Part shown: positions 1 to 64,000 of the stretch, piece by piece | Position numbering within the stretch: position 1 is the first letter of the stretch | Layout of the letters: each line of letters opens with the position of its first letter | Assembly (NCBI GenBank): GCA_027692465.1 | Contig: JAQEYU010000006.1 | Span: forward strand, 1-64,000 | Direction of reading: 5' to 3' | DNA length: 64,000 nt | DNA from: Enterococcaceae bacterium OF42-14pH9A | GTDB lineage: Bacteria; Bacillota; Bacilli; Lactobacillales; Enterococcaceae | Program-made: the position numbers and the translations under genes | The notes under the pieces: model-generated | The model's input: the letters and a program-made list of their open reading frames with translations, nothing else | What the model was told of the DNA's origin: nothing | The model's database searches: none

Positions 1-618
1 ATGGCGCGCTATTATCACCCAGCGCAAGGTGTCTTCTTATCTTTGGATCCAGATCCGGGTGATGAAGATGATCCGTTGACGATGAATGGGTATGCGTATG
101 CGGATAATAACCCCGTGATGAACATTGATCCAGATGGACATTGGGTATGGGCCGCAGTCGGTGCAGGATTTGCGGCATATGATGCATACAAGACCTATAA
201 AAAAACAAAGTCATGGAAAAAAGCAGGGTGGGCCGCGGCAAAGAGTATTGGATCGTCCCTATTAATGGGAGGAGCTTTCAAAGTTGCTGGAAGAGCAGCA
301 AAAGTTGCATATAAGGGCTATCAAGCACAGAAAAATGTTCGTAGAGCAAGTAAGGTCATGCGGTTAGCAAAACGAATAACGTATACTAACACAGTAGCAA
401 GCCATATGGCTAATTCGTCAAGATATATACCCAAATACTATGTTGCGAATACAATTAAGTATGGTAAGAAAGCAGCAGATACAGGAGTAAGGGGGGTTAA
501 AAAGCTATCTAATAGAACAGCCTATTCGTCTATGTACAAGAACGGAAGAAAGTATCAAGTTAAAGTAGTATATAATAAGTTTACCAAACGAGTCTATCAT
601 GCCCATTATTACAAATAA
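1..618 (+). CDS. C-terminal end of an Rhs/YD-repeat polymorphic toxin (5' part outside window)
   Basis: The reading frame is open from the first base, so the ATG at position 1 is probably internal and the gene extends beyond the window. Residues 2-46 match the conserved end of the Rhs core (RYYHPAQGVFLSLDP, then YAYADNNPVMNIDPDG). In this family the segment after that core is a variable toxin domain. Here it is residues 47-205: a short hydrophobic stretch, then a Lys/Tyr-rich basic tail ending YHAHYYK. The basic composition would suit a nuclease, but I do not recognise the fold. The next gene, 21 bp downstream, is the expected position of a cognate immunity gene. The Rhs assignment is firm; the toxin activity is not. 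Confidence 0.85.
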   Translation: MARYYHPAQGVFLSLDPDPGDEDDPLTMNGYAYADNNPVMNIDPDGHWVWAAVGAGFAAYDAYKTYKKTKSWKKAGWAAAKSIGSSLLMGGAFKVAGRAAKVAYKGYQAQKNVRRASKVMRLAKRITYTNTVASHMANSSRYIPKYYVANTIKYGKKAADTGVRGVKKLSNRTAYSSMYKNGRKYQVKVVYNKFTKRVYHAHYYK

Positions 619-639
619 GATTTGAAAGGATGAAAAATC

Positions 640-1044
640 TTGTATTCAGGTATTTGTGTTAGCAAGTTAGTTTTTATTTATCCCAAATGGATAAGAAAAT
701 TTGAACTTCGAGAGTACTCAAGAAAATTGGATTTTGAATGGGAAACAGCCACGGAAAAAGATATCAAAAGGCTGCGAAATGATGTTCAAGCAAGTTTAGA
801 CTTCTTGGGTATTGTTCCACCCAGTGAAATTTCAGGATTTAGAGCAGTAGCTCATTTTCGAGATAAAGAAAATATCTATTTTCAGAGACTGAATTATAAA
901 AAAAAGCATGTGTATGAGAATTTTAATGAGAACATTCCAGATCGATACTTTTCGATGCACTTAGAGGATTTCAACCAATTGCAAAAAAAAGGAGAGATTA
1001 AAATTGAGCAAGTAATATTCTCAGATGAAGAAAATTCATTTTGA
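640..1044 (+). CDS. Putative immunity protein for the Rhs toxin
   Basis: A 134-residue acidic, soluble protein that starts at TTG 640, about 10 bp after the ribosome site GAAAGG. An ATG at 630 is in another frame and stops after ten codons, so TTG is preferred. There is no signal peptide or membrane segment. It follows the basic Rhs tail directly on the same strand, which is how toxin/immunity pairs are arranged in polymorphic toxin loci. No family was recognised, so the role is inferred from position and charge only. Confidence 0.55.
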   Translation: MYSGICVSKLVFIYPKWIRKFELREYSRKLDFEWETATEKDIKRLRNDVQASLDFLGIVPPSEISGFRAVAHFRDKENIYFQRLNYKKKHVYENFNENIPDRYFSMHLEDFNQLQKKGEIKIEQVIFSDEENSF

Positions 1045-1136
1045 TAATGTAAAAACTAGACACGCTTATGCCTCTAAAATTGGAAGTATACAGAGCTTTA
1101 TGACGTAGGTAGCAGTATCTTTGGACTGTTTGACAT

Positions 1137-1483
1137 TTGCCAATTCGCTACCACCTACATTATGTGTATAAGCCAGATGGAATTTTTTCTCCGGTCGTTG
1201 TTGAGAGCTTTGTGCTATATGATACGGGGTACCCTCTGCCAAGCAACGGAATTCTTTTGATAAGTGGTGATGTAGGCACGCCTGTGATAACTCCTGATGG
1301 TCTTGACTTGAGTGTGCAGTCCTACAACCTTGGCGTCGTTTATACTGATGAAGATGGCGAAAAACCAACTGCTTCTTTACCAGTTCTTTATCAGGTTCTA
1401 CTGCTGTTACTTCAAATGCTGGACCAAAAGAATATACACAGGAGAATCAGGTCCAGACCTATCGCATGATGGTACCAAATTAG
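1137..1483 (+). pseudogene. Frameshifted remnant of an unknown protein
   Basis: The frame beginning at 1137 reads as plausible protein (…YKPDGIFSPVVVESFVLYD…, then …VVYTDEDGEKPTASLPV…) up to about 1393. It then continues sensibly only in another frame (GSTAVTSNAGPKEYTQENQ… to the stop at 1481-1483). A one- or two-base indel near 1393 therefore separates two halves of one ancestral C-terminal region. There is no ribosome site before 1137. Family unknown; it could be the tail of another surface or toxin protein. Confidence 0.4.
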
Positions 1484-1536
1484 AAAATAATTGATATGTT
1501 TTCAAAGAGCATCGATAGATTATTTATGTGAAAGCA

Positions 1537-1568
1537 AGAGTGACAGTCTCAGACTGTTGCTCTTTTTT
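1537..1568 (+). terminator. Intrinsic terminator after the 5' remnant block
   Basis: The arms at 1537-1549 and 1551-1563 are complementary (AGAGTGACAG with CTGTTGCTCT, two G-T pairs) and are followed by six T residues. The innermost pairs must open to form a loop. It would end rightward transcription from the Rhs/immunity region. Confidence 0.6.
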
Positions 1569-1580
1569 ATGCTTTGTAGG

Positions 1581-1657
1581 GTAGAACTTGGACATTGAAT
1601 CAATTGTAGAAAAATCGCAAATTTCAATAAGTGGCTAAGTTCTACTTGAAATTTGCG
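1581..1657. repeat. Two interleaved inverted repeats (potential H-type pseudoknot)
   Basis: GTAGAACTT at 1581-1589 is complementary to AAGTTCTAC at 1637-1645. CGCAAATTTCAA at 1616-1627 is complementary to TTGAAATTTGCG at 1646-1657. The two pairings interleave (A, B, A', B'), which is the order of an H-type pseudoknot in RNA. I see no gene that clearly uses it as a leader. The small minus-strand gene at 1785-1961 would transcribe through it at its 3' side. Confidence 0.45.
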
Positions 1658-1784
1658 TAAAATAATTTTGTTTTCCATTATAGATATACTCGAAATTCCA
1701 CTCAAAAATAGAACAATCAGATTTTGAATCATAGTAATGGTTCAAAATGTCCCATTTAGTTACTTTATTTAGAGAATTGGAATT

Positions 1785-1961
1785 TCAATGGTCAAACCAC
1801 TTTCCACTTTCACTTTTTCCGTCATATTTAGCACCAAAACATTCCGTTATGCTAACCTGATCATCTAATAGAGATAAAAATAATGAAATGGCTTTTTCTT
1901 CCCAACTATGAATGTAATTTTGAAATATCTTTCTAGAAGATATTCTCTTCAAATTACCCAT
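1785..1961 (-). CDS. Small hypothetical protein (58 aa)
   Basis: A minus-strand frame starts at ATG (complement of 1959-1961) preceded by AAGGGATGG, a reasonable ribosome site, and ends with TGA at 1785-1787. The product begins MGNLKRISSRKIFQNYIHSW, is soluble and Lys/Ser-rich, and has no recognised domain. It lies between the Rhs block and the ardA remnant in a zone of decayed genes, so it may be a truncated piece of a larger gene. Confidence 0.4.
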   Translation of the reverse strand: MGNLKRISSRKIFQNYIHSWEEKAISLFLSLLDDQVSITECFGAKYDGKSESGKWFDH

Positions 1962-2027
1962 ATACTACCATCCCTTCTATGCATGAACTAATTTAGAAGC
2001 TATTTTTCGTACTTACTATACTACTGT

Positions 2028-2330
2028 TTATAAAGCCCTCCAAACATATTCTAATGAATATTCAAATATCCATCGACCTGTAACAAAAAAATTTCCTTCG
2101 AATTCCAAATCTCAACCATATGCCTCGTAATCAATATAGTTTTGTAGGTGACTTGGCGCTTCACCTAAAACATCTGTTTCTTCAACAAGATAATATGCCA
2201 CATCACTCATATCATTACAATCGGGATAATAGGTAATTTCACCCACATGCTCCAGCATCTCTTCAAAAGAGTTGAAGAAAGCGTGTTGAATCTCAGAAGC
2301 AATTTCCGGTCGATCCTCGGAGAGAGCATT
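2028..2330 (-). pseudogene. ardA: Remnant of an ArdA-type antirestriction gene (C-terminal part)
   Basis: Read on the minus strand, this stretch encodes the characteristic end of ArdA (…YYPDCNDMSDVAYYLVEETD… followed by LGEAPSHLQNYIDYEAYG). A TGA then interrupts the frame where ArdA relatives have Arg, and it continues DLEFEGNFFVTGRWIFEY to a final stop near 2028. The N-terminal half and the start are missing at about 2330, where an unrelated plus-strand remnant begins. ArdA is a DNA-mimic protein made early after conjugation to block type I restriction; this copy cannot make an intact protein. Confidence 0.75.
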
Positions 2331-2500
2331 CCCGTTTTATCCTGATCAATTATCCCGACGGATATGTTCCACTCGTCGAAAGTGTGAAAGAAGCTGCTAG
2401 ACTCTTTGACTGTTCCAAAACAAAAATTGTTCGTTGCCTTGAAACTGGTGGTCCAGTACTGAAGGGCTCTGCAAAAGGTATTATTTTTAGCGATAGTTAA
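2331..2500 (+). pseudogene. Truncated paralogue of the HTH-like protein at 62642
   Basis: From about 2346 the frame encodes INYPDGYVPLVESVKEAARL, then FDCSKTKIVRCLETGGPVLK and a short tail to TAA at 2498-2500. This matches the C-terminal half of the protein at 62642-62971 (INYPDGSVQQVESVKEAARL…). The N-terminal half is absent because the sequence switches at about 2330 to the ardA remnant on the other strand. The repeated half carries the pattern of a short helix-turn-helix modular domain of the NUMOD type. Confidence 0.65.
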
Positions 2501-2515
2501 CTATTGATAAAACAA

Positions 2516-2546
2516 CTCTTTCGTATTACAATGTAATACGAAAGAG
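2516..2546. promoter_or_regulatory. Operator palindrome of the RelBE-type operon
   Basis: A perfect inverted repeat with 15-bp arms (2516-2530 and 2532-2546) around a single central base. It ends 10 bp before the antitoxin start codon at 2557. RelB-type antitoxins usually bind such palindromes to repress their own operon, so autoregulation is the natural reading. Confidence 0.7.
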
Positions 2547-2556
2547 GGGATAAATT

Positions 2557-2787
2557 ATGGCAATGATTACTGTTCGAGTAAGTGATTCCGAAAAAGAATG
2601 GCTATCATATATGGCAGAATTTTATGATATTACGCTATCTGAATTACTTAAAAAATATTCAATGGAACAACTAGAAGATGAATATGATAGACAAACCGCT
2701 GAAATTGCACATAAGTACTGGGTAGAAGGTGGGAAACAAACAATATCTATGGAAGAAATGTTAGAAGAATTTGGTGGGCTTTCATGA
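2557..2787 (+). CDS. relB: RelB/DUF6290-type antitoxin
   Basis: A 76-residue protein whose first 25 residues (MAMITVRVSDSEKEWLSYMA…) form a ribbon-helix-helix DNA-binding segment. The rest is an acidic helical tail (LEDEYDRQTAEIAHKYW) of the kind that wraps around a RelE toxin. The ribosome site GAGGGG lies just upstream. It overlaps the toxin gene by 4 bp (ATGA), so the two are translationally coupled. Its likely job is to neutralise the toxin and repress the operon at the palindrome upstream. Confidence 0.85.
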   Translation: MAMITVRVSDSEKEWLSYMAEFYDITLSELLKKYSMEQLEDEYDRQTAEIAHKYWVEGGKQTISMEEMLEEFGGLS

Positions 2788-3050
2788 GTTATAGGTTGGT
2801 ATTTACACCGGAAATTCAAAAGCAGTTTAGAAAAATGGATAAGCACCAAGCAACGTTAATTACACGTTGGCTCTACCAAAATATAGATGGTGTTGATGAT
2901 CCGAGAAAATATGGAAAAGGCCTGACAGCAAATCGTGTCGGGCAGTGGAGATATCGGATTGGGAAGTATAGAGTACTAGTAGAAATTGAAGACAATGAAC
3001 TTGTTGTACTGGCTATACAAGTCGGACATCGACGTAGCATTTATGATTAA
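2784..3050 (+). CDS. relE: RelE/ParE-family toxin
   Basis: An 88-residue basic protein with the usual RelE layout: an N-terminal strand and helices (YRLVFTPEIQKQFRKMDKHQ), then a C-terminal sheet with WRYRIGKYRVLVEIEDNEL and the final VGHRRSIYD motif. RelE proteins cleave mRNA in the ribosomal A site. The length is normal for the family and the basic residues of the YRIGKYR segment are present, so it should be active. As part of a plasmid TA pair it would act in post-segregational stabilisation. Confidence 0.88.
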   Translation: MSYRLVFTPEIQKQFRKMDKHQATLITRWLYQNIDGVDDPRKYGKGLTANRVGQWRYRIGKYRVLVEIEDNELVVLAIQVGHRRSIYD

Positions 3051-3096
3051 TGACATGAAATGAACAAATTGTGGATAATTAAGTATTAGAATTTAG

Positions 3097-3131
3097 GGCA
3101 GAGTCAGCGTTTAAGGTTGACTCTGTCTTAT
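3097..3131 (+). terminator. Probable terminator after the TA operon
   Basis: A 10-bp stem with one G-T pair (3097-3106 with 3118-3127, AGAGTCA against TGACTCT) is followed by TTATTAATT. The T tract is weak, so termination may be partial. Confidence 0.45.
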
Positions 3132-3132
3132 T

Positions 3133-3168
3133 AATTGTATCAATAGGGTATACCCTATTGATACAATT
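3133..3168. promoter_or_regulatory. 36-bp perfect palindrome: candidate resolvase res core site
   Basis: Arms of 18 bp (3133-3150 and 3151-3168) meet without a spacer at a central TA. A related half-site, TGTATCATTAGGGT, recurs at 3199-3212. The site lies 80 bp upstream of the operon that encodes the serine resolvase. Dimeric serine resolvases cut at the central dinucleotide of such palindromes and use nearby accessory half-sites. It could equally be an operator for the same operon. Confidence 0.6.
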
Positions 3169-3245
3169 GAAAAATCTTGCTATAGTAGGATTTGAGGGTG
3201 TATCATTAGGGTTGTTCAAAACTAATTGACGAAAAGAGGGAAAAC

Positions 3246-3560
3246 ATGGATATCCGGAATAAGAATTTTGTTTTCACGGGTCGCTTAATGACAATGACGA
3301 GATCCCAGGCTAAAAATTTAGTTTTAAGCTTGGCCGGCAATGTCCAAAGTACGGTTTCAGCTAAAACTGACTTTCTCGTTGTAGGGAATACGATAATCGA
3401 TTTCCTGGAGTCGGATAGCCGAACCCAAAAACGAAAAGTAGCTGAAAAGTTAATCGCCGCTGGAATTGATATAAAAATTGTCGATGAACAATGGTTTGTG
3501 GCTGCTGCAACCGAACAGCTGGCGCTCTCACTTCGATACATACCAGGAATGGAGAACTAA
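3246..3560 (+). CDS. Stand-alone BRCT-domain protein
   Basis: This 104-residue protein is essentially one BRCT domain: NKNFVFTGRLMTMTRSQAKNL, SLAGNVQSTVSAKTDFLVVG, then AEKLIAAGIDIKIVDEQWF. The phosphate-binding region (FTGRL), the glycine turn and the conserved Trp are present, as in DNA ligase LigA. Single-domain BRCT proteins are found on Gram-positive plasmids near SOS or recombination genes. It is followed 1 bp later by the resolvase gene, so both are probably co-transcribed. Its partner is unknown. Confidence 0.85.
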   Translation: MDIRNKNFVFTGRLMTMTRSQAKNLVLSLAGNVQSTVSAKTDFLVVGNTIIDFLESDSRTQKRKVAEKLIAAGIDIKIVDEQWFVAAATEQLALSLRYIPGMEN

Positions 3561-3561
3561 A

Positions 3562-4194
3562 ATGGCAAAGGAAAAACAAGCAAATAGAATCGGGTATGCC
3601 CGCACCAGTTCGAAAGATCAGCACTTAGATCGACAAATTCTTGCACTACAGGACGTTTCTAAGCTCTTTTCAGACAAATTGAGTGGACGGACGGTCGAAC
3701 GTCCGCAATTTCAAGCGATGCTGGCGTACATTCGTGAAGGAGATATCGTGGTTGTCACGGAATTGGATCGTTTGGGCAGGAATAATAAGGAATTAACTGA
3801 TAGTATCGATACGATCCGGAGAAAAGGCGCGACGTTGGAAGTTTTGAACTTACCACACTTTTCAAATATCGAAGATGAAAATTTACGACTATTTTTGACT
3901 AACTTAGTTATTGAGATTTACAAGTACCAGGCAGAAAATGATCTACAGAAAATCCGAGAACGCCAGGAGCAAGGCATAGAAATTGCGAAGGGAAAAGGCA
4001 AATATACCGGTAGAAAACCAAAATTTACAGAAAACGATCCTCGTCTTCAGCACGCCTTTACTCTCTATCAAAGCGGCATGAGTGATAAAGAAGCTGCTAA
4101 CCTGACAGGAATTAGTCGAGCCACGTTTATTCGCTATCGGAAAAAATTCGGGATACAACGGAAAGAACAAGGGGAGAATGTATGCAGCGATTGA
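3562..4194 (+). CDS. Serine recombinase (resolvase/invertase family)
   Basis: A 210-residue small serine recombinase. The N-terminal catalytic domain begins RIGYARTSSKDQHLDRQILA, with the nucleophilic Ser in the YARTS region, and includes the conserved VVVTELDRLGRNNKEL block. A linking helix follows, then a C-terminal helix-turn-helix (GMSDKEAANLTGISRATFIR). The length is typical for Tn3-type resolvases. ATG 3562 is chosen because it gives the normal N-terminus; an earlier in-frame start would run inside the BRCT gene. It likely resolves plasmid multimers at the palindrome near 3150. It overlaps the next gene by 13 bp. Confidence 0.9.
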   Translation: MAKEKQANRIGYARTSSKDQHLDRQILALQDVSKLFSDKLSGRTVERPQFQAMLAYIREGDIVVVTELDRLGRNNKELTDSIDTIRRKGATLEVLNLPHFSNIEDENLRLFLTNLVIEIYKYQAENDLQKIRERQEQGIEIAKGKGKYTGRKPKFTENDPRLQHAFTLYQSGMSDKEAANLTGISRATFIRYRKKFGIQRKEQGENVCSD

Positions 4195-5699
4195 TTGCGG
4201 GATATCATATTAATAATAGAAGTAAAAAAATAAATACGAAGAAAAAGTACAATTGGTTAGTTCCTGAAGAAATTGCCTCAAGGATCGCGATAGGCGACTG
4301 TTTCCAAATTCAGGTGAAGGATATAGAGAAGCTATCAACTATCGTGACTGTTTCGGTTTCTACCTGTCCAGATACGGAAGTTCCCTACAAAGAAGTGACC
4401 AATCGTGTGTCACGCCCTGATTGGTTAACTGATGAAATCCTTAAGATAGCAATTGACGGACAGGGGACAGAAAATATGATCCAAACGACTGAACGATCCG
4501 ACGTCTGTCTCAATGAAGAAATCGCTCAACAAGCACAGCATGATCTCAGTGAAATCACGGCCGGTATTACAAGTGACAATTTAGAGCAACGACTCCAGGA
4601 ACTTTCCCGTTTGACTCGCTGGATTGAAAAGTGCCGGTCATTGGCCGCGACAGCTGCGACGCTCGAAATACCTATTCTTCCTGAAGAGAGACAGGCAGTC
4701 TCCCAGGAGAAAAAGGCGTCGGAGTCTTTGGCACCAACCATTCTGCCGCAAGTTCTTGCAGAGAAAAAAGCTGAAGAGCAACCAGCGCCCCCTCAGCAAA
4801 CACAATCCCTTCCGAAGAAAACAAAAGAAATGCCGCAACAGGAACTATACCTAGCGACTGAGGTTCTGACGGGGTATCTGCTGACGCGTGAAAAATCCAA
4901 TTATACGTTGACGACTGTTCCAGAAAATGTTGCTCGAGCGGTTGGCCTGACTCATGGTGATTTAGTATGTGTGGAAGAAAAAGAGTCACTACCGGAAGAC
5001 AGTCGCTCGTTTCGCTATCAGTTAACTATAGTCAATCACAAGAGCCTGCCGGCAACAATGGAGAGGTTTACACAAGGAATCGTGGAAATTCGTGACAAAC
5101 ATTATTGCATCGAGAAAAATGTGAATGGCGAGGTACTCGATGAACCCTATATGATCCCAGAGAAAGCTGTTTCTGTCTATGATCTAATGGAAGGGGATAT
5201 TGTTGATCTTCGATGGGAGCCGGGTAAGTCCTTTCAAAAGCGGTTGTTTTGGAAGCACAAGATTGCCCCCTCCATACCTATTCGTGTGAAAGAGCCTGAG
5301 GACACCATTCCCCAAAAAGCTGAAGCGAGTGAGAGTTACGATCATACATCGAAAATTGCTGAAGGGATTCCAGGTATCTCTGGTCTGACAGTCGGATGTA
5401 TCGGCATGAGTGCGAAAACAGCAGAATTCCGAAAAATGGTCGAGAACTCAGGCGCCAAGTTGATTTTAATTGATAAGAAGGCAGCGCGGCCTAAAGAGAT
5501 TGCAGTATTCGTGAAAAAGGTGGATCTTGTTGTCATTGCCATTCAAGCCGTGAGCCACAATCAAAGTGGACTTGCAGTCAAGATGGCAAAAAAGCAAAAT
5601 AAGCCTCACGAAAAGTTTAACGGCTTTTCCCCGCTTGGATTCCAGCAAGCAGTCGTTCGTGCTCTAGAAAAGAATATGAAGGGTATTTCTAGAAGTTAG
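4182..5699 (+). CDS. DUF5839/DUF2325 protein of unknown function
   Basis: A 505-residue soluble protein that starts within the end of the resolvase gene, after GGGGAGAATGT. The N-terminal ~60 residues (YNWLVPEEIASRIAIGDCFQ…) resemble the DUF5839 module, and a similar fold appears again around residues 220-360. Between them is a Glu/Pro/Gln-rich linker with a likely coiled coil. The last ~110 residues (GISGLTVGCIGMSAKTAEFR…, ending FSPLGFQQAVVRALE) are a DUF2325 domain, a Rossmann-like module found in plasmid and phage proteins. Overlap with the resolvase suggests one operon, but no biochemical role can be assigned. Confidence 0.7.
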   Translation: MQRLIAGYHINNRSKKINTKKKYNWLVPEEIASRIAIGDCFQIQVKDIEKLSTIVTVSVSTCPDTEVPYKEVTNRVSRPDWLTDEILKIAIDGQGTENMIQTTERSDVCLNEEIAQQAQHDLSEITAGITSDNLEQRLQELSRLTRWIEKCRSLAATAATLEIPILPEERQAVSQEKKASESLAPTILPQVLAEKKAEEQPAPPQQTQSLPKKTKEMPQQELYLATEVLTGYLLTREKSNYTLTTVPENVARAVGLTHGDLVCVEEKESLPEDSRSFRYQLTIVNHKSLPATMERFTQGIVEIRDKHYCIEKNVNGEVLDEPYMIPEKAVSVYDLMEGDIVDLRWEPGKSFQKRLFWKHKIAPSIPIRVKEPEDTIPQKAEASESYDHTSKIAEGIPGISGLTVGCIGMSAKTAEFRKMVENSGAKLILIDKKAARPKEIAVFVKKVDLVVIAIQAVSHNQSGLAVKMAKKQNKPHEKFNGFSPLGFQQAVVRALEKNMKGISRS

Positions 5700-5710
5700 T
5701 TCTCACTTTG

Positions 5711-5760
5711 TTTACTGAAAAAGACTCACACAGCACATTGTGTGAGTCTTTTTCAGTAAA
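5711..5760. terminator. Strong bidirectional terminator
   Basis: A perfect 22-bp inverted repeat (5711-5732 with 5739-5760) with a 6-nt loop. The stem contains GAAAAAGACTCACACA and its complement, so either strand ends in a U-rich arm. It separates the resolvase operon from recA. Confidence 0.85.
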
Positions 5761-5801
5761 CAGATAATATAAAAAATCTGTGAAAAAAGTGAAATATGAT
5801 G

Positions 5802-5825
5802 TATACTAAAAAGGAACATATGTTC
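5802..5825 (+). promoter_or_regulatory. recA promoter -10 and LexA (SOS) box
   Basis: TATACT at 5802-5807 is a good -10 element. The sequence GAACATATGTTC at 5814-5825 is a perfect palindrome and matches the Gram-positive LexA/DinR consensus GAAC-N4-GTTC. The box would cover the transcription start. recA should therefore be damage-inducible through the host LexA. Confidence 0.85.
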
Positions 5826-5865
5826 TTGTTTTTGGTAGGTTGGTGATGATAAGGAGTGATAGAAA

Positions 5866-6972
5866 ATGGCGGATAAAAAACCAAAATACGACGCCCCAGA
5901 ACAATTGACTGATGATGGCAAAAGGAAAGAGGCATTAGCAAAAGCCCTTAAAACCATTGAAAAAAATTATGGAAAAGGTGCTGTAATGAAACTTGGTGAA
6001 AAAACGGATATGAATATCGAGGTGATACCTACGGGATCTATTTTGTTAGATCTTGCCCTGGGAGTAGAAGGCTATCCAAAAGGACGAATCATTGAAATTT
6101 ATGGCCCGGAAAGCTCAGGGAAAACGACTGTTGCCTTACATGCAGTGGCGGAAGCACAAAAGCTCGGTGAAACTGTCGCTTTTATTGATGCCGAACATGC
6201 GCTTGACCCCGTCTACGCGCAAAATCTTGGTGTAAATATTGATGAACTGCTCTTGTCACAACCAGATACCGGTGAACAAGGATTAGAAATTGCCGACGCG
6301 TTAGTGTCGAGTGGCGCAGTTGGTTTGATTATCGTAGATTCGGTTGCTGCCTTGGTTCCACGTGCAGAAATTGATGGTGAAATGGGCGATGCCCATGTTG
6401 GCTTACAAGCTCGGTTAATGTCCCAAGCGCTAAGGAAGCTTTCGGGTTCCATAAACAGAACCAAAACGATAGTTATATTTATCAATCAAATCCGCGAGAA
6501 AGTTGGGGTCATGTTTGGTAGTCCTGAAACAACTCCTGGAGGCCGAGCTTTGAAATTCTATTCAACAATTCGTTTAGATGTTCGTCGTGGAGAACAATTG
6601 AAGACTCCTGACAAAGATAAAACAGTCATTGGAAATAAAACTAAAATAAAAGTTGTGAAAAATAAAGTGGCCTCGCCGTTTAAAATAGCAGAAGTTGAGT
6701 TGATGTATGGGAAAGGAATCTCTCGTGTCTCAGAGTTGATTGATTTAGGCGTGGAATTAGACATTATCAAGAAATCGGGCGCTTGGTATGATTATATGGG
6801 GGAATTAAAAGCACAAGGGAAGGAACCGATGAAAAAGGAATTGCTGGCTCATCCGGATAGGATGGTTGAAATTGAAGCCAAGATTAAGAAAATCCAAGCA
6901 GGTGAAGACCTTTCGACCGAGAGTCTCTTAGAAGAATCTTTTGGTGAGGCCAAACTGTCGTTTGAAAGTTGA
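5866..6972 (+). CDS. recA: RecA recombinase (plasmid-borne)
   Basis: A full-length RecA of 368 residues. The Walker A motif GPESSGKTT is at about residues 83-91, Walker B is [10 protein letters not shown], and the L2 loop with the [14 protein letters not shown] and [10 protein letters not shown] blocks is intact, as is the C-terminal domain. The ribosome site AAGGAGTG lies just upstream. RecA forms filaments on single-stranded DNA, promotes strand exchange and triggers LexA cleavage. A second recA on a mobile element is unusual, though recALP of lactococcal plasmid pNP40 is a known precedent linked to a umuC-like gene. The acidic host-type tail is short. Confidence 0.95.
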
Positions 6973-6994
6973 TCAGATTAAAGGTGAAAGTCTG

Positions 6995-7032
6995 ATGAAA
7001 AAGAGAAAAGACCCACACAATGAATGTGGGGG
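6995..7032 (-). terminator. Minus-strand terminator downstream of the tRNA gene
   Basis: On the minus strand a CCCACA/TGTGGG stem (7025-7030 with 7012-7017, 7-nt loop) is followed by TCTTTTCTCTTTTT. It lies between the convergent recA and tRNA genes and should end the tRNA transcript. Confidence 0.6.
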
Positions 7033-7127
7033 CCAGTGGTTAGAGAGGCACAATAAAGAAAGGTACAAATTCAGTATATTCCTGTGAACTAAGTAGGTCA
7101 ATCAACTTGGAGAAATTGCTTTTGAAA

Positions 7128-7201
7128 TGTACCCTGTAGGACTCGAACCTACGACCGGGCGGTTATGAGCCGCCTGCTCTAACCAACTGAGCTAAAGGTA
7201 C
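7128..7201 (-). tRNA. tRNA-Ile(CAU)-like gene (read by tRNA finders as Met/Ile2)
   Basis: On the minus strand the 74-nt sequence folds into a complete cloverleaf. The acceptor stem is GTACCTT with AGGGTAC, the D arm is AGCTCAGTTGGTTAGAGC, the anticodon loop CTCATAA has anticodon CAT (plus-strand 7165-7167), and the T arm contains GTTCGAGTC. The body closely matches bacterial tRNA-Ile2 (GGACCTTTAGCTCAGTTGGT type), whose CAU anticodon is modified by TilS to read AUA, rather than elongator tRNA-Met. CCA is not encoded. A terminator-like hairpin sits only 1-2 nt upstream of its 5' end. Confidence 0.9.
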
Positions 7202-7228
7202 AAAAATGCCTCCGCTAAAAGCGAAGGC
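7202..7228 (-). terminator. Terminator-like hairpin directly upstream of the tRNA
   Basis: On the minus strand GCCTTCGC pairs with GCGGAGGC (8 bp, one G-T) and is followed by ATTTTTG, and then the tRNA begins at 7201. There is no room for a promoter between the hairpin and the tRNA. Either transcription reads through this structure or the hairpin belongs to the plus-strand leader of the next gene. Confidence 0.5.
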
Positions 7229-7328
7229 TCTTGCTGGGAGCAAGTATTAAATTGGGTGAAACGAATGGTATACAATCATTGTAAACGCTTTTTAGAAGCT
7301 GGTCAACTTAAAAAGGTAGGTTTTGAGT

Positions 7329-7613
7329 ATGAAGGCAAGCGATTTATTAGCTGCGATCACGGTAGAACCCTTTGAAAACCCTCATCAGGAAGTCTGTTTT
7401 CAAGAGGGGGATAGGCAGCTGCCAATCACAGGTATCCGTTTAGAACACGACAAACTGGTACTGTTTGTAACAGAGGGCAGTCCGCCAATGTCGATGAACG
7501 AGTTTGTCCTTCAGCTAATGCTACATCGAAAAGCACATGTATTTGTCGAGCACAACGAGCAACAGCTGCCAGTGTATGGCTTTCGAGAAGAACATGAAAA
7601 ACTAATTTTATAA
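7329..7613 (+). CDS. Hypothetical protein with an internal duplication
   Basis: A 94-residue soluble acidic protein. ATG 7329 is preferred over TTG 7323; the ribosome site AAGGTAGG is upstream. Two related halves are visible: QLPITGIRLEHDKLVLFV near residues 36-53 and QLPVYGFREEHEKLIL at the end. No known family was recognised. It is a single-gene unit closed by its own terminator just upstream of the SOS polymerase promoter. Confidence 0.7.
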   Translation: MKASDLLAAITVEPFENPHQEVCFQEGDRQLPITGIRLEHDKLVLFVTEGSPPMSMNEFVLQLMLHRKAHVFVEHNEQQLPVYGFREEHEKLIL

Positions 7614-7619
7614 GAATTA

Positions 7620-7652
7620 CGGCTACAATCCTTCGTGATTGTGGCTTTTTCT
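7620..7652 (+). terminator. Intrinsic terminator
   Basis: GGCTACAATC (7621-7630) pairs with GATTGTGGCT (7637-7646) with two G-T pairs and a CTTCGT loop, followed by TTTTTCTTT. Confidence 0.8.
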
Positions 7653-7681
7653 TTAGAATGGACATTTTTAACATCTGCCCC

Positions 7682-7710
7682 TTGCAAAAACAAACATACG
7701 TTCGTATAAT
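7682..7710 (+). promoter_or_regulatory. Promoter with LexA box for the Y-family polymerase operon
   Basis: TTGCAA (7682-7687) and a consensus TATAAT (7705-7710) are separated by exactly 17 bp. The spacer holds CAAACATACGTTCG (7691-7704), which differs from the palindromic LexA consensus CGAACATATGTTCG at two positions. LexA bound here would occlude RNA polymerase, so the operon should be SOS-induced. Confidence 0.85.
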
Positions 7711-7746
7711 TTGGAGTGAAAGAGAATAATTTAGGAGGTGAACCTG

Positions 7747-9045
7747 ATGGATTTTTCCAAAGCCTATGCCAACGAACCCCGCCGTGCCGTGTTTTGTATG
7801 GACGCAAAGTCGTTTTACGCTTCGGTCGAATGTATTGAACGGGGACTTGACCCGCTGAAGACGCTGCTCGTCGTCATGTCCGGTGATGAAAACAAAGCCG
7901 GTCTTGTTCTGGCAGCTAGCCCGCGTGCAAAAAGAGTGTTAGGGATTTCCAACGTCTCCAGGGCTTTCAATATTCCGCTACATCCGGAACTGCTGATTGT
8001 GCCCCCACGTATGAACCTTTACATTAAGTATCAGATGCGAATTCTAGAAATTTTCCGGCGCTACATGGCTGACGAAGATATTCATGTCTTCAGTATTGAT
8101 GAAATGTTTGGAGATCTCGAAGCCTCATGGAAGTTGTTTGGCGATTCGCCGGAAGACGTTGTGAGAATGATCCAGGAGGACGTCTACGAGGAGCTGGGCG
8201 TTTATGTCACTATCGGTCTTGCGGTCAATCCCCTACTGGCGAAAGTCGCAATGGATACTGATGCCAAGAAGAACGATGATCTGTTTGCTAGTTGGGACTA
8301 CGCCGACGTCCCCGATAAATTATGGCCGCTTCAGCTGACGGATCTCTGCGGAATCAACAAAGGGATGGAAGCCAGATTTAAAACAATGGGTTGTGATTGT
8401 ATAGGTGATATTGCCCATTTAGACCCTTATCAGTTGAAACGGACGCAAGGCGTCATGGGCTTACAGTATTACATGCACGCCTGGGGCGTTGACCGGTCGA
8501 TGATACGCAAGCAAGGCGAATACAAACCAGCCAGTCGGTCTATTGGTAACTCTCAAGTTCTGATGCGGGACTACAAAACTCGGGCCGAAATTTTGACCGT
8601 GCTATTTGAGATTTGCGAACAGGTTTGCCAGCGGCTCCGGAAAGTCGGCCAGGTTGGATCAACGCTGCATATTTCTATCGGTTATTCTGTTGGTGCTCGT
8701 GGCGGCTTCAGCAGGCAAATGAAGATTCCTAAAACAAACCAGGCCCGCGCGCTCTGTGAAGCGGCTCAAGTGCTCTTCGATAAGTATTGGGACCAGTCAA
8801 TCGTGCGTCATGTTGGGGTAACCGTAGGCACTCTTCAGCCGGCTGGGGATTTGCAGCTGAATCTTTTCGAGGAACCGGAAAAGACGATTCGAGACGATGC
8901 CCTGGATGATGTGATCGCCAAAATTCGCGCGAAGTATGATTTTAGTGCAATTATCCGCGCCCGTTCGAAGACATCTGGCGGGACAGCGCTAGAAAGGGCT
9001 GGTTTGGTCGGTGGCCATGCTGGCGGCCGGGACGGGCTAAACTAA
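7747..9045 (+). CDS. Y-family error-prone DNA polymerase (UmuC/UvrX-like)
   Basis: A 432-residue Y-family polymerase. The first catalytic block is FCMDAKSFYASVECIERGLD, the second is VFSIDEMFGDLEA at about residue 115 with the Asp-Glu pair, and the thumb helix-hairpin-helix (LTDLCGINKGMEARFKTMG) and little-finger domains follow. ATG 7747 is chosen because AGGAGG (7733-7738) lies 8 bp before it; a GTG at 7738 overlaps that ribosome site. Plasmid polymerases of this type (UvrX, ImpB/MucB group) perform mutagenic translesion synthesis. It heads a four-gene cassette seen on many Gram-positive plasmids, with YolD-like and small partner proteins. Confidence 0.93.
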   Translation: MDFSKAYANEPRRAVFCMDAKSFYASVECIERGLDPLKTLLVVMSGDENKAGLVLAASPRAKRVLGISNVSRAFNIPLHPELLIVPPRMNLYIKYQMRILEIFRRYMADEDIHVFSIDEMFGDLEASWKLFGDSPEDVVRMIQEDVYEELGVYVTIGLAVNPLLAKVAMDTDAKKNDDLFASWDYADVPDKLWPLQLTDLCGINKGMEARFKTMGCDCIGDIAHLDPYQLKRTQGVMGLQYYMHAWGVDRSMIRKQGEYKPASRSIGNSQVLMRDYKTRAEILTVLFEICEQVCQRLRKVGQVGSTLHISIGYSVGARGGFSRQMKIPKTNQARALCEAAQVLFDKYWDQSIVRHVGVTVGTLQPAGDLQLNLFEEPEKTIRDDALDDVIAKIRAKYDFSAIIRARSKTSGGTALERAGLVGGHAGGRDGLN

Positions 9046-9464
9046 TGGCATTGTATACGGACGAAGGAGCTTTGGAATTCTTTCTAGAAATCATCAGGAA
9101 TTACCAGGATAGAGGAATGATGAAATGGAATGGATTCTATCTTTCCGATCACACGGCTGTGATGGAAAAAGACGGTAAAAAACGCTCAAAAGTCAATCTT
9201 CCTAAGGAAGAACTAACGAGCGCTGAAATTGATGAGCGGATTCAAAAAGCCTACACGCAGTTTCGACGTGTGGCAATCCAGCTAGCGGATCTCGATCCAG
9301 AGAATCACTATTACGATGATTTAATCGGTAAGATAGCCGGTCAAGGTGAACAAGGCATTTATCTTCAGCTGGAAGAGACAGGGCTGCTGATTGATGTGGC
9401 GAGTATCCGCAATATTGAGATCCTGGGAACAGATAAGATTTTAGATAAGGAAGTGTTACGATGA
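9045..9464 (+). CDS. YolD-like protein
   Basis: A 139-residue protein with the family signature DRGMMKWNGFYLSDHTAVME near the N-terminus, followed by the helical region typical of YolD proteins. The start codon overlaps the polymerase stop (TAATG), so it is translationally coupled. YolD proteins have been compared with UmuD because they sit next to UmuC-type polymerases; the mechanism is not established. Confidence 0.8.
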   Translation: MALYTDEGALEFFLEIIRNYQDRGMMKWNGFYLSDHTAVMEKDGKKRSKVNLPKEELTSAEIDERIQKAYTQFRRVAIQLADLDPENHYYDDLIGKIAGQGEQGIYLQLEETGLLIDVASIRNIEILGTDKILDKEVLR

Positions 9465-9727
9465 TTGATACCAGCGGCGCCATGTTCGAGTACCGCTCAG
9501 CCGCAGACGATCAGTTTGCGAAAGACTATTACTCCCTCGTCGAGACCGACGTCCCTTTGTTTGCCGTGAAACGCGAGTTACTATACATGATGGAAAAACA
9601 CGCTGTCCCCTACTTTCGTGTGCCAGGACACCAAACCAAAGATCGCCAGGATCATGTCTTCCATTTTGCAGTCAATAAAATAGAGAAAACAAAAATCAGC
9701 AAGTACCGGTATCTCGGATACAGCTGA
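9461..9727 (+). CDS. Small protein of the UvrX cassette (DUF5960-like)
   Basis: An 88-residue soluble protein whose ATG overlaps the YolD-like stop by 4 bp. It contains FAKDYYSLVETDVPLFAVKR and a basic His-rich C-terminal half. It occupies the position of the DUF5960 gene in related polymerase cassettes. Function unknown; co-expression under LexA control is likely. Confidence 0.65.
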   Translation: MIDTSGAMFEYRSAADDQFAKDYYSLVETDVPLFAVKRELLYMMEKHAVPYFRVPGHQTKDRQDHVFHFAVNKIEKTKISKYRYLGYS

Positions 9728-9742
9728 TTAGGAGGTATTACT

Positions 9743-9925
9743 ACGGAGAGTTTTTTACAAGACGATGGCGGAATCGGCCAGATCTTAAAGAAATACGGTC
9801 AGGATATTGGTCGGCTGAAGCGTGAAGGCACCATTAGCGAAATTCAGGAAGTGGAACGGATTTTACTTGAAAAAAGTCGCGCTTTAAACGCGCTACTCAA
9901 TCAATCCTCTATGTCAGATACTTGA
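9743..9925 (+). CDS. Last gene of the polymerase cassette, with an apparent ACG start (60 aa)
   Basis: A perfect AGGAGG at 9730-9735 is followed 7 bp later by ACG (9743-9745). An open frame follows (ESFLQDDGGIGQILKKYGQD, then IGRLKREGTISEIQEVERIL) and ends at TGA 9923-9925. It looks like a helical protein whose ATG has mutated to ACG. No alternative ATG, GTG or TTG lies at a sensible distance. Translation may be very weak, or the gene may be inactivated. Confidence 0.5.
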   Translation, partial: TESFLQDDGGIGQILKKYGQDIGRLKREGTISEIQEVERILLEKSRALNALLNQSSMSDT

Positions 9926-10080
9926 ACTATGCTTAGAATCGCTGTGTGAGGCACGCAAATTTTTAGTTTTGGGCTAAACCTGGAGTTTGATTGGTAGAAA
10001 ATCAGCTTTTCACTAAACTACATGCAATCCGCAATACAATATATTTTTTATCAATTATATATCGTCACTTTTTCAAAAAG

Positions 10081-10112
10081 AAAAAGCCTGGTGATTAACC
10101 AGACTTTTTTTT
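10081..10112. terminator. Terminator between the polymerase cassette and the partition genes
   Basis: CTGGT (10088-10092) pairs with ACCAG (10098-10102) and is extended by AAAG/CTTT across one mismatch. T8 follows on the plus strand and A5 precedes it, so it can act in both directions between converging genes. Confidence 0.65.
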
Positions 10113-10125
10113 CGGTATATTAGTT

Positions 10126-10168
10126 ATGAGAGAAAAAGAGAAATTTCTCTTTTTCTCCTTTTCTCCTT
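10126..10168. repeat. GAGAAA/TTTCTC repeats on the distal side of the partition operon
   Basis: Short purine/pyrimidine units (GAGAAAAAGAGAAATTTCTC, then repeats of TTTCTCCTTT) lie immediately after the stop of the minus-strand partner gene. The same units recur upstream of parA at 11690-11935. Such repeats bracketing a par operon suggest centromere sites. Confidence 0.5.
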
Positions 10169-10169
10169 T

Positions 10170-10553
10170 TCAAAAGAATTTATTATTGTGGATATTTGCA
10201 ATGATTCTTTGTGCTCGTTCATCAAAACTGTTTTCATAATAATATTGCGCCATGGATCGAATCATTTCATATTCCTTTTTACCTTCAAAGTCAGCGAATA
10301 TCTCTATAAGACTTTTGATATCTGGATCTATCTTTATTGTTTTTCTATCTGAAGGGGAAAACTGACTTGCTTGATCAAAATTTATCTCAGCATCAGCTAT
10401 TGTTGGTGCGTACTTGCGTACGTTTCTATCCGTTGTAGATTTTTTTGTTTCAGAAGAGCTGGTGCTGTTTTCATCAGGAAATCGCGACGTTTGAATTTCT
10501 TGTTGTATTGTTGGACGTGGTTTACTCTCTCGCTTTCTATTAGTCAGCGCCAT
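10170..10553 (-). CDS. DUF5388-type partition/copy-control partner of ParA
   Basis: A 127-residue protein with a disordered, charged N-terminal half (Ser/Thr/Lys-rich) and a compact C-terminal segment: SPSDRKTIKIDPDIKSLIEI, then YEMIRSMAQYYYENSFDERA. The C-terminal part resembles the DUF5388 domain of plasmid proteins next to ParA (RepC/CopS/PrgO type), which act as the DNA-binding ParB equivalent. The gene lies 5 bp downstream of parA on the same strand. Confidence 0.7.
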   Translation of the reverse strand: MALTNRKRESKPRPTIQQEIQTSRFPDENSTSSSETKKSTTDRNVRKYAPTIADAEINFDQASQFSPSDRKTIKIDPDIKSLIEIFADFEGKKEYEMIRSMAQYYYENSFDERAQRIIANIHNNKFF

Positions 10554-10558
10554 CTAGA

Positions 10559-11563
10559 TTACTCCTTTCTTTCAAAGCTACTTAGATCTAGTTTTCTAGA
10601 ATATTCAGTTAGCTTATTACCATTCAGATATTTAGGGGTATATAGATAATCCTCTGGGATATCTCCGAAATGTTCGAATAGCTTAATTCGTTCCTCAATT
10701 TCACAGAAAATATCAGCAAAGAGTGCAAATATTTTACGATCATGATAATCAGTGACCAGAAACCCAGTATCTGGATATTCTTCAAGGCGAGTTGAGTTTG
10801 TAACAATTGCATTAAATGTGAAGTTTGGGCCAAAGGTATCCTTTGTATCCCGAATAATTTTTTCATGAAGTGAACGTTTCGGTTGTAAAAGAAATGGAAG
10901 CAGGCCAAGAACCTCACCTTTAAACTTATCTCCAAAATCGTCAATAAGTGTCTGTAAATATACGTTAATAATATCGATTGAGCCCTCAAAAGAATATGTT
11001 TTAGTTTCTTGAGTGATAATGAAGTAGTCGGCACATACCATGGCATTATCAACTTTGATATCAGTGCTTGGCCCAACATCAATCCAAATATAGTCATATC
11101 GATCTTTGATTGTTTCAAGCAGTTTTGAGAAGTGGAAAGTTCTCAATGTTTTAGTCTCCCAATACTCTTTAGAAGTTTTATCTTTGTTTGTGTGTGGATA
11201 GGTAAATTCAAGAAATTCTTCAAGCTCGACAATATCACTCCCACCAGCAATCATATGAAGATTAGGTGTCAGTTCTACAATCCCAGATTCTAAGTCATTA
11301 TCTTGAATACATTGAAATACTGTCTTAGGAAAATCAACATCGAATGTTTTCCCTAGAAGACTTGTAGCATTGGCTTGCTTATCCCAATCTATGAAACACC
11401 CTTTCCGATCAAACTCAGGGTTTGGTAGTGTCGCCACCGCACTCTCACCAGTGGAAGAAGTTGTCTTACCTACTCCGCCCTTTTGGTTTGCATTTATTAG
11501 CACTCGGCAGCGTTTTTCCAAAAACTTGTTGAGAATATCACTGTATCGGCTGTAGGAATTCAT
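10559..11563 (-). CDS. parA: ParA-family partition ATPase
   Basis: A 334-residue ParA/RepB-type ATPase. The deviant Walker A motif NQKGGVGKTT lies at about residues 26-35, the Walker A' block is CFIDWDKQANAT, and Walker B is YIWIDVGPSTD. It has a longer N-terminus and C-terminal region than minimal ParA, like PrgP/RepB proteins of enterococcal plasmids. ParA hydrolyses ATP on the nucleoid to move plasmid copies apart. With the downstream DUF5388 gene and flanking repeats it forms a complete partition locus. Confidence 0.88.
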   Translation of the reverse strand: MNSYSRYSDILNKFLEKRCRVLINANQKGGVGKTTSSTGESAVATLPNPEFDRKGCFIDWDKQANATSLLGKTFDVDFPKTVFQCIQDNDLESGIVELTPNLHMIAGGSDIVELEEFLEFTYPHTNKDKTSKEYWETKTLRTFHFSKLLETIKDRYDYIWIDVGPSTDIKVDNAMVCADYFIITQETKTYSFEGSIDIINVYLQTLIDDFGDKFKGEVLGLLPFLLQPKRSLHEKIIRDTKDTFGPNFTFNAIVTNSTRLEEYPDTGFLVTDYHDRKIFALFADIFCEIEERIKLFEHFGDIPEDYLYTPKYLNGNKLTEYSRKLDLSSFERKE

Positions 11564-11689
11564 GTTATACCACCTTTTTGTATTATTTCTCCTGAATACA
11601 GTATAAGTCTTTTCAAAAGTATTGTCTACATTAAAATGTATTTAGGAGAAATATTATTGTTAATGCTGGGAATAACTTTCAAAAAGGGA

Positions 11690-11935
11690 AATTTCTCTTT
11701 TACCCTTTTTCTCCTTTACTACTTTTTTCGCATTTATTTCTCTTTTACCCTTTTTCTCTTTTACCCCTAAAAACAATATATTGTTGCATAAGTACTTATT
11801 AAGAAGAAACACGCTGGAATTAACTTCATAAAAAAAGGAGAAAAAGAGAAATTACCCTTTTCTCCTTTTCTCCTTTTCTCTTTTACCCCTATATTTAAAA
11901 AAGAGAAAAAGAGAAATTTCTCCTTTTCTCCTGAA
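11690..11935. repeat. Iterated pyrimidine-rich repeats upstream of parA (candidate parS)
   Basis: At least eight imperfect copies of a unit like TTTCTCTTTTACCC or TTTCTCCTTTTCTCC occur in both orientations, in two clusters (about 11690-11770 and 11835-11935). The region is very AT-rich outside the repeats and codes for nothing. The position directly upstream of parA and the matching repeats at 10126-10168 fit a centromere or autoregulatory site; an iteron-type origin is the alternative. Confidence 0.6.
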
Positions 11936-12058
11936 ATTATTTGAGTTACAATCTATTTCTTTTTCAATGAAATTAGGGTACTCTTGCAATGTGGCAAACT
12001 GAAGAAAATATAAATTTGCAAAATTTTAGTTTTTCATCTATTTTGATAGAAACGAAAT

Positions 12059-12259
12059 AAAAAAACAACCTGATTGGCGTCAGATTGTTCCCAAAAGTGT
12101 TCTCGTATTGAATTTTAATGAAAAATCTGCTGAGAGCGAATTGCTAAGAGCGAACTGCTAAAACAATTTTGTTAGAAAACTAATAGCAACCTTTTTGAAT
12201 TTGGCGATTCATAAAGGTTAAAACGTATCCGTAATACGTTTAAGTAGGTTACTCACTTC
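12059..12259 (-). ncRNA. Candidate counter-transcribed RNA upstream of rep
   Basis: A minus-strand promoter can be drawn as TTGAAT (complement of 12289-12294), a 17-bp spacer and TAAGAT (complement of 12266-12271). About 200 nt on, a stem AACAATCTGA/TCAGGTTGTT with a T7 tract (12059-12088) is a good terminator. Between them is an AAACGTAT/ATACGTTT hairpin (12221-12241). A short antisense RNA in front of rep is the classic copy-number control of Inc18-type plasmids, but here it is predicted only from sequence. Confidence 0.45.
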
Positions 12260-12326
12260 TTCATTATCTTAGCAGAAATTCCGAAAAAATTCAATATGTT
12301 GAGCCTTGTTTGAGTGCGCTTTCATC

Positions 12327-12394
12327 AAAAAGTGTTGCACTTTTTTAAGGTTTGATTTCCAGGGAACGCTAGTTTATTTAGCGTTCCCTTTTTT
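12327..12394 (+). promoter_or_regulatory. Tandem hairpins in the rep leader (attenuator)
   Basis: The first hairpin is AAAAAGTG-TTG-CACTTTTTT (12327-12346). The second is GGGAACGCTA (12362-12371) with TAGCGTTCCC (12379-12388) followed by T6, a textbook terminator ending 26 bp before the rep start codon. A terminator between promoter and rep implies transcriptional attenuation, presumably controlled by the counter-transcript. Confidence 0.7.
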
Positions 12395-12419
12395 AGTGCT
12401 AGGAAATGGAGGTGAGACA

Positions 12420-13925
12420 ATGCTTAACCTTGATGAGATTTGTAATGAAATCCTGCACGGCGGGATTCGAAAAATGAAGTTCAAAAACTCAAAAATTCAG
12501 TCGATTATCTATACTCCTGAAGGGGCAAAAGGTGCAATCTTTGGATTTAGGAGCAAAAAACATATGATCGATGGCCGAGGTATCGTTCTCACTTCCGAAG
12601 AAGGGCTGAGTGAAAATGCAGATCGGCTAACGCATTGGACTCCGAACGTGTACCAGTACGGATCATACACGGACGAGCAGAGACTATTTGTCAAAGGGCA
12701 TTCCGAAAAGAATTTGAAACAAATCAATTGCTTTGTACTCGACTTTGACAAACCTGCTGGCTCAGAATTAAGTGACCAGGACATTTTAGATGTGGCCATT
12801 GATCTTGATCTTATTCCAACGCTGCTCCTGGAAACTCCAGGGGGATACCAGGCGTACTTTATCCTAGAAAACCCTTGGTTTATCAGCAAGAAGAACGATT
12901 ATCAATCCATTCGGATTGCAAAATTAGTTTCTCAAAACCTGCGGAAGAGCTTTGCAGCCAAAATTCTGGAGGTTGACTTGGGCTGCAACCATTTCGGTAT
13001 TGCACGGATTCCACGAACCGACAACGTAGTTTATTACTACCCAGCGCTAACGCATGACATGCAAGATCTGATTGCCTGGTCGATGGCGCAAGAGACGGAA
13101 GCGACTTACGCACGGCCAAATCTTCAAGTCTTGAAACCAGTGAAACAGATTCAAGAAAAATGGGTGGATATCCTGCTGAAGAACCCCGGAATCGTTGGTG
13201 AAAAGGGCAAGTTTGGCCGCAACAATGTGATTTTTACGTTAGCTTTGGCCTACTATGCGTCTGATGTAGATCAGGAACGCTGCAACGATGACATGGATTT
13301 CTTTAATTCGAATTTGACAAGACCACTTAAAGCTTGCGAAGTCAACCGAATTGTCAAGAGTGCTTATAGTGGGAACTACCAAGGGGCAAGTACGGTCTAT
13401 GTATCAGAACTGTTAGCGAACTGGAGCTTAGAATCGCTCTCTGATACGCAACTATTCAGTAAAAATCGTAATGGGTGGGTGAAGTTTAAGAAAGACCGCG
13501 CCGAGCGTAAACATTCTCACTTGCGCGAATGGAAACAAGACATTCTTGCTTTTTTAGAAAAGGAATGTGTAACTTATCGGCCAGAACTTCAGTTTACAAA
13601 GCAAGAATTGCAAGCAAATATCAAGTATCGCGAGAAAGAAATTCCAAAGCGTTCACTAGACGCTGCGCTAAAGGAATTGGTTGCTGAAGGGAAAATTTAT
13701 CTCCAGGTAAAAGCCGGCCGGGGTGGTGGGCTGATTTTGTCTACCCGTAAAGCATTGATTCGGACCGTGATCAAAACAAACCAAGTAGTAAAGGACGCGT
13801 ATAAAGAGGCCATTCGGACGTTTTTCCCAGAGGCACGTATGTTAACTAAGCTATTCGAATTACCACGCACAATCACACCAGTAAGCCTTTTTGACACAAA
13901 AGAAATCCGTGCTGGCACTGGCTAA
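12420..13925 (+). CDS. Plasmid replication initiator with primase-type domains
   Basis: A 501-residue protein starting at ATG 12420 after GGAGGTGAG. Longer upstream frames run through the attenuator hairpin and are not credible. The N-terminal half has the archaeo-eukaryotic primase pattern (INCFVLDFDKPAGSELSDQD, then LLLETPGGYQAYFILENPW, later GCNHFGIARIPRT). It is followed by a PriCT-1-like helical domain (GRNNVIFTLALAYYASDVDQ) and a C-terminal winged-helix-like region (KRSLDAALKELVAEGKIYLQ). Primase-fused Rep proteins of this kind occur on theta-replicating Gram-positive plasmids. The position next to parA and the attenuator leader supports the Rep assignment. Confidence 0.8.
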   Translation: MLNLDEICNEILHGGIRKMKFKNSKIQSIIYTPEGAKGAIFGFRSKKHMIDGRGIVLTSEEGLSENADRLTHWTPNVYQYGSYTDEQRLFVKGHSEKNLKQINCFVLDFDKPAGSELSDQDILDVAIDLDLIPTLLLETPGGYQAYFILENPWFISKKNDYQSIRIAKLVSQNLRKSFAAKILEVDLGCNHFGIARIPRTDNVVYYYPALTHDMQDLIAWSMAQETEATYARPNLQVLKPVKQIQEKWVDILLKNPGIVGEKGKFGRNNVIFTLALAYYASDVDQERCNDDMDFFNSNLTRPLKACEVNRIVKSAYSGNYQGASTVYVSELLANWSLESLSDTQLFSKNRNGWVKFKKDRAERKHSHLREWKQDILAFLEKECVTYRPELQFTKQELQANIKYREKEIPKRSLDAALKELVAEGKIYLQVKAGRGGGLILSTRKALIRTVIKTNQVVKDAYKEAIRTFFPEARMLTKLFELPRTITPVSLFDTKEIRAGTG

Positions 13926-14040
13926 TCTAAAACATGCAAACTGCCAATACAATATATCTATGATACATGCTGTCTTTCTTTGTCGGTTGGTGTTGTTTTC
14001 GGTTTTGACTTTCTTGCTAGATTGACCTATTTTTATATAA

Positions 14041-14151
14041 ATCAATCCAGCTGCCTCAGCAGCAGCGCCTTAGCGCGGTGGATTGCAAGTGGGGTAGTAG
14101 GGCAGCCCGTTTCTGACACGCCTAACGCCGGGTTCAGCCCGCCGTGTAATT
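14041..14151 (+). ncRNA. Structured leader or small RNA upstream of 14191
   Basis: Several nested stems can be read: AATCCA…TGGATT closes a branch holding GCTG-CCT-CAGC and GCGC-CTTA-GCGC. ACACG…CGTGT closes a second branch holding GGG-TTCAG-CCC. A TTGCTA and TATAAA pair lies upstream near 14020-14040. The GC content is far above the flanks. It may be a cis-acting leader of the next gene, a small RNA or a replication-related structure. Confidence 0.4.
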
Positions 14152-14190
14152 TTAGGTTGATTCAGAACGTGTTATTTTTGATGGGGGTGA

Positions 14191-14442
14191 ATGCTGGTGA
14201 CTAAAGAGAAATCGTTACGAAATATTTTTCCAGGCTCTTATTTGGCATGGGGAAAAAGCGGTGAAAGAGAGATATTTCAGGTACGACGTGTGAGTAGTCG
14301 GTATGTTTATTTGATTGGATTTGAAGATCAATCTGGCTTGAAAATTGCTGTAAGTGATATGAGGAATGCTGGGTTTGAGCCACACAGAGAGAGTGTTTGG
14401 CAATATTTGCAGAACAATCGCCTGCAAGATCACGGAAGTTGA
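14191..14442 (+). CDS. Hypothetical protein (83 aa)
   Basis: Small soluble protein rich in aromatic and basic residues (YLAWGKSGEREIFQVRRVSS, then YVYLIGFEDQSGLKIAVSDM). ATG 14191 lies very close to the GGGGGTG ribosome site; GTG 14197 has better spacing and would shorten the product by two residues. No family recognised. It belongs to a run of small unknown genes, each next to a strongly structured non-coding stretch. Confidence 0.55.
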   Translation: MLVTKEKSLRNIFPGSYLAWGKSGEREIFQVRRVSSRYVYLIGFEDQSGLKIAVSDMRNAGFEPHRESVWQYLQNNRLQDHGS

Positions 14443-14486
14443 TGGCATTTGGTATGATTGGATCAACTCATAATTTTGTTTTTCGA

Positions 14487-14747
14487 GAAAAAAAAGCAGC
14501 ACCAAGAAGGCGCTGCTAGTTATGTGAGTTTGCATAACTGGTTTTTTGTTGCTTTTTCAAAATGTTTGGTATATGCTCTTTGTGAACAGATTCCAGATTC
14601 TGGGATCTCAACCCGAGGTTTTTGACAAATTAACGAGAGGCAGTTAACGGCTCGCAGGGCTACCAACCCTGGTCAGCGCCGATAAGCTGGCTTCAAGCCA
14701 CACTTGAAGCATTAACCCCTCGCCTGTCACGGATCACTCCGCAACAC
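14487..14747 (-). ncRNA. Candidate 260-nt minus-strand structured RNA
   Basis: On the minus strand an extended -10 TGATATACT (TATACT is the complement of 14753-14758) starts a segment with dense base-pairing. It has a CGGA/TCCG hairpin, GCTTCAAG-TGTGG-CTTGAAGC (14691-14711) and CAGGG/CCCTG nested inside CGGC/GCCG, all closed by GTTAA/TTAAC plus flanking G-C pairs as a three-way junction. It ends in AGCAGCGCC-TTCTT-GGTGCTGCT followed by T8 (14487-14517). Promoter, compact fold and terminator together suggest a real small RNA. There is no long open frame on either strand. Confidence 0.55.
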
Positions 14748-14855
14748 CCGTAAGTATATCAAAAATTTTACAACTTGTTAAACTTTTTCGCTAATATTTT
14801 GAGAAGTCAACAGTTGTTGTTTTGATTACATAGGTGAATCGGAACCGTGCAGCGT

Positions 14856-14890
14856 AGGAGAAGGTGCTATTATAGACCTTCTCCTTTTTT
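14856..14890 (+). terminator. Intrinsic terminator
   Basis: AGGAGAAGGT pairs with ACCTTCTCCT around a 10-nt loop and T6 follows. It ends rightward transcription entering from 14.2-14.8 kb. Confidence 0.75.
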
Positions 14891-14982
14891 GTTTTGAATC
14901 TGTGAAATCTGTTCATTTTCCATACAAAATCTATGATTATTTAGTCAAACAAAATTTTATTTAGATTTATTCTAGATTGCGC

Positions 14983-15035
14983 TTGTTTTATAGCTATGTA
15001 AGTGCTATCATTTCTGTATAACGAACAATAGTTCG
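14983..15035 (+). promoter_or_regulatory. Promoter with cre-like and LexA-like sites
   Basis: TTGTTT (14983-14988) and TATCAT (15006-15011) are 17 bp apart. TGTAAGTGCTATCA (14997-15010) differs at one position from the CcpA cre consensus and overlaps the -10. CGAACAATAGTTCG (15022-15035) has both LexA half-sites (CGAAC and GTTCG) with an atypical centre. Dual control is possible but unproven. Confidence 0.45.
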
Positions 15036-15180
15036 GGTATGTTTCTTTGTAACATTCATATTGAACAGCTTCTTTTTGAAGCAAAAAAAAGAAGCGTCTC
15101 CATGCGGCTGGTAACCGCAGAGGGAGATCGACATTTCACAAAAAGGTTTACAGGCCTTGAAATGTCTCGCCTCTTTTTGT
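15018..15180 (+). ncRNA. Candidate 160-nt small RNA
   Basis: Starting from the promoter at 14983-15011 the segment contains GCTTC-TTTTT-GAAGC, GCGG-CTGGTAA-CCGC within CTCC/GGAG, and a terminal stem GACATTTC/GAAATGTC closed by GAG/CTC with T5 (15122-15178). No start codon with a ribosome site is present. Target and role unknown. Confidence 0.5.
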
Positions 15181-15295
15181 CACAACTTGCGTTGCAACGT
15201 AGTTAAGTTTATCACGCTTTCATTTCAATATCACGCATTTTAAAAAATAAGGTCGTGATTTTAGTGAAAGCTTTGCAAACGAGTTGAACTGGCAA

Positions 15296-15341
15296 ACAGG
15301 AGATCGAGCGCATTTCATTGCGAACGATCTCCTGTTTTTTT
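15296..15341 (+). terminator. Strong terminator/attenuator before 15364
   Basis: ACAGGAGATCG (15296-15306) pairs perfectly with CGATCTCCTGT (15325-15335), with an inner GCA/TGC, and is followed by T7. It ends only 23 bp before the next start codon, so it may regulate that gene by attenuation. Confidence 0.75.
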
Positions 15342-15363
15342 GTTAAAGAAGGGTTGTGACAAA

Positions 15364-15714
15364 ATGGAATTGAGTGAAAGTGATGTTGAAAAAGTTGGTT
15401 ATCGCTGTGTGACATTTCGGAAAAGTGAAAAGAAAGTTATCGAACCTGGGGAGCTATCGCTTCACGGAAAGTCACTTCTAATCAAGGAGAAGGAAGTTTT
15501 TGTTTGTCTCCCGTGTCATGAAAAAAAAGGTGTGAAATTTCGAGCGTTTCAACCAGGTTATCCTTTGCGATGGGTCTACTCGTTGATTCGAATCGTGTTT
15601 GCGGCAGATGGTGCAATAATTGCACGTAGAACCGGTCCGGGGCAGGCATTGATTGCCACAAAACGAGGCTGTTCGTTGCTGGCAAATAACTTGCACAACT
15701 TATCGAAAGGATGA
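15364..15714 (+). CDS. Hypothetical protein, paralogue of the next gene (116 aa)
   Basis: ATG 15364 follows AAGAAGGG by 10 bp; the longer TTG start at 15340 lies inside the terminator and is rejected. The C-terminal half (IRIVFAADGAIIARRTGPGQ, then ALIATKRGCSLLANNLHNLS) resembles the C-terminal half of the protein at 15721 (IKVLFSESGKVIALRKTTGD, then ELIACRNVSISDLEKGLQTK). The two are therefore diverged duplicates separated by 6 bp and probably co-transcribed. No family recognised. Confidence 0.6.
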   Translation: MELSESDVEKVGYRCVTFRKSEKKVIEPGELSLHGKSLLIKEKEVFVCLPCHEKKGVKFRAFQPGYPLRWVYSLIRIVFAADGAIIARRTGPGQALIATKRGCSLLANNLHNLSKG

Positions 15715-15720
15715 TCGTTC

Positions 15721-16068
15721 ATGGCAATTAAATTTACAATCTCAAAAAATAGATTAGAAGGAGCCTCGGCTGGGCGGTGTCAAACTTTCTCGAAACAATT
15801 TTACCGCTTTGAAGATGGTAGTGTAATCCGCCAAGTTGGGCAATTTGTCAGCGGAGAAACCATGTATCAAGACTGGGGAGAACCTATTGGCGTTGAAAAG
15901 ATTTACGATCAAATCAAAGTCTTATTTAGCGAATCTGGCAAGGTAATCGCATTGAGAAAGACCACTGGTGATGAACTAATCGCTTGCCGAAATGTATCAA
16001 TATCGGACTTGGAAAAAGGGCTCCAGACAAAAGTTTTACCTAATCGATGCCCTGGACTAATTTCATAA
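15721..16068 (+). CDS. Hypothetical protein, paralogue of the preceding gene (115 aa)
   Basis: A soluble 115-residue protein with ribosome site AAAGGA about 10 bp before ATG 15721. Its second half shares the pattern noted for the 15364 product (GKVIALRK…ELIACRNVS). It ends 8 bp before the candidate large RNA at 16076. Role unknown; the tandem arrangement suggests a small accessory operon under the attenuator at 15296. Confidence 0.6.
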   Translation: MAIKFTISKNRLEGASAGRCQTFSKQFYRFEDGSVIRQVGQFVSGETMYQDWGEPIGVEKIYDQIKVLFSESGKVIALRKTTGDELIACRNVSISDLEKGLQTKVLPNRCPGLIS

Positions 16069-16075
16069 ATATATA

Positions 16076-16543
16076 TTTGACAGTTGAATTTGCTGGAAAG
16101 CAAATTCAACATTGCTGTTTATACAACAAAGTAATCGTTGAGGTCCTGCAAGCTAACGGCATGTGTGACAATCAAAAGAGGCACTACATAAGTTCTTTTG
16201 AAAAGTCGCACTCAAGGTATCAGCCATTGATCTTGATTAGTCTTACAGTAGCCAATAATGAAAGTTCGCAATAAAAGTGGACTGAAAAACAGGGATAACT
16301 CGTTGTATAAAAGCACAATATAGTTTCAGGGCTTATCAGCGCTGCTTAAAAGGGGTCCTGGACGATACGGAGCCTCCGGTAACACGGGGGAATTCACGAA
16401 AGTGATGGACCGTGTGCAGTTTACATTGCAAGATGCCAAGACGTCATTCATCTTATGATTGAGCATATTCAACTTGCATAGAGTTGGGGGTACCGATTGC
16501 TATAAACCCTGCGCCATTATTTTCAGTAAATCCAACTGTCAAA
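16076..16543 (+). ncRNA. Candidate large structured RNA (about 468 nt)
   Basis: TTTGACAGTTG at 16076-16086 is exactly complementary to CAACTGTCAAA at 16533-16543, closing a 468-nt non-coding interval. Inside are GTTGAATTTGCT-GGAA-AGCAAATTCAAC (16083-16110, 12 bp), CTGAAA/TTTCAG (16282/16324) and ACACGG/CCGTGT (16382/16410) holding TCAC-GAAA-GTGA with a GNRA loop. TGCAAG/CTTGCA around 16427-16477 also pairs, with inner pairing. The architecture recalls the large ornate RNAs of Lactobacillales plasmids and phages (ROOL and GOLLD classes), but I cannot match it to a family. The strand is not certain; plus is assumed because of the flanking genes. Confidence 0.55.
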
Positions 16544-16565
16544 GCTACAGAAGGGACGTTTTAGC

Positions 16566-16871
16566 ATGAATGTTCAAAAAGAATGTACTTGGATTTTGAA
16601 AGCAACGAAGAATCAGAAACAAGTGACCTTCGCTGAATTGAATCAACTTCGGCGAAAGAATAGACGCTTGTCCGTTTATTCAGCGAGTGAGAAGCTTCAG
16701 ATCGTGTCGTATCTTGAACGAAACTGTGGGATCACGAAGAGTTATTTAGCCAATCCGGACGCTCATCAATGTGACATGATCCTAATTTTTCCGCAGACGC
16801 GGAAGATCCAACAACCAGAGATTGAAACAGATCGTTACCGTTATGAACGGATTGGAGAGCGGCTGTTTTAG
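16566..16871 (+). CDS. Hypothetical protein (101 aa)
   Basis: A basic soluble protein (ILKATKNQKQVTFAELNQLR, then RRLSVYSASEKLQIVSYLER). The ribosome site GAAGGG is about 10 bp upstream of ATG 16566. A helical middle region and many Arg/Lys residues would allow nucleic-acid binding, but no motif is recognisable. It starts 22 bp after the end of the candidate large RNA. Confidence 0.6.
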   Translation: MNVQKECTWILKATKNQKQVTFAELNQLRRKNRRLSVYSASEKLQIVSYLERNCGITKSYLANPDAHQCDMILIFPQTRKIQQPEIETDRYRYERIGERLF

Positions 16872-16879
16872 CAAGGAGG

Positions 16880-16964
16880 TTCATGTGTTTGACGAAGGGC
16901 GCCACACCCCAATAAAGCTTTCTCCCAGATAGCTATTCTTGGTGCCTTTCATCAAGCACATGAA
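16880..16964 (+). ncRNA. Long imperfect hairpin containing a possible leader peptide
   Basis: TTCATGTG (16880-16887) pairs with CACATGAA (16957-16964), and the stem continues through TTGA/TCAA, GAA/TTC and GGCGCC/GGTGCC to an apical loop of about 35 nt. A ribosome site AAGGAGG (16873-16879) lies just before it, with an ATG (16883) and a GTG (16885) inside the stem that open frames of 10 and 15 codons. This looks like a translation-sensitive leader or a small RNA. Confidence 0.4.
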
Positions 16965-16988
16965 ACAGTCGATTTTAAATAAAATCAC

Positions 16989-17019
16989 AAAAAAGAGGCA
17001 GCCGACCACTGGCTACCTC
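16989..17019 (-). terminator. Minus-strand terminator
   Basis: On the minus strand GAGGTAGCC pairs with GGCTGCCTC (one mismatch), followed by T6. It implies leftward transcription from 17.0-17.2 kb, for which no gene is visible. Confidence 0.55.
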
Positions 17020-17143
17020 AACAGTGAACAAGATACCTGTTTTCCGCCAGGCACAGCTAAATTTTAACAGGAAAACTGATGGTTGCCTATTCTGGATACT
17101 TTGCCTTTGTACATTAAAGTTTGTAACGAAAGGATACATTGAT

Positions 17144-17338
17144 ATGAATCAAGACGATACTTTGCCATTTTACGATGGTTGTGGACGGCTGATTAAGCTA
17201 GAACGAGGTGAAAAATATACATGCAGCGTGCGTGATGGCTATATTCTAGCGCTAAGATATGGCGAAACAGAGGAGATTAAGCCTGTTGTAAGTGGTAAAC
17301 TAGATGTGTTCAAGAAAGCGATTAGAATCGCTGAATGA
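17144..17338 (+). CDS. Small hypothetical protein (64 aa)
   Basis: Starts at ATG 17144 after GAAAGGA and ends 13 bp before the next gene. The product (MNQDDTLPFYDGCGRLIKLE, then RGEKYTCSVRDGYILALRYG) looks like a small beta-rich protein. A longer in-frame extension upstream has no ribosome site. Unknown function; probably co-transcribed with 17352. Confidence 0.55.
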   Translation: MNQDDTLPFYDGCGRLIKLERGEKYTCSVRDGYILALRYGETEEIKPVVSGKLDVFKKAIRIAE

Positions 17339-17351
17339 AAGGAGTAAGACA

Positions 17352-18746
17352 ATGAAAAAGTGGCAAGAATTAAGCAAAAAAGCGAAGGTTGGACTGATTG
17401 GTGGGGCAGCGGTACTTCTAATCGGCGGAACGGCTGGCGCCGTTAAGGTTAATGCAGATAATCAGTATCGCGATCAAAAAAGTGAGATCACGAAAAAACT
17501 TGCGACAGCTTCAGAAAAAGGGGAGCTCGCTCAGAAAGTCAGTCAGTTGGTGGACAAAGACGGATTCTTGAAAAAGGATCTCACTTCTGAAGAAGTTTCC
17601 AAACTACAAGCGGAACTTTCCACGTTGAATGACGAAGTAAAAAAATTCGTGTCTATTCGGAATGAGACGGTTAATCTTTCGGATATTGATACACTGAAAC
17701 AAGACTTGTCGGTAGCCGAAAAGAAACTCGCTATCGAAGAGCAGCTGAAGATAGAAATTACTTCCTATGATCGTTGGTTGACGGCCGATACCGATGTGAA
17801 GAAGTTTGTTATAAGTGACGCAGCATCGGTTGAATCCTTGGAAGGGGTAAAAAAAGCACTCGGTGAAGCAAATCTGATGGCAGACAGCTGGACTAAAAAA
17901 ATTGAGGACGCCTTACAAACGACTGAGAAACAGTTGTCGGCTATTGCGACGGCTGAAAAACTGGTCAACAACCTATACAAAGATAAGAAAGTGAATCCGG
18001 CTGTTAAACGCGCTGATTACGAGAAAGCTGTCAAAGCGGTGAAAGGTCTGACTCGAAAATCAGATAAAGATCCGCTGAACAAAAAACTCGATGAGGTGAA
18101 GAAAGTCATTGAGGAGCGTGAAAAGGCGGAAAAAGCGAAAAAAGAAGCGGAAGCCAAGAAAAAGGCGGAGGCGGAAGCAGCTGAAAAGACCAAAGCTGAC
18201 GCAGCTGCCAAAGAAAAAGCAGAAGCAACTAAGGATGTAGATTCTACGAGTGATACGGAATCCAACAATCAATCAACCAGCGATCAAGGCTCTGAATCTG
18301 ATTGGTCGGATTCAAATGCTGGTTCCGATTGGAGCGGTTCTTCCAATACAGGCAATAATAGCAACTGGGGTTCTGGATCAAGTAGCAACCAAGGCGCGGC
18401 AACTGGCGGCAATCAATCCTCCGGAAATACCGGCGCTGGTTCTTCTAATGCAGGCGGTAACAACAATTCGTCAGGCGGCTCTTCCGGCAATAACAGCGGT
18501 TCTACTGGTGGTAATTCAGGATCAACCGGTGGAAATACCGGTGGCGGTTCAACAAGTGGCGGAAACAATGGTGGGGCAACTGGAGGTAACTCAGGATCAG
18601 GCGATGAAACTACCGATGCGGATATGGAAGCGGACGGATGGATTAAGGCGCCGTATCCTCCTGGAAGTAAGGAACTGTCCAATTGGCTATTTGAAAATGG
18701 GTATTACGGCTACTTTGCATCCGGAGATTGGATTCAACCTTATTAA
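17352..18746 (+). CDS. Membrane-anchored coiled-coil protein with Ser/Gly/Asn-rich linker
   Basis: A 464-residue protein from ATG 17352 after AAGGAG. A basic N-terminus and one membrane segment (VGLIGGAAVLLIGGTAGAV, residues ~14-32) act as a signal anchor. Residues ~40-300 are a long helical region ending in a Lys/Glu/Ala-rich coiled coil. Residues ~310-420 are a low-complexity Ser/Gly/Asn/Thr linker, and the last ~45 residues form a small aromatic domain (GWIKAPYPPGSKELSNWLFE…GYYGYFASGDWIQPY). The layout suits an extracellular protein that crosses the wall. It lies just upstream of the surface adhesin and the conjugation operon, so a role in cell contact or channel assembly is plausible. Confidence 0.6.
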   Translation: MKKWQELSKKAKVGLIGGAAVLLIGGTAGAVKVNADNQYRDQKSEITKKLATASEKGELAQKVSQLVDKDGFLKKDLTSEEVSKLQAELSTLNDEVKKFVSIRNETVNLSDIDTLKQDLSVAEKKLAIEEQLKIEITSYDRWLTADTDVKKFVISDAASVESLEGVKKALGEANLMADSWTKKIEDALQTTEKQLSAIATAEKLVNNLYKDKKVNPAVKRADYEKAVKAVKGLTRKSDKDPLNKKLDEVKKVIEEREKAEKAKKEAEAKKKAEAEAAEKTKADAAAKEKAEATKDVDSTSDTESNNQSTSDQGSESDWSDSNAGSDWSGSSNTGNNSNWGSGSSSNQGAATGGNQSSGNTGAGSSNAGGNNNSSGGSSGNNSGSTGGNSGSTGGNTGGGSTSGGNNGGATGGNSGSGDETTDADMEADGWIKAPYPPGSKELSNWLFENGYYGYFASGDWIQPY

Positions 18747-18768
18747 AAAATCGAAGTATTTGATCTGA

Positions 18769-18797
18769 AGCACTCACGTTGTGGGTGCTTTTTATTT
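18769..18797 (+). terminator. Intrinsic terminator
   Basis: AGCACTCAC pairs with GTGGGTGCT around a 3-nt loop, followed by TTTTATTTT. Confidence 0.8.
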
Positions 18798-18889
18798 TGG
18801 AATTTGAGGTGATTTGTTATGGGAAGTACACGAGATCCACCATGTGGTGCTCTGTTGGCCGTTTTGAAAATGTAGAAAAGGAGAAAATC

Positions 18890-21800
18890 ATGAAACCCAA
18901 AAAGAGTAAGTTTCGAGTGCTTTTGGCACTCTTTGTATTAATTGCGCAAGTCTTCGGATCTCTTCTGCCGATTAAAGAAGTTTTTGCCGCAGATATTTAT
19001 CACCCCGAAGAGGTCACAATTGAATATAGTTATGACGAGGTGTATCACATTACCGCCGATTTGGGAGATGGACGACATTTTGACAATCATCCGACAAACC
19101 CTCTATATGCAGTCTATGAAGGAAAACGGATGCCTGTTTTTTGTATCGAACCTGGTTTTCCAATCGATAATGCAAGCACGCCTGGATATACAAAGAACCC
19201 CCTAACAGGGATTTCTGCCAGAGCAAAATTGATTTCTGTACTTTGGAAATATGCCGGGACAGATACTGATACCCAAGAAGTTGCATCATGGATGATTTGG
19301 AATGAAATTGTGGGATTGAGTAATATTCATGGAACACGACCTGATGGGACCCCGCTAGACTTTGTAGGGATTAGTGCAAAAATCAATCAAGTAGTTGAAA
19401 CATATAAAAAACAACCAAGTTTTAATGGAAACAAGGTAAGAGTAAAGCTTGGAGAATCAGTTACCCTTACTGATACAAATGGTGTTGATCTATCAAGCTT
19501 TGATTTTGAAACACTCAACACTGCGAATATTCAATATAGCGTAAGTGGAAACAAGTTAACAATCACACCAACTACTGCCTCAAAAACAAGCGGTACATTA
19601 GAACTCATGAAGTCAATGGATAAAGGAACTCCTGTCGCATATATGAAAGAAGGGCAACAAACTGTCATGGCAGGTGCCGTTGATGATCCAAATGGTTATC
19701 AAATTCCTATCGAAGTAATCAAAAATGGGGACCTGAAAATCGTAAAACGCGACAAAGAATCTGGCGATCTTGTACCAGGTACGAAATTCGAAGTGACGTT
19801 TTCTGATGGGACACCTAAGAAAACAGTCACTACTGGTGCTGACGGTACAGTGACTTTGAAAAACGTCGCTATCGACGGTACCGAAGTGACCGTGAAAGAA
19901 ATTTCAGTTCCGGCACCTTATGTTGTTGACGGCACCACCTTCAAGGGCAAAATCGTTGCCGGTGAAACCATTGAATTGACTAGCCGCAACATGCGTCAAA
20001 AAGGCCAGATCAAAATCGAAAAAAGCGGACAAGAAACTGGCACAAAACCTTGGAATGAAAATTATTCTTTGGCCGGAAATGAATTCCAGATCCGCAAAGA
20101 CACACAGGATGGCCCAATTGTCGCAACACTGACGACTGATAAAGACGGGAAAGCGGAAACGTCTTCCGACGTTCTAAAAGCGTTGGAATTAGGTAAATAT
20201 TGGGTCGTTGAATCCAAAGCTTCCGCTGGTTTTGTGAATACTTTCAAACCAACTCCTGTTGAATTGAAATATGCCGGTCAAACCGTTGAACTCGTAATCA
20301 ATACCCTGAAGGGTGCCAACCAGGAAGTGACCGGTGAAACCACTCTCACCAAAGAAGACAAAGACACAGGATCTGAAACGCAAGGGAATGCTGTTTTCGA
20401 TGGTGCCGAATACACCTTGTACTATGGCAAAAACGTGGGCAGCCACAAAGCCGATGAACCTGTCTTGTGGACTGATGAATATAAACCAACTCTGACCGTG
20501 GGCGCCAATTCTGAAACACCTGTTGCTGAAAATGCCGTGACGATTACGCTTGATGAAAACGAACAAGCAGGCGTTAGCCACTTGGCAATCGGGTCGTATT
20601 ACTGGCGTGAAACGAAAGCGCCAATTGGATACACGTTTGACAATACTAAATACCCAGTAGAGATCAAAAAAGTGGACGACAGTGCTTCAAATGCAGTAAT
20701 TAAACAGGACGTTACTGCTAAAGAACAAGTGATCCGTTTTGGATTCTCTTTCTATAAATGGGCAGAAGGCAGTTCCGCTTCCGCCGGTGTCAATGGCTTA
20801 GAATTCAAATTGACTCCACAGGAAGGCACAAAGCCAATCACTGGAGCCGATGATACCGCTGTGACTGGCCCGAATGCAGCGTCAGGTCTTGACGGCTACG
20901 GCCAATTCAAAAATATCCCAATCGGGAATTACAAATTTGAGGAAACAAAAGCGCCTGAAGGTTTCGAGTTAATCACGCCACTGTTAATTAACGTCAAATT
21001 CAATGAAAATGAGGAAGACTACGCTCAAAGCGAATATGTTTTCACCATTACTGAAGAAGGTAAAGATCATGCGGTCAAAACAATTACCGTTCCATACAGT
21101 GAATTGACCAATGAAGCTTTCACGGTTTCACTGAATAATCTTATGCTCTACGACAAGGAAGCGGGCACTAATGCCATTGCCTCTGATGCGACTTGGGCGA
21201 ACGGTCAAAAACAAACGCCTGCTGCTGGTGACACGAAGCTACAAGACAAAGTGACTTACGATCTGGCGGAAGCTGGGAAATCTTGGTATCTCGTTTCTAA
21301 AGTAGTTGACGTTGAAGCTACTAAAGCCGCTATCGAAAAAGACGAAGCCGCTGAAGCAGTTGTCGTTTCTAATCAAGAAAAAGAAGTCAAAAATAAATTG
21401 CAAACTGGCTCTTGGACTATGAGCCATACCATTGATACCAGCAAGTATGCAAACAAAGCATTGGTGGTTTACAACTATTTGTATGCTTCCAAAGAAGCTT
21501 ACGAGGCTCAAGAAACTCCAGTAGCGGTTGACGCGGATCTGGAATCAGAAACGCAAACGGTCACTGTTGATGAAGTAAAAGAATTGCACTACGCCATTGG
21601 CTCAGATGCCACTTGGGCAAATGGTGCGAAAAATACTACCGCTGAAGGCGAACAAGTTATTAAAGACAAGGTGTCTTACAAGCTGGACGAAGTAAAAGAC
21701 TGGTACCTGGTTGCCGACGTGATCGATGTTGATGCGACAAAAGCCGCGCAAGCCAAAGACGAAAAAGCAGCACCAGTCGTTCTTTCTACGCAAGAAAAGG

Positions 21801-22522
21801 CAGTCTCCAATAAATTTGCGGAAGGTAATTGGTACTTGGAACACACCATTGACACCAAAGACCTAGAAGGCAAAACTTTGGTTGTCTTCAACCGCCTATT
21901 TGCCAGTGAAGAAGCCTTCAAAGCGGGTGAAGCAGCTGTGGCCGTTGATACCGACTTGAACTCTGAAACGCAAACTGTCACTGTGGATTCTGAACAAAAT
22001 ATCGTCGATATTATGACTAAAGCGCATGATGACAAGGGTCAACAAACCTTTACCCACGGCGACGTTTTGAAAATGTATGACGATGTGAAAATCACAAATA
22101 GCTTGGTTAAAGGTCAAAAACAATCCTTCGAAACCATCTTGTACGCTGTTACGCCAGACGGAAAATCTCAAGAGATTTGGAAATCTGATCGGATCGACTA
22201 TACAGCTGACGAAAAAGAATTTGTTAAAACGGTTGTCACAAAAGAAGTGGACACTAGCAAGTATCCAGAAGGTACGGTTTTCACTTTCAAAGAAATTCAC
22301 TATGACGGTGAGGGCAAAGAAAATGGCCGTCACAACGACGATTTGAAAGAAAAATCTCAGACTTTGTATCCAACCAAAGCGCCTACACCAACCACTCCGA
22401 AAAACGTGACCAGCTATCCAAAAACTGGTGAAACACCAACAGCTGGCCTAACTTTGATTGGTCTTGGCATTGTAATGATTGCGGGTTACTTGGTAATCCA
22501 AAAGAAAAAAGCAACAAAATAA
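18890..22522 (+). CDS. Sortase-anchored thioester adhesin with SpaA-type and VaFE repeats
   Basis: A 1210-residue surface protein starting at ATG 18890 after AAAGGAG. A signal peptide (residues ~1-35, …IKEVFA^AD) is followed by a thioester domain: VFCIEPG with Cys at about residue 85 and TQEVASWMIWNE with Gln at about 129, the Cys-Gln pair that binds host amines. Several SpaA/Cna-B-like modules come next (for example GDLKIVKRDKESGDLVPGTK). Two related repeats begin AIASDATWANGQKQTPA and AIGSDATWANGAKNTTA, and a VaFE-type domain near the end contains DIMTKAHDD. The C-terminus has the sorting signal YPKTGE, a membrane helix and a basic tail. A role in mating-pair attachment is suggested by its place before the conjugation genes. 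Confidence 0.9.
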   Translation: MKPKKSKFRVLLALFVLIAQVFGSLLPIKEVFAADIYHPEEVTIEYSYDEVYHITADLGDGRHFDNHPTNPLYAVYEGKRMPVFCIEPGFPIDNASTPGYTKNPLTGISARAKLISVLWKYAGTDTDTQEVASWMIWNEIVGLSNIHGTRPDGTPLDFVGISAKINQVVETYKKQPSFNGNKVRVKLGESVTLTDTNGVDLSSFDFETLNTANIQYSVSGNKLTITPTTASKTSGTLELMKSMDKGTPVAYMKEGQQTVMAGAVDDPNGYQIPIEVIKNGDLKIVKRDKESGDLVPGTKFEVTFSDGTPKKTVTTGADGTVTLKNVAIDGTEVTVKEISVPAPYVVDGTTFKGKIVAGETIELTSRNMRQKGQIKIEKSGQETGTKPWNENYSLAGNEFQIRKDTQDGPIVATLTTDKDGKAETSSDVLKALELGKYWVVESKASAGFVNTFKPTPVELKYAGQTVELVINTLKGANQEVTGETTLTKEDKDTGSETQGNAVFDGAEYTLYYGKNVGSHKADEPVLWTDEYKPTLTVGANSETPVAENAVTITLDENEQAGVSHLAIGSYYWRETKAPIGYTFDNTKYPVEIKKVDDSASNAVIKQDVTAKEQVIRFGFSFYKWAEGSSASAGVNGLEFKLTPQEGTKPITGADDTAVTGPNAASGLDGYGQFKNIPIGNYKFEETKAPEGFELITPLLINVKFNENEEDYAQSEYVFTITEEGKDHAVKTITVPYSELTNEAFTVSLNNLMLYDKEAGTNAIASDATWANGQKQTPAAGDTKLQDKVTYDLAEAGKSWYLVSKVVDVEATKAAIEKDEAAEAVVVSNQEKEVKNKLQTGSWTMSHTIDTSKYANKALVVYNYLYASKEAYEAQETPVAVDADLESETQTVTVDEVKELHYAIGSDATWANGAKNTTAEGEQVIKDKVSYKLDEVKDWYLVADVIDVDATKAAQAKDEKAAPVVLSTQEKAVSNKFAEGNWYLEHTIDTKDLEGKTLVVFNRLFASEEAFKAGEAAVAVDTDLNSETQTVTVDSEQNIVDIMTKAHDDKGQQTFTHGDVLKMYDDVKITNSLVKGQKQSFETILYAVTPDGKSQEIWKSDRIDYTADEKEFVKTVVTKEVDTSKYPEGTVFTFKEIHYDGEGKENGRHNDDLKEKSQTLYPTKAPTPTTPKNVTSYPKTGETPTAGLTLIGLGIVMIAGYLVIQKKKATK

Positions 22523-22567
22523 GCCAGCTACGGTGACGTTAATCATCGAAGCTGACTCCAAAATGTA

Positions 22568-22616
22568 ATAGCTATGCTGCTTGGTTCCCGCCTTCAGCGT
22601 AGCTATTTTCATTTTA
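22568..22616 (+). terminator. Intrinsic terminator after the adhesin gene
   Basis: ATAGCTATGCTG (22568-22579) pairs with CAGCGTAGCTAT (22595-22606, one G-T pair) and is followed by TTTCATTTT. Confidence 0.7.
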
Positions 22617-22690
22617 TCTTTGGCACGAATGAAAAGAAAGGGTGAACAAAGAATCAGATGGAATCATTGTGTATAGAAAGAAGTGGAATT

Positions 22691-23008
22691 ATGCGTGAAA
22701 TTGCGATTCAAGAAAAAGATTTAACTCTTGCGGTGAGAAAAGAAAGTGGCCGCCTTCGCTATGCGAAGTTGAAAAAGAGCCGGGCAATTGAAGCTTTTGC
22801 CAACGGACAAATTACTAAAGAAAATATCCAGGAATTTACGAAATTGAAAATTATCAAAAACGAGAAAATGTTTGAAATTGAATTAGACCCCGAACGTAGT
22901 TACTTTTCTTATAGCCCCCAAACCGGCATGGAAATCCCGATTCTGTACTTTAAGGGAGGGGTTTTCATGGAAAACTATACGCGAGCACTGAGAAATGAGC
23001 GGCAATAA
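22691..23008 (+). CDS. Hypothetical protein at the head of the transfer operon
   Basis: About 105 residues from ATG 22691, preceded by AGAAAGAAGTGG; an upstream in-frame ATG at 22658 would add 11 residues but has a poorly spaced ribosome site. The protein is soluble and Lys/Glu-rich (MREIAIQEKDLTLAVRKESG, then RYAKLKKSRAIEAFANGQIT). No family recognised. It is the first of a long run of same-strand, tightly spaced genes ending with the SSB gene at 47.6 kb. Confidence 0.6.
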   Translation: MREIAIQEKDLTLAVRKESGRLRYAKLKKSRAIEAFANGQITKENIQEFTKLKIIKNEKMFEIELDPERSYFSYSPQTGMEIPILYFKGGVFMENYTRALRNERQ

Positions 23009-23069
23009 GGATTAGAAAAGAGATTCAAACTGAAATTGAATTAGTTATGAAGTTTAAGGAGGAAATTAC

Positions 23070-23252
23070 ATGTCACAAGAAAAGAAATTAGCCTTAGTAA
23101 TCTGTTTGGGCGTGCTGATGATCGTCTGTGGAGGACTAATCATTTACTTTTTGAAACAAGGGAATACCGTTGCTTTGGTAAGCTGTGCGGTTGTTTTAGC
23201 CGTGCCAACAGGGATTCTTTACATTCGCTCAAAACGGAAACAACGGTATTAA
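23070..23252 (+). CDS. Small two-helix membrane protein (60 aa)
   Basis: Ribosome site AAGGAGG lies 7 bp before ATG 23070. Two hydrophobic segments (LALVICLGVLMIVCGGLIIY and VALVSCAVVLAVPTGILYI) are separated by a short polar turn, with a basic C-terminus (RSKRKQRY). It is probably a small inner component of the transfer apparatus; no family recognised. Confidence 0.65.
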   Translation: MSQEKKLALVICLGVLMIVCGGLIIYFLKQGNTVALVSCAVVLAVPTGILYIRSKRKQRY

Positions 23253-23270
23253 GAGTAGGAGGGAAGATTA

Positions 23271-23447
23271 ATGGAATTGTCGAAGGTAAAGAAACAAGAG
23301 ATCGAAAAGAAAGCAAAAGAAATCATGGAATCAAACGGCGTTGATTATGAAGAATGGCGATTTCAGATTCATTTTGACTACTTGTTGAACAATTTGGGAG
23401 ATCTGAAGGTTCCCGTAAAACCAACACAAGGAGGAAACTCACAATGA
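23271..23447 (+). CDS. Small soluble protein (58 aa)
   Basis: ATG 23271 follows AGGAGGGAAGATTA. The product (MELSKVKKQEIEKKAKEIME, then SNGVDYEEWRFQIHFDYLLN) is charged and helical. Its stop codon overlaps the ATG of the next gene (ATGA), so the two are translationally coupled. Confidence 0.65.
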   Translation: MELSKVKKQEIEKKAKEIMESNGVDYEEWRFQIHFDYLLNNLGDLKVPVKPTQGGNSQ

Positions 23448-23788
23448 CAAATCACTTGAAGTTGATGGCAATCGGTTTTTTCGTTGCTGCAAAAAGCCCA
23501 GGAGAAATGATTGTTAATGTTTTAAACAATGTTAAGGAATGGTTGCTTGCCGGTGCTGTAGTATTTGCAGTCGTGCAATTCATTATTGGCGCCCTGTCAT
23601 TCATGTCAAAAGAGCCGCAGAAACAATCTGCTGGGAAGGATCACATGCTACATGCTTGTATGGGTGTAGTTGCCTGCTTCTCCGCTGGCGCAATTATGTC
23701 ATATTTGCAAACACAAGCAAGTAGCTGGTCGACAATTATCGTCCCTACTCTGCAAAGCTTAGCACTCTCGTTGCCACCAAGATCATGA
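23444..23788 (+). CDS. VirB2/TrbC-like small membrane protein
   Basis: A 114-residue protein with a hydrophobic N-terminal segment and two clear membrane helices (WLLAGAVVFAVVQFIIGALS and ACMGVVACFSAGAIMSYL) joined by a short basic loop (KEPQKQSAGKDH). This is the topology of VirB2/TrbC pilin-type subunits and the position expected at the start of a Gram-positive transfer operon. The assignment rests on topology and context rather than sequence identity. Confidence 0.5.
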   Translation: MTNHLKLMAIGFFVAAKSPGEMIVNVLNNVKEWLLAGAVVFAVVQFIIGALSFMSKEPQKQSAGKDHMLHACMGVVACFSAGAIMSYLQTQASSWSTIIVPTLQSLALSLPPRS

Positions 23789-23807
23789 TTGAAAGGAGGG
23801 GAATCCT

Positions 23808-24932
23808 GTGATCAAAATCAAGTTTGAGGGAAACACGCGATTTCCAAAGAAAGAAGTTGCCTTCTACGATGGCCTGGATCTCCTCTCCCGTGTAGAGGAT
23901 CAAGTCATTGCAGAGGAGCATACCGAAACTGTTCAGATCAAAATCTATATCCAACGAGACAAGTCAATTAACAGAAAACACCCTGACTTTTCTTCAGAAC
24001 TTCCATTAGGGCAGGAATACGGGTATGAGTTGATTGGATTCATTGAGTCAAAGTTACGAGAATACTATGGTGATGATGATGAACGAGTGTATGTTTTCAT
24101 TGAGTTATTACTTGATGAAGTGAAAGAAGCGAGATCGAATCGGTCAGAAACGAAGCCGACAAAGGTTGCTAGGCCTTCGGTCCCTCCTACACTTGTGTCA
24201 CGAAAGCAGCAAAAGTGGCCGCTGATTGTTGGTGTCAGTGTTCTAGTGATTGTACTGATTACAGGGGGTGGCTTTCTAGCTTTCCAGCATTTCTCAACCG
24301 CTGCAACGGATCCATTGACCAGCGGTACAGAAACGATAGAAAGTACCACTTCGCAAGAACCGGTGGAAGAACAGGTCGCAAAGGCTTTAAAAACGGAAGA
24401 GCCAGTCAAAGTAGCCGAGCAATTTCCTGAACAATTACCGTTGATTGCGAACCTGTTGACGCAAGACCAACGGTTTGACGACTTAGAAAAATTTAACGAA
24501 CAATATCCAACCCCTGAAGGCACGTTTGATCTTGCCTTTCATAAAGAAGACTGGAAACAGGTGATTACGCTGAATGACCCGCAGTTGACCCCGGAACGAC
24601 AAGCCATGCTGGTGTATGCCTATGTGCAGTTGGGTCAAATGGAAGAGGCAGAAATTCTGAATAAAACGCTAAAAAGTGACAAACTGGCCGAAGAAATTCA
24701 GAGAGGTTGGAAAGCTGCCGCTGTGAGGGCGATCCAAAAGGCTGACTTCAAGGAAGCCGAGCGTATTCAGAAAAAAATTAACGATTCGGACGTCAAAGAA
24801 TTAATCGACGTCGGGAAAACATGTCAGGAAATGATTGAGCTGTATTCCAAGAAAAAAGACAACGAGAACAAGAAAATCTGGCAGGACCGACTGGCCGGAT
24901 TAGGAAAGGAGTTTTTAGAAAGTGGAGAATAA
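23808..24932 (+). CDS. Single-pass membrane protein with EssB/YukC-like layout
   Basis: Starts at GTG 23808 after AAAGGAGGGG. Residues 1-~125 form a cytosolic globular domain and residues ~145-168 one membrane helix (WPLIVGVSVLVIVLITGGGF). The external ~200 residues are helical and repetitive (FDDLEKFNEQYPTPEGTFDL…, AYVQLGQMEEAEILNKTLKS), TPR-like. The order pseudokinase-like domain, helix, TPR tail is that of EssB/YukC, a type VII secretion component. Here the gene lies in a conjugation operon, so it may be a distant relative recruited to a type IV system. The 3' end overlaps the next gene by 11 bp. Confidence 0.55.
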   Translation: MIKIKFEGNTRFPKKEVAFYDGLDLLSRVEDQVIAEEHTETVQIKIYIQRDKSINRKHPDFSSELPLGQEYGYELIGFIESKLREYYGDDDERVYVFIELLLDEVKEARSNRSETKPTKVARPSVPPTLVSRKQQKWPLIVGVSVLVIVLITGGGFLAFQHFSTAATDPLTSGTETIESTTSQEPVEEQVAKALKTEEPVKVAEQFPEQLPLIANLLTQDQRFDDLEKFNEQYPTPEGTFDLAFHKEDWKQVITLNDPQLTPERQAMLVYAYVQLGQMEEAEILNKTLKSDKLAEEIQRGWKAAAVRAIQKADFKEAERIQKKINDSDVKELIDVGKTCQEMIELYSKKKDNENKKIWQDRLAGLGKEFLESGE

Positions 24933-27207
24933 CGAACCAACCCGATCTGATGAATCGAAATTAAAAAAGCCCATCTATAAAAAATGGCAAAGCTATTTAC
25001 TACTTTGTGGTGCCGTACTGCTGGCCGCTGGGGGAATCATTTTGGTAAACGGTCAAACTGGCGATCCGCAGGGAAAAAATCAGGCAGAAACACCCGCTAT
25101 TTCATCTACGATGGATAGTGAGACGACCATTTCAAGCACGGAATCGATTGTTGAGAGTACCATAAAAAAGAAGGAAAAGGACAAAGAAAGCACTTCTGGT
25201 TTTACAGTTTCGAAATCAAAGTCGAAAGATACCGGTGAATCAATCTTGCAACAATTTGGGGTAAGAAATCCCTCATCTAGTACGAGCGTGATTTCCAGCA
25301 GCAACAATTCCCTGCGCCCGAACGAGATCATCACCATTGCCAATGCGATTAAGGAACAGGAAAAAGAAAATGCGGCCAATAAGCCGAACCAAAATTCGAA
25401 CGGTCAAGACTTGCTGCCAGCGTTGCCGCAGCTGCCAAAACCAACTCCGAATCCGACACCTGATCCTTTACCAAATCCAACGCCTACGCCAGATCCGGAC
25501 CCAATCCCACCTGTTGTTGATCCAGAAACAACTCCGGTGATTTCTATGCCGGAATCAATGGTGACAATCACAGCTGGTGATTCTTTTGATCCTCATGCTT
25601 ACTTCACGGTACTAGACGCCGACGGCTCAAAACCAGTCGTGACAATTGCCCCGTATGAGTTAAAACCTGGGACAAATCCGATTTACATTTCTGTCACCAA
25701 TCGTTTCGGGAATACGGCTTTTGCAACGTTGTTTGTCACGATCAATGAACGACCGCTACTTGTCGCAAAAGATGATAATGTGTCACTTTCAATTCACCAG
25801 GATGTGAATCTGACGGATTATGTTTTAGCAAGCGACCCCGAAGATGGTGATTTACTCAAAAAAGTACAGGTCACTTCCAATCTCAATGTGGACAAGGAAG
25901 GAACGTACACCGTCAAATATGATGTCGTCGATTCGAAGGGCGCCGCATCAGATACACTTGCTCTTACGTTCACTGTCACTAATGAAGCACCTATGATCCA
26001 CGCAAAAGATATTGAGTGGGAAATCGATCAGCCATTAGAAATCTTGGATCATATCAAAGTAACTGACCGTGAAGACGACCGCGACGGCAAACCAATTCAA
26101 CTGACAGCTGCCAACATTCTTGAAAATCATGTGAATGTTAACAAAGAAGGCACCTACAAAGTGGTAATCGGCGATGTGACAGACCGCGACGGTAAGCGTG
26201 CAGCTGAAAAAACTATCTACGTCAAAGTGACAAATGTTGCTCCGGTAATCACCGTACCAGAACTGACACTTCATGTCGGCCAACCGTTTGATCAGACTGC
26301 CTATCGTGATTCTGTCAAAGTAACTGACCGAGAAGACGACCGCAAAGGCGATAAAATCACGCCTGAGTTCTCTTTAGAAGACCTGAACGCTGTTCAAACA
26401 ACCGCTGAAGGTACCCATGAAATTCAGATCATTGCGACGGATTCCCACGGCAAGAAATCTGAAGTGAAAGGCAAAATCAACGTGATCAATGACGCGCCAG
26501 TGATTCACGGCGCAAAAGACCTGGAAACAGAAGTCGGCCAACCTCTTAATCTGAAGGACGGAATCACGGCGACTGATACAGAAGACGGCAACCTTTCGCA
26601 GCAAGCTATTTCTGTTGTCGGTGACGTTGACTTCAACACTGTTGGCAGTTACGAGATTCATTACTCGGTAAAAGACTCTCACGGGAAAGAAAGCATTCCA
26701 GCCGTGGTGACGGTGACTGTGAAAGAAAAAGCGCCGGCACCCGCACCAGCATTTCCGGGTGTCACTGCGGATTCCGCGATTCTAACGGAAGTTCCAACAG
26801 TCTATCAAGGGAAGCTCACTTATCCGGCTTATGACGGTGTGGAACGTAATACCTCTGGTTCTTATCCATTTGGGCAATGCACGTGGTACGCGTTCAATCG
26901 TATGGCGCAATTAGGTATGACTGTTGATGATCATATGGGTAATGGGGGCCAATGGGGCGAAACAGGAAAAGCCCTGGGTTCCACCGTGACAAATACGCCA
27001 GCTGTCGGGACTGCCGTTTCAATTCCTGGCGGCCAGCTAGGATCTAACCCATCATACGGGCATGTGGCTTTTGTAGAAGCAGTCAATGAAGACGGGTCCA
27101 TCCTGATTTCAGAAGCGAATGTCGTTAAGAAAGGCACGGGAACCGTGTCCTATCGGATTCTTTCAGCGGAGACAGCTAAAGGTCTAACTTATGTATCCGG
27201 AAAATGA
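24922..27207 (+). CDS. Membrane-anchored Ig/cadherin-like repeat protein with C-terminal CHAP hydrolase
   Basis: A 761-residue protein from GTG 24922 after AAAGGAG. One membrane segment (WQSYLLLCGAVLLAAGGIIL) is near the N-terminus, followed by a Ser/Thr-rich and then Pro-rich spacer (residues ~60-200). About five Ig/cadherin-like modules follow, with signatures such as TDREDDRDGKP and TYTVKYDVVDSKGAASD. The C-terminal CHAP domain has the catalytic Cys in FGQCTWYAF (about residue 652) and His in YGHVAFVE. CHAP enzymes cut peptide cross-links in peptidoglycan. As a transfer-operon product it probably opens the wall for the mating channel, like VirB1-type hydrolases. Confidence 0.85.
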   Translation: MENNEPTRSDESKLKKPIYKKWQSYLLLCGAVLLAAGGIILVNGQTGDPQGKNQAETPAISSTMDSETTISSTESIVESTIKKKEKDKESTSGFTVSKSKSKDTGESILQQFGVRNPSSSTSVISSSNNSLRPNEIITIANAIKEQEKENAANKPNQNSNGQDLLPALPQLPKPTPNPTPDPLPNPTPTPDPDPIPPVVDPETTPVISMPESMVTITAGDSFDPHAYFTVLDADGSKPVVTIAPYELKPGTNPIYISVTNRFGNTAFATLFVTINERPLLVAKDDNVSLSIHQDVNLTDYVLASDPEDGDLLKKVQVTSNLNVDKEGTYTVKYDVVDSKGAASDTLALTFTVTNEAPMIHAKDIEWEIDQPLEILDHIKVTDREDDRDGKPIQLTAANILENHVNVNKEGTYKVVIGDVTDRDGKRAAEKTIYVKVTNVAPVITVPELTLHVGQPFDQTAYRDSVKVTDREDDRKGDKITPEFSLEDLNAVQTTAEGTHEIQIIATDSHGKKSEVKGKINVINDAPVIHGAKDLETEVGQPLNLKDGITATDTEDGNLSQQAISVVGDVDFNTVGSYEIHYSVKDSHGKESIPAVVTVTVKEKAPAPAPAFPGVTADSAILTEVPTVYQGKLTYPAYDGVERNTSGSYPFGQCTWYAFNRMAQLGMTVDDHMGNGGQWGETGKALGSTVTNTPAVGTAVSIPGGQLGSNPSYGHVAFVEAVNEDGSILISEANVVKKGTGTVSYRILSAETAKGLTYVSGK

Positions 27208-27218
27208 AGGGAGAGCCA

Positions 27219-27986
27219 ATGAAGAATATTTGGACATTTTTAGGAATCAAAATTTCCAACATTGTTAGCGAATCACTTGTGCTCTACGCGATACTCTATA
27301 TTACAGCGAAAGGGTGGCGGTTTTTGATCTTTGATCGACAGTTATCTCTTGGATGGGTCACTCAAAGCGGATATCAAGAGACCTCGAAAGTCACGATAAA
27401 TCTTCTCTCGCTTACCATGACAGTTTTTTCGCTTTTACCTGCGATTATAGTGTGTATGGTGCTGTTCGTGTTTGACTTCAAGTTGGACTTACGCCGAACC
27501 TTTAGCATTTTTCAAATGGCGTTCTACCCTTTTATATTTTTTGGGGCCATTGGGTTATGTCTACAATATGAAGAGACGGGCATAAAACTTGAGGGCTTTG
27601 AGTTACCAGTAATCCTAATGGTTTACCCGGTTGTATATCTCATAAAGCGATTAAATCAAAAGATTTACCCTCAACTAGGAGAGTCTTTGGTGAAGGAGGA
27701 TACACGTTTTCAGCAGGAAAACGAGAGGGTTTATTTAAGCGCCCACCCTTGGCTTAAATTGGATCTATCTCGGTATTCATCAACCATGATTCCATTTGTT
27801 AATCTAGTAGTATTTACTTTAATTGGCGTTCTGACACTTGTAGTAGCAATCACTGGGGCAATTAAAAATCCTATTGAAAATGGGGTGGTAAGTTTATTAG
27901 TGATTGGGCTAATTGTTTTTGGTTTGTGGATTAGAAAAAGTTACTTTGTGGAAGTTGTGAAAAAATTCAATACGAAGCCAAGCTGA
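27219..27986 (+). CDS. Polytopic membrane protein of unknown function (255 aa)
   Basis: ATG 27219 follows AAGGGAG by 5 bp; the ATG at 27204 overlaps the previous stop and lacks a ribosome site. Hydrophobic segments occur near residues 15-35, 60-90, 100-120, 130-150, 190-215 and 220-240. A basic loop with YLIKRLNQKIYPQLGESL lies in the middle. No conserved motif recognised. It ends just before the type I TA locus, which interrupts the otherwise continuous operon. Confidence 0.6.
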   Translation: MKNIWTFLGIKISNIVSESLVLYAILYITAKGWRFLIFDRQLSLGWVTQSGYQETSKVTINLLSLTMTVFSLLPAIIVCMVLFVFDFKLDLRRTFSIFQMAFYPFIFFGAIGLCLQYEETGIKLEGFELPVILMVYPVVYLIKRLNQKIYPQLGESLVKEDTRFQQENERVYLSAHPWLKLDLSRYSSTMIPFVNLVVFTLIGVLTLVVAITGAIKNPIENGVVSLLVIGLIVFGLWIRKSYFVEVVKKFNTKPS

Positions 27987-28015
27987 TAACTAACTGATAA
28001 ATGAGCGCAAAGACA

Positions 28016-28044
28016 CTGAAAATCAGCTGGAATTGTGATATACT
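28016..28044 (+). promoter_or_regulatory. Promoter of the antisense RNA of TA locus 1
   Basis: CTGAAA (28016-28021), a 17-bp spacer and TGATATACT with an extended -10 (TATACT 28039-28044). Confidence 0.65.
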
Positions 28045-28050
28045 ACAAAT

Positions 28051-28169
28051 GAAAAGAGAGACTGCTAGTAACAGCCTCCCTTGGTAGCACCGCTAAAGAC
28101 GGCGGCAGGTTTCTATTATCTCTGAGAAATAATCGTCGCCTCGCTAAAGTGGACGGTTATTTCTTTTTG
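28051..28169 (+). ncRNA. Antisense RNA (antitoxin) of Fst-like type I TA locus 1
   Basis: A transcript of about 120 nt from the promoter at 28016-28044 would end at the stem GAAATAATCGTC/GACGGTTATTTC (28126-28137 with 28152-28163) and its T5 tract. Its 3' end overlaps the stop-codon end of the toxin gene on the other strand. It contains the CCGCTAAAGACGGCGG and CTCGCTAAAG motifs that recur at the second locus near 47.7 kb. This is the RNA I/RNA II geometry of the enterococcal par/Fst family, in which the antisense RNA blocks toxin translation. Confidence 0.7.
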
Positions 28170-28264
28170 TCGTTTTTTGTGGTGATTGTTAGAATTCCGA
28201 AAATCAGAGTGGCAATCAATGAGCCGAAACTGATCATCAAACCTAACGCTGCTTCCACAGACAA
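28157..28264 (-). CDS. Fst/holin-like type I toxin peptide 1 (35 aa)
   Basis: On the minus strand, AAAGGAG lies 8 bp before a TTG start (complement of 28262-28264). The peptide is MSVEAALGLMISFGSLIATL followed by IFGILTITTKNDKKK: one membrane helix with a polar basic tail, as in putative holin-like toxins of the Fst/TxpA superfamily. A longer upstream ATG in frame precedes the ribosome site and belongs to the leader. Such peptides insert in the membrane and kill plasmid-free segregants. Confidence 0.8.
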   Translation of the reverse strand: MSVEAALGLMISFGSLIATLIFGILTITTKNDKKK

Positions 28265-28378
28265 AAGGGCGTCTCCTTTCTTGGATTTTGGAAGTACGTT
28301 CATACGCACCACCTCACTTTCGAAGGATAGCCACCGTCTTTTCAACTTTACTACCGAAATTAGTATATCATATGTCAG

Positions 28379-28414
28379 AAGCTGATTCCGAATATTACGG
28401 AATCGGCTTTTTTT
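28379..28414 (+). terminator. Intrinsic terminator
   Basis: AAGCTGATTCCG pairs with CGGAATCGGCTT (12 bp, one G-T) around a 7-nt loop, followed by T5. Confidence 0.75.
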
Positions 28415-28426
28415 CTTGGCCATGCG

Positions 28427-28473
28427 AAGTGCCTCACTTTTTCTCGTATTTTAGGAAGGGTGAGGCACTTTTT
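28427..28473 (+). terminator. Second intrinsic terminator in tandem
   Basis: AAGTGCCTCAC pairs with GTGAGGCACTT (11 bp) around a 22-nt loop and T tract. It ends just before the ribosome site of the 28500 gene, which therefore needs its own promoter or read-through. Confidence 0.65.
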
Positions 28474-28499
28474 GAAAAATGTTAGAATGGAGGGGAATA

Positions 28500-29363
28500 A
28501 TGAGAGGGATAAGGAGACGTTGGTCTATGATTGCACTTGGGATAAAGCTATACGACGAGTTGTCACAAAAGAATCAATTGCAGAGATTTCTAGTTTTAAT
28601 AGGAGCTCCTATTGGATCAATGTTTATCTACTTCACGATAAGTCTGATCTTTGCAAAATTAACTGACAATTGGTTGTTGCTATCGGGGTTCGTAAGCACA
28701 AGTGGCGCGTTTTTTGATCATGATTGGCTCGTTTATTCGGATAAAACCAACCTCGTATTGGAGCTGTTTTGTATCTCGCTAATTTGGTTGGGCTTAATGG
28801 TTATCGGCTATCTGAGGTTGCCAAGAATTGAAGGACGTAAAGCTGTTTGTTTAGTACAAAAGGATTCTGGGTGCCCGTTTTCGATAGTGGTCTCCTTTCG
28901 AACACTTGTTAGATGGTCGGAGTGGCTACTACTCACGATGCTTCTCGTGGGGTTCTTCTATGTAGGACACTTTTTCTCTCTGGAGGAAATGGAGCCGTCC
29001 ATTCTTATGCCTTCTCTTTTATTGGCCATCTTATTTTGGATCCTGTTTGGGTGCCTCTATTTCATTGAAGTAGGTCAGGCGAGCGAAAGAATAAATTGGA
29101 GTCGTTGGGTGCTAGAAAATAAGGAAATGGCAACAGGTCTTGTTCAAGAAATAGAGGCAACAGGATATCTGAAGATACATGCGGAAAAGGTACCACTGGA
29201 TCTCCAGAAGTTAATGGCGCTTGGAATTGTGAAGGAGAGTACGTTCATACAAGCACACCAGCCAGCGCAAGGATATGTCTATCTCACGGTATCAAAAAAA
29301 TTACTTGCGCTTAGCCGAAAATCCAATGAATGGGAAAAGGCTGGTCTATGGATTGATGAATGA
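28500..29363 (+). CDS. Membrane protein of unknown function (287 aa)
   Basis: ATG 28500 follows GGAGGGG; an upstream in-frame ATG at 28479 would include the ribosome site. Hydrophobic segments lie near residues 30-55, 85-110, 140-165 and 170-195. A soluble C-terminal third (EMATGLVQEIEATGYLKIHA) follows. No family recognised. It resembles 27219 in general topology and flanks the TA locus on the other side. Confidence 0.6.
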   Translation: MRGIRRRWSMIALGIKLYDELSQKNQLQRFLVLIGAPIGSMFIYFTISLIFAKLTDNWLLLSGFVSTSGAFFDHDWLVYSDKTNLVLELFCISLIWLGLMVIGYLRLPRIEGRKAVCLVQKDSGCPFSIVVSFRTLVRWSEWLLLTMLLVGFFYVGHFFSLEEMEPSILMPSLLLAILFWILFGCLYFIEVGQASERINWSRWVLENKEMATGLVQEIEATGYLKIHAEKVPLDLQKLMALGIVKESTFIQAHQPAQGYVYLTVSKKLLALSRKSNEWEKAGLWIDE

Positions 29364-29437
29364 ATATGTTTTTCGAAAGGCTGCTGGAATCCAGTGGCCT
29401 TTTTATTGTGGAAAAAATGCCGTAGGAGGTGGGCAGC

Positions 29438-29638
29438 CTGGCAATCAAGGAAGAAAACCAACGGTTTCAAGCGACGCTGGATCCACCACATATCCGTCGC
29501 TTGGAAACGATTATGAAGTTAACCAAGAAAGATCGATCAGAACTGATACGGCGTTGGATCGATCAGGAATACACCTTGATGACACAGTGGAATCAAAAAA
29601 TTCCAGAACCAAAAGTACGAGAGGAGGAACTGTTTTGA
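29438..29638 (+). CDS. Ribbon-helix-helix (CopG-like) protein, probable CTG start
   Basis: AGGAGG at 29424-29429 is 8 bp before CTG 29438; a GTG at 29429 overlaps the ribosome site. The product (MAIKEENQRFQATLDPPHIR, then RLETIMKLTKKDRSELIRRW) has a short strand and two helices of the CopG/Arc fold. Such proteins often repress their own operon or help the relaxase. Its stop codon overlaps the TTG start of the next gene. Confidence 0.65.
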   Translation: MAIKEENQRFQATLDPPHIRRLETIMKLTKKDRSELIRRWIDQEYTLMTQWNQKIPEPKVREEELF

Positions 29639-29826
29639 CAAAACATGAAATTGTTCAAATTGTAAAAGTTGAAGGCAATACGTTGTATGGAGAAGTGATT
29701 GGAACCGGAGAAACAATCACACAAGTCGTAGATGAAGTGATTGCGGAAGACTTTGAGGCCCTGCGTATCCAGCGTGAAGCAGAAGAAGAGGGGCTATTCA
29801 TCGAACGGAGTGAGCTAGATGGCTAA
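29635..29826 (+). CDS. Small acidic protein (63 aa), TTG start
   Basis: TTG 29635 lies after GAGGAGGAACTGT and overlaps the previous stop. The product (MTKHEIVQIVKVEGNTLYGE, then VIGTGETITQVVDEVIAEDF) is probably a small beta-barrel plus helix. It overlaps the ArdC-like gene by 8 bp, so it is translated as part of the same operon. Function unknown. Confidence 0.6.
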   Translation: MTKHEIVQIVKVEGNTLYGEVIGTGETITQVVDEVIAEDFEALRIQREAEEEGLFIERSELDG

Positions 29827-31465
29827 AAAAACTTACCCGAAACGTTCGAAGGAAGAAATACAAGCCGAGGTGAAATCCCTGACGGACCTTGCGTTAGAAG
29901 GAATCAAGGAATACGCCAGAACACCTGAACAGCAGCTTGAACTTCTGGAATTCATGTCCCGTTTCTATGAGTACTCTCCGCGAAATCAAGTCCTGATTCA
30001 AAAACAATTCCCAGGAGCCCAAGGCGTGGGCACCTATAAATTCTTTAAAGACCTGGGGTTTTCAGTCAATAAGGGAGAAAAGAGCAAAATCAAAATTTTG
30101 CGGCCACAGGAAGTTAGCTACTTCATTGATGAAGCTCAGAAACTCCGTCGGATAGCGGACGCGTCACCTGCACAACTCAAAAAAATTGAATCAGGAATCT
30201 TGAAGAAAAAAACATATCGCACCTTTTACCCGTTTTCGGTATTTGATATCACACAAACGAACGCCAAGCCAGAAGATTATCCAAAATTGTTTCCTAATCG
30301 GCCGTTTGATCTTGACGTGGAAAATCCAGAAATGCTGAATCAGGTTCGCGAAGGGCTTCAAGGCATTGCTGCGGATATCGGGGTTCCTATCACCTCGCCA
30401 GAGGAATCACAATTCAAGGGATTTAAATTAGGTGCCGCAAAAGGTGCCTTCATTGAATCAAGGGAAGGGGACAAGGAAATCGTCCTTCGATCAGGGTTTT
30501 CTGAAGCAGAGACAGTAGCCACGCTCATTCATGAACTGGCACATGCGACACTTCATGATCCCTTTACTCAACGAGAAGGCAGCTATTGGACCACCGAAAC
30601 ATTGAACAGTAACGATCCTTCGCTGAAGGAATTACAAGCTGAAATGGTCTCATTCGTGGTTAGCCGCCATTTTGGTATGGATACTTCAGAACAGGCAATT
30701 CCATACATGGCCGAATGGACAAAAAAACTGGCTACTCTCGATCAAGAAAGTGACTGGGATCAAGCAAAAATCTTAGGCGAAATCCAACAGACAAGCCGCC
30801 AGTTCATTGAGAAAATTGAAGGGCAGTTAGCACCTGATCTGATTCGTGAAACGCCGGTGGTACTTCAGAAGGAGCAACAAGAACGAGCGACTGTATTGGA
30901 CCATGTTGATCCGCCAAGCATTGATCCTCTTCAGGAATTTGCTGAAAAGTGGGGATTAGTTTCCGATATCGCTTTTACACAAAAAGATATCGAGCGCTTG
31001 TATGGCGCTTCAGAAACGTTGACGGGAAAAGAATTACGGGCAAAGATTCATTTGGAACGAAACGAAGCGGTCTTTGATTGGTCGTATACCGGAGAGAAAA
31101 CGTCAGAAGAAATTGCGGCTTATCGAAACGAGCAATCGCTGAACTTCAAAAAAATCGTGATTGAAGGGCATAACTTCTACCAGGTTGATGAATCAATGGA
31201 GATTGTATTGGTTCCTGCAAAAGAGGGTCAGGCAATTGATTTTATGATTTTTGATCGTGTTGGCGACTCGTCCAGTTTGACAATGGGATCACGCGATGAA
31301 GCGATGGCAAAACTGATTGAACTCGATGCGATACCAACAGATAATTTGCCGTTTGTCGGAAAATTTTTGAGTGATGATCGAGATCAAAAACTGCAACAAC
31401 ACCTGATCCATAATCAAGTTATGCGTGACACCTACCGGTCCGAGACTGGGCGTGAAATGACATGA
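29819..31465 (+). CDS. ArdC-like ssDNA-binding protein with zinc metallopeptidase domain
   Basis: A 548-residue protein. Residues ~10-150 match the ArdC N-terminal (DUF1738) module: FMSRFYEYSPRNQVLIQKQF, then GTYKFFKDLGFSVNKGEKSK. A metallopeptidase domain follows, with the zinc motif HELAHATLH at about residue 237 and a downstream Glu (LKELQAEMVSFVVSRHFG), as in ImmA/IrrE-type enzymes. ArdC proteins protect incoming single-stranded DNA from restriction and may act in the recipient. The C-terminal ~200 residues are an additional unassigned region. The stop codon overlaps the VirD4 start. Confidence 0.82.
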   Translation: MAKKTYPKRSKEEIQAEVKSLTDLALEGIKEYARTPEQQLELLEFMSRFYEYSPRNQVLIQKQFPGAQGVGTYKFFKDLGFSVNKGEKSKIKILRPQEVSYFIDEAQKLRRIADASPAQLKKIESGILKKKTYRTFYPFSVFDITQTNAKPEDYPKLFPNRPFDLDVENPEMLNQVREGLQGIAADIGVPITSPEESQFKGFKLGAAKGAFIESREGDKEIVLRSGFSEAETVATLIHELAHATLHDPFTQREGSYWTTETLNSNDPSLKELQAEMVSFVVSRHFGMDTSEQAIPYMAEWTKKLATLDQESDWDQAKILGEIQQTSRQFIEKIEGQLAPDLIRETPVVLQKEQQERATVLDHVDPPSIDPLQEFAEKWGLVSDIAFTQKDIERLYGASETLTGKELRAKIHLERNEAVFDWSYTGEKTSEEIAAYRNEQSLNFKKIVIEGHNFYQVDESMEIVLVPAKEGQAIDFMIFDRVGDSSSLTMGSRDEAMAKLIELDAIPTDNLPFVGKFLSDDRDQKLQQHLIHNQVMRDTYRSETGREMT

Positions 31466-34002
31466 ACCGGGAACTAAAGCCATTTCGCGAAGAAAAGAAT
31501 ACGATCTTTTTGACTCGGTTGAAGAACGAAATCGAGAAAATGGATGGAAAGCGTGCCCGCCTGGTTCTTGCAGGTGGTCTTTTTGTAGTCCTGACGCTGT
31601 TTGCAAATGCGGTGAGTTCCCTTTTCTATAACTTTCACTGGGTCTTGCCAAAGGGCTTGCGAATGCAAAATGTGTTTGGTTTTCACCCAATTCTTTATCC
31701 CTGGGTGTACCTGATTACCTATCTTATTGGCATCGGTTTGTACTATTATCTCAGGTTTCGAATCAAGGTGAACTATGAATCCCTTGAGGAAGGTGATCGT
31801 GCAACGCAACGTCTGACCACTGACGAGGAAATTAAGGCACAGTATGTTGGCGTCCCGATTAAACCGAAAACAGTGACAGAAACCTATCCAGGTCTTTCAG
31901 GCACAATTGTTAAGCGAATAGGCAATACCGTGTATTTGGATCAGGATCCAGCTCACAACTATATTCTAGGTCGCTCACGATCTGCTAAAGGACAAACGAA
32001 AGTCATTCCAGATATGGATATTTACTCTCGTTCAGAAGAAAAACCGCACCTCGTCTATGCTTCGGGAAAATATGAACTAGCCGTTGCTGGCATGGGAAAA
32101 AGAACACTCCAGCAGCGAGGGTATGAATGCCACGTCCTCAATTTGATTGATCTTGATCGCTCTTTCGAGTACAACCCGCTGGATTTAGTTAAGCGGGCGT
32201 ATATGGAAGGCGATATCGACAACGCGATTGAGTTGTGTAAAACCTTCAGCTACCCGCTTTATCACAATGAAGAGGCTAAGGAGCCAATCTGGGAAGAAAC
32301 AGCTATGGCGTTAGTCAATGCGTTGATTCTAGCGTTGTGCTACGAATTTATTGAAAAAAGCAAGGATCCAAAAAAGACGGAGAAATACATTTCCATGTAT
32401 GCTGTTTCCAATATGCTATCAGAACTTGGAACGACTGGAGAAAACGGAGACGTACTTTTGGATAAGTATTTTGAAAATCTCCCTCCAGGAAATCCAGCGA
32501 AGTTAGAGTATTCAACGGTGAAGTATGCGGACGGTCAAATGCGGGCGTCCATTTTTGCTTCCACACAAGCCAAGCTCCGGAATTTCACCGCGCCGAAGGT
32601 TGCCAAAATGATGGCTCGTTCCACGTTTGACTTCCGAAAACTAACGAAAGACTCAGAACCAGTCGATTATACGGATCGAATGGTGGTGGAAGGCTATGTG
32701 GATATCACAGTTCCAGGAGAATATTACCTCACCTATTCGGTGACGAATGACTTTGACGAGACCTATACCGCCAAACGTTTGATTACGGTCGCTAAAGGTG
32801 TTGCTTATCAAACCTTGCCGAATAACGACGAATTTTTCAAAGGAATCGAGCTAGTCGTCTTACCGGTAGGGACGCCTTTTGATCCCAGAGCTGGGGTAAC
32901 TTGTAAGTACGTTTATAAACCACAAGCGGTTTTCTTGGTGCTGCCGGATTATATTCAAACCAACTATATTATTGCTAGTACCTGGATCTCACAAATGTAC
33001 CATGTCGCCAGTGACTATGCGTCGTCGCTAGACGGAGGGAAACTTCTGAAACGGATCCGTGTCCCACTAGACGAGTTCGGGAACTTGCCTGGCTTTTCAA
33101 ATATCGGATCAATGATATCAGTTGGTGCCGGACGCGGAATCTTATTTGACTTTTACGTGCAGCACCCCAATCAGCTGACAATGAAATACTCTGAAAAAGT
33201 TGGGGAGTTCATTCAAGATGAAGCGATGAATAAATTCATGTTAATGACTGGCTCAAAGAAGGCTAGAGAAGACTTTTCAGCACTTCTAGGTGATAAGGAG
33301 GTCACTTTGAAAAGCCGCTCAGGGGGCTTGTTTGACATCAATAAGCAGTTTACCGAAACCGTGGATACAAGACCGTTGTTTGCGCCGGCCGAGATTGGCC
33401 GCCTACAAGAAGGCGAAGTGATCGTCGAGCGCTCGATTCACCGAAAAGATTTGAAAGGAAACCTTGTTCGCCCGTACCCGATTTTTAATGCGGGAGAGAA
33501 TGGTCGTTTGCTGTATGCACATACCTATCTGAAGGAGTGGTTTGATCCAGATGGTCGCTGGCAAGACTTGGATTTGCCTCGTGTCCGAGATATTTCTTTG
33601 GAAGAATACAGTCGGAACTTTGTGCAACGGATCAAAAATCCAATTACGAGCGTCCAGCGAGATAAAGATACAGAAATTCGAAAAGAGGAGCTGAGAGAAT
33701 TAATGGAACAAAAAGAAGCTATCCTAGATGATCTCTATAACGGGATTGCAGGAAATGAGATTGCAGCGGACTTAGATGCAATCGATCAGGTCTATGTAAA
33801 AGGCGAAAAACCAACATTAATCGAGAAATACAGTCCAGAATCACAATACACCATTTATCGAACAATCATTGATGCGAACCCAGATGATGAAGCAAAAATC
33901 GCAGACTTTGAATATTACGATGAATACAACGCCTATTTGAAACAAGAATTCAACGAAGAGTTGTTGAAAAAACTTCAATTTATGGGGTATTTCAAAGACT
34001 AG
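31462..34002 (+). CDS. virD4: VirD4/TraG-type coupling protein with an Ig-like insertion
   Basis: An 846-residue coupling ATPase. Two membrane helices (residues ~37-57 and ~78-100) precede the ATPase domain. The P-loop region reads GRSRSAKGQTKVIPDMD near residue 170, with Ala where relatives usually have Gly. Later blocks are typical of the family (PLDEFGNLPGFSNIGSMIS, then AGRGILFDFYVQHPNQL). Residues ~400-485 are unlike the rest: VVEGYVDITVPGEYYLTYSV and TPFDPRAGVT resemble a DUF5011/Ig-like module, normally extracellular. The protein would deliver the relaxosome to the channel. Confidence 0.88.
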   Translation: MNRELKPFREEKNTIFLTRLKNEIEKMDGKRARLVLAGGLFVVLTLFANAVSSLFYNFHWVLPKGLRMQNVFGFHPILYPWVYLITYLIGIGLYYYLRFRIKVNYESLEEGDRATQRLTTDEEIKAQYVGVPIKPKTVTETYPGLSGTIVKRIGNTVYLDQDPAHNYILGRSRSAKGQTKVIPDMDIYSRSEEKPHLVYASGKYELAVAGMGKRTLQQRGYECHVLNLIDLDRSFEYNPLDLVKRAYMEGDIDNAIELCKTFSYPLYHNEEAKEPIWEETAMALVNALILALCYEFIEKSKDPKKTEKYISMYAVSNMLSELGTTGENGDVLLDKYFENLPPGNPAKLEYSTVKYADGQMRASIFASTQAKLRNFTAPKVAKMMARSTFDFRKLTKDSEPVDYTDRMVVEGYVDITVPGEYYLTYSVTNDFDETYTAKRLITVAKGVAYQTLPNNDEFFKGIELVVLPVGTPFDPRAGVTCKYVYKPQAVFLVLPDYIQTNYIIASTWISQMYHVASDYASSLDGGKLLKRIRVPLDEFGNLPGFSNIGSMISVGAGRGILFDFYVQHPNQLTMKYSEKVGEFIQDEAMNKFMLMTGSKKAREDFSALLGDKEVTLKSRSGGLFDINKQFTETVDTRPLFAPAEIGRLQEGEVIVERSIHRKDLKGNLVRPYPIFNAGENGRLLYAHTYLKEWFDPDGRWQDLDLPRVRDISLEEYSRNFVQRIKNPITSVQRDKDTEIRKEELRELMEQKEAILDDLYNGIAGNEIAADLDAIDQVYVKGEKPTLIEKYSPESQYTIYRTIIDANPDDEAKIADFEYYDEYNAYLKQEFNEELLKKLQFMGYFKD

Positions 34003-34015
34003 AAAAGAGGACGAA

Positions 34016-36355
34016 ATGGACGCTTACGATGTTCTCAATGATTACAGTGATTACTTGAAAGTCAGCAATATGCTTGTCTGGGCCTTCCGAAAAATCATGT
34101 GGGGGGTCATCTGGTTATTGAGCCGGTTAATGGACGCAGTGGACTATCTGTTAGATAGTATTTATTCACTGGCCGGCTTCTCAGAAGACTCGGCGGTAAG
34201 TGCATTTGTGGAAACCAACCGCGGGGCGGTGTTTGCGATTGGTGCCGTCTGTTTGATTTTGTTCTTTCTGGCCTACATGCAAAATTCGCGAAAGCACCAA
34301 CTAAATAATTTGTTAAACAACCTGATGTTGGGCATTGGAGTTGTGCTGCTTAGCCTAACGCTGACGACCACTTTAATGTCTTCCAGCTTCGAAATCGCGA
34401 AGGCGATTACCTCTGATGGCGGTACGACAGCAGAAACAATTATGAAGAACAATATTTACGATACCGTAGCGTTTGATGCGAATGGCTGGTCTGGAGCAGA
34501 CTCTGCCCCGTCTATTAATAATCGTTATAGTAATGAGGCGCTGAAATGGCTGGATATCACTGAAGAGGTGGATCCTGGTAAATATGATTTTCAATCCGAT
34601 GTCTCAACAGAGGTTTTTTCAAAAAAAGTTGTCAATGATATTGATGGTACCCCTCAGTTAGTCGATTTGGAAGCCGGATGGTTCAAAATCGATGAACATT
34701 ATTACCGCTATTCCTGGCACCCTTTCGTGATTGTCGCACAACTTATTGCGTCAATCGTGGTTGTGTTAGCAACCAGTTACAAATATCTGCGAAGCCTATT
34801 CAATGGGGTATTTAATGGAATCGTCGCCCCTGCTTTTGCTTTTACGGATCTTGCTGAAGGAGCGAAGGTACGAAAAATCATGACTGCAAGTATCAATATC
34901 GCCATCAATATTGTGATGTTTGCCGTTTCGGTCAAGATGTATCGAATGTTTTCTACCTATGTCAGCAAACAAGATATCAATGTCTTTGCGGCTGTTGTCA
35001 TTCAAATCATGATGGCGCTAATTGTCCTGGAAGGTCCATATATCATTCAAGAACTGACCGGTCAAGAAGCAGGCGTCGGATCGTCGTTGAAGGGTGTCAT
35101 GGCTACAGCAGGTGTCATGTATGCGGGAGCGAAACTGCCAGGGCTTGTTAAATCTGGAGCGGGTAAAGTTGCAGATGTGGCGAAGAAACCAATGGGTGCT
35201 ATGCGAGGCGGACTTGCGGTCGCAGGTGGTGCCGCTAGTGGCGCCGCAGAATCTGCCCTCGATACGTTGAGTAAAGAAATGAAGGAAGCAAAACAAGAAG
35301 AGCCAACGGGACTGAAGCCAAAACCGATGAGTTCGGAAGAAATGGCGGACTTTAAGTCGAAAGTTAAAGAAGACTTGCAAGCCCCATCAGATGAAAAGGA
35401 TCCAAAAGCAATTGATGGAGCGAATCAGCCGGAAAAAGCTGCAAGTGATCAAGAATTGGCAAAAGCTGATAAACCAAACATCGGTCAAACACAAGATCAC
35501 GGTGCCGAAGGTACAAAACAGGCGGACCCTGAATTAGCTGCGGAGCAAACCAAAGCAGATCAAGCCTTGAGTGATGGAAAATCCGAAACTACTAAAGTAC
35601 CTGAAGTAGCTATTGAAAATCAACAGCCACTCGATGAAAATCGAGATCTTTCGGAAAACGCGAAACCAGGATTGAACAGTGTCACGGCACCACTAGCAAA
35701 AATGACAAATTCTATCAGCGGAGAAGCACTCGTGCCACACGGCCATACAGGACAAGCACTGACAACTCGTGCTTCTGAAGGGCTACAAGCAGTCCCTGGA
35801 GCATTAGCAGCCGCTGGCACTGCCGCAAGCATGGTTTCCCAACAAGCTTTGCGTGGGACAGCTATCGGGCTTCAAACGGCAGAAACAATGGCGCCAATGG
35901 CTGCAATGGCAACTTTGCAGAGCACTGGGGCACCAGCCGTTCAACAGATGGTTACACAATCTGGTGCCGTCATGGCTGGTGTTTTGGCCAACGCTTCTGT
36001 CCAATCGGCCACCTATCAAAATACGGCGATGTCGCCGCAAGAATTGGCACCGACAGCAGTTGCACAGGCCATGTCAATTCCGCAAAATTCTTCTATCCCA
36101 CAACCAGGCTATGTGAGCTTGCCACAAGTCGCTAATCTACCTGGTGTGCAACAATTCCAGTCTGATCTGCAAGCACCAGTGGTACGGACTGAAACCGTTG
36201 GTGAAGTGCTGGCCAACAAGTATGCAGATCGGCAGATTTCAAAAGCTGAGAAGAATGTGAAGTATCAAGAATTGCATCAAATTGGGAAGAATACAGGGAC
36301 CAAAGCTGCAAATAAAATTCTGAATCGAAAGAAAAAAGGGCGTGATAATGGATGA
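34016..36355 (+). CDS. VirB6/TrbL-like polytopic membrane protein (pLS20_p028 family)
   Basis: A 779-residue protein. The N-terminal ~370 residues carry several membrane helices (for example FAIGAVCLILFFLAYMQ, IVAQLIASIVVVLATSY, NVFAAVVIQIMMALIVLE) around an external loop of ~90 residues. The remaining half is a hydrophilic Ala/Glu/Gln-rich tail with likely disorder and coiled coil. Layout and position between VirD4 and a PrgI-like gene fit the VirB6-equivalent of Gram-positive systems, which forms the inner-membrane channel core. Confidence 0.75.
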   Translation: MDAYDVLNDYSDYLKVSNMLVWAFRKIMWGVIWLLSRLMDAVDYLLDSIYSLAGFSEDSAVSAFVETNRGAVFAIGAVCLILFFLAYMQNSRKHQLNNLLNNLMLGIGVVLLSLTLTTTLMSSSFEIAKAITSDGGTTAETIMKNNIYDTVAFDANGWSGADSAPSINNRYSNEALKWLDITEEVDPGKYDFQSDVSTEVFSKKVVNDIDGTPQLVDLEAGWFKIDEHYYRYSWHPFVIVAQLIASIVVVLATSYKYLRSLFNGVFNGIVAPAFAFTDLAEGAKVRKIMTASINIAINIVMFAVSVKMYRMFSTYVSKQDINVFAAVVIQIMMALIVLEGPYIIQELTGQEAGVGSSLKGVMATAGVMYAGAKLPGLVKSGAGKVADVAKKPMGAMRGGLAVAGGAASGAAESALDTLSKEMKEAKQEEPTGLKPKPMSSEEMADFKSKVKEDLQAPSDEKDPKAIDGANQPEKAASDQELAKADKPNIGQTQDHGAEGTKQADPELAAEQTKADQALSDGKSETTKVPEVAIENQQPLDENRDLSENAKPGLNSVTAPLAKMTNSISGEALVPHGHTGQALTTRASEGLQAVPGALAAAGTAASMVSQQALRGTAIGLQTAETMAPMAAMATLQSTGAPAVQQMVTQSGAVMAGVLANASVQSATYQNTAMSPQELAPTAVAQAMSIPQNSSIPQPGYVSLPQVANLPGVQQFQSDLQAPVVRTETVGEVLANKYADRQISKAEKNVKYQELHQIGKNTGTKAANKILNRKKKGRDNG

Positions 36356-36663
36356 ATGAATTAAAAAATGTCTCTAGCATTCGGCCAAAACGCGAGGTCA
36401 AATTCGGAATTTCGCTCTTCGAAGTGATGTTTGTGATTGTAGTGACTGTGATTGCGGCAGTTTTACGGGGCCTCGTCTATCCGTTGTTCGAATACCCTTT
36501 TGTCATCTTGACGTTTCTCAATGCGACTTACTTGGTCATGAAACCTAAAGAGAACCCCACCTTGAATCATTTACAGATGTTCAAATTAGTGATTCGACGG
36601 TATCTATTTAAAGAATATGTGGGGTATAAGACAATTGATGTGAGAGAATTTCGTGAAGAGTAG
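36352..36663 (+). CDS. PrgI/VirB3-like membrane protein (DUF5592 type)
   Basis: A 103-residue protein with paired hydrophobic segments (LFEVMFVIVVTVIAAVLRGL and YPLFEYPFVILTFLNATYL) between basic ends, the usual PrgI/VirB3 size and topology. It overlaps the previous gene (ATG within the stop region) and sits directly before the VirB4 gene, the conserved order in type IV systems. A terminator-like hairpin covers its stop codon. Confidence 0.75.
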   Translation: MNELKNVSSIRPKREVKFGISLFEVMFVIVVTVIAAVLRGLVYPLFEYPFVILTFLNATYLVMKPKENPTLNHLQMFKLVIRRYLFKEYVGYKTIDVREFREE

Positions 36664-36686
36664 GGCATTTGCCTTACTCTTTTTTG
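36657..36686 (+). terminator. Intra-operon terminator/attenuator before virB4
   Basis: AGAGTAGGGCA pairs with TGCCTTACTCT (one G-T) and is followed by T5-6. It overlaps the stop codon of the PrgI-like gene, so ribosomes finishing that gene could prevent folding. Confidence 0.6.
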
Positions 36687-36702
36687 AACTGGAGGGATCA
36701 TT

Positions 36703-39321
36703 TTGAAAAAGAGGAAAGTGGCAGCTGCAAATCAAGCATCTGAAGAGGCCATTCCTTCGTTTGACTTTCATATTCCTAGCGAGGAAAGCAAAAGTGAAGA
36801 ACGTGAATCACCCAATCACCTAGGTGAAGGGAAGCTGACGCGGGAAGAAAAGAAACTGAACCGGAAGACCGGGAAACAGCTACGAAAAATTTTAGAACTC
36901 CATCCGGTAAAAAGCTGGGGGAGTCGAACCGATGAAAATTTTGTTCGCTACACTTCTGGCTACTTCGAGATCCTACGAATCCGAGGGAAGAATCTTTTCG
37001 GTATGCGACCAGAAGAGTTCCAACAAATAATGGCTTCTTACGGGGCCTTGTCTAGTCTGTACGATCAAGCATTTAAACTGGTATCTATCCATTCGGCGGT
37101 AAATACCACCGAAGCACAAGGGTTCTATAAGCGTGAATTTCAACGGAGTACGAATCCTGGGCACCGCGAGATCTTAGAAGAAAAATATGGCGAGTTGGCA
37201 TTCATCGCTAAGTACCGTCAAATGGAAGAATACTACGTGTTTGTGTACGGGTATGACGAAGAAAAACTCCGAGAAAATTTGGAGAAGTTCTATAAATGTT
37301 TAGGGGTCATTCAAGTGGATCGAATGACGCGCGAAGAGAAGGTGCAGCTGTTGTTCCAAATGGCCAATCCTGCATTGAAATTAGCGCCACAAGTCCCTCG
37401 TGGTTTTGAAGTAAAATCGAAACGAATTCTGCAAGAAGGAATCGATATCGGCTTGTTAAGCCGGATCCAACCGCAAGGTAATTTGAAAATAGGCGAAACC
37501 GCGATTCAGACTGGCACAGGCTTTTCGGCTTGTTTGACGACTTATCGGCTTCAAAGTGAACCAGATTATTTATGGTTGAACCCCTTCACAAAAATTAAGG
37601 ACAAAATTTTGACACTTGATGTGGCTACACAAGACGATGAGAATCTACGGAATGATATTACAAAGGCACTGGGGGAACTTCAATCGCGGTACAATACGTC
37701 GAAAGATGCGACTGAAAAAGAGATCGTCCGAGAGGAATATCAATCGTTGTTGCAGCTGTCAAAAGACGTGCGAAAAGGCCGTGAGATTATTAAGTACGTG
37801 ACGATACGTTTGTATCTCTACGCAGAGTCACTAGATGAATTGGAAAAGCGAATTTTTACAGTGCGAAAAGAGCTTCAAAAAGAAGAGTTCGGTGTGGTGT
37901 CTTCCACGTTGGAACAAGGGTATGACTGGCAATCCATGTTTTTAGACTACTATTCTCAGATGTTGCTGCCTAATACCCGCTCTGGTCTTGATGTGACTAG
38001 CACCGTGTTCGGTGCCAGCTTCCCAGCCAACCAGGTTTATTTGATGGATCCACGAGGTCAATATCTGGGATTGTCCAATACCAACGGTCAGATGATCGTT
38101 GATTTCTTTGAAATTACTGGAGGTCGAACATTCTATAATATTCTGCTTACCGGCCTGATGGGCCGTGGGAAAACTACACTGATGAAAAAAATCATGCGAG
38201 ATATGATTGGCCGCGGTTATATGATCCGCGGGTTTGATAAATCTGGTGAATTCACAAAATTAGTGAAACATGAGAAAGGAACCATTATCCGCCTCGATGG
38301 GCAAGATGGCCGGATTAATATTTTTGAAGTGTTCCCTTTAGCGATTAACGACACCACACTCGAAGTCAGTGAACAAGCTTCATTTACCACACACTTGTCA
38401 AAACTAGGGACTTGGTATTCCATTTTGAAACCTACTGCCCCTTTGGAAGAACTCGATCAGTTTGATACGTTAGTGAGTGATTTATATGTTGTAAAAGGAC
38501 TGTCAGATGCGGAAGGAAAAGTCGAAAAAGTTACGGGCCTGCCACCAAATGCCTATCCAATTCTGGCGGATCTACTCGAACTTTTAGTGCGGCGCTATAG
38601 TGAATCCACGTTTGATGAAGAACGGAAGCATCTGTACAATATCCAGTCCACACTTACTACATTGATGAAGAAAACAAGCACTCTCTTTAACGGACCGACG
38701 ACGATTCCTGACTTTTCAAACCAGCAGATTCTATTTTTCAACATTGATGGCTTATCAAACTTTGACCCGCGCTTTGTAAACGCCCAGCTGTTCAATGCCT
38801 TCAACCTTTTCGTCGGTACCTTGTTCAATAATGGTCGGCGGGAGCACCGTCGTTATCAAGATGGTGAAATCAAATTCGAAGCAATTAAACGAGGTATGTT
38901 TTTCATGGCTGAAGCGCATAATTTACTCAATGGGCGTAACCCTCGGATGGTGGAGTACTTCAATACCTTTGCCCGAGAGGCTCGAAAACGTTACAGCGGG
39001 TTGTGCCTGGATACTCAAAGTATTCGCTCGTTAGTGTCCCAACAAGAAAACAATTCAGGCGATAGTGAATTGAATGATATTTACGATTTCATGCAGTATC
39101 GATTCTTTTTTCAGCCTGGTCAAGAAGAATTGAAAACGTTGGGGAAATCAAATGGTGGCCCGCTAGCAGATGAAGAGGTGGAACTCGTTAGCAAGTTTGA
39201 ACCCCACAAGACTCTATTAAAAATTACCTCCGGTGAAGCGTATGAAATGCGTGTGTATGCTTCACCTGAAGAATTGGCTCTCTTTGATGGTGGTGGACGT
39301 AAAGCTGCCGACACGAGATAG
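36703..39321 (+). CDS. virB4: VirB4/TrsE-type conjugation ATPase
   Basis: An 872-residue ATPase from TTG 36703 after GGAGGG. After a charged N-terminus, the VirB4 N-domain (residues ~60-450) precedes the motor domain. Walker A is GLMGRGKTTLMKK at about residues 484-496, the Walker B region includes GMFFMAEAHNLL, and the downstream CLDTQSIRSLV block is typical. The usual acidic pair is replaced by Glu-Ala here, as in some Gram-positive VirB4 proteins. It energises assembly and substrate passage. Length is normal. Confidence 0.9.
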   Translation: MKKRKVAAANQASEEAIPSFDFHIPSEESKSEERESPNHLGEGKLTREEKKLNRKTGKQLRKILELHPVKSWGSRTDENFVRYTSGYFEILRIRGKNLFGMRPEEFQQIMASYGALSSLYDQAFKLVSIHSAVNTTEAQGFYKREFQRSTNPGHREILEEKYGELAFIAKYRQMEEYYVFVYGYDEEKLRENLEKFYKCLGVIQVDRMTREEKVQLLFQMANPALKLAPQVPRGFEVKSKRILQEGIDIGLLSRIQPQGNLKIGETAIQTGTGFSACLTTYRLQSEPDYLWLNPFTKIKDKILTLDVATQDDENLRNDITKALGELQSRYNTSKDATEKEIVREEYQSLLQLSKDVRKGREIIKYVTIRLYLYAESLDELEKRIFTVRKELQKEEFGVVSSTLEQGYDWQSMFLDYYSQMLLPNTRSGLDVTSTVFGASFPANQVYLMDPRGQYLGLSNTNGQMIVDFFEITGGRTFYNILLTGLMGRGKTTLMKKIMRDMIGRGYMIRGFDKSGEFTKLVKHEKGTIIRLDGQDGRINIFEVFPLAINDTTLEVSEQASFTTHLSKLGTWYSILKPTAPLEELDQFDTLVSDLYVVKGLSDAEGKVEKVTGLPPNAYPILADLLELLVRRYSESTFDEERKHLYNIQSTLTTLMKKTSTLFNGPTTIPDFSNQQILFFNIDGLSNFDPRFVNAQLFNAFNLFVGTLFNNGRREHRRYQDGEIKFEAIKRGMFFMAEAHNLLNGRNPRMVEYFNTFAREARKRYSGLCLDTQSIRSLVSQQENNSGDSELNDIYDFMQYRFFFQPGQEELKTLGKSNGGPLADEEVELVSKFEPHKTLLKITSGEAYEMRVYASPEELALFDGGGRKAADTR

Positions 39322-39332
39322 GGGGCGATGAA

Positions 39333-40520
39333 ATGATCAAGGAATATTTGAGACGCAAGGTCACAAAAAAAGTATTTTTATGGGCATGTGGGCTACTCGC
39401 CCCTGCTCTTTTGATTATTGGAGTCGTTGGTCTGGTTCTCATGATGTCAGCCGGTTTTCTCTCTCAATCGGAGAGTACGAGTAGCGGAGGGACTGGTGAG
39501 CGTTATAATGGCGAGTTTACCGACACCGTACCTATTTTTGACGAGATCAAAGGTCGTGGAGACTTTCCCGATGAAGTGGCCCAACTAGCAGTTGGTACAG
39601 CAGTTAAGTATCGCCTGTTGCCTTCAGTAATTTTGAGTCAATGGGCGTATGAAAGTGCGTGGGGAAAGTCGGGACCAGCCACGAAAGATATCAATTTCTT
39701 TGGGATCACTTGGTATGATGGTTGCCCTTTCCCGCAAGGTATGGAACGTGGCATAAACGGTTCTGAGGGCGGGCACTATATGGCTTTTCCGAATCCAATG
39801 ACGTGCTTTAGCTACTATGGCTATATGGTAGCCTCACAAAGCAATTTCAATGCAAGTGTCGGGAATCAAAGCCCAAGTGAAAGTTTGCTAATTCTAGGCC
39901 GTGGGGGATATGCGGCAGGCGGTATTGATGAAGATAGTGAGTATTTCAAAGCGGCGATGAACATTATCAGTACCAATAAATTAACTGAATATGACACCTT
40001 TGCGATTGAAAAATGGGGATCTGATACCCCTACATTGCCAGGTCTTGATGATGGGCCGAGCGTCCCTTCACTACCTGGTGCAGGGAATCCGAAAGTCTTG
40101 GATCGATACGTCGGCACACGAATTGGGAACGGACAGTGCTACGCGCTCACCGCTCTCTATTCTCACCTCATGGGTGGTCCCAGTCTTGGAGCAGGTGTGA
40201 CAGATAAGATCGATATGATTCCAGGTACTGATGGCACCAGCGCCTATCAAATCGGAAATGCCTATGATTGGGCAGGGCACGGATGGAAGGTCATTAATAG
40301 TCCCAAATATGCGGACTTGAAGGCGGGAGATATCATCAATTGGAAGCCGTTCTCTACGCACAGTCGAAGCGAGTATGGTCACACCGGAGTGATTGCTTCG
40401 GTTGGAAAAATGGGTGCCTACGATACCTACGAGCAAAATTCAGAACAAGGTCAGATTGGTGCCAAATACACGCGCTATTATGACGATAGCATCTACAGTA
40501 TTATCCGAAAGGTGAAGTGA
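39333..40520 (+). CDS. Two-domain wall hydrolase (glucosaminidase plus CHAP), VirB1-like
   Basis: A 395-residue protein with an N-terminal membrane anchor (VFLWACGLLAPALLIIGVVG). Residues ~60-215 resemble LytG/FlgJ-type N-acetylglucosaminidase, with the catalytic Glu in SQWAYESAWGKSGPA and KDINFFGI. Residues ~250-395 are a CHAP domain, with Cys in NGQCYALTALYSHLMGG and His in YGHTGVIASVG. Such enzymes open peptidoglycan for the channel. It follows virB4 by 11 bp. Confidence 0.88.
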   Translation: MIKEYLRRKVTKKVFLWACGLLAPALLIIGVVGLVLMMSAGFLSQSESTSSGGTGERYNGEFTDTVPIFDEIKGRGDFPDEVAQLAVGTAVKYRLLPSVILSQWAYESAWGKSGPATKDINFFGITWYDGCPFPQGMERGINGSEGGHYMAFPNPMTCFSYYGYMVASQSNFNASVGNQSPSESLLILGRGGYAAGGIDEDSEYFKAAMNIISTNKLTEYDTFAIEKWGSDTPTLPGLDDGPSVPSLPGAGNPKVLDRYVGTRIGNGQCYALTALYSHLMGGPSLGAGVTDKIDMIPGTDGTSAYQIGNAYDWAGHGWKVINSPKYADLKAGDIINWKPFSTHSRSEYGHTGVIASVGKMGAYDTYEQNSEQGQIGAKYTRYYDDSIYSIIRKVK

Positions 40521-40526
40521 GGGTAA

Positions 40527-41084
40527 ATGAAAAAATATGGGTATGCGGTGATTTTTTCCGGCGTAATTGTTTGCTTAGGAATCTTCTTTTTTGTTTCCCT
40601 ACGCGGCCAACAAGCTGAGACGAGCAATAACTCCTCAGCGGTGACGGTTGAAGAAAAAGGTTCTAGTAGTGCAGAGAACGATCTTGTAAGTAAGAACGAG
40701 GACAATCAAGAATCTAGTTCAGCAAAAGAAGATTCTACTGGTGAAAAGGAGGCAATCGAAAAACTCTTAAAGACGTTTGGTCGCCGGTGGCTCAATTACG
40801 ATTCTATTGGAAAGAGAAATGCGTCGGTGGTGGAATTGTGCACGGAGAAAGCGATCAAAGCCAGCAGCCTTGACGTGGATCCACATGCTGACTTCAAGGG
40901 TAAGGGACAGTTTCATCTGATCACTCAAGATATCAAAGAATCGAATACCTATCTTCTTTTTGGTAGCGATGTTGTTCGGGAAACGATCCATCGCCAGGTT
41001 CTCTTACAACTGACAGTTGTAAAAGAAGCTGGGGAATATAAAGTCGATGAAATGGTCTTGAATTACGTGCAACAAGCCTATTGA
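40527..41084 (+). CDS. Membrane-anchored VirB8-like candidate (185 aa)
   Basis: One N-terminal membrane helix (YAVIFSGVIVCLGIFFFVSL), a Ser/Glu-rich spacer (residues ~30-75) and a compact domain of ~110 residues (EAIEKLLKTFGRRWLNYDSI…). This is the plan of NTF2-like VirB8/TcpC proteins, which stabilise the channel outside the membrane. The gene follows the hydrolase by 6 bp. Confidence 0.55.
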   Translation: MKKYGYAVIFSGVIVCLGIFFFVSLRGQQAETSNNSSAVTVEEKGSSSAENDLVSKNEDNQESSSAKEDSTGEKEAIEKLLKTFGRRWLNYDSIGKRNASVVELCTEKAIKASSLDVDPHADFKGKGQFHLITQDIKESNTYLLFGSDVVRETIHRQVLLQLTVVKEAGEYKVDEMVLNYVQQAY

Positions 41085-41119
41085 TTTCACAGCTTTATCA
41101 GACAAAGGAGTGAAAAATT

Positions 41120-41794
41120 TTGACAACAAAATCGAAGCAAATTTTGCAAATTGTTCTTGCGACGTTAGGGGGTCTTCTGTTATTAGGAGGCTCTTTTTTT
41201 ATCGGCCATCGGATGGGAGCAAGCGATCAACAAGCTGTAGTCACTGCCCAAACGACTACCGATTCCTCTAGTGAAACGAGTACAGTTATATCTAGTGAAC
41301 CAACTGTATCTGATCAAGAATACCAATTGAAGAAAGCACAAAAAGCTTTGGTTGGGTATGAGGAAATGACCAAAGAAAGAGACGAAATTCAAGCAAATGC
41401 AGACCGCGTGCTAGATGCCTATTTCACCAACACACGAACAAATGCCGATGAGAAAATGGCAGGGGTGGAAGAAATTCAGACAGCCGTCGGCCAAGAATCC
41501 AACTTGCCTTATGCGAAGGAAGTGACTCCTGAAGCGATAGATTCGCGTCAGCTAACCTGGTCAAAACAATATCTTGTGAGTCACTGGAATGAGGAAGAGC
41601 AGCAGGTCCTAGCGCTGGTCAAAGTGACAGAGTCTGCGAGTGGAAAGGAAGAAAAAGACGTCCCTTATCTCGTAAAAATGGATCTTGTAAAATCGGATAG
41701 TCAATGGAAAATTGGGCAACTCAATCCAGTCAAAGTTACTGATTCAGTGCCCCAATATTTCTTCAAAGACAGTGATGGTGTGCTATGGAAGTGA
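41120..41794 (+). CDS. Second membrane-anchored VirB8-like candidate (224 aa)
   Basis: TTG 41120 follows AAAGGAGTG by 7 bp. There is one membrane helix (IVLATLGGLLLLGGSFFIG), a Ser/Thr-rich spacer, a coiled-coil helix (LKKAQKALVGYEEMTKERDE) and a domain of ~110 residues with the same general pattern as the 40527 product (…DSQWKIGQLNPVKV). Both may be extracellular scaffold proteins of the channel. It overlaps the next gene by 10 bp. Confidence 0.55.
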   Translation: MTTKSKQILQIVLATLGGLLLLGGSFFIGHRMGASDQQAVVTAQTTTDSSSETSTVISSEPTVSDQEYQLKKAQKALVGYEEMTKERDEIQANADRVLDAYFTNTRTNADEKMAGVEEIQTAVGQESNLPYAKEVTPEAIDSRQLTWSKQYLVSHWNEEEQQVLALVKVTESASGKEEKDVPYLVKMDLVKSDSQWKIGQLNPVKVTDSVPQYFFKDSDGVLWK

Positions 41795-42636
41795 AGAAAA
41801 AGTCACGTCTGGATCGGATGCGTGACCGCTGGGAGGAAATGCAAATTCGGCGTCGGCGGCATGAGTCCATTTGGTACCTTGGCTACCTGGCTGTCATGAT
41901 TATTTTGTATGCCGTGATGATTTTTGGTGGGGTGTTTATCCAATCAAATGACGATACCCGATCAACGAAAATCGGTGCGACCTATGCGCTGGATCGTGGG
42001 AACTATACTTTGATTGAGAAACAGCTAGACTCGAAAAACAGGCGGGCCGCGTTTACACTGGCCAACCCTGAAGCACCACTCGTCGATCAGGCAACTGAAG
42101 TAAAAGCTGAGGTCGAATTCAAAGATTCGTCTGGTGAAAAAGCCAAGACTACGGTATTGCAAGGGGAACGTGGCTACCTGGTTGTTGTCGTTGAAAACCT
42201 ACCGGAATCGTACAAAGCAATGAAGGTTAATGTGACGATGAACACGGACAGTCAGTCAACCGAAGCAACGCTTTTGATGAACCCGAAACAGGAGACCACC
42301 GTCTCTTTCCAATTGCCAAATCAGACAGAAGTTTTGCTGGCTTCCTTGCAGTATCAGATCACTACTAAGGAAAAACAAATCACAGATAACCGTCAACTTC
42401 AGTCAGAAAATACTCGCCAGATTCAAGAGAACGACGAGAAGATATCACGGCTAGAAGAGGATAAAAAGTACCAGACGGCTGCTGAAAAACAAGAGACGGA
42501 CGGGACGATTTCTCAAGTGAAAGAGAGTTCTCGTGGGTTAGCCTCACGTCGTGAGGCACTGGAAAAAGAGAATCAGGAATTGAAAAATCAGATCGAACTA
42601 ATCAAGAAAAAGTTAGAAGATGTGGGTGGAAAATGA
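41785..42636 (+). CDS. Membrane protein with external coiled coil (283 aa)
   Basis: A basic N-terminus (KKKSRLDRMRDRWEEMQIRR) and one membrane helix (YLGYLAVMIILYAVMIFGGV) lead into a beta-rich external domain (residues ~65-180). A C-terminal coiled coil follows (NTRQIQENDEKISRLEEDKK). It is the last gene before oriT. No family recognised; a structural role in the channel is inferred from position. Confidence 0.6.
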   Translation: MEVKKKSRLDRMRDRWEEMQIRRRRHESIWYLGYLAVMIILYAVMIFGGVFIQSNDDTRSTKIGATYALDRGNYTLIEKQLDSKNRRAAFTLANPEAPLVDQATEVKAEVEFKDSSGEKAKTTVLQGERGYLVVVVENLPESYKAMKVNVTMNTDSQSTEATLLMNPKQETTVSFQLPNQTEVLLASLQYQITTKEKQITDNRQLQSENTRQIQENDEKISRLEEDKKYQTAAEKQETDGTISQVKESSRGLASRREALEKENQELKNQIELIKKKLEDVGGK

Positions 42637-42645
42637 GTAAAGAAG

Positions 42646-42799
42646 GCAACGCCGTAGCAAGGCGTTAGAACGCCATAAGTTGGCGATAAAACGCCATAGC
42701 AAGGCGTTGGTAGCGCCATAAGTTGGCGTTGTGCGCCCCTATCTGTACCCTAATAAATCAACTGGCACTGCCGGTTTAACCACGAATGTGGGTACAGAT
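42646..42799. other. Origin of transfer (oriT) candidate
   Basis: Four short hairpins follow in tandem, each AACGCC or GCGCC, a 7-nt loop (GTAGCAA, ATAAGTT or ATAGCAA) and GGCG(TT), at 42648-42666, 42669-42685, 42690-42708 and 42713-42730. A perfect 10-bp inverted repeat, ATCTGTACCC (42741-42750) with GGGTACAGAT (42790-42799), comes next. The block is non-coding and lies between the channel genes and the relaxase accessory genes. The nick site is not identified. Confidence 0.7.
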
Positions 42800-42901
42800 T
42801 TCCCTTATGCTCTTTCCAATTTTCCCCTTTCTCGTCGCTCCGCGCCGTTCAAGGGGAGTTGGAAACCCACTCCCTTCTTCGAAAGGAGGTCCCCCCTACC
42901 C

Positions 42902-43210
42902 ATGAAAAGATCGAACCGAGAGTTTGATGAGATCCGCATTCGCAATGTGCCAGCTGACAAAAAAGTTCGGCTCAAACAGCGGGCCGCAGCCGAAGGAAAA
43001 ACGCTTCAGGCTTTCATGTACGAGAACGCCCTCCGGCTGGCAGACGGCGAAGAAATTAATGACGTTCAAGTCAAAATGACCGAGCAGCAAACAAAGCTGC
43101 TGGAAATTATTGAATCAAACACGTTGGCCCTACAAGAAAATAATCGTCGCTGGGAAATTGTGTTCGGTGATGGCGAAAATGAATTGAAGGAGGCAGGTAA
43201 AGATGAGTAG
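42902..43210 (+). CDS. Relaxosome accessory protein, ribbon-helix-helix type (102 aa)
   Basis: ATG 42902 follows AAAGGAGGT by 11 bp. The N-terminal half (EFDEIRIRNVPADKKVRLKQ, then RAAAEGKTLQAFMYENALRL) is an Arc/MobC-like ribbon-helix-helix, and the C-terminal half is a coiled coil. Immediately downstream of oriT, it is well placed to bind it and assist nicking. It overlaps the next gene by 8 bp. Confidence 0.75.
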   Translation: MKRSNREFDEIRIRNVPADKKVRLKQRAAAEGKTLQAFMYENALRLADGEEINDVQVKMTEQQTKLLEIIESNTLALQENNRRWEIVFGDGENELKEAGKDE

Positions 43211-43667
43211 AAAAACACATCCGACACGAATAAATGTCGATGTATCTGAGAGTACAAAATCTTTTATTCTGGCATATAAGGATAAGCATCGCTGTGTGAC
43301 GCAAGCCGAGGCAATTGATCAGATTGTCAAAGAATTGGAAGATCAAGACACAAAGGAACTTGTCGCAGATCAAATCGCACAGGCAACCGCGAACTATGTC
43401 ATTGAGGGCTTGAAACGGCAATACCTGGATCCCTTGCGGATCCGGACAGGGTATGCGGATAAACAAACGAAAGTGCTAATCCAAATGATGAACCACTTAA
43501 TGGTGAAAGGTGATTTTGATGATCCAAATATTATTACCACTGATGTTCACTCTTCGACAGCACTAAAGGTGTCAGAAGAAAAGATTCAAAAGGAAATCGA
43601 ACACTTCAAGCAAAGAAAGAACACCCGTGAGGCGACTCGTGAGGGCCGTCAGGAGACGAGTGATTAA
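43203..43667 (+). CDS. Second relaxosome accessory protein (154 aa)
   Basis: A soluble protein beginning MSRKTHPTRINVDVSESTKS, a likely DNA-binding beta strand with following helices (QAEAIDQIVKELEDQDTKEL), and ending in a charged helix (RKNTREATREGRQETSD). The stop codon touches the relaxase start, so both are coupled. Proteins in this position assist MobP-type relaxases. Confidence 0.65.
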   Translation: MSRKTHPTRINVDVSESTKSFILAYKDKHRCVTQAEAIDQIVKELEDQDTKELVADQIAQATANYVIEGLKRQYLDPLRIRTGYADKQTKVLIQMMNHLMVKGDFDDPNIITTDVHSSTALKVSEEKIQKEIEHFKQRKNTREATREGRQETSD

Positions 43668-44899
43668 TGGTGATTCAAGCAGGGGTTGTCATGAAGACAA
43701 AATTTATTGGAGCAGGCGACAAGCGCTTTGGCAAGGCCATTGATTACCTGGATAAAGAGAAGTCTAAACGTCAAAATAATCTCAATCAGTACTATGCCTT
43801 TGACGACTACTCTCACTCGCCGGACAAGTTGAAAAATATTACTGCTCTTTTCAACGGCCGACAGGATTACCTGGATGAAAGTGCCAAACTTGAACTAAAG
43901 AAGGACTTCACTGAAGCTCGTGAAAACGGCAGCCCAATGTGGCAGACCGTGTTCAGTTTTGACAACGATTATCTGAAAGAGCTGGGTCTCTTTCGGGTCG
44001 GAGATCATGACTTTTTAGATGAAGGAGCCTTGAAGCAGGCAACAACGTTGGCAATGAATAAGGTGATTAATGATTTGAATCTTGGGGCAACCGCCAGATG
44101 GACGGCTGCCATTCACTATGATACGGATAACATTCACGTCCACACGATGCTAGTGACAACAGATCCCGAGGCGACGTTGGAAAAAATGATTTATAAGGAG
44201 AAGGAAGTTTACCGAGGAAAGATTCCACCAAAGACCACGCGGGCAATGAAATCAAAGTTTGCGAATGCGATTGCTGATCGGGATCCAACGTTGGCCAGAA
44301 TCTCTTATCTCATGCGGGAGCAAGTGGTGAAGCAATCAATGAGTGTCGGTTTTTCGAAAGATATCCAGATCATGAGGAGTATCACGCAGCTTGTCAATCA
44401 GCTGCCGAAGGATCGCCGTCTTTGGAAATACGGAAACAATGCAATGGCACAATTTCGACCACAGATTGATGGGCTGGCTCGGGCGATTATCGCGAGAAAT
44501 AATCCGAAGGCGATGGAGGAGCTGGAACAGCTTCTGGATGAACAGGATCGTTTCTTCAAGCTAACCTATGGTACTGGTGCTGGTGGTGCGCCGCTCTCTT
44601 ACAAAGAAAATCAGCTAAAACAAGTCAACAAGGATATGGGAAATGCACTTTTGAAAGAGTTGGTTCGCAGCATGTCTCGAGAGGAATGGCTTGCACAAAA
44701 TCGCTACACTCCAGAACAAATTCAGGCCTATCTCGAAGAAAAAAAGGAGCCGATGGTCACAAAGAAAACCCTCAACCGAATCACAGAGGCGGTGGAAGGC
44801 AGCCGACAAGAGTATTTGAGTAAGCGTGCCTACTACCAGGAACAATACCGGAAAGACATGCAACGAAAACATGAATTAGAACAGGGGAGAGGCTACTAA
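43667..44899 (+). CDS. MobP-type relaxase (MobL-like)
   Basis: A 410-residue relaxase. The N-terminal block (GVVMKTKFIGAGDKRFGKAI, then DYLDKEKSKRQ) matches MobL/MobP2 proteins, and the metal-binding motif HYDTDNIHVH is at about residues 150-159. The relaxase cuts one strand at oriT and stays bound to the 5' end. ATG 43667 is kept because relatives have several residues before the KTKF strand. The C-terminal half is helical and may contact the coupling protein. A terminator-like hairpin overlaps its stop codon. Confidence 0.88.
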   Translation: MVIQAGVVMKTKFIGAGDKRFGKAIDYLDKEKSKRQNNLNQYYAFDDYSHSPDKLKNITALFNGRQDYLDESAKLELKKDFTEARENGSPMWQTVFSFDNDYLKELGLFRVGDHDFLDEGALKQATTLAMNKVINDLNLGATARWTAAIHYDTDNIHVHTMLVTTDPEATLEKMIYKEKEVYRGKIPPKTTRAMKSKFANAIADRDPTLARISYLMREQVVKQSMSVGFSKDIQIMRSITQLVNQLPKDRRLWKYGNNAMAQFRPQIDGLARAIIARNNPKAMEELEQLLDEQDRFFKLTYGTGAGGAPLSYKENQLKQVNKDMGNALLKELVRSMSREEWLAQNRYTPEQIQAYLEEKKEPMVTKKTLNRITEAVEGSRQEYLSKRAYYQEQYRKDMQRKHELEQGRGY

Positions 44900-44916
44900 C
44901 TTGGTAGTCTCTTTTT
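44888..44916 (+). terminator. Intra-operon terminator/attenuator after the relaxase gene
   Basis: AGAGGCTAC pairs with GTAGTCTCT (one G-T) and T5 follows; the relaxase stop codon lies in the loop. It probably lowers, rather than ends, transcription into the primase gene. Confidence 0.6.
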
Positions 44917-44937
44917 CTATCTGAAGGAGGAAAAGAG

Positions 44938-47115
44938 ATGGCACAATCAGCGCAAAAGACACGGAAGCGTGTGTATACGAAAGAAGAAATCCAGCGGGCG
45001 AATCAAGTGGATATGGTGGACTTTATCCAGTCTCACGGTCAAGGCACCCTTGAAGGGCATGGCCGTTACTTTAAGTATCATGTGAACGGTCATGATTCAC
45101 TGGTCATTGACAAAAAGCTGAACTATTTCTATCACAATGGCCAACAACGCGGGGATAACCTTGTCGCTCTTTTGAGAGAGTATGAGGGGTATTCCTTTCC
45201 TGATGCTGTCGGTTTTTTGTTGGGGGAAGACCTGGAGCCGCATAAAGAATTTGTCGAAGAGCCCATCGGGCCCTACCAGCAAGTGTATGAACAGGATACG
45301 ACTTATGATCAAGCACAGAACTATTTACGCAAGGTACGGGGAATTGATAAAGATATTGTCGATTTTCTCTTTACGAATGGCTATGTCATTCAGGATAAAA
45401 AATACAAAAGTGCTGTTTTTCAATGGCGAGAGTTCGGTTTGCCACAAGGTGAAATCGTAGGCGCGACGTCTCAAGGAACAACTGTTGACTACAATCAGTA
45501 TGGGAAGCGCGGAACCGCCAAATATATTGCAAAAAATTCAAAACGGCATTATGGATTTTCAATCACGCTGGGTAAACCAAAGCAGTATCTTTTCTTTGAA
45601 TCAACGATTGATTTGCTCTCTTACTGGTCGTTGCATAAGGAGTTGGACAATAGTCGGTTGATGAGCCTGGAAGGGTTGAAGCATCAATCAATCCTAAACT
45701 TTATTCAAGAAACCAATGGGTACTTTGATCAGCTACCAACTGAAGGTATCGTCTACGGCGTGGACAACGATGCAGCTGGTCACCGGTTGTTTGATTTTGT
45801 CGAGGAACGGATCAATATCATTGGCAGTCGAGAGTCAGACAAACCAGCAGAAAATATCAATCAGATTCCCTTTGATCATGAAATCCCGAACCAAATGATT
45901 CAACTTTATCAAGAGGCCGCAGAGGACTTTCCCAACGTCAATTGGGTAACGTTGGCCACTGTTCATAAGATTGAGACCAATTATTCCAATACAAATAAGA
46001 TTGCCAATAACTTCAACTTACACCGCTACTTTGCCCAGGACGCTACGAGTAAGCTACCTAATGAAGAAATCGATGTGGCGCTTGCCGTTCAATCCGCGGC
46101 AGAGGAACTACATGCCGTTTTATTGGACGCACCAGATCCGAATGACCCGGTAGAACAGCTGGTGAGTCTCTACGTTGATCAAGATGAATCTGAGAGTAAA
46201 CGGCAGCTGATTAAAGAGAAGATTCAGTATTACTATGACGATTACTATGCAGGAAACTACCAACGTGTGGAAGAAATTTCGAAGGATTGGAATGAGCTGT
46301 TGTTACAACAACGTTCAGAAGGAATGGTAACAGAACGTGAACCACTTGCCTTTGATCCAAAACGTGATGGGTTGGACGACTACCTGACAGAAACATTCGA
46401 TTACTACCTGCAAGATTCTCCGACACAAGAAGCTGTCCGTGGTATGCTGGTTGGGAAATATGGCATTAACGTCAATGTCGTCAATGCCTTAATCAAAAAG
46501 GGCCTGATTCGGCAGGACGTCAATGATCGGATTGTTTTTCTTTGGAACAATGAGGGCGAAGTCATTGGGGGACAAATTCGTGGGACGTTCTACAATAAGG
46601 CAGCCTTCAAGAAAACAGCTGGGTATGAGAAGAAGGTCATGGATAAATCAGAAGAAGGCTACGGCTTCAATGTGACACTAGGCCGGCCGGATAAGATGCA
46701 CCTTTTCCAAACCCCTGAAGACCTGTTGGCATTTTGGACGATGCACATTGATGATCTGAAAGACACGGTACTATTTTCCCTGTCGAACAATAATCCAGAC
46801 GACGTGATCAAAAATATTAATCTCAAAATGAAGGCAGGATATAAGATTAAGCAGGTGGAGTTTTGCATGGGAAACAACCAGGAATCACTTGATCTTATGG
46901 ACAAGGTGGCTCAGCTCGAAAGCTTTGATCGGCAGACTGGGCAGCTAACCACTATCCAGGGAGATAAAATCCAATTTCGCTCTCTGCGGCCGAGAATCGG
47001 GATTGATTGGTTGAGTGAACTTGATGAAAAGCGCGCACGGATGGCAGCCTTAGATCGAGCGAACGGGCGTGCCGGACAGCAGTTGAATCAAGTTGTGTCC
47101 TATAGTCGAACGTAA
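44938..47115 (+). CDS. Conjugative primase-like protein with duplicated DUF3991/Toprim region
   Basis: A 725-residue protein related to LtrC-type plasmid primases. A CHC2/zinc-finger-like N-terminal module (ANQVDMVDFIQSHGQGTLEG, then YFYHNGQQRGDNLVALLREY) precedes a DUF3991 block (AQNYLRKVRGIDKDIVDFLF). A Toprim segment follows (LFFESTIDLLSYWSL…YGVDNDAAG). From about residue 480 the DUF3991 pattern recurs (EAVRGMLVGKYGINVNVVNA, then HLFQTPEDLLAFWTMHIDDL), but the Toprim acidic motif is less clear, suggesting a degenerate second copy. It would prime synthesis on the transferred strand. Confidence 0.78.
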   Translation: MAQSAQKTRKRVYTKEEIQRANQVDMVDFIQSHGQGTLEGHGRYFKYHVNGHDSLVIDKKLNYFYHNGQQRGDNLVALLREYEGYSFPDAVGFLLGEDLEPHKEFVEEPIGPYQQVYEQDTTYDQAQNYLRKVRGIDKDIVDFLFTNGYVIQDKKYKSAVFQWREFGLPQGEIVGATSQGTTVDYNQYGKRGTAKYIAKNSKRHYGFSITLGKPKQYLFFESTIDLLSYWSLHKELDNSRLMSLEGLKHQSILNFIQETNGYFDQLPTEGIVYGVDNDAAGHRLFDFVEERINIIGSRESDKPAENINQIPFDHEIPNQMIQLYQEAAEDFPNVNWVTLATVHKIETNYSNTNKIANNFNLHRYFAQDATSKLPNEEIDVALAVQSAAEELHAVLLDAPDPNDPVEQLVSLYVDQDESESKRQLIKEKIQYYYDDYYAGNYQRVEEISKDWNELLLQQRSEGMVTEREPLAFDPKRDGLDDYLTETFDYYLQDSPTQEAVRGMLVGKYGINVNVVNALIKKGLIRQDVNDRIVFLWNNEGEVIGGQIRGTFYNKAAFKKTAGYEKKVMDKSEEGYGFNVTLGRPDKMHLFQTPEDLLAFWTMHIDDLKDTVLFSLSNNNPDDVIKNINLKMKAGYKIKQVEFCMGNNQESLDLMDKVAQLESFDRQTGQLTTIQGDKIQFRSLRPRIGIDWLSELDEKRARMAALDRANGRAGQQLNQVVSYSRT

Positions 47116-47126
47116 GGAGGAAAAAC

Positions 47127-47576
47127 ATGAATAATGTGTGTCAAAGTGGACGTGTAACCCGAGATCCGCAACTGCGTAAAACCAACTCTGGAACTACGGT
47201 TGTTGCCTTTAATCTAGCGGTCAATCGAGACCGAATCGGTAAAGATGGTAAGAAGATGGTAGATTTTATCCCTTGCGTCATTTGGCGTAAGGGAGCAGAA
47301 AATTTTGTTAAGTACGTGAAAAAAGGAACCCTGGTGGAAATTACCGGGTTCAACTCCACACGCACTTATCAAAAGGGCGACACAAAGGTGTTTGTGATGG
47401 AAGTTACCGCATTGACTTTTCGGGTTCTGGAAAGTCGCTCGGCTATCGAACATCGGCAGCAAGCAGCGGACCATACGGCACCTGCTTCAGAAGAATTTCC
47501 GGAAGATGGGTCCTACGATCCGTATGATTCTGGACATACGTGGGTCGATATTTCAGACGACGATATGCCGTTTTGA
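47127..47576 (+). CDS. ssb: Single-stranded DNA-binding protein
   Basis: A 149-residue SSB: an OB-fold (NNVCQSGRVTRDPQLRKTNS, then FIPCVIWRKGAENFVKYVKK), an acidic linker and the conserved C-terminal tip DDDMPF that recruits partner proteins. It closes the transfer operon and would coat plasmid single strands in donor or recipient. Confidence 0.93.
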   Translation: MNNVCQSGRVTRDPQLRKTNSGTTVVAFNLAVNRDRIGKDGKKMVDFIPCVIWRKGAENFVKYVKKGTLVEITGFNSTRTYQKGDTKVFVMEVTALTFRVLESRSAIEHRQQAADHTAPASEEFPEDGSYDPYDSGHTWVDISDDDMPF

Positions 47577-47590
47577 TCGAGTGGACATGC

Positions 47591-47624
47591 GAAAAGAGGA
47601 AGGCGCTGCCTTCCTCTTTTCACT
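47591..47624. terminator. Strong bidirectional terminator ending the transfer operon
   Basis: A perfect 14-bp stem, GAAAAGAGGAAGGC with GCCTTCCTCTTTTC, around GCT. Confidence 0.85.
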
Positions 47625-47645
47625 AAAATATGTTACACTATTTAT

Positions 47646-47765
47646 GTAAAGAGGACGTACTCGACATACGCCCTCAAGTAGACCGTTTAAAGCGGTAGCA
47701 AGAGTTTAATTACAAAGAGTAATCAGTCAGCACTCGCTAAAGTTTATGACTGGTTACTTTTTTTT
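47646..47765 (+). ncRNA. Antisense RNA (antitoxin) of Fst-like type I TA locus 2
   Basis: An extended -10 TGT-TACACT (47634-47639) starts a ~120-nt segment that ends at AGTAATCAGTCA/TGACTGGTTACT (47718-47729 with 47747-47758) and T8. It shares several motifs with the RNA of locus 1 (TTTATGTAAAGAGGAC against AAATGAAAAGAGAGAC; the CTCGCTAAAG element). It overlaps the 3' end of the toxin gene on the other strand. Confidence 0.68.
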
Positions 47766-47858
47766 GTCATTTTTTAGCACGGACACAACCAAACCAATTA
47801 ATGCAATGGTAAACATACCAAAGGCAAAAATCGTCTGAATTGTTTCATATGCAGACAA
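47754..47858 (-). CDS. Fst/holin-like type I toxin peptide 2 (34 aa)
   Basis: On the minus strand GAAAGGAG lies 8 bp before a TTG start (complement of 47856-47858). The peptide is MSAYETIQTIFAFGMFTIAL followed by IGLVVSVLKNDKKK: one membrane helix with a KNDKKK tail, clearly related to the 28157 toxin. Its leader (GGTGGCTATC, GTGAGGTGGTGCGTA) is nearly identical to that of locus 1. Two different members on one element may reflect separate acquisition. Confidence 0.8.
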   Translation of the reverse strand: MSAYETIQTIFAFGMFTIALIGLVVSVLKNDKKK

Positions 47859-48069
47859 AAGGCTTCTCCTTTCAAAGATTTTGGAAGTACGCACATACGC
47901 ACCACCTCACTTTCCAAGATAGCCACCACCATAAACTTTCTACTTTGCCAGTATAGCATGAAACATGCAGCGAACGTCCCAAAAAACAGGGATTCTCTGC
48001 GTGTTTTTTTGTCTTTTCTCAAAGCAACGGATGGAGAATTTCTTCAGGAAATGGTATGATGGTCTTGGG

Positions 48070-48696
48070 GTGAGTGATGTGTTAAACGAGAAAACTAGAC
48101 TTGTATTTGAACTGTATAGTGGGACTTTGCCAGTGAAGGTTGCAGCAGAACACGGGATTAGCAATGGGACACTACAAAAAGCCTACCGACGTGGTGAAAT
48201 AGAGAAACCATATCGTGGTGTCTATGTTCTTCCTGAGAGCTTAGATGATGATCTATTGGCCATGCAATCGATTTACTCAAAAGGTATTTATTCTTATGAA
48301 ACAGCTCTTTATCTGAATGGTTTAGGCAGCTTCGTACCCTTCAAATACTATATGACTTTTCCTCGTGGATACAGTAACTCCTCGTTCGAGGAAAATATGA
48401 TTTCACCAAGTTGGATTACTGAAAAATATTATGAGATTGGCCTAACTGAATTGCTGTCTTTGGTTGGAAATCCCTTACGTGTGTACGACAAAGAACGAAC
48501 AATCCTGGATATTCTAGGCTCAAAAAGAATCCTGCCCTATTTAGTTGAAGAGGCAGTTTATGATTACTACACGGATAGTGATGCGGATTTTGATCGCTTA
48601 GTTCATTATGCGGAACAAATGAAGCGTACCTATTTGCTGAAAAGGTGGAATGAGTATCTTGTTAAGTTTAGCAAAAATGAAAAATCTAGTTCGTGA
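48070..48696 (+). CDS. abiEi: AbiEi-type antitoxin/regulator
   Basis: About 208 residues from GTG 48070; GTG 48079 is an alternative with better spacing from GGGGTGAG. A winged helix-turn-helix N-terminus (KVAAEHGISNGTLQKAYRRG, then EIEKPYRGVYVLPES) precedes the AbiEi C-terminal domain (KGIYSYETALYLNGL…). AbiEi represses the operon and counteracts AbiEii. It overlaps the toxin gene by 47 bp. Confidence 0.82.
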   Translation: MSDVLNEKTRLVFELYSGTLPVKVAAEHGISNGTLQKAYRRGEIEKPYRGVYVLPESLDDDLLAMQSIYSKGIYSYETALYLNGLGSFVPFKYYMTFPRGYSNSSFEENMISPSWITEKYYEIGLTELLSLVGNPLRVYDKERTILDILGSKRILPYLVEEAVYDYYTDSDADFDRLVHYAEQMKRTYLLKRWNEYLVKFSKNEKSSS

Positions 48697-49597
48697 AAAA
48701 TCAAAGGAATTCCATGTCCCGCCGCAACAATTGTATTCGCTGTATGGGCTGGAGGAATTATTAAAACGCTTATCTGACTCTCCGTACAAAGAGTATTTAG
48801 TGATTAAGGGTGGGTATTTACTGACATCAGTCTTTGGCCTGGATAATCGGACAACAAAAGATTTAGATGCTTCAGTAAAGGATCTTAGTTTGGATAGAGA
48901 AACGATTGAGGCGATTGGGGCATATCTCGAAAGCCCTTATCCTGATGGAAAAGTTCATTTCAAAGTAACTACAATTAAAGATTCAAGGGAAAACTTCGAA
49001 TACAGTGGGTTTAATATGCGACTGCATTTTATCAACGAGTCTGCCGTCATTCCGTTAGATCTTGATATTACTACTGGCGAAAAAATTCTTCCTACGCCAG
49101 AAACAAAAATCCCACTGATTTTTTCGGAAGGGGAGATTTCGTTCCAGGCATACCCTGCCGAGCAAATTCTATCTGATAAACTTTATACAACCCTAGCCTA
49201 TGGGGCAATTGACGATACGAATTCGCGAGCCAAGGATTTGTACGATCTGTACTATTTGAGTACCTTTCATGAACAAATCGATTACGCGGCGGTAAAACAG
49301 TCCATTGAGGCAACGAAGAAACAAAGAGGGGATCAAATTGAACCTTCAGACTATATGCAAATTCTAGATCAGTTAGAGTCGTCACCCAGACAGCAAGCTT
49401 ATTGGGAGAAGTATCAACTTGATCATGCGTATGCAATTGGTGTCCCTTTTGCAAAAGGCTTTGAAGCTGCAAGAAGTGTTATCAAGCAAGCCTATCCAGA
49501 GTTAGAAAAAGGAGCAAAAAGGTCTAATGAGTTGGAGTCAGGACCGTCGCATTCGGTACACAGAAGGATTGAGCCTGAACGTGGCCGCAGCAGATAG
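48650..49597 (+). CDS. abiEii: AbiEii-type nucleotidyltransferase toxin
   Basis: About 315 residues with the DNA polymerase beta-like nucleotidyltransferase fold: KEYLVIKGGYLLTSVFGLDN, then RTTKDLDASVKDLSLDRE with the catalytic Asp pair. The YPAEQILSDKLYTTL and NSRAKDLYDLYYLSTF blocks are typical of AbiEii. The toxin transfers nucleotides to tRNA and stops growth after phage infection. ATG 48650 is preceded by AAAGGTGG at short spacing; ATG 48677 is possible. AbiE systems also stabilise plasmids. Confidence 0.85.
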   Translation: MSILLSLAKMKNLVREKSKEFHVPPQQLYSLYGLEELLKRLSDSPYKEYLVIKGGYLLTSVFGLDNRTTKDLDASVKDLSLDRETIEAIGAYLESPYPDGKVHFKVTTIKDSRENFEYSGFNMRLHFINESAVIPLDLDITTGEKILPTPETKIPLIFSEGEISFQAYPAEQILSDKLYTTLAYGAIDDTNSRAKDLYDLYYLSTFHEQIDYAAVKQSIEATKKQRGDQIEPSDYMQILDQLESSPRQQAYWEKYQLDHAYAIGVPFAKGFEAARSVIKQAYPELEKGAKRSNELESGPSHSVHRRIEPERGRSR

Positions 49598-49629
49598 TAG
49601 GAATCGGTAGAAGGATTATAATAGTAACT

Positions 49630-49664
49630 AGGACCACCTTTGCGAAAAGAGGTGGTTCTTTTAT
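49630..49664 (+). terminator. Intrinsic terminator after abiEii
   Basis: AGGACCACCT pairs with AGGTGGTTCT (one G-T) around a 10-nt loop, followed by TTTTATTTAT. Confidence 0.75.
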
Positions 49665-50114
49665 TTATAAACATTTGGAGACAAGTTGCTGATTTTGTTT
49701 GTCATTCAGTTAAAGAATAAATAAAATAACGTAAATTTAGTGAACTTGTTATGATAAATAGTCTTTAAAAACCGATATCCATAGTAAATAATTTTGGATA
49801 TTGAGCAAAAATTATTTATATTTTGTAAAGCTCTCAAATATAGGAATTATTACATAATAAATTTGAACAAAAATGAAATAAAACGTTGAGTTCGGACGCT
49901 TATGATCAAAATATAAAGTTATTTAACATGAAATAGACTGCAGGTGACAACAATGTAAGCGCTATCATTACGTTGTCTGGTTTGGTAATATATGTTTATC
50001 AGAAGGTGATACCTTTTGAACAAGAATTCTTGATTGGCTGCTGCTATTGTCATTTGGTCTTGTCAATGTCTTTGTGGAGAAAAGGGCTTTATTATTGAAG
50101 AGGAGGAATGTATA
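49665..50114. promoter_or_regulatory. AT-rich intergenic region with a cre site at 49954-49967
   Basis: The 450-bp gap before the secreted-protein gene is non-coding and AT-rich. It holds TGTAAGCGCTATCA (49954-49967), a full match to the CcpA catabolite-response consensus TGWAARCGYTWNCW. I see no convincing -35/-10 pair. The downstream cluster may respond to carbon source. Confidence 0.6.
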
Positions 50115-50531
50115 ATGACTAAAAAGGTAACAATGGTATTATCTATTTTTTTGTTGGCATTCGCATCGCTTGGATTTGGAAATGTTGTTGCTTCTGCTGC
50201 TGAAACCTATTATGAGGGAACAGGAATGAGTCGCTCGAAATGCACACTTAGAAGGACGTATACTTCAAGTGAACTCAAAACAATGGGAGAGGCATATAAC
50301 AAGAACGCGGCAAAAGTTGCAGAAATGGGTGTTGTAGCTGCTCTGGTTCCTTATATCGGAAAAGTTCTTGGAACAACTGCAGGACTGATGGCCTCTGAGG
50401 CAGGTATGAAGGGAAGTTCACTGATTTCAAAAGGAAACAGTGGATACAAGGCAAAAGAGTTCTATTGCGAAAAGGTAACATGGGATGGATATTCTAGAAA
50501 ATCTTACGTGACTTTCAAATTTGTGAAATGA
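50115..50531 (+). CDS. Secreted bacteriocin-like protein with signal peptide (138 aa)
   Basis: ATG 50115 follows GAGGAGGA. A Sec signal peptide (MTKKVTMVLSIFLLAFASLG…VVASA^AE) releases a ~107-residue product. It has two Cys residues (MSRSKCTLRR and EFYCEKVTW), a central hydrophobic stretch (MGVVAALVPYIGKVLGTTAG) and a basic beta-rich tail. Together with the adjacent small membrane protein and thioredoxin-like lipoprotein this looks like a bacteriocin locus with a disulfide-bonded toxin. No known bacteriocin family was recognised. Confidence 0.55.
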   Translation: MTKKVTMVLSIFLLAFASLGFGNVVASAAETYYEGTGMSRSKCTLRRTYTSSELKTMGEAYNKNAAKVAEMGVVAALVPYIGKVLGTTAGLMASEAGMKGSSLISKGNSGYKAKEFYCEKVTWDGYSRKSYVTFKFVK

Positions 50532-50541
50532 GGTGAAAGAA

Positions 50542-50715
50542 ATGATTTGGGTTAAAAGGATTCTTTTCACTTGCGCCTTTTTACTGGTTGCTTGGTCATT
50601 GATTCATTTAGTAGGCGTATCGCCTTTAGTTATTCTAATCTTTGCGATTGTATTCTCTGGATATATCTCGAAAAATGGAATCCTAGCCGGATTAGGGAAC
50701 TACTTCGATGCTTAG
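50542..50715 (+). CDS. Small membrane protein, candidate immunity (57 aa)
   Basis: ATG 50542 lies 11 bp after the previous stop, after GAGGTG. The product has two hydrophobic segments (ILFTCAFLLVAWSLIHLVGV and PLVILIFAIVFSGYI). Immunity proteins of bacteriocin loci are often of this size and topology. It overlaps the next gene by 8 bp. Confidence 0.55.
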   Translation: MIWVKRILFTCAFLLVAWSLIHLVGVSPLVILIFAIVFSGYISKNGILAGLGNYFDA

Positions 50716-51169
50716 GAAAATGCTGAAAATCATATTTTCGTGTTTTATGCTTACGTTGGTACTCTCGGGTTGTCAATCGAAGAGCGAAAGCCAAATAAAA
50801 ACCTATGATTCATATGTTGAGAATTTTGAGCGTGTGAGCTTAGAAAAGGTAAAAGAAAAAATAAAGGTAGAAGACGATTTTGTTCTATACGTTGGCCGTA
50901 AAAGTTGCCGCTATTGTGAGATATTTGTTCCAAAGTTGGCAGAGGCGTCAACGGATGCTAAAGTTGATATTTTCTATTTGGATACCGACGAATTGGATTT
51001 AGAAGATCAAGAAGTAGATCAGTTTTTTGATAACTATAATGTCGAGTACACGCCTACGTTATTGAAGTTCCACAATAAAGAAAAGTTTGAAACTATTGAT
51101 TTTGATAGCGAAACGGTGAGCGTAAACGAGATAAAGGATGATCTTCAGCTGATAGACAATATTACGTAA
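50708..51169 (+). CDS. Thioredoxin-like lipoprotein (bacteriocin accessory type)
   Basis: A lipoprotein signal (LTLVLSGC, lipobox LSGC) is followed by a thioredoxin fold of ~130 residues with the redox motif SCRYCEIF and the conserved cis-Pro region YTPTLLKFHN. Lipid-anchored thiol-disulfide proteins of this type accompany disulfide-containing bacteriocins. The two-Cys product of 50115 is its likely substrate. Confidence 0.75.
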   Translation: MLRKMLKIIFSCFMLTLVLSGCQSKSESQIKTYDSYVENFERVSLEKVKEKIKVEDDFVLYVGRKSCRYCEIFVPKLAEASTDAKVDIFYLDTDELDLEDQEVDQFFDNYNVEYTPTLLKFHNKEKFETIDFDSETVSVNEIKDDLQLIDNIT

Positions 51170-51180
51170 ATCAATAAATG

Positions 51181-51231
51181 AAAAAGTAGAGGATCGGCTA
51201 ACTTACTGATTAGCCAATTCTCTACTTTTTT
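51181..51231. terminator. Bidirectional terminator between convergent genes
   Basis: AAAAAGTAGAG pairs with CTCTACTTTTT and an inner GGCTAA pairs with TTAGCC. It lies between the plus-strand thioredoxin gene and the minus-strand array. Confidence 0.75.
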
Positions 51232-51257
51232 AAGTCAAAATGAACGAAGTGATTTTG

Positions 51258-51722
51258 TTAAGACTTTCTTCTGAAATCACTCAAAACATCACGCTTCTTT
51301 TCGGAAAGAAAAGTTTCAAATTCAATAATTTCTTCTCTCTTCTTTTTAAGCACGGAGTCACGCATGGATTTTGGAAAGACGCCTTCTCGTTCCAGGATAA
51401 GGTTCTCTAATACATAGATTTTCTTCACCAGATGGGCAGTTCTTTCATCATCGTGTGCTCGAAATGCTTGGTCCTTTGCAGTCCGAGCAATCTTTAGCAG
51501 ATAGTATAATGTGAGTGTTTTCTCCTGAAGGAGATCGTGAGTGTTGCGAGTTAGGATCTCATTCTCATCTTCCAGCATAGGGATTTCGTCAGGGATTTGC
51601 GACTGTCGTTCTTGATTTTTGCAGACTTCATCAAGCGAAAAGCCGAGTTGGCAGAATTCGCAGAACAGCGTATCTGTTAAGTGAGTACCACAATATTTAC
51701 AAGTGTATGTTTCTGTGTTCAT
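51258..51722 (-). CDS. Zinc-ribbon protein, paralogue of the 60327 product
   Basis: A 154-residue protein with an N-terminal double CxxC (TCKYCGTHLTDTLFCEFCQL) and a helical remainder (TLTLYYLLKIARTAKDQAFR, then KKIYVLENLILEREGVFPKS). The helical part aligns with the protein at 60327 (QMTYVELLSRLKLARGVYRE; KLVIENIMIEKHGYYPAS). It is the last gene of the leftward array. Such small zinc-ribbon proteins are common on enterococcal plasmids; function unknown. Confidence 0.65.
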   Translation of the reverse strand: MNTETYTCKYCGTHLTDTLFCEFCQLGFSLDEVCKNQERQSQIPDEIPMLEDENEILTRNTHDLLQEKTLTLYYLLKIARTAKDQAFRAHDDERTAHLVKKIYVLENLILEREGVFPKSMRDSVLKKKREEIIEFETFLSEKKRDVLSDFRRKS

Positions 51723-51797
51723 GGGAATTCCTCCAAGTAAGTTTTTTGGCTAGTGAAGCGTCCAGAAATCAATCATTAGTAAGAGTATAGCCTAAGT

Positions 51798-52457
51798 CTA
51801 TTGGGCTTGAAAGGGGCTACAGTTATGAAGTACGAAAAAGGGTGTTAACCAGGTGGAGTAGACGTCCTGTGATAATGAATTTTTGACCTGGCAAACTGCC
51901 TGGATCCCTAGTAATGACAATTGAATATAGGCCATCATTAGACAGTGACGATCTAAGTCTTCACAGTGCACCTTCAGCTCGGTCTGATAATTGTGGCCAT
52001 TCTTTTCCATTGCTGAAGCCAAGCCAATGACCAGGCTGCCGGATCCGCAACAAGGTTCGAAGTAATGAATGCAGCCATCTGAAGAAAAGGCGGTGTCATG
52101 GTTAGATAAAGTTAATTCTGCCATTAAGCGAGCTACATGAGAAGGAGTAAAACACTGGCCGGTCGTTCGATTGGCAATACCTAAATCCATGTAGATTTCA
52201 CCTAACCAGTCCCGCTTTTCCGACTCCAGGGCAAGAATGAGAGCGGCAAATGATTCAGAAAAGCAGGAAAGCTGCTCTTTGGAGTATTTGCGAACAATCG
52301 TGAGATAGGCATTTTCTCTTTCAGAAAAGTCCGTCTTGTCTGAGGCGTTGGCGATAGCATATGCCATTAGTTCGACCCAATCGAAAAAGATAGTAGATAG
52401 CCCGTAGGATCCAGTGTTTGACCGAAGGTTTGTAAGAATAGTTTTTTTGATGTCCAT
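51798..52457 (-). CDS. N6-adenine DNA methyltransferase-like protein (219 aa)
   Basis: The SAM-binding core of an N-6 DNA methylase is clear: TGQCFTPSHVARLMAELTLS, the FEPCCGSGSL motif I and CEDLDRHCLMMAYIQLSLLG. The catalytic (N/D)PP(Y/F) motif expected after the following strand is not visible, and the protein ends with VYSTWLTPFFVLHNCSPFQA. Short plasmid methylases of this type are widespread, and whether they methylate is uncertain. Start ATG 52457 follows GAAGGAGGTC, immediately downstream (minus strand) of structured element copy 1. Confidence 0.72.
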   Translation of the reverse strand: MDIKKTILTNLRSNTGSYGLSTIFFDWVELMAYAIANASDKTDFSERENAYLTIVRKYSKEQLSCFSESFAALILALESEKRDWLGEIYMDLGIANRTTGQCFTPSHVARLMAELTLSNHDTAFSSDGCIHYFEPCCGSGSLVIGLASAMEKNGHNYQTELKVHCEDLDRHCLMMAYIQLSLLGIQAVCQVKNSLSQDVYSTWLTPFFVLHNCSPFQAQ

Positions 52458-52462
52458 GAAAT

Positions 52463-53018
52463 GACCTCCTTCAGAAAGGTTTTTGCCTTTCCTTGATTTG
52501 ATTTATTTTTCTTTGACGTAGAAGATGCACTCCTACCTGAAATGACCGACAAGGGCTTACAGCTGCACCAGCTTCAGCTGGATGCAGGTGTTGTGCATTT
52601 ACCCTTGTCGGTTGAATGGAAGGTAGGATAAAAGGCGACAGCGGAGCCGTTCTTCTCAAAGAAAAATGAAATCAAGGAAAGGCGGAGGCCTGAAGGGCCG
52701 GGGTGCGACGGAGGAGCACCACAGGGAGGCGAAGCCGACAGCCCGTTGTAAACGGGCGGGAAGTGGGCGTAGGCCACGCAGGGGGACCCGGTGATCATTG
52801 ATCAACGGGGGAAAAGCAGGCAGCGCCTGCGTTCCCTTTGATAGAGTCGTCTGAGGATCAGACGACTGAATTTGTCAATAGAGCGAAGCGTCAAGGGGAA
52901 AGCACGAAGTCGAAGACGGTACGAGTGCTTGGACCGACTATTGACAAATTCACAGCAATACGTGCAGCGAATTGCATCCGTAAGGTCAAAGAAATAGGTG
53001 ATTCCTATTTCTTTGACC
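52463..53018 (-). repeat. Structured cassette element, copy 1
   Basis: From the gene side this copy has AAGGAGGTC, then long arms (TTTTTCTTTGA and complement) enclosing CCTACCT/AGGTAGG, CCGACAAGGG/CCCTTGTCGG and CCAGC-TTCA-GCTGG. A GC-rich block of hairpins follows (GGTGC/GCACC, GCCCGT/ACGGGC, GCAGGC/GCCTGC), then GTCGTCTG/CAGACGAC and GAATTTGTCAATAG with its complement enclosing AAGCAC/GTGCTT. The gene-distal end is a separate 15-bp hairpin, 52984-52998 with 53004-53018. It lies upstream of the methylase gene. Near-identical structure recurs four more times. Confidence 0.85.
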
Positions 53019-53025
53019 GCTGCTT

Positions 53026-53121
53026 TTATGCGATTCGAACCAACCCTCCAAAATTGGCCTCACGTTGCACCAATTTCAAAGATTCGTTTTTTCTGAAGTA
53101 AAGGCAACACGCTACCAGCAT
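53026..53121 (-). pseudogene. Remnant tail of a gene like 55100
   Basis: On the minus strand the frame ends NFGGLVRIA-stop, matching the end FGGLVRTA-stop of the 55100 gene next to copy 3. Upstream of this tail similarity is lost and there is no ribosome site. It shows that the DNA repeated with the element includes the end of a neighbouring gene. Confidence 0.5.
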
Positions 53122-53168
53122 GAAAGTATAGGAGCAGTCCCCTACACCTTCACGAGCGACTTTATGGA

Positions 53169-53360
53169 TCACAATTCGTATTCGCCTCGGAGTTTATGTG
53201 CACAATCTTCACAGACGTATCCTACCCCCCAGGCACCGTTAGGCATGGAAGTCAGCTCAATCCCGCACTCTTCACAGGTTCCGAATCCCGAACCGTCGCC
53301 TTCGTCTAGGAACTCTTCATCAATTTTTTGCCACTTGCTTTCTTGTTCACACATTTTCAT
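53169..53360 (-). CDS. Small zinc-ribbon-like protein (63 aa)
   Basis: ATG (complement of 53358-53360) follows GGAAGGAAATGGTG. The acidic product has two CxxC pairs (FGTCEECGIELTSM and YVCEDCAHKLRGEYEL), so it probably binds zinc. It lies between element copies 1 and 2. Copy 2 has its own degenerate ribosome site (GAAGGAAGTCC) some 45 bp further upstream without a start codon. Confidence 0.6.
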   Translation of the reverse strand: MKMCEQESKWQKIDEEFLDEGDGSGFGTCEECGIELTSMPNGAWGVGYVCEDCAHKLRGEYEL

Positions 53361-53411
53361 CACCATTTCCTTCCGAGTAATTGTTTTTATCCGTATTTCT
53401 TAGTTTGGCAG

Positions 53412-53967
53412 AGGGACTTCCTTCAGAAAGGCTTTTGGCCTTCCTTGATTTGATTTATTTTTCTTTGATGCAGAAGATGAATCATACCTGAAATGACCGA
53501 CAAGGGCTTACAGCTGCACCAGCTTCAGCTGGATGCAGGTGTTGTGTATTTACCCTTGTCGGTTGAATGGAAGGTATGATACAAGGCGACAGCGGAGCCG
53601 CTCTTCTCAAAGAAAAATAAAATCAAGGAAGGCGGAGGCCTGAAGGGCCGGGGTGCGACGGAGGAGCACCACAGGGAGGCGGAGCCGACAGCCCGTTGTA
53701 AACGGGCGGGAAGTGGGCGCAGCCCACGCAGGGGGACCCGGTGATCATTGATCAACGGGGGAAAAGCAGGCAGCGCCTGCGTTCCCTTTGATAAAGTCGT
53801 CTGAGAATCAGACGACTGAATTTGTCAATAGAGCGGAGCGTCAAGGGGAAAGCACGAAGTCGAAGACGGTACGAGTGCTTGGATCGACTATTGACAAATT
53901 CATGGCAAAGCGAGTAGCGCTTTGCTTCTTTGGTGTTGCTTAAGCCTCCATATCCTGGAGGCTTAAG
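53412..53967 (-). repeat. Structured cassette element, copy 2
   Basis: Same order of stems as copy 1, with CATACCT/AGGTATG instead of CCTACCT/AGGTAGG (paired change) and GCAAA/TTTGC instead of GCAAT/ATTGC near 53905 (paired change). The gene-distal hairpin is different: CTTAAGCCTCC (53939-53949) with GGAGGCTTAAG (53957-53967). It precedes the 53169 gene. Confidence 0.85.
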
Positions 53968-53980
53968 TAATTTGTCATAC

Positions 53981-54529
53981 CTAGTAGTAGAGACTGCATG
54001 CTTCATCAAAGGCATAAGGAGCGACTTCTTGTGCTTTGATGGCTTTTAGATTGGCACGAATTCGTGATTTTGAGACTAGCGCTTTCGTGGCTTCAAAGAA
54101 CGTGGCAAACGTCGGTTGATCCCCCATCATCATGTCAAAACGATTGACACAAAAGGCAAAAAAGAGGAATTGGTAGCTTACATCGCATTCATCAAGTGGC
54201 ATAGGCGTCAGCCAAAAATCATTCCCTTGTTGTTGGTTCTTCTGGAGGAGATAGTCTAACCAGTGAAGCTCAGTCGGAAAGTCCTTGTCTGCTTGCTGAA
54301 GTTCCTTGACCACCATTTCAAAATCCGGAAAATCCTCTGCCCCAAAACATAGAGGGTTGTGTGTCAGGATAAAGCCATTTTCCTGAAAGAATTCCCAAAC
54401 GTCTGACCCACTTTCAAAATTGTGATAGATAAGAGGTACGTCCAGATAGCGGTTGATTGATAGTCGGTCAAGGTAGTGATTTGCTGTGGCTAGGTCTTCT
54501 AATAATCCTTGTGTTTCATCATCTCTCAT
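53981..54529 (-). CDS. Hypothetical protein (182 aa)
   Basis: ATG 54529 follows AAAGGAGGTC. Acidic soluble protein (MRDDETQGLLEDLATANHYL, then VWEFFQENGFILTHNPLCFG), aromatic-rich, with no signal or membrane segment and no recognised family. It lies between element copies 2 and 3. Confidence 0.65.
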   Translation of the reverse strand: MRDDETQGLLEDLATANHYLDRLSINRYLDVPLIYHNFESGSDVWEFFQENGFILTHNPLCFGAEDFPDFEMVVKELQQADKDFPTELHWLDYLLQKNQQQGNDFWLTPMPLDECDVSYQFLFFAFCVNRFDMMMGDQPTFATFFEATKALVSKSRIRANLKAIKAQEVAPYAFDEACSLYY

Positions 54530-54536
54530 GTGAGGT

Positions 54537-55092
54537 GACCTCCTTTAGAAAGGCTTTTGGCCTTCCTTGATTTGATTTTTTTCCTTTGATGCAGAAGATG
54601 AATCATACCTGTAATGACCGACAAGGGCTTACAGCTGCACCAGCTTCAGCTGGATGCAGGTGTTGTGTATTTACCCTTGTCGGTTGAATGGAGGGTATGA
54701 TACAAGGCGACAGCGGAGCCGTTCTTCTCAAAGAAAAATAAAATCAAGGGAAGGCGGAGGCCTGAAGGGCCGGGGTGCGACGTAGGAGCACCACAGGGAG
54801 GCGAAGCCGACAGCCCGTTGTAAAAACGGGCGGGAAGTGGGCGTAGCCCACGCAGGGGGACCCGGTGATCATTGATCAACGGGGGAAAAGCAGGCAGCGC
54901 CTGCGTTCCCTTTGATAGAGTCGTCTGAGGAGCAGACGACTGAATTTGTCAATAGAGCGAAGCGTCAAGGGGAAAGCGCGAAGTCGAAGACGGTACGAGC
55001 GCTTGGATCGACTATTGACAAATTCACTGCAATACGCGCAGCGAATTGCATCCGAAAGGGCAGAGAAATAGGAAATACCTATTTCTCTGCCC
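54537..55092 (-). repeat. Structured cassette element, copy 3
   Basis: The stem near 54975 reads AAGCGC/GCGCTT where copies 1, 2 and 4 have AAGCAC/GTGCTT, a paired change. A 2-nt insertion lies in the loop after GCCCGTTGTAA. The gene-distal hairpin is GGGCAGAGAAATAGG (55058-55072) with its complement (55078-55092), matching that of copy 1 except for compensated pairs. It precedes the 53981 gene. Confidence 0.85.
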
Positions 55093-55099
55093 TTTGCTT

Positions 55100-55507
55100 T
55101 TACGCGGTTCGAACCAATCCTCCAAAAACTGGCTGAAAAGCGATTGTCCCAAACTCCGAAAACATTGGATTGTCTAAATTGAAGACATAGACAAATTGAT
55201 AGCCGTCTTTTAACTCTTGCCAATCATCTGACCAAGTGCTGGTATCCTCTGATACATAGAAAACGGATAACATTTGACCAATTGAGGTGTTGGATAAGAT
55301 AGCATAGTAAACGATACCTTGATAATCTTCCTCAAATTCGCTGACTAAGTGTTTCATTTTGTCAGTTAACCAGAAGTTCCCGCCGTTTCTTGAAAAGGAA
55401 ACGAGGTCAGATTGAGAAAATTGTGCAATGGTTTCATCAATAATAGCCATTGCCTTCATTCGTTTGATAGCCTCTTGTTTCATTTTTTCTTTTGATAATT
55501 CGTTCAT
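55100..55507 (-). CDS. SseB/DUF-like acidic hypothetical protein (135 aa)
   Basis: ATG 55507 follows AGGAGG and lies next to the stop of the 55509 gene. The product begins MNELSKEKMKQEAIKRMKAM and contains FWLTDKMKHLVSEFEEDYQG and YQFVYVFNLDNPMFSEFGTI; soluble, with a helical N-terminus and a beta-rich C-terminus. No firm family. Its last codons lie within the extended homology of element copies 1 and 3. Confidence 0.6.
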   Translation of the reverse strand: MNELSKEKMKQEAIKRMKAMAIIDETIAQFSQSDLVSFSRNGGNFWLTDKMKHLVSEFEEDYQGIVYYAILSNTSIGQMLSVFYVSEDTSTWSDDWQELKDGYQFVYVFNLDNPMFSEFGTIAFQPVFGGLVRTA

Positions 55508-55508
55508 A

Positions 55509-55952
55509 TTAGTTTTCCTCCTGATTGTCTGTACCCTGCTTAAAGGAATACACAGCGCCATTTGTTTTAATATCTTCAAAGTATTCAAGCCATTTGGAAT
55601 CAACCGTTTTCGCCCTTTTTTCCTCTGTAAAACGGAGCCATGTGAGTTCTAATGCTTGATATTCTGCCGGTTTAATTGCACTTGGTTTTACACCGGTATC
55701 AAGACAAAGTGTCGCTTGAAAGAGCCATTTGGGGTTGGATTTATACAACTGTTCAAGGGTTCGGTAGTAGGTGTCAATCAGGTTCAATTCAACACTACTT
55801 TCAATAAATTCTTCTTGCGCTTTTTCCAAAATCTGTTTGTAATGTTTTTTTGGTACACGAGTTTCGTTATAGGCAAACGTCATATTTTCTATTTGTTGTG
55901 CCATTTTTTCTCTAGGTAGTCTTACAAACTCGTCGTAGTAAAGCATTGGCAT
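55509..55952 (-). CDS. Hypothetical protein (147 aa)
   Basis: ATG 55952 is preceded by AAGGAGGTCCCCCTT at the end of element copy 4. The product (MPMLYYDEFVRLPREKMAQQ, then VPKKHYKQILEKAQEEFIES) is helical and charged. No family recognised. It is the first gene of a two-gene cassette with 55100. Confidence 0.6.
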   Translation of the reverse strand: MPMLYYDEFVRLPREKMAQQIENMTFAYNETRVPKKHYKQILEKAQEEFIESSVELNLIDTYYRTLEQLYKSNPKWLFQATLCLDTGVKPSAIKPAEYQALELTWLRFTEEKRAKTVDSKWLEYFEDIKTNGAVYSFKQGTDNQEEN

Positions 55953-55961
55953 AAGGGGGAC

Positions 55962-56513
55962 CTCCTTCAGAAAGGCTCTTGGCCTTCCTTGATTTGATTT
56001 ATTTTTCTTTGATGTAGAAGATGAATCATACCTGGAATGACCGACAAGGGCTTACAGCTGCACCAGCTTCAGCTGGATGCAGGTGTTGTGCATTTACCCT
56101 TGTCGGTTGAATGGAAGGTATGATAAAAGGCGACAGCGGAGCCGTTCTTCTCAAAGGAAAATAAAATCAAGGAAGGCGGAGGCCTGAAGGGCCGGGGTGC
56201 GACGGAGGAGCACCACAGGGAGGCGGAGCCGACAGCCCGTTGTAAGGGGGGGGGAAGGGGGCGTAGCCCACGCAGGGGGACCCGGTGATCGTTGATCAAC
56301 GGGGGAAAAGCAGGCAGCGCCTGCCTTCCCTTTGATAGAGTCGTCTGAGGAGCAGACGACTGAATTTGTCAATAGAGCGAAGCGTCAAGGGGAAAGCACG
56401 AAGTCGAAGACGATACGAGTGCTTGGACCGACTATTGACAAATTCATGGCAAAGCGAGCAGCGCTTTGCATCCGAGCTGGGACAAGGAGAATGATTTCAA
56501 TCTCCTTGTCCCA
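55962..56513 (-). repeat. Structured cassette element, copy 4
   Basis: Same stems as copy 2 (CATACCT/AGGTATG, GCAAA/TTTGC, AAGCAC/GTGCTT). The hairpin around 56240 is damaged (GTTGTAAGGGGGGGG instead of GTTGTAAACGGGCGG). The gene-distal hairpin is unique: TGGGACAAGGAGA (56478-56490) with TCTCCTTGTCCCA (56501-56513). It precedes the 55509/55100 pair. Confidence 0.85.
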
Positions 56514-56517
56514 ATTA

Positions 56518-56955
56518 TTAATCAATTACTAGCATTGCATCGAGTGCGTCTTCTTTGCCGTCTCGAAGCTTTCCTTCCTCATCGTAGAACTCCTCGTCAT
56601 CAAGGTGGATACACTTGTTTAGCACGATCTCTCCGTTTTCAATGACATAGTGTTCGTTAAACCCTAATCCTGTTTCAAGTGATTTAACCGTGATGGTTAA
56701 CATCAGCTCTTTTGATAGATATAGGAGATTCTGCGGGCTTTCTGGGTGGTCTTCAAGAAAACTGTATTCGACACTCCAGGCACAGAACCCTTCGATCCGC
56801 ATAATTTCCTCTTCAAGGGTAAATGCAAGGGCTTCATGTACCCCAAAAAAACGACCAAATAGATTAACGATTGAATCTCTTTCATACGCTGCTCTATCAA
56901 CGTTCAGACGTTGATAGAGCTGTTCCATTGATGAATGGGTGCCTTCAATAAGCAT
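56518..56955 (-). CDS. Hypothetical protein (145 aa)
   Basis: ATG 56955 lies 16 bp after the stop of the 56972 gene; the ribosome site is weak. An upstream extension of the frame overlaps that gene and is not credible. Product MLIEGTHSSMEQLYQRLNVD…, acidic, ending GKLRDGKEDALDAMLVID. No family recognised. Last gene of a three-gene cassette. Confidence 0.6.
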   Translation of the reverse strand: MLIEGTHSSMEQLYQRLNVDRAAYERDSIVNLFGRFFGVHEALAFTLEEEIMRIEGFCAWSVEYSFLEDHPESPQNLLYLSKELMLTITVKSLETGLGFNEHYVIENGEIVLNKCIHLDDEEFYDEEGKLRDGKEDALDAMLVID

Positions 56956-56971
56956 GTTGAAATCACAGTAA

Positions 56972-57466
56972 TTACTCAAAGAAATCACCAAAATTCTGAT
57001 AGTTTTCCTGCACCTGATTGTTGGAAATATGGATAGAGCCAAAGTCTTCGAAATCTTCACCACGGTAAACGACAAGTCCTTCGACGGTATAGTGGTTAGG
57101 CGCAAGAACCTTGTCAATCAGATATTGAATCCATTCAACGTAATTATAGAATTTTTCCTGTCCGTCCCATTCGATGGTCTGATTGTCTTCTTGCAGCTCC
57201 CACTGACACCAAAGACCTGGTTGTGTTGCTGGTGGTTGATTATAGTTCACGATAGATGCTGGATGGCTGTTTTGCCCATAGTTTCCATCATCTAAACAGA
57301 AAAACTCGCCGTCTTCACCACAATCACCGAAGCCTGCCTCGATGAGTAGTTGGTTGTTTCGTTTCATTCTTCTTGTCTGTTGCAGCCCTCGCAAAAGTGC
57401 GGCTACTTCTTCATTGACTGGCTCATTGATTGTGAATTCGCCCATAAAGTCGGTATGATAACCCAT
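56972..57466 (-). CDS. Phage/plasmid-type hypothetical protein (164 aa)
   Basis: ATG 57466 follows AAGGAGGAG. It begins MGYHTDFMGEFTINEPVNEE and contains FGDCGEDGEFFCLDDGNYGQ and GLWCQWELQEDNQTIEWDGQ; proteins with this MGYHTDF start are found in phages and mobile elements. Soluble and acidic. Function unknown. Confidence 0.65.
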   Translation of the reverse strand: MGYHTDFMGEFTINEPVNEEVAALLRGLQQTRRMKRNNQLLIEAGFGDCGEDGEFFCLDDGNYGQNSHPASIVNYNQPPATQPGLWCQWELQEDNQTIEWDGQEKFYNYVEWIQYLIDKVLAPNHYTVEGLVVYRGEDFEDFGSIHISNNQVQENYQNFGDFFE

Positions 57467-57479
57467 TATTTTCTCCTCC

Positions 57480-57851
57480 TTACCACCATTCGGTGTAACT
57501 GACTTGATACCCGTCGTTAAGTAACTTCTCTGCTCTTTCGATGATAGGTAACGTTTCTTCTAGCTCTTGATAGTACATTTCATCGTATACAATGGAACCG
57601 AAGAAAAAACCGCCTGCTGTTGGGAGCAAATTCTCTGAAGTTTCTGGGGAACGGTCAGCAAGGCATGTTAAAATCTTCGATTTCAAGTCTGCCAACATTT
57701 CTGAGTTAACCACTAGCTCTTCAATATTTTCGTTGCGTTTTTCTGGAATGTGGGAGGCGAAGAACCTACGAATTTGGTTTGCTTTTCGCCAATACCCAAC
57801 TTCTGGTTGATCCTCTTCTTTTTTTGCGACTAACCACATGTCTAAACCCAT
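57480..57851 (-). CDS. MGLDM-type hypothetical protein (123 aa)
   Basis: ATG 57851 follows ATGGAGGAATC. The product begins MGLDMWLVAKKEEDQPEVGY and WRKANQIRRFFASHIPEK, a start shared with many phage and plasmid proteins of unknown role. It is acidic and soluble and heads the three-gene cassette behind element copy 5. Confidence 0.65.
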   Translation of the reverse strand: MGLDMWLVAKKEEDQPEVGYWRKANQIRRFFASHIPEKRNENIEELVVNSEMLADLKSKILTCLADRSPETSENLLPTAGGFFFGSIVYDEMYYQELEETLPIIERAEKLLNDGYQVSYTEWW

Positions 57852-57889
57852 TGTTGATTCCTCCATTGGAATGTATTTCAAAGGAGAGG

Positions 57890-58435
57890 ATTCTCCTTTA
57901 GAAAGGCAGGAATGCCTTTTGAGAGAAGCGTTTTTCCTTTGATGTGTTGAGGCGATCACGGCAGAAAGGCAGACACAAGGACGTACACCGGCACCAACTT
58001 CAGTTGGATGTCCGGAGTCGTGCATTTATCCTTGTGTCTGCGTGGTGGCCGTGATAGAAGGCAACAGCGTTGCCGTATCAACCAAAGGAAAAACTATTCA
58101 AAAGGTAAGCTGCCAACCAAAAGGAGACGGGCGAGTTGGAAACGAGCGGAAGTGGGCGTAGCCCACGCAGGGGGACCCGGTGATCGTTGATCAACGGGGG
58201 AAAAGCAGGCGGCGCCTGCGTTCCCTTTGATAGAGCCGTCTGTGGAGCAGACGGCTGAATTTGTCAATAGAGCGAAGCGTTAAGAGGAAAGCGTGAAGTC
58301 GAAGACGGTACGAGCGCTTGAAACGTCTATTGATAAATTCATAGCAATACGCGCAGCGGATTGTACCCAATTCAGAACTGAAATGGAGGGGTATTTGGGG
58401 AGAGAGAGCTTCTAAAAGACGATATGGTTCTGAAT
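57890..58435 (-). repeat. Structured cassette element, copy 5 (most diverged)
   Basis: Many stems have the same place and length as in copies 1-4 but different paired bases: ATCACGGC/GCCGTGAT, GCAGACACAAGGA/TCCTTGTGTCTGC, CCAAC-TTCA-GTTGG and GCCGTCTG/CAGACGGC. The central GC-rich block is shorter. The gene-distal inverted repeat is ATTCAGAAC (58370-58378) with GTTCTGAAT (58427-58435), with a 48-nt loop. It precedes the 57480 gene. Confidence 0.8.
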
Positions 58436-58663
58436 ATGACTGATATTACATAAATGTAAGTGGTTTCAAAAATGTGGTGAGGGTATACTAAATCATAGAA
58501 AAACATTTCACAAAGATAGATAAATGTGTTTTCTGTTAGGTGTTTGCTCGGCATAGAGAGGGGGAAATAGCTTGAAAAAAATTGGGATATATTGAGTTGT
58601 ATCAGTTATCTGATGACATCCAAGAATCGCTTTGTAGATGGATTAGTTGAGAGGAGTAATTTT
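58436..58663. other. Intergenic region between the array and the amidase gene
   Basis: Non-coding and AT-rich. TGGTTT (58461-58466) and TATACT (58484-58489) with a 17-bp spacer could be the promoter of the rightward amidase gene. Nothing else was recognised. Confidence 0.35.
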
Positions 58664-59623
58664 ATGAAAAAAATATTTAAATATTGTGTATCTATCGTTG
58701 TTCTATTTCTTGCTCTATTTTCTATAACAGTTACTGACAGTAATGCATCTGAAAAGGCGCCCTCTACTGGAGAAAATGACAATACGATGAACATGACCAT
58801 TGGAGAAATTGAGAATCGATTGTTAGGTTACTTGCACAGCACGGGTAGAGATTATTCTGTAGGGTCAGAGGAATTGTCATCATACTTGTTAAATCAACTG
58901 TTGTCTGAAAATGATGAAAACTTAAAGACTGTAGATCAATATGATAATATACTAGCGTATGCCGCTGAATATATTTATAGAGAATCACTTCCAAGCATAA
59001 ATGGTAAGCAACAGGATATCACAACCGTGTCTAGTTGGACTTTAAATGATATTCGAGATGAAGTCAGGACTATGGAGGAAGAAGCAACAAGTCAACCTAT
59101 GGCTAGAGCTGCTTCGAGATCATTTACCTATGATAGAGTAAAGGCAGTAAATTATGCACTAAAATATGCAAAGAACTATAATAAAAGTTATGTAAGCTTT
59201 TCAGGGTCTGGCGGGGATTGTACCAACTTTGCATCGCAAGTTTTGAGAGCGGGCGGTGCAAAAGATGGGAAAACCGGATATCCAACAAATTATGACTGGT
59301 CTTATTCTCAAACAAGTACAGGGGCAAAGGCATCTGTTGCTTGGATTAATGCCAACACATTTCGACTATATTGGCAGATGAATGCGAAAAGTGTTACAAA
59401 GCACACAACCAATGGTGGGGTATCCAAGAAAGCTGTTAAGGGTGATATTTTGAGTTATGTTTTGAAAAAGACGGGGCGATCTTGGCATAGTGCGATTGTT
59501 ACAGGTAAAACGGGAAATGTACTTTATGTAAGTCAACACTCTTCTGATAGAAAGAACGATAACTGGGATAAAATCGGAATAAGTTTTAAAGAGAATGATG
59601 TATATGTAATTAAACCTGGCTGA
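58664..59623 (+). CDS. Secreted protein with putative amidase domain (Amidase_6)
   Basis: ATG 58664 follows AGAGGAG; the longer frame from 58592 lacks a ribosome site. The 319-residue product has a signal peptide (KIFKYCVSIVVLFLALFSIT…SNA). A helical propeptide-like region comes next, and the C-terminal ~150 residues match the Amidase_6 domain: YDRVKAVNYALKYAKNYNKS, GGDCTNFASQVLRAGG with the probable catalytic Cys, and SWHSAIVTGK with His. It likely cleaves peptide or wall bonds outside the cell. The lipoprotein gene 13 bp downstream may be its partner. Confidence 0.8.
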   Translation: MKKIFKYCVSIVVLFLALFSITVTDSNASEKAPSTGENDNTMNMTIGEIENRLLGYLHSTGRDYSVGSEELSSYLLNQLLSENDENLKTVDQYDNILAYAAEYIYRESLPSINGKQQDITTVSSWTLNDIRDEVRTMEEEATSQPMARAASRSFTYDRVKAVNYALKYAKNYNKSYVSFSGSGGDCTNFASQVLRAGGAKDGKTGYPTNYDWSYSQTSTGAKASVAWINANTFRLYWQMNAKSVTKHTTNGGVSKKAVKGDILSYVLKKTGRSWHSAIVTGKTGNVLYVSQHSSDRKNDNWDKIGISFKENDVYVIKPG

Positions 59624-59636
59624 TTGGAGTGATAGT

Positions 59637-60038
59637 ATGAAATTGTCGCGATTGGCATTTGCAGTTTTGGTCACCTTTGGAATCACAGGGTGCTCTTCAC
59701 AACCAACGGAGAAAATAGGTAATTCTGAAAAATACTCAAAAGAGGAGATTGGTTCTGCTATCAATGAAGTGGTCAATTCATATAGCCAATATTTGGATAG
59801 TGGGGAACTACTATCAATTGAGTACGATGAAAAAGAGTCGAACCAGTTAGTTGTAGATTATTTACCCATGTTAGATATTTCTTATCAAAATAAAGAGAAC
59901 ATAATTTTCTTGAACTCAACAATAAAGACTGGGAAAGTTCAAGGAGCTTTAGATTCTTACACAAAATATGATAATTATTATTGGGTGTTAGAGGGCCCAA
60001 AAACATGGAAAATTATTTATGCAGGTTTCAAGAACTAA
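59637..60038 (+). CDS. Small lipoprotein (133 aa)
   Basis: A lipobox (FGITGCSSQ) follows a short basic signal peptide (MKLSRLAFAVLVT). The mature part is ~110 residues, with FVNSYSQYLDSGELL-type helices and aromatic strands (YDNYYWVLEGPKTWKIIYAG). It lies directly after the amidase gene. It could protect the producer from the amidase or act in adhesion; this is inference. Confidence 0.6.
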   Translation: MKLSRLAFAVLVTFGITGCSSQPTEKIGNSEKYSKEEIGSAINEVVNSYSQYLDSGELLSIEYDEKESNQLVVDYLPMLDISYQNKENIIFLNSTIKTGKVQGALDSYTKYDNYYWVLEGPKTWKIIYAGFKN

Positions 60039-60091
60039 TGATTTTCATATGTAGTTAGTAGAAATTTCAAAGCCTAAAAATTCAAATCATG

Positions 60092-60125
60092 TTGGAGGAT
60101 ATCAATAGGTATCCTCCAATTTTGG
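60092..60125 (+). terminator. Intrinsic terminator
   Basis: TTGGAGGATA pairs with TATCCTCCAA around an 8-nt loop, followed by TTTT. Confidence 0.75.
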
Positions 60126-60326
60126 TTTAAAAACATCTTTGTAGTGCAAAATACGGCTGTTCAGAGAAACAAAGAAAATCTGGGTAGGTACCGAGACAAG
60201 GAGTTTCGTCAATTTTCTTAAAAAGGAGAGATTAATATATGCAAACTTTATAAGTTGTAGCAGAAAAAGAAGAGCAGCATTGTTTATTTAGCATGATATA
60301 CTATTTGTGAAAAGGGGGGATTTGTG

Positions 60327-60779
60327 ATGATTTGTCGATATTGTAATAAAAAGGTTTTGAAGCTAGAAGGGAGCCAGTATCACTGTGCCAATTGTGAGCT
60401 AGATTTTTTTGAGAACCAACTGATTGAGTCCAGGTCTGGAGTGTATCGAGAACCGACCGTCGAAACAGATCCGTTCTTTTTCCAATACACGACGACAAAA
60501 GAATTATTGCAGATGACTTATGTTGAACTGTTGTCTCGGCTGAAGCTGGCGAGAGGCGTCTATCGTGAGTTAAGGAAAAAAGTCTATGGCCACAATAGCC
60601 AAGCAGATGACCTGGATCGCGAGAACCTGAAGGCAGTCACTTCGGCAAAGCTTGTCATTGAAAATATTATGATTGAAAAACATGGCTATTATCCCGCCAG
60701 CGTGTTTGAGTCTGTTATAGATAAAGAAGTTTTGAAAAATAAAAAACAAATTCGAGAGGTGGAAAAAAAGCATGGTTAA
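60327..60779 (+). CDS. Zinc-ribbon protein, paralogue of the 51258 product
   Basis: ATG 60327 follows AAAGGGGGG by 7 bp. A double CxxC (MICRYCNKKVLKLEG and YHCANCELDFFE) and a helical C-terminal part resemble the 51258 product. 150 residues. It heads a compact four-gene operon and overlaps the next gene by 8 bp. Function unknown. Confidence 0.65.
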   Translation: MICRYCNKKVLKLEGSQYHCANCELDFFENQLIESRSGVYREPTVETDPFFFQYTTTKELLQMTYVELLSRLKLARGVYRELRKKVYGHNSQADDLDRENLKAVTSAKLVIENIMIEKHGYYPASVFESVIDKEVLKNKKQIREVEKKHG

Positions 60780-61023
60780 ATTTGAGGATCAACCGAAGCA
60801 GGGGTATACAGGTATCCGGACCCTAGAAACAATCGCGAGTGTATTTGAGGATATTCAAGCCAACGGTGACATGGGACAGGGCGAGAAGAATTTACGATAC
60901 TTGCAGCTGATGAATGAGTTGGAAGAGGACCACGGAGCTATGATTGTGAATCCGACTGAAGCAGATCTACATTTACCTGCGGTCGCATTATACCGGAAGG
61001 TTTCTCAAGCTCGAGTATTTTAG
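60772..61023 (+). CDS. Hypothetical protein (83 aa)
   Basis: Starts within the end of the previous gene, so it is translationally coupled. Acidic soluble protein (YTGIRTLETIASVFEDIQAN, then LRYLQLMNELEEDHGAMIVN). No family recognised. Confidence 0.6.
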   Translation: MVKFEDQPKQGYTGIRTLETIASVFEDIQANGDMGQGEKNLRYLQLMNELEEDHGAMIVNPTEADLHLPAVALYRKVSQARVF

Positions 61024-61047
61024 GCGGAACTTGAGAGGAGTTTACGA

Positions 61048-61356
61048 ATGGATAAATCGAAAGAAATCATCTTTATGCCAGACTATTTAGTAAAAGATCA
61101 TACGGTGCTAATTTTAGATTCAGCAAACAACCTTCACGGTTTTTTGAGTATAGAATCAACCGACGATCATTTTGTTTTTACCAATGACATCGACCTACTT
61201 AAAACCGTACCGAAAATCATTGCAGAAGAACTAGCAACTGATATTCGCGTTTCTGAAGGCGACTATATTCCAGTAACAAATAAAGATACTGGCGAAGTAT
61301 CTGAACTGGATTCAGACGAACTTCAAATCGTCTCTTCAGCCGTAGAGTGGGGTTAA
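61048..61356 (+). CDS. Hypothetical protein (102 aa)
   Basis: ATG 61048 follows GAGAGGAG. Acidic protein of beta-rich pattern (VLILDSANNLHGFLSIESTD, then DIRVSEGDYIPVTNKDTGEV). Same operon as its neighbours. No family recognised. Confidence 0.6.
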   Translation: MDKSKEIIFMPDYLVKDHTVLILDSANNLHGFLSIESTDDHFVFTNDIDLLKTVPKIIAEELATDIRVSEGDYIPVTNKDTGEVSELDSDELQIVSSAVEWG

Positions 61357-61392
61357 GCGAGAGTGTTAGGCTATCAGCTGGAGGTAGAATTT

Positions 61393-61821
61393 ATGGTGAA
61401 ATGCTATTGTGAAGCTGATCTACTAGAAAAGCTTCAAGAGAATGTGATTGAAGAAGATTTCCCAATGCGGAGCGTGGGAGATTTACTTGGGCACCTGGAG
61501 CGTGCCCAACCGATGATGTGGGTGTCGGTTTATGTACCAGAATATCAAACGGTGTATGGTATCCATCGAGAAACCTTGATTTCTACGGGTAAAGACCATA
61601 GTCGGACTTCAACGCCAGTTGCTTTGCTAGAGGCGACAGGATATCAATCAAGTGAGCATATCTTTGTATCAGAATTAGTGGCGCTTTTAGAAGGAAATGT
61701 AGCCCCAAAAAATCGAGAAGGCTATGAGTTACAACTGTTCGAGAGAAAACGAGGGACGTTCATGCTGCGTCGCTGGCAGATGATTGGAGATCAGCCAGTT
61801 TTAGTTGCTCAACGGGGCTAA
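61393..61821 (+). CDS. Hypothetical protein (142 aa)
   Basis: ATG 61393 lies 8 bp after GGAGG; GTG 61363 further upstream lacks a ribosome site. The product begins MVKCYCEADLLEKLQENVIE and has LISTGKDHSRTSTPVALLEA and a basic C-terminus (LFERKRGTFMLRRWQMIGDQ). Soluble. No family recognised. Confidence 0.6.
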   Translation: MVKCYCEADLLEKLQENVIEEDFPMRSVGDLLGHLERAQPMMWVSVYVPEYQTVYGIHRETLISTGKDHSRTSTPVALLEATGYQSSEHIFVSELVALLEGNVAPKNREGYELQLFERKRGTFMLRRWQMIGDQPVLVAQRG

Positions 61822-61842
61822 CGACGGATCTAGAAGAATATG

Positions 61843-61869
61843 TAAAAAGGAACAGCATTTGCTGTTCCT
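61843..61869 (-). terminator. Minus-strand terminator
   Basis: On the minus strand AGGAACAGC pairs with GCTGTTCCT around AAAT and T5 follows. It ends the leftward genes at 61895-62533. Confidence 0.7.
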
Positions 61870-61894
61870 GGAAAAATTAGTCAGTAATAAAAAC

Positions 61895-62041
61895 TTAATT
61901 CTTGCTTTTCGGGAGTGAAAATACCAGAAATATCAATGCCGGAATCCAAAAGAATTTACTTGTTCCGACACCTAGGGCAAAAAATGCTAAAGCTAAACCA
62001 AAAAATGTTTTATTAGCATCATTCAATTTTGGAAACTTCAT
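61895..62041 (-). CDS. Small membrane protein (48 aa)
   Basis: On the minus strand ATG (complement of 62039-62041) follows GGAGGTGATTCT. The product is MKFPKLNDANKTFFGLALAF followed by FALGVGTSKFFWIPALIFLV and a basic end: two short hydrophobic segments. Downstream of the acetyltransferase gene on the same strand. Function unknown. Confidence 0.55.
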   Translation of the reverse strand: MKFPKLNDANKTFFGLALAFFALGVGTSKFFWIPALIFLVFSLPKSKN

Positions 62042-62101
62042 AGAATCACCTCCAGCACAAATTGTAGCGTATGTGTAAATAACAGAATGCGACTATTGAA
62101 G

Positions 62102-62533
62102 CTATTTTACCCATTTCATCAGATATTCAAATTCCTTCGTACCCTTATCCAAAGTTTCATTAATTGTTTTGAAACCATGCACTTTATAAAAATCGTAGGC
62201 AAGATTATTTTTTTTAAAGACATTTAGTAGTAAGTTTTGGTTTTCTGATTTTGCCTTATTCAGTAATTCAGCACCAATACCACGAGAACGGAATTCTTCC
62301 AATACGAAAATGCCAGCAACGTAGTTACCGGAGAGTCCAATAAAGCCAACAATTGTATTTTCTATTTCAAATACGTGAATTTTAGACTGGGGAAACATTT
62401 CTCTGACCAAGTTGTAATGGTCAATCCAGTAATCGGGCGATATGAATTTATGAGCTTGCAGGTTACTTTGTAACCAAATATTAGAAATAACATCCAATTC
62501 ACTTTTGGTTAAGCTTGTTAAAGTTTTAATCAT
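62102..62533 (-). CDS. GNAT-family N-acetyltransferase
   Basis: ATG (complement of 62531-62533) follows AAGGAG. The 143-residue protein has the GNAT core: IVGFIGLSGNYVAGIFVLEE, the acetyl-CoA loop RSRGIGAELLNKAKSENQ and the C-terminal NLAYDFYKVHGFKTINET block. Substrate unknown; the start MIKTLTSLTKSELDVISNIW recalls small-molecule or protein acetyltransferases. Confidence 0.85.
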   Translation of the reverse strand: MIKTLTSLTKSELDVISNIWLQSNLQAHKFISPDYWIDHYNLVREMFPQSKIHVFEIENTIVGFIGLSGNYVAGIFVLEEFRSRGIGAELLNKAKSENQNLLLNVFKKNNLAYDFYKVHGFKTINETLDKGTKEFEYLMKWVK

Positions 62534-62641
62534 GTTAAACTCCTTTTTATGTAATTGTAACACTTATTATGAATCAAGATTAGTCCACTAACTAGGAAAA
62601 CAGTAGAATATAGAAAGAGAGCGAGGACTGGTGGTGATAAT

Positions 62642-62971
62642 TTGGGAGCAAAGTCAGAAAAGCGTCAAATCCGAAGAAAAATGCTTGCAGTCATGGGCGA
62701 TGATTCTTCCTGGTTAGAGGAAGAGGACAAAGTTCGCGAGGTGCAGGTCTGCGTATCTGAATTGGAAGCAATCTGCGGAAAATTCTCAGTGCGGGATCGC
62801 TCTCGCTCCATTTTGATAAATTATCCCGACGGATCTGTTCAACAGGTGGAAAGTGTGAAAGAAGCTGCGAGACTCTTTGGTTGTTCTAAAACTACAGTTG
62901 CACGTTCCCTTGAAACTGGTGAATCGGTACTGAAAGGTTCTGCCAAAGGTATAAAATTTAGAGACTTGTAG
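62642..62971 (+). CDS. HTH/NUMOD-like modular protein (109 aa)
   Basis: TTG 62642 follows GGTGGTG. The N-terminal half is basic and helical (GAKSEKRQIRRKMLAVMGDD). The C-terminal half (INYPDGSVQQVESVKEAARL, then FGCSKTTVARSLETGESVLK and GIKFRDL) has the pattern of a short helix-turn-helix module of the NUMOD type seen beside homing endonucleases. A truncated copy of this half is at 2331-2500. Likely a small DNA-binding regulator. Confidence 0.65.
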   Translation: MGAKSEKRQIRRKMLAVMGDDSSWLEEEDKVREVQVCVSELEAICGKFSVRDRSRSILINYPDGSVQQVESVKEAARLFGCSKTTVARSLETGESVLKGSAKGIKFRDL

Positions 62972-63139
62972 CAAGTTATTGACGGTTTTTACATTTGGCC
63001 GAATAAAATAAAAAAGGGTTTATCCATGGTGGCTATGAGGGAATCCTTCTGAATTCAATATTTTATTAGGGAATAACAGTCATGACTAGGTAATTTATTT
63101 TTATTGTAGCTAAAATACTGAACACTCATGGAGGTAAAT

Positions 63140-63601
63140 ATGAAAGACATATTGGATTTTAAACGAATACTATTAACTGATAAGTACGAAGTGCTTCAAT
63201 TTCCAAGTTATGGCGATGAGATTGGCTATATTGTTATTGAAGATATGTTTAGACAACAAACCAAAGAAGAGTTTGAATCCTTTTTGGGGATAGTCGACAA
63301 TAGCTTTGAAGCGGCTGATAACTTTATTTTAGTGAAGGTTGGGGTCATTAGAGATCTAGAAGAAAACGAGCAGGAAAATATAAATAGACTCATTGATCGG
63401 CTGTTAGGCTATCTGCCGGATAACTACTATTTTGTAGACTATCAACACATTGATTCAGTTATCGAGTTTACTGAGAATGATGTCGAAAATCTAACTATGG
63501 ATGAGGTTATGCAAAAAATGGTAAAACAACTGAATTTACTTTTCAGATGCGATATACAGCTTTCTGATCCTAGAACATTCAATCATCTTATTCAAAGGTA
63601 G
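63140..63601 (+). CDS. Hypothetical protein (153 aa)
   Basis: ATG 63140 follows GGAGG; ATG 63128 overlaps that site. Acidic soluble protein (MKDILDFKRILLTDKYEVLQ, then TKEEFESFLGIVDNSFEAAD). It could be an immunity-type protein near the edge of a toxin locus, but nothing specific is visible. Confidence 0.6.
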   Translation: MKDILDFKRILLTDKYEVLQFPSYGDEIGYIVIEDMFRQQTKEEFESFLGIVDNSFEAADNFILVKVGVIRDLEENEQENINRLIDRLLGYLPDNYYFVDYQHIDSVIEFTENDVENLTMDEVMQKMVKQLNLLFRCDIQLSDPRTFNHLIQR

Positions 63602-63609
63602 ATTTTGTG

Positions 63610-63640
63610 CGGCAGCCTTAGACTGTCGTATTTTTTTTTG
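63610..63640 (+). terminator. Intrinsic terminator
   Basis: CGGCAG pairs with CTGTCG (one G-T) around a 7-nt loop, followed by TA and a T9 tract. Confidence 0.7.
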
Positions 63641-63656
63641 ACTTTCCATACAATAG

Positions 63657-63845
63657 GACTCAATACCAAACATTACCATAATAGCATTTGTACAAGTAGC
63701 ATTCGGCTTGCTTAAAACTAATTCTCAACACGATATAAACTTGGATACCCTGAACAAGTTTCTTGCTAATTTAGGCCATGTAATTGATCTTGAATCATGG
63801 AAATTAAGAAGAGTATTAAGAAACCACCAACTTGCTAGACATTAG
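63657..63845 (+). pseudogene. Remnant reading frame without a start
   Basis: The frame after the TAG at 63654 reads IIAFVQVAFGLLKTNSQHDI, then LDTLNKFLANLGHVIDLESW and ends NHQLARH-stop. It looks like real protein but has no start codon or ribosome site. The remaining ~150 bp to the window end shows nothing recognisable. Confidence 0.35.
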
Positions 63846-64000
63846 CCGTGACATGTTGAAGGATGCTTTTTCGAGAAAAAAGGACTGTATTTTATTCGCA
63901 TATTGGCAATAGTTTCATAGATTAATTCGTGGCTAACAATGCAGGTAACACTGCCTATACTTTTGGGAAAGTAATAATGAATGAATAACAAAAATGTAAG

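What the first reader, a model, noticed from the sequence alone, without database searches (positions are those of the whole stretch)
52463..58435. Five-copy, ~480-bp structured element separating minus-strand gene cassettes
Copies at 52463-53018, 53412-53967, 54537-55092, 55962-56513 and 57890-58435 each end at the ribosome site of a different minus-strand gene or gene group. They share an ordered series of about ten hairpins, are GC-rich against AT-rich surroundings, and do not code. I know of no named element with this form. Seen directly: repetition, order, position. Inferred: a common function for expression or movement of the cassettes.
Basis: partly seen in the sequence, partly recalled or inferred. 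Interest (0 to 1): 0.95.

Follow-up and report, generated by a model that had tools for sequence, protein, structure and literature searches.

The report
Entry-activated single-strand plasmid promoters
Five copies of a folded, non-coding DNA element sit in front of small gene groups on a conjugative element; they are predicted to fold on the single DNA strand that enters a new cell and would likely act as promoters that switch on the element's establishment genes before the second strand exists.

Summary
The five-copy element is real. Its family occurs in enterococcal plasmids; look-alikes with the same stem and layout occur in Vagococcus, Staphylococcus and Bacillus. It resembles EGeRS1, described in 2021 on Bacillus plasmid pLS20 with mechanism unknown. 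Across 31 enterococcal copies, 43 of 98 base pairs change on both sides (shuffles 29.4). Leftover changes are G.T (20 columns) rather than A.C (3) on the strand that is template for the downstream genes; unpaired columns show no such bias. So the template strand folds, which argues against an mRNA leader. The window has a MobL relaxase and, upstream, the published oriT core CTTATGCTCTT. The folded strand is the core-bearing strand in 17 of 18 records that have both. A weak -35/extended -10 pair lies on the folded strand, its -10 at an unpaired junction. Best reading (0.55): single-strand promoters, working like Frpo/ssi, that express establishment genes on entry. Against it: the published pLS20 nick lies on the other strand; one record disagrees; in E. 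faecium the element would enter last; the -10 is imperfect. Nothing was tested at the bench.

The parts
52463..52975 (+). element copy 1 (folded strand +), before minus-strand genes 51798-52457 (N-6 methylase-like) and 51258-51722; candidate -35 at 52605-52610, -10 TAAAAG at 52629-52634
53412..53925 (+). element copy 2, before minus-strand gene 53169-53366; candidate -35 at 53556-53561, -10 TACAAG at 53580-53585
54537..55049 (+). element copy 3, before minus-strand gene 53981-54529; candidate -35 at 54677-54682, -10 TACAAG at 54701-54706
55962..56469 (+). element copy 4, before minus-strand genes 55509-55952 and 55100-55507; candidate -35 at 56100-56105, -10 TAAAAG at 56124-56129
57890..58364 (+). 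element copy 5 (most diverged), before minus-strand genes 57480-57851, 56972-57466 and 56518-56955; candidate -35 at 58032-58037, -10 TAGAAG at 58055-58060
42804..42814 (+). oriT core CTTATGCTCTT, hairpins on its 5' side; predicted nick region
   Evidence: core defined in PMC4652767
43667..44899 (+). MobL / MobP2 relaxase
   Evidence: PF18555 E=2.2e-78, NF041498 E=4.2e-83
44938..47115 (+). DUF3991 / Toprim protein, primase-like
47127..47576 (+). single-strand DNA-binding protein
   Evidence: PF00436 E=1.7e-23
51258..57851 (-). nine cassette genes: one N-6 methylase-like, eight of unknown family, all acidic

Best explanation
[quoted passage not shown] Shown by the calls: the conserved fold, which strand folds, the place before each cassette, and agreement with the strand of the oriT core in most records. 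Inferred: that the core strand is the strand that enters. Inferred: in the gene-proximal domain a three-way junction sets branch 1 (with a CAAGGG/CCCTTG stem) end to end with the AT-rich outer stem beside the ribosome site; TTGNNN in branch 1 acts as -35, TGN-TANAAG lies unpaired at the junction as a ready-melted -10, and a small extruded hairpin keeps the non-template side open. RNA polymerase would start there, copy the outer stem, the Shine-Dalgarno and the genes, and fall silent once the second strand is made and the hairpins are lost. The same RNA could prime second-strand synthesis. The products are probably establishment and anti-defence proteins.
For: Compensating changes. Wobble test on 31 enterococcal copies: G.T 42 cells in 20 columns against A.C 3 cells in 3 columns on the template strand; structure derived from the other strand gives 42 and 2; in unpaired columns the same two kinds of change are 59 and 70 columns; Fisher P=0.0002. 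The five window copies alone: 12 against 2 columns. Element strand equals oriT-core strand in 17 of 18 records, including E. faecium L024 where both are inverted relative to the relaxase gene. Mean -10 score over 11 representatives is positive only at spacers 13 and 16-19, highest at 16; 12 representatives score 4.06 against 2.26 for 2,051 TTG sites (P=0.00014, no TG bonus); the duplex form scores lower in 11 of 12. No consensus promoter on the minus strand of 52400-58500. EGeRS1-B has no promoter activity as duplex DNA (PMC8708921).
Against: The pLS20 nick was mapped to the non-template strand, and the EGeRS1 authors call an ssDNA promoter highly unlikely for that reason and for lack of a visible promoter. 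One record disagrees on strand (E. wangshanyuanii CP021876). In E. faecium L024 the core points away from the element, so it would enter last. The wobble test is not decisive for EGeRS1 (6 against 2 columns) and leans the other way, on few cells, for E. wangshanyuanii (1 against 3 columns). The -10 hexamers mostly end in G, not T, and would fail the rule used; the anchor and the TG bonus were chosen after looking; the three Bacillus representatives score no better than background (2.53). Native-orientation EGeRS1 blocks transcription coming from upstream. Four further MobL plasmids showed no such element in the 37-41 kb held.
Confidence: 0.55

Rival explanations
1. Duplex or RNA-level insulators: as shown for EGeRS1-B, the elements stop read-through into the establishment genes, and an unknown inducible duplex promoter expresses them.
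For: EGeRS1-B in native orientation blocked an upstream promoter and the authors could not exclude an inducible promoter.
Against: The wobble pattern says the template strand folds, whereas read-through RNA has the other sense; no consensus duplex promoter on the minus strand.
Confidence: 0.18
2. Single-strand initiation sites only: the folded strand recruits polymerase or primase to start the second strand, and the cassettes are expressed later from elsewhere.
For: The folded strand agrees with the oriT-core strand; Frpo itself also makes primer RNA (title of Masai and Arai 1997 seen in the reference list).
Against: One copy stands before nearly every cassette, ending at the ribosome site, which a replication site alone would not need.
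Confidence: 0.17
3. A structured RNA read from the + strand, antisense to the cassettes, is the working form.
For: A + strand RNA would satisfy the wobble test equally well.
Against: No Rfam family reaches its cut-off in the array; the Enterococcus-1 model is far below its cut-off (19.9 of 71.4 bits). Whether the + strand is transcribed there was not testable.
Confidence: 0.05
4. Copies of a small mobile element (MITE-like).
For: Several copies of one sequence on one molecule.
Against: Copies are 66-96% alike to a reference over 300 ungapped nt, in one orientation, before genes; no match among 50,697 phage records. Target duplications were not searched for.
Confidence: 0.02

Closest known systems
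EGeRS1 of the pLS20 plasmid family and pBS72 (Val-Calvo et al. 2021, PMC8708921)
   Same: Five copies, 420-750 bp, GC 51.4 against 37.7%, many inverted repeats, each just upstream of an RBS and operon; relaxase of the same family; a CAAGGG...CCCTTG stem and the decamer AGGGGGACCC on the same strand
   Different: Nucleotide profiles of the two families do not find each other; second half of the element is different; authors place the transferred strand the other way
Frpo / ssi single-strand promoters of F and ColIb-P9
   Same: Structured element in several copies, predicted to work on the entering strand, upstream of establishment genes (passages)
   Different: No sequence comparison with Frpo was run; here about 500 bp with a junction-based -10, in Bacillota, with a weaker -10
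Rfam RF02973 Enterococcus-1 RNA
   Same: Weak full-length alignment to copy 5 (58224-58351) with a hairpin-plus-long-stem layout
   Different: 19.9 bits against a cut-off of 71.4, E=1.4; no hit to this model in the relatives searched

Membership tests
EGeRS1 | 400-750 bp conserved sequence, several copies, each before an RBS and operon | tested here: met
   definition
EGeRS1 | GC well above the plasmid mean and multiple inverted repeats | tested here: met
EGeRS1 | More than 60% identity to pLS20 or p576 family sequences | tested here: not met
   profiles of the two families do not match each other; a pLS20 EGeRS1 query found Bacillus and one Paenalkalicoccus record only
EGeRS1 | No duplex promoter; blocks read-through | not testable with these tools
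   consensus scan finds no minus-strand promoter, which is no activity test
Frpo/ssi single-strand promoter | The transferred strand is the template of the downstream genes | tested here: inconclusive
   17 of 18 records by the oriT-core rule; contradicted by the pLS20 nick paper
Frpo/ssi single-strand promoter | -35 and -10 presented by the folded single strand | tested here: inconclusive
   -10 imperfect, Bacillus members weak
Frpo/ssi single-strand promoter | RNA synthesis from single-stranded DNA | not testable with these tools
   needs in vitro transcription
Rfam RF02973 Enterococcus-1 RNA | Score at or above the gathering cut-off | tested here: not met
   19.9 against 71.4 bits
MobL (MobP2) conjugative element | Relaxase profile above cut-off and oriT core upstream | tested here: met

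The most novel reading that the evidence does not exclude
MobL conjugative elements of Bacillota carry their own class of single-strand promoters: a three-way-junction fold of the transferred strand that offers a duplex -35 and a ready-melted -10 beside an extruded hairpin, one copy per establishment cassette. EGeRS1 belongs to it, and the published nick strand of pLS20 needs correction.
Probability: 0.45. Interest if true: 0.87.

Novelty: new variant of a known kind. Interest (0 to 1): 0.74.

Why it matters
How plasmids of Gram-positive bacteria express protective genes in the first minutes in a recipient is open: the EGeRS1 authors call the mechanism unknown, and the 2024 survey of leading regions omitted MOBP2 for lack of enrichment (passage; its MOBP2 class may not equal NCBI's MobP2). 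If the folded strand is the entering strand, the gap closes for a large plasmid group (1,017 of 72,556 plasmid records have a relaxase match), the elements become signposts to unknown anti-defence genes, such as the acidic proteins here, and one published nick assignment becomes directly testable.

Tried and rejected
Rfam: no family at its cut-off inside the array. Genome collection: two patterns, 0 hits each. Viral collection: 1 record. Phages: none. Strand energy as evidence: dropped for the window, since shuffles give most of the difference (z -1.3, -0.1, -0.3 for copies 1, 2, 5; -1.5 to -4.0 for seven relatives). The TTGACA in helix 10 as a -35: dropped, no -10 at a fitting distance (read by eye). 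A first guess of the nick at a TGCGCCCC motif: dropped for the published core. Wobble test outside the enterococcal set: not decisive. Rows dropped: truncated copy L001:13846-14402 left out of the 31; identical copies counted once. Four more MobL plasmids, 37-41 kb of each: stem scan 0, 0, 0 and 1 weak hit, so the element is not universal. Cassette searches: only the N-6 methylase domain passed a curated Pfam cut-off; nothing in NCBIfam or PDB, and PADLOC gave methylase models and two marginal hits (PDB for one protein). NCBIfam found no family for the Vagococcus gene annotated AcrIIA9 nor for pLS20 ArdC. Not used: structure prediction, protein-database search, covariance-model building.
Full report
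What is there. Five copies of a non-coding element lie at 52463-58435 in one orientation, each upstream of a minus-strand gene group. They are GC-rich (0.504-0.531 against 0.418 between them). Copies 1, 2 and 5 fold 12-16 sd better than dinucleotide shuffles.

Surroundings. The window carries a conjugation system: a VirD4-type coupling protein at 31462-34002, a DUF3991/Toprim protein at 44938-47115, SSB at 47127-47576 and an AbiEii toxin at 48650-49597 with a likely AbiEi below its cut-off, and a MobL/MobP2 relaxase at 43667-44899. The gap upstream of the relaxosome genes holds CTTATGCTCTT at 42804 on the + strand with hairpins on its 5' side. O'Brien et al. 2015 (PMC4652767; passages and two sections read) define this 11-mer as the oriT core of pWBG749 and four related plasmids and place the nick within 16 bp around it. 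The order is oriT core, relaxase, primase-like protein, SSB, AbiE pair, then the array on the opposite strand.

Relatives. With copy 3 as query, 11 of 72,556 plasmid records match, all Enterococcus. The annotated loci show mobP2, DUF3991 protein and ssb, followed by genes on the opposite strand separated by the element. In L001-L004 and L006, 16 of 16 intact copies start 6-79 bp from an annotated start codon; one truncated copy in L001 is not counted. A stem scan (CAAGG(G/A), then (C/T)CCTTG 26-130 nt on, at least 2 flanking pairs) finds 5 places in the window, 5 in pLS20, 2 in pWBG749, 2 in Vagococcus and 1 in E. faecium, and no others in those loci. Kinship differs in strength: E. faecium matches the enterococcal profile at E=2.3e-9, Vagococcus only at 0.053, pLS20 and pWBG749 not at all, so for these the case rests on stem and layout. 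In pWBG749 one of two copies precedes an annotated gene.

Covariation. On 31 distinct enterococcal copies (5 of the window, 26 from L001-L008; alignment A1) a structure predicted without G.T pairs has 98 pairs in 11 helices. Of 3,036 cells 98.1% pair; 43 pairs and 314 cells change on both sides; shuffles give 29.4 +/- 2.4 and 89.5 +/- 9.0; structures slid by 1-3 columns give 6-12 and 13-42. Further pair types (71) do not exceed shuffles (69.4).

Which strand folds. With a structure defined by Watson-Crick pairs alone, a single change leaves G.T or A.C, and G.T is tolerated on the strand that folds. On the + strand the leftovers are G.T 42 cells in 20 columns and A.C 3 cells in 3 columns, besides 55 other mismatches; a structure derived from the other strand gives 42 and 2. 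The five window copies alone give 12 against 2 columns. Unpaired columns show 59 and 70 columns for the same two kinds of change; Fisher P=0.0002. So the template strand of the cassettes folds, and a folding mRNA leader is disfavoured; a + strand RNA is not excluded. For EGeRS1 the first domain gives 6 against 2 columns (17 copies), the second domain none of either, and E. wangshanyuanii gives 1 against 3 (6 copies, some near-identical): nothing firm.

Folded strand and transferred strand. I compared the strand of the elements with the strand of the exact core in the records where I had both: window, eight enterococcal records (L001-L008), the IMG/VR record, E. wangshanyuanii CP021876, pLS20, pBS72, L019, L020, pWBG749, E. 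faecium L024, Vagococcus L025. 17 of 18 agree. For 16 the element's strand came from a profile or pattern; for pWBG749 and Vagococcus it was taken from the gene it precedes. In L024 core and element are both inverted relative to the relaxase gene. CP021876 disagrees; its array lies over 100 kb from the core, and the same region recurs in two other records of that assembly. Three records with elements have no exact core (L010, L021, L022); L011 was checked only over the 10,326 bases held. By my judgement these are about six lineages, so the agreement is suggestive, not proof. By the usual arrangement (hairpins 5' of the nick) the core strand is the transferred one. Then the array is on the entering side of oriT in the window, but in L024 it would enter last, which does not fit early expression.

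The conflict with print. Val-Calvo et al. 2021 (PMC8708921; abstract, Results parts 1 and 2 of 3, and section 4.1 read) find no promoter activity of EGeRS1-B as duplex, and a block of read-through in native orientation. They call an ssDNA promoter highly unlikely: the elements are long, no promoter was seen in the fold, and the nicked strand is non-template. The nick paper (PMC5313138, passages) infers the strand from a drop of sequencing signal after GAATCGGGGGCCGG, which starts at 27781 of pLS20; the core lies at 27744 on the + strand, where hairpins stand 5' of it. NCBI annotates the relaxases of pLS20 and pWBG749 as one family, MobP2. Which assignment holds is the pivot of the case.

Promoter in the fold. 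In every family looked at, the 3' arm of branch 1 reads (C/T)CCTTG and an AT-rich hexamer follows. Mean -10 score over 11 representatives is positive at spacer 13 (0.62) and at 16-19 (1.39, 0.15, 0.12, 0.17) and negative at all other spacers from 5 to 39. With spacers 14-19 allowed, 12 representatives score 4.06 against 2.26 for 2,051 TTG sites of the window (P=0.00014 without a TG bonus); nine non-Bacillus ones 4.57, three Bacillus ones 2.53. With the bonus, eight of the nine non-Bacillus representatives carry TG before the hexamer and none of the Bacillus ones; window copy 1 lacks it. The duplex form scores lower in 11 of 12. Limits: hexamers mostly end in G; anchor and bonus were chosen after looking; the candidate would itself fail the strict scan that finds no minus-strand promoter at 52400-58500 (3 sites, all +, against 6.6 in shuffles).

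What the cassettes make. One protein has an N-6 methylase domain (PF02384 E=1.9e-9); the other eight have no family above a curated cut-off. All nine are acidic (pI 4.2-5.7; five with net charge -10 or lower; start codons are my choice). Small acidic proteins are common among DNA mimics and anti-CRISPRs (recalled), which is only a hint. Relatives: a gene annotated as AcrIIA9 family lies behind a Vagococcus copy, though my NCBIfam scan of it found nothing; ArdC follows EGeRS1-B in pLS20; DNA methyltransferase genes stand in groups behind EGeRS1 copies in four Bacillus plasmids.

Place among known things. It would work like Frpo/ssi; membership is not shown. It looks like EGeRS1 but fails on sequence identity, so I call it EGeRS1-like. 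The term EGeRS1 occurs in one paper of the held library; a search for later work joining pLS20, leading regions and ssDNA promoters listed five papers, none with such a title or abstract start (listings only). The 2024 survey (PMC11541004, passages) omitted MOBP2 and found no Frpo-like sequence by similarity in its pneumococcal island.

Verdict. The element is a new variant of a known but unexplained kind, and the strand evidence revives a mechanism that was set aside.

Noticed in passing
window 5866-6972, 7738-9045, 7127-7202: The conjugative element carries a full-length RecA (TIGR02012 E=1.8e-155), a Y-family DNA polymerase and a tRNA-Met gene next to each other.
   Followed up: partly
window 47788-47965 and 28189-28377 (minus): Two Rfam rli28 matches (92.2 and 73 bits); one lies just behind ssb, as in L001 and L003, and nearby DNA matches plasmid genes annotated as type I toxin PepG1.
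   Followed up: no
window about 56244-56262: Copy 4 has a run of G where the other copies form helix 5; it is the one row of 31 that breaks several helix-5 pairs. A local mutation or a sequencing fault.
   Followed up: no
L013 27744-27795 (pLS20 oriT): The published pLS20 nick and the CTTATGCTCTT core of related plasmids lie about 40 nt apart on opposite strands.
   Followed up: partly
L027 31519-32269: In a Listeria MobL plasmid the AcrIIA4 gene (NF033946 E=2e-40) and its neighbour run opposite to the relaxase, as the cassettes here do, but no element was recognised.
   Followed up: partly
L009, L010, L011: Three records of one E. wangshanyuanii assembly share the same element-bearing genes beside a Tn3 transposase: spread within the strain, or an assembly artefact.
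   Followed up: no
L012 (IMG/VR record, 49 kb): A record filed as viral carries the element core pattern, a MobL relaxase and the oriT core, so it looks like a plasmid.
   Followed up: partly
window 10559-11563 (minus): ParA-like protein related to PrgP (NF041283 E=5.2e-98, below its cut-off).
   Followed up: no
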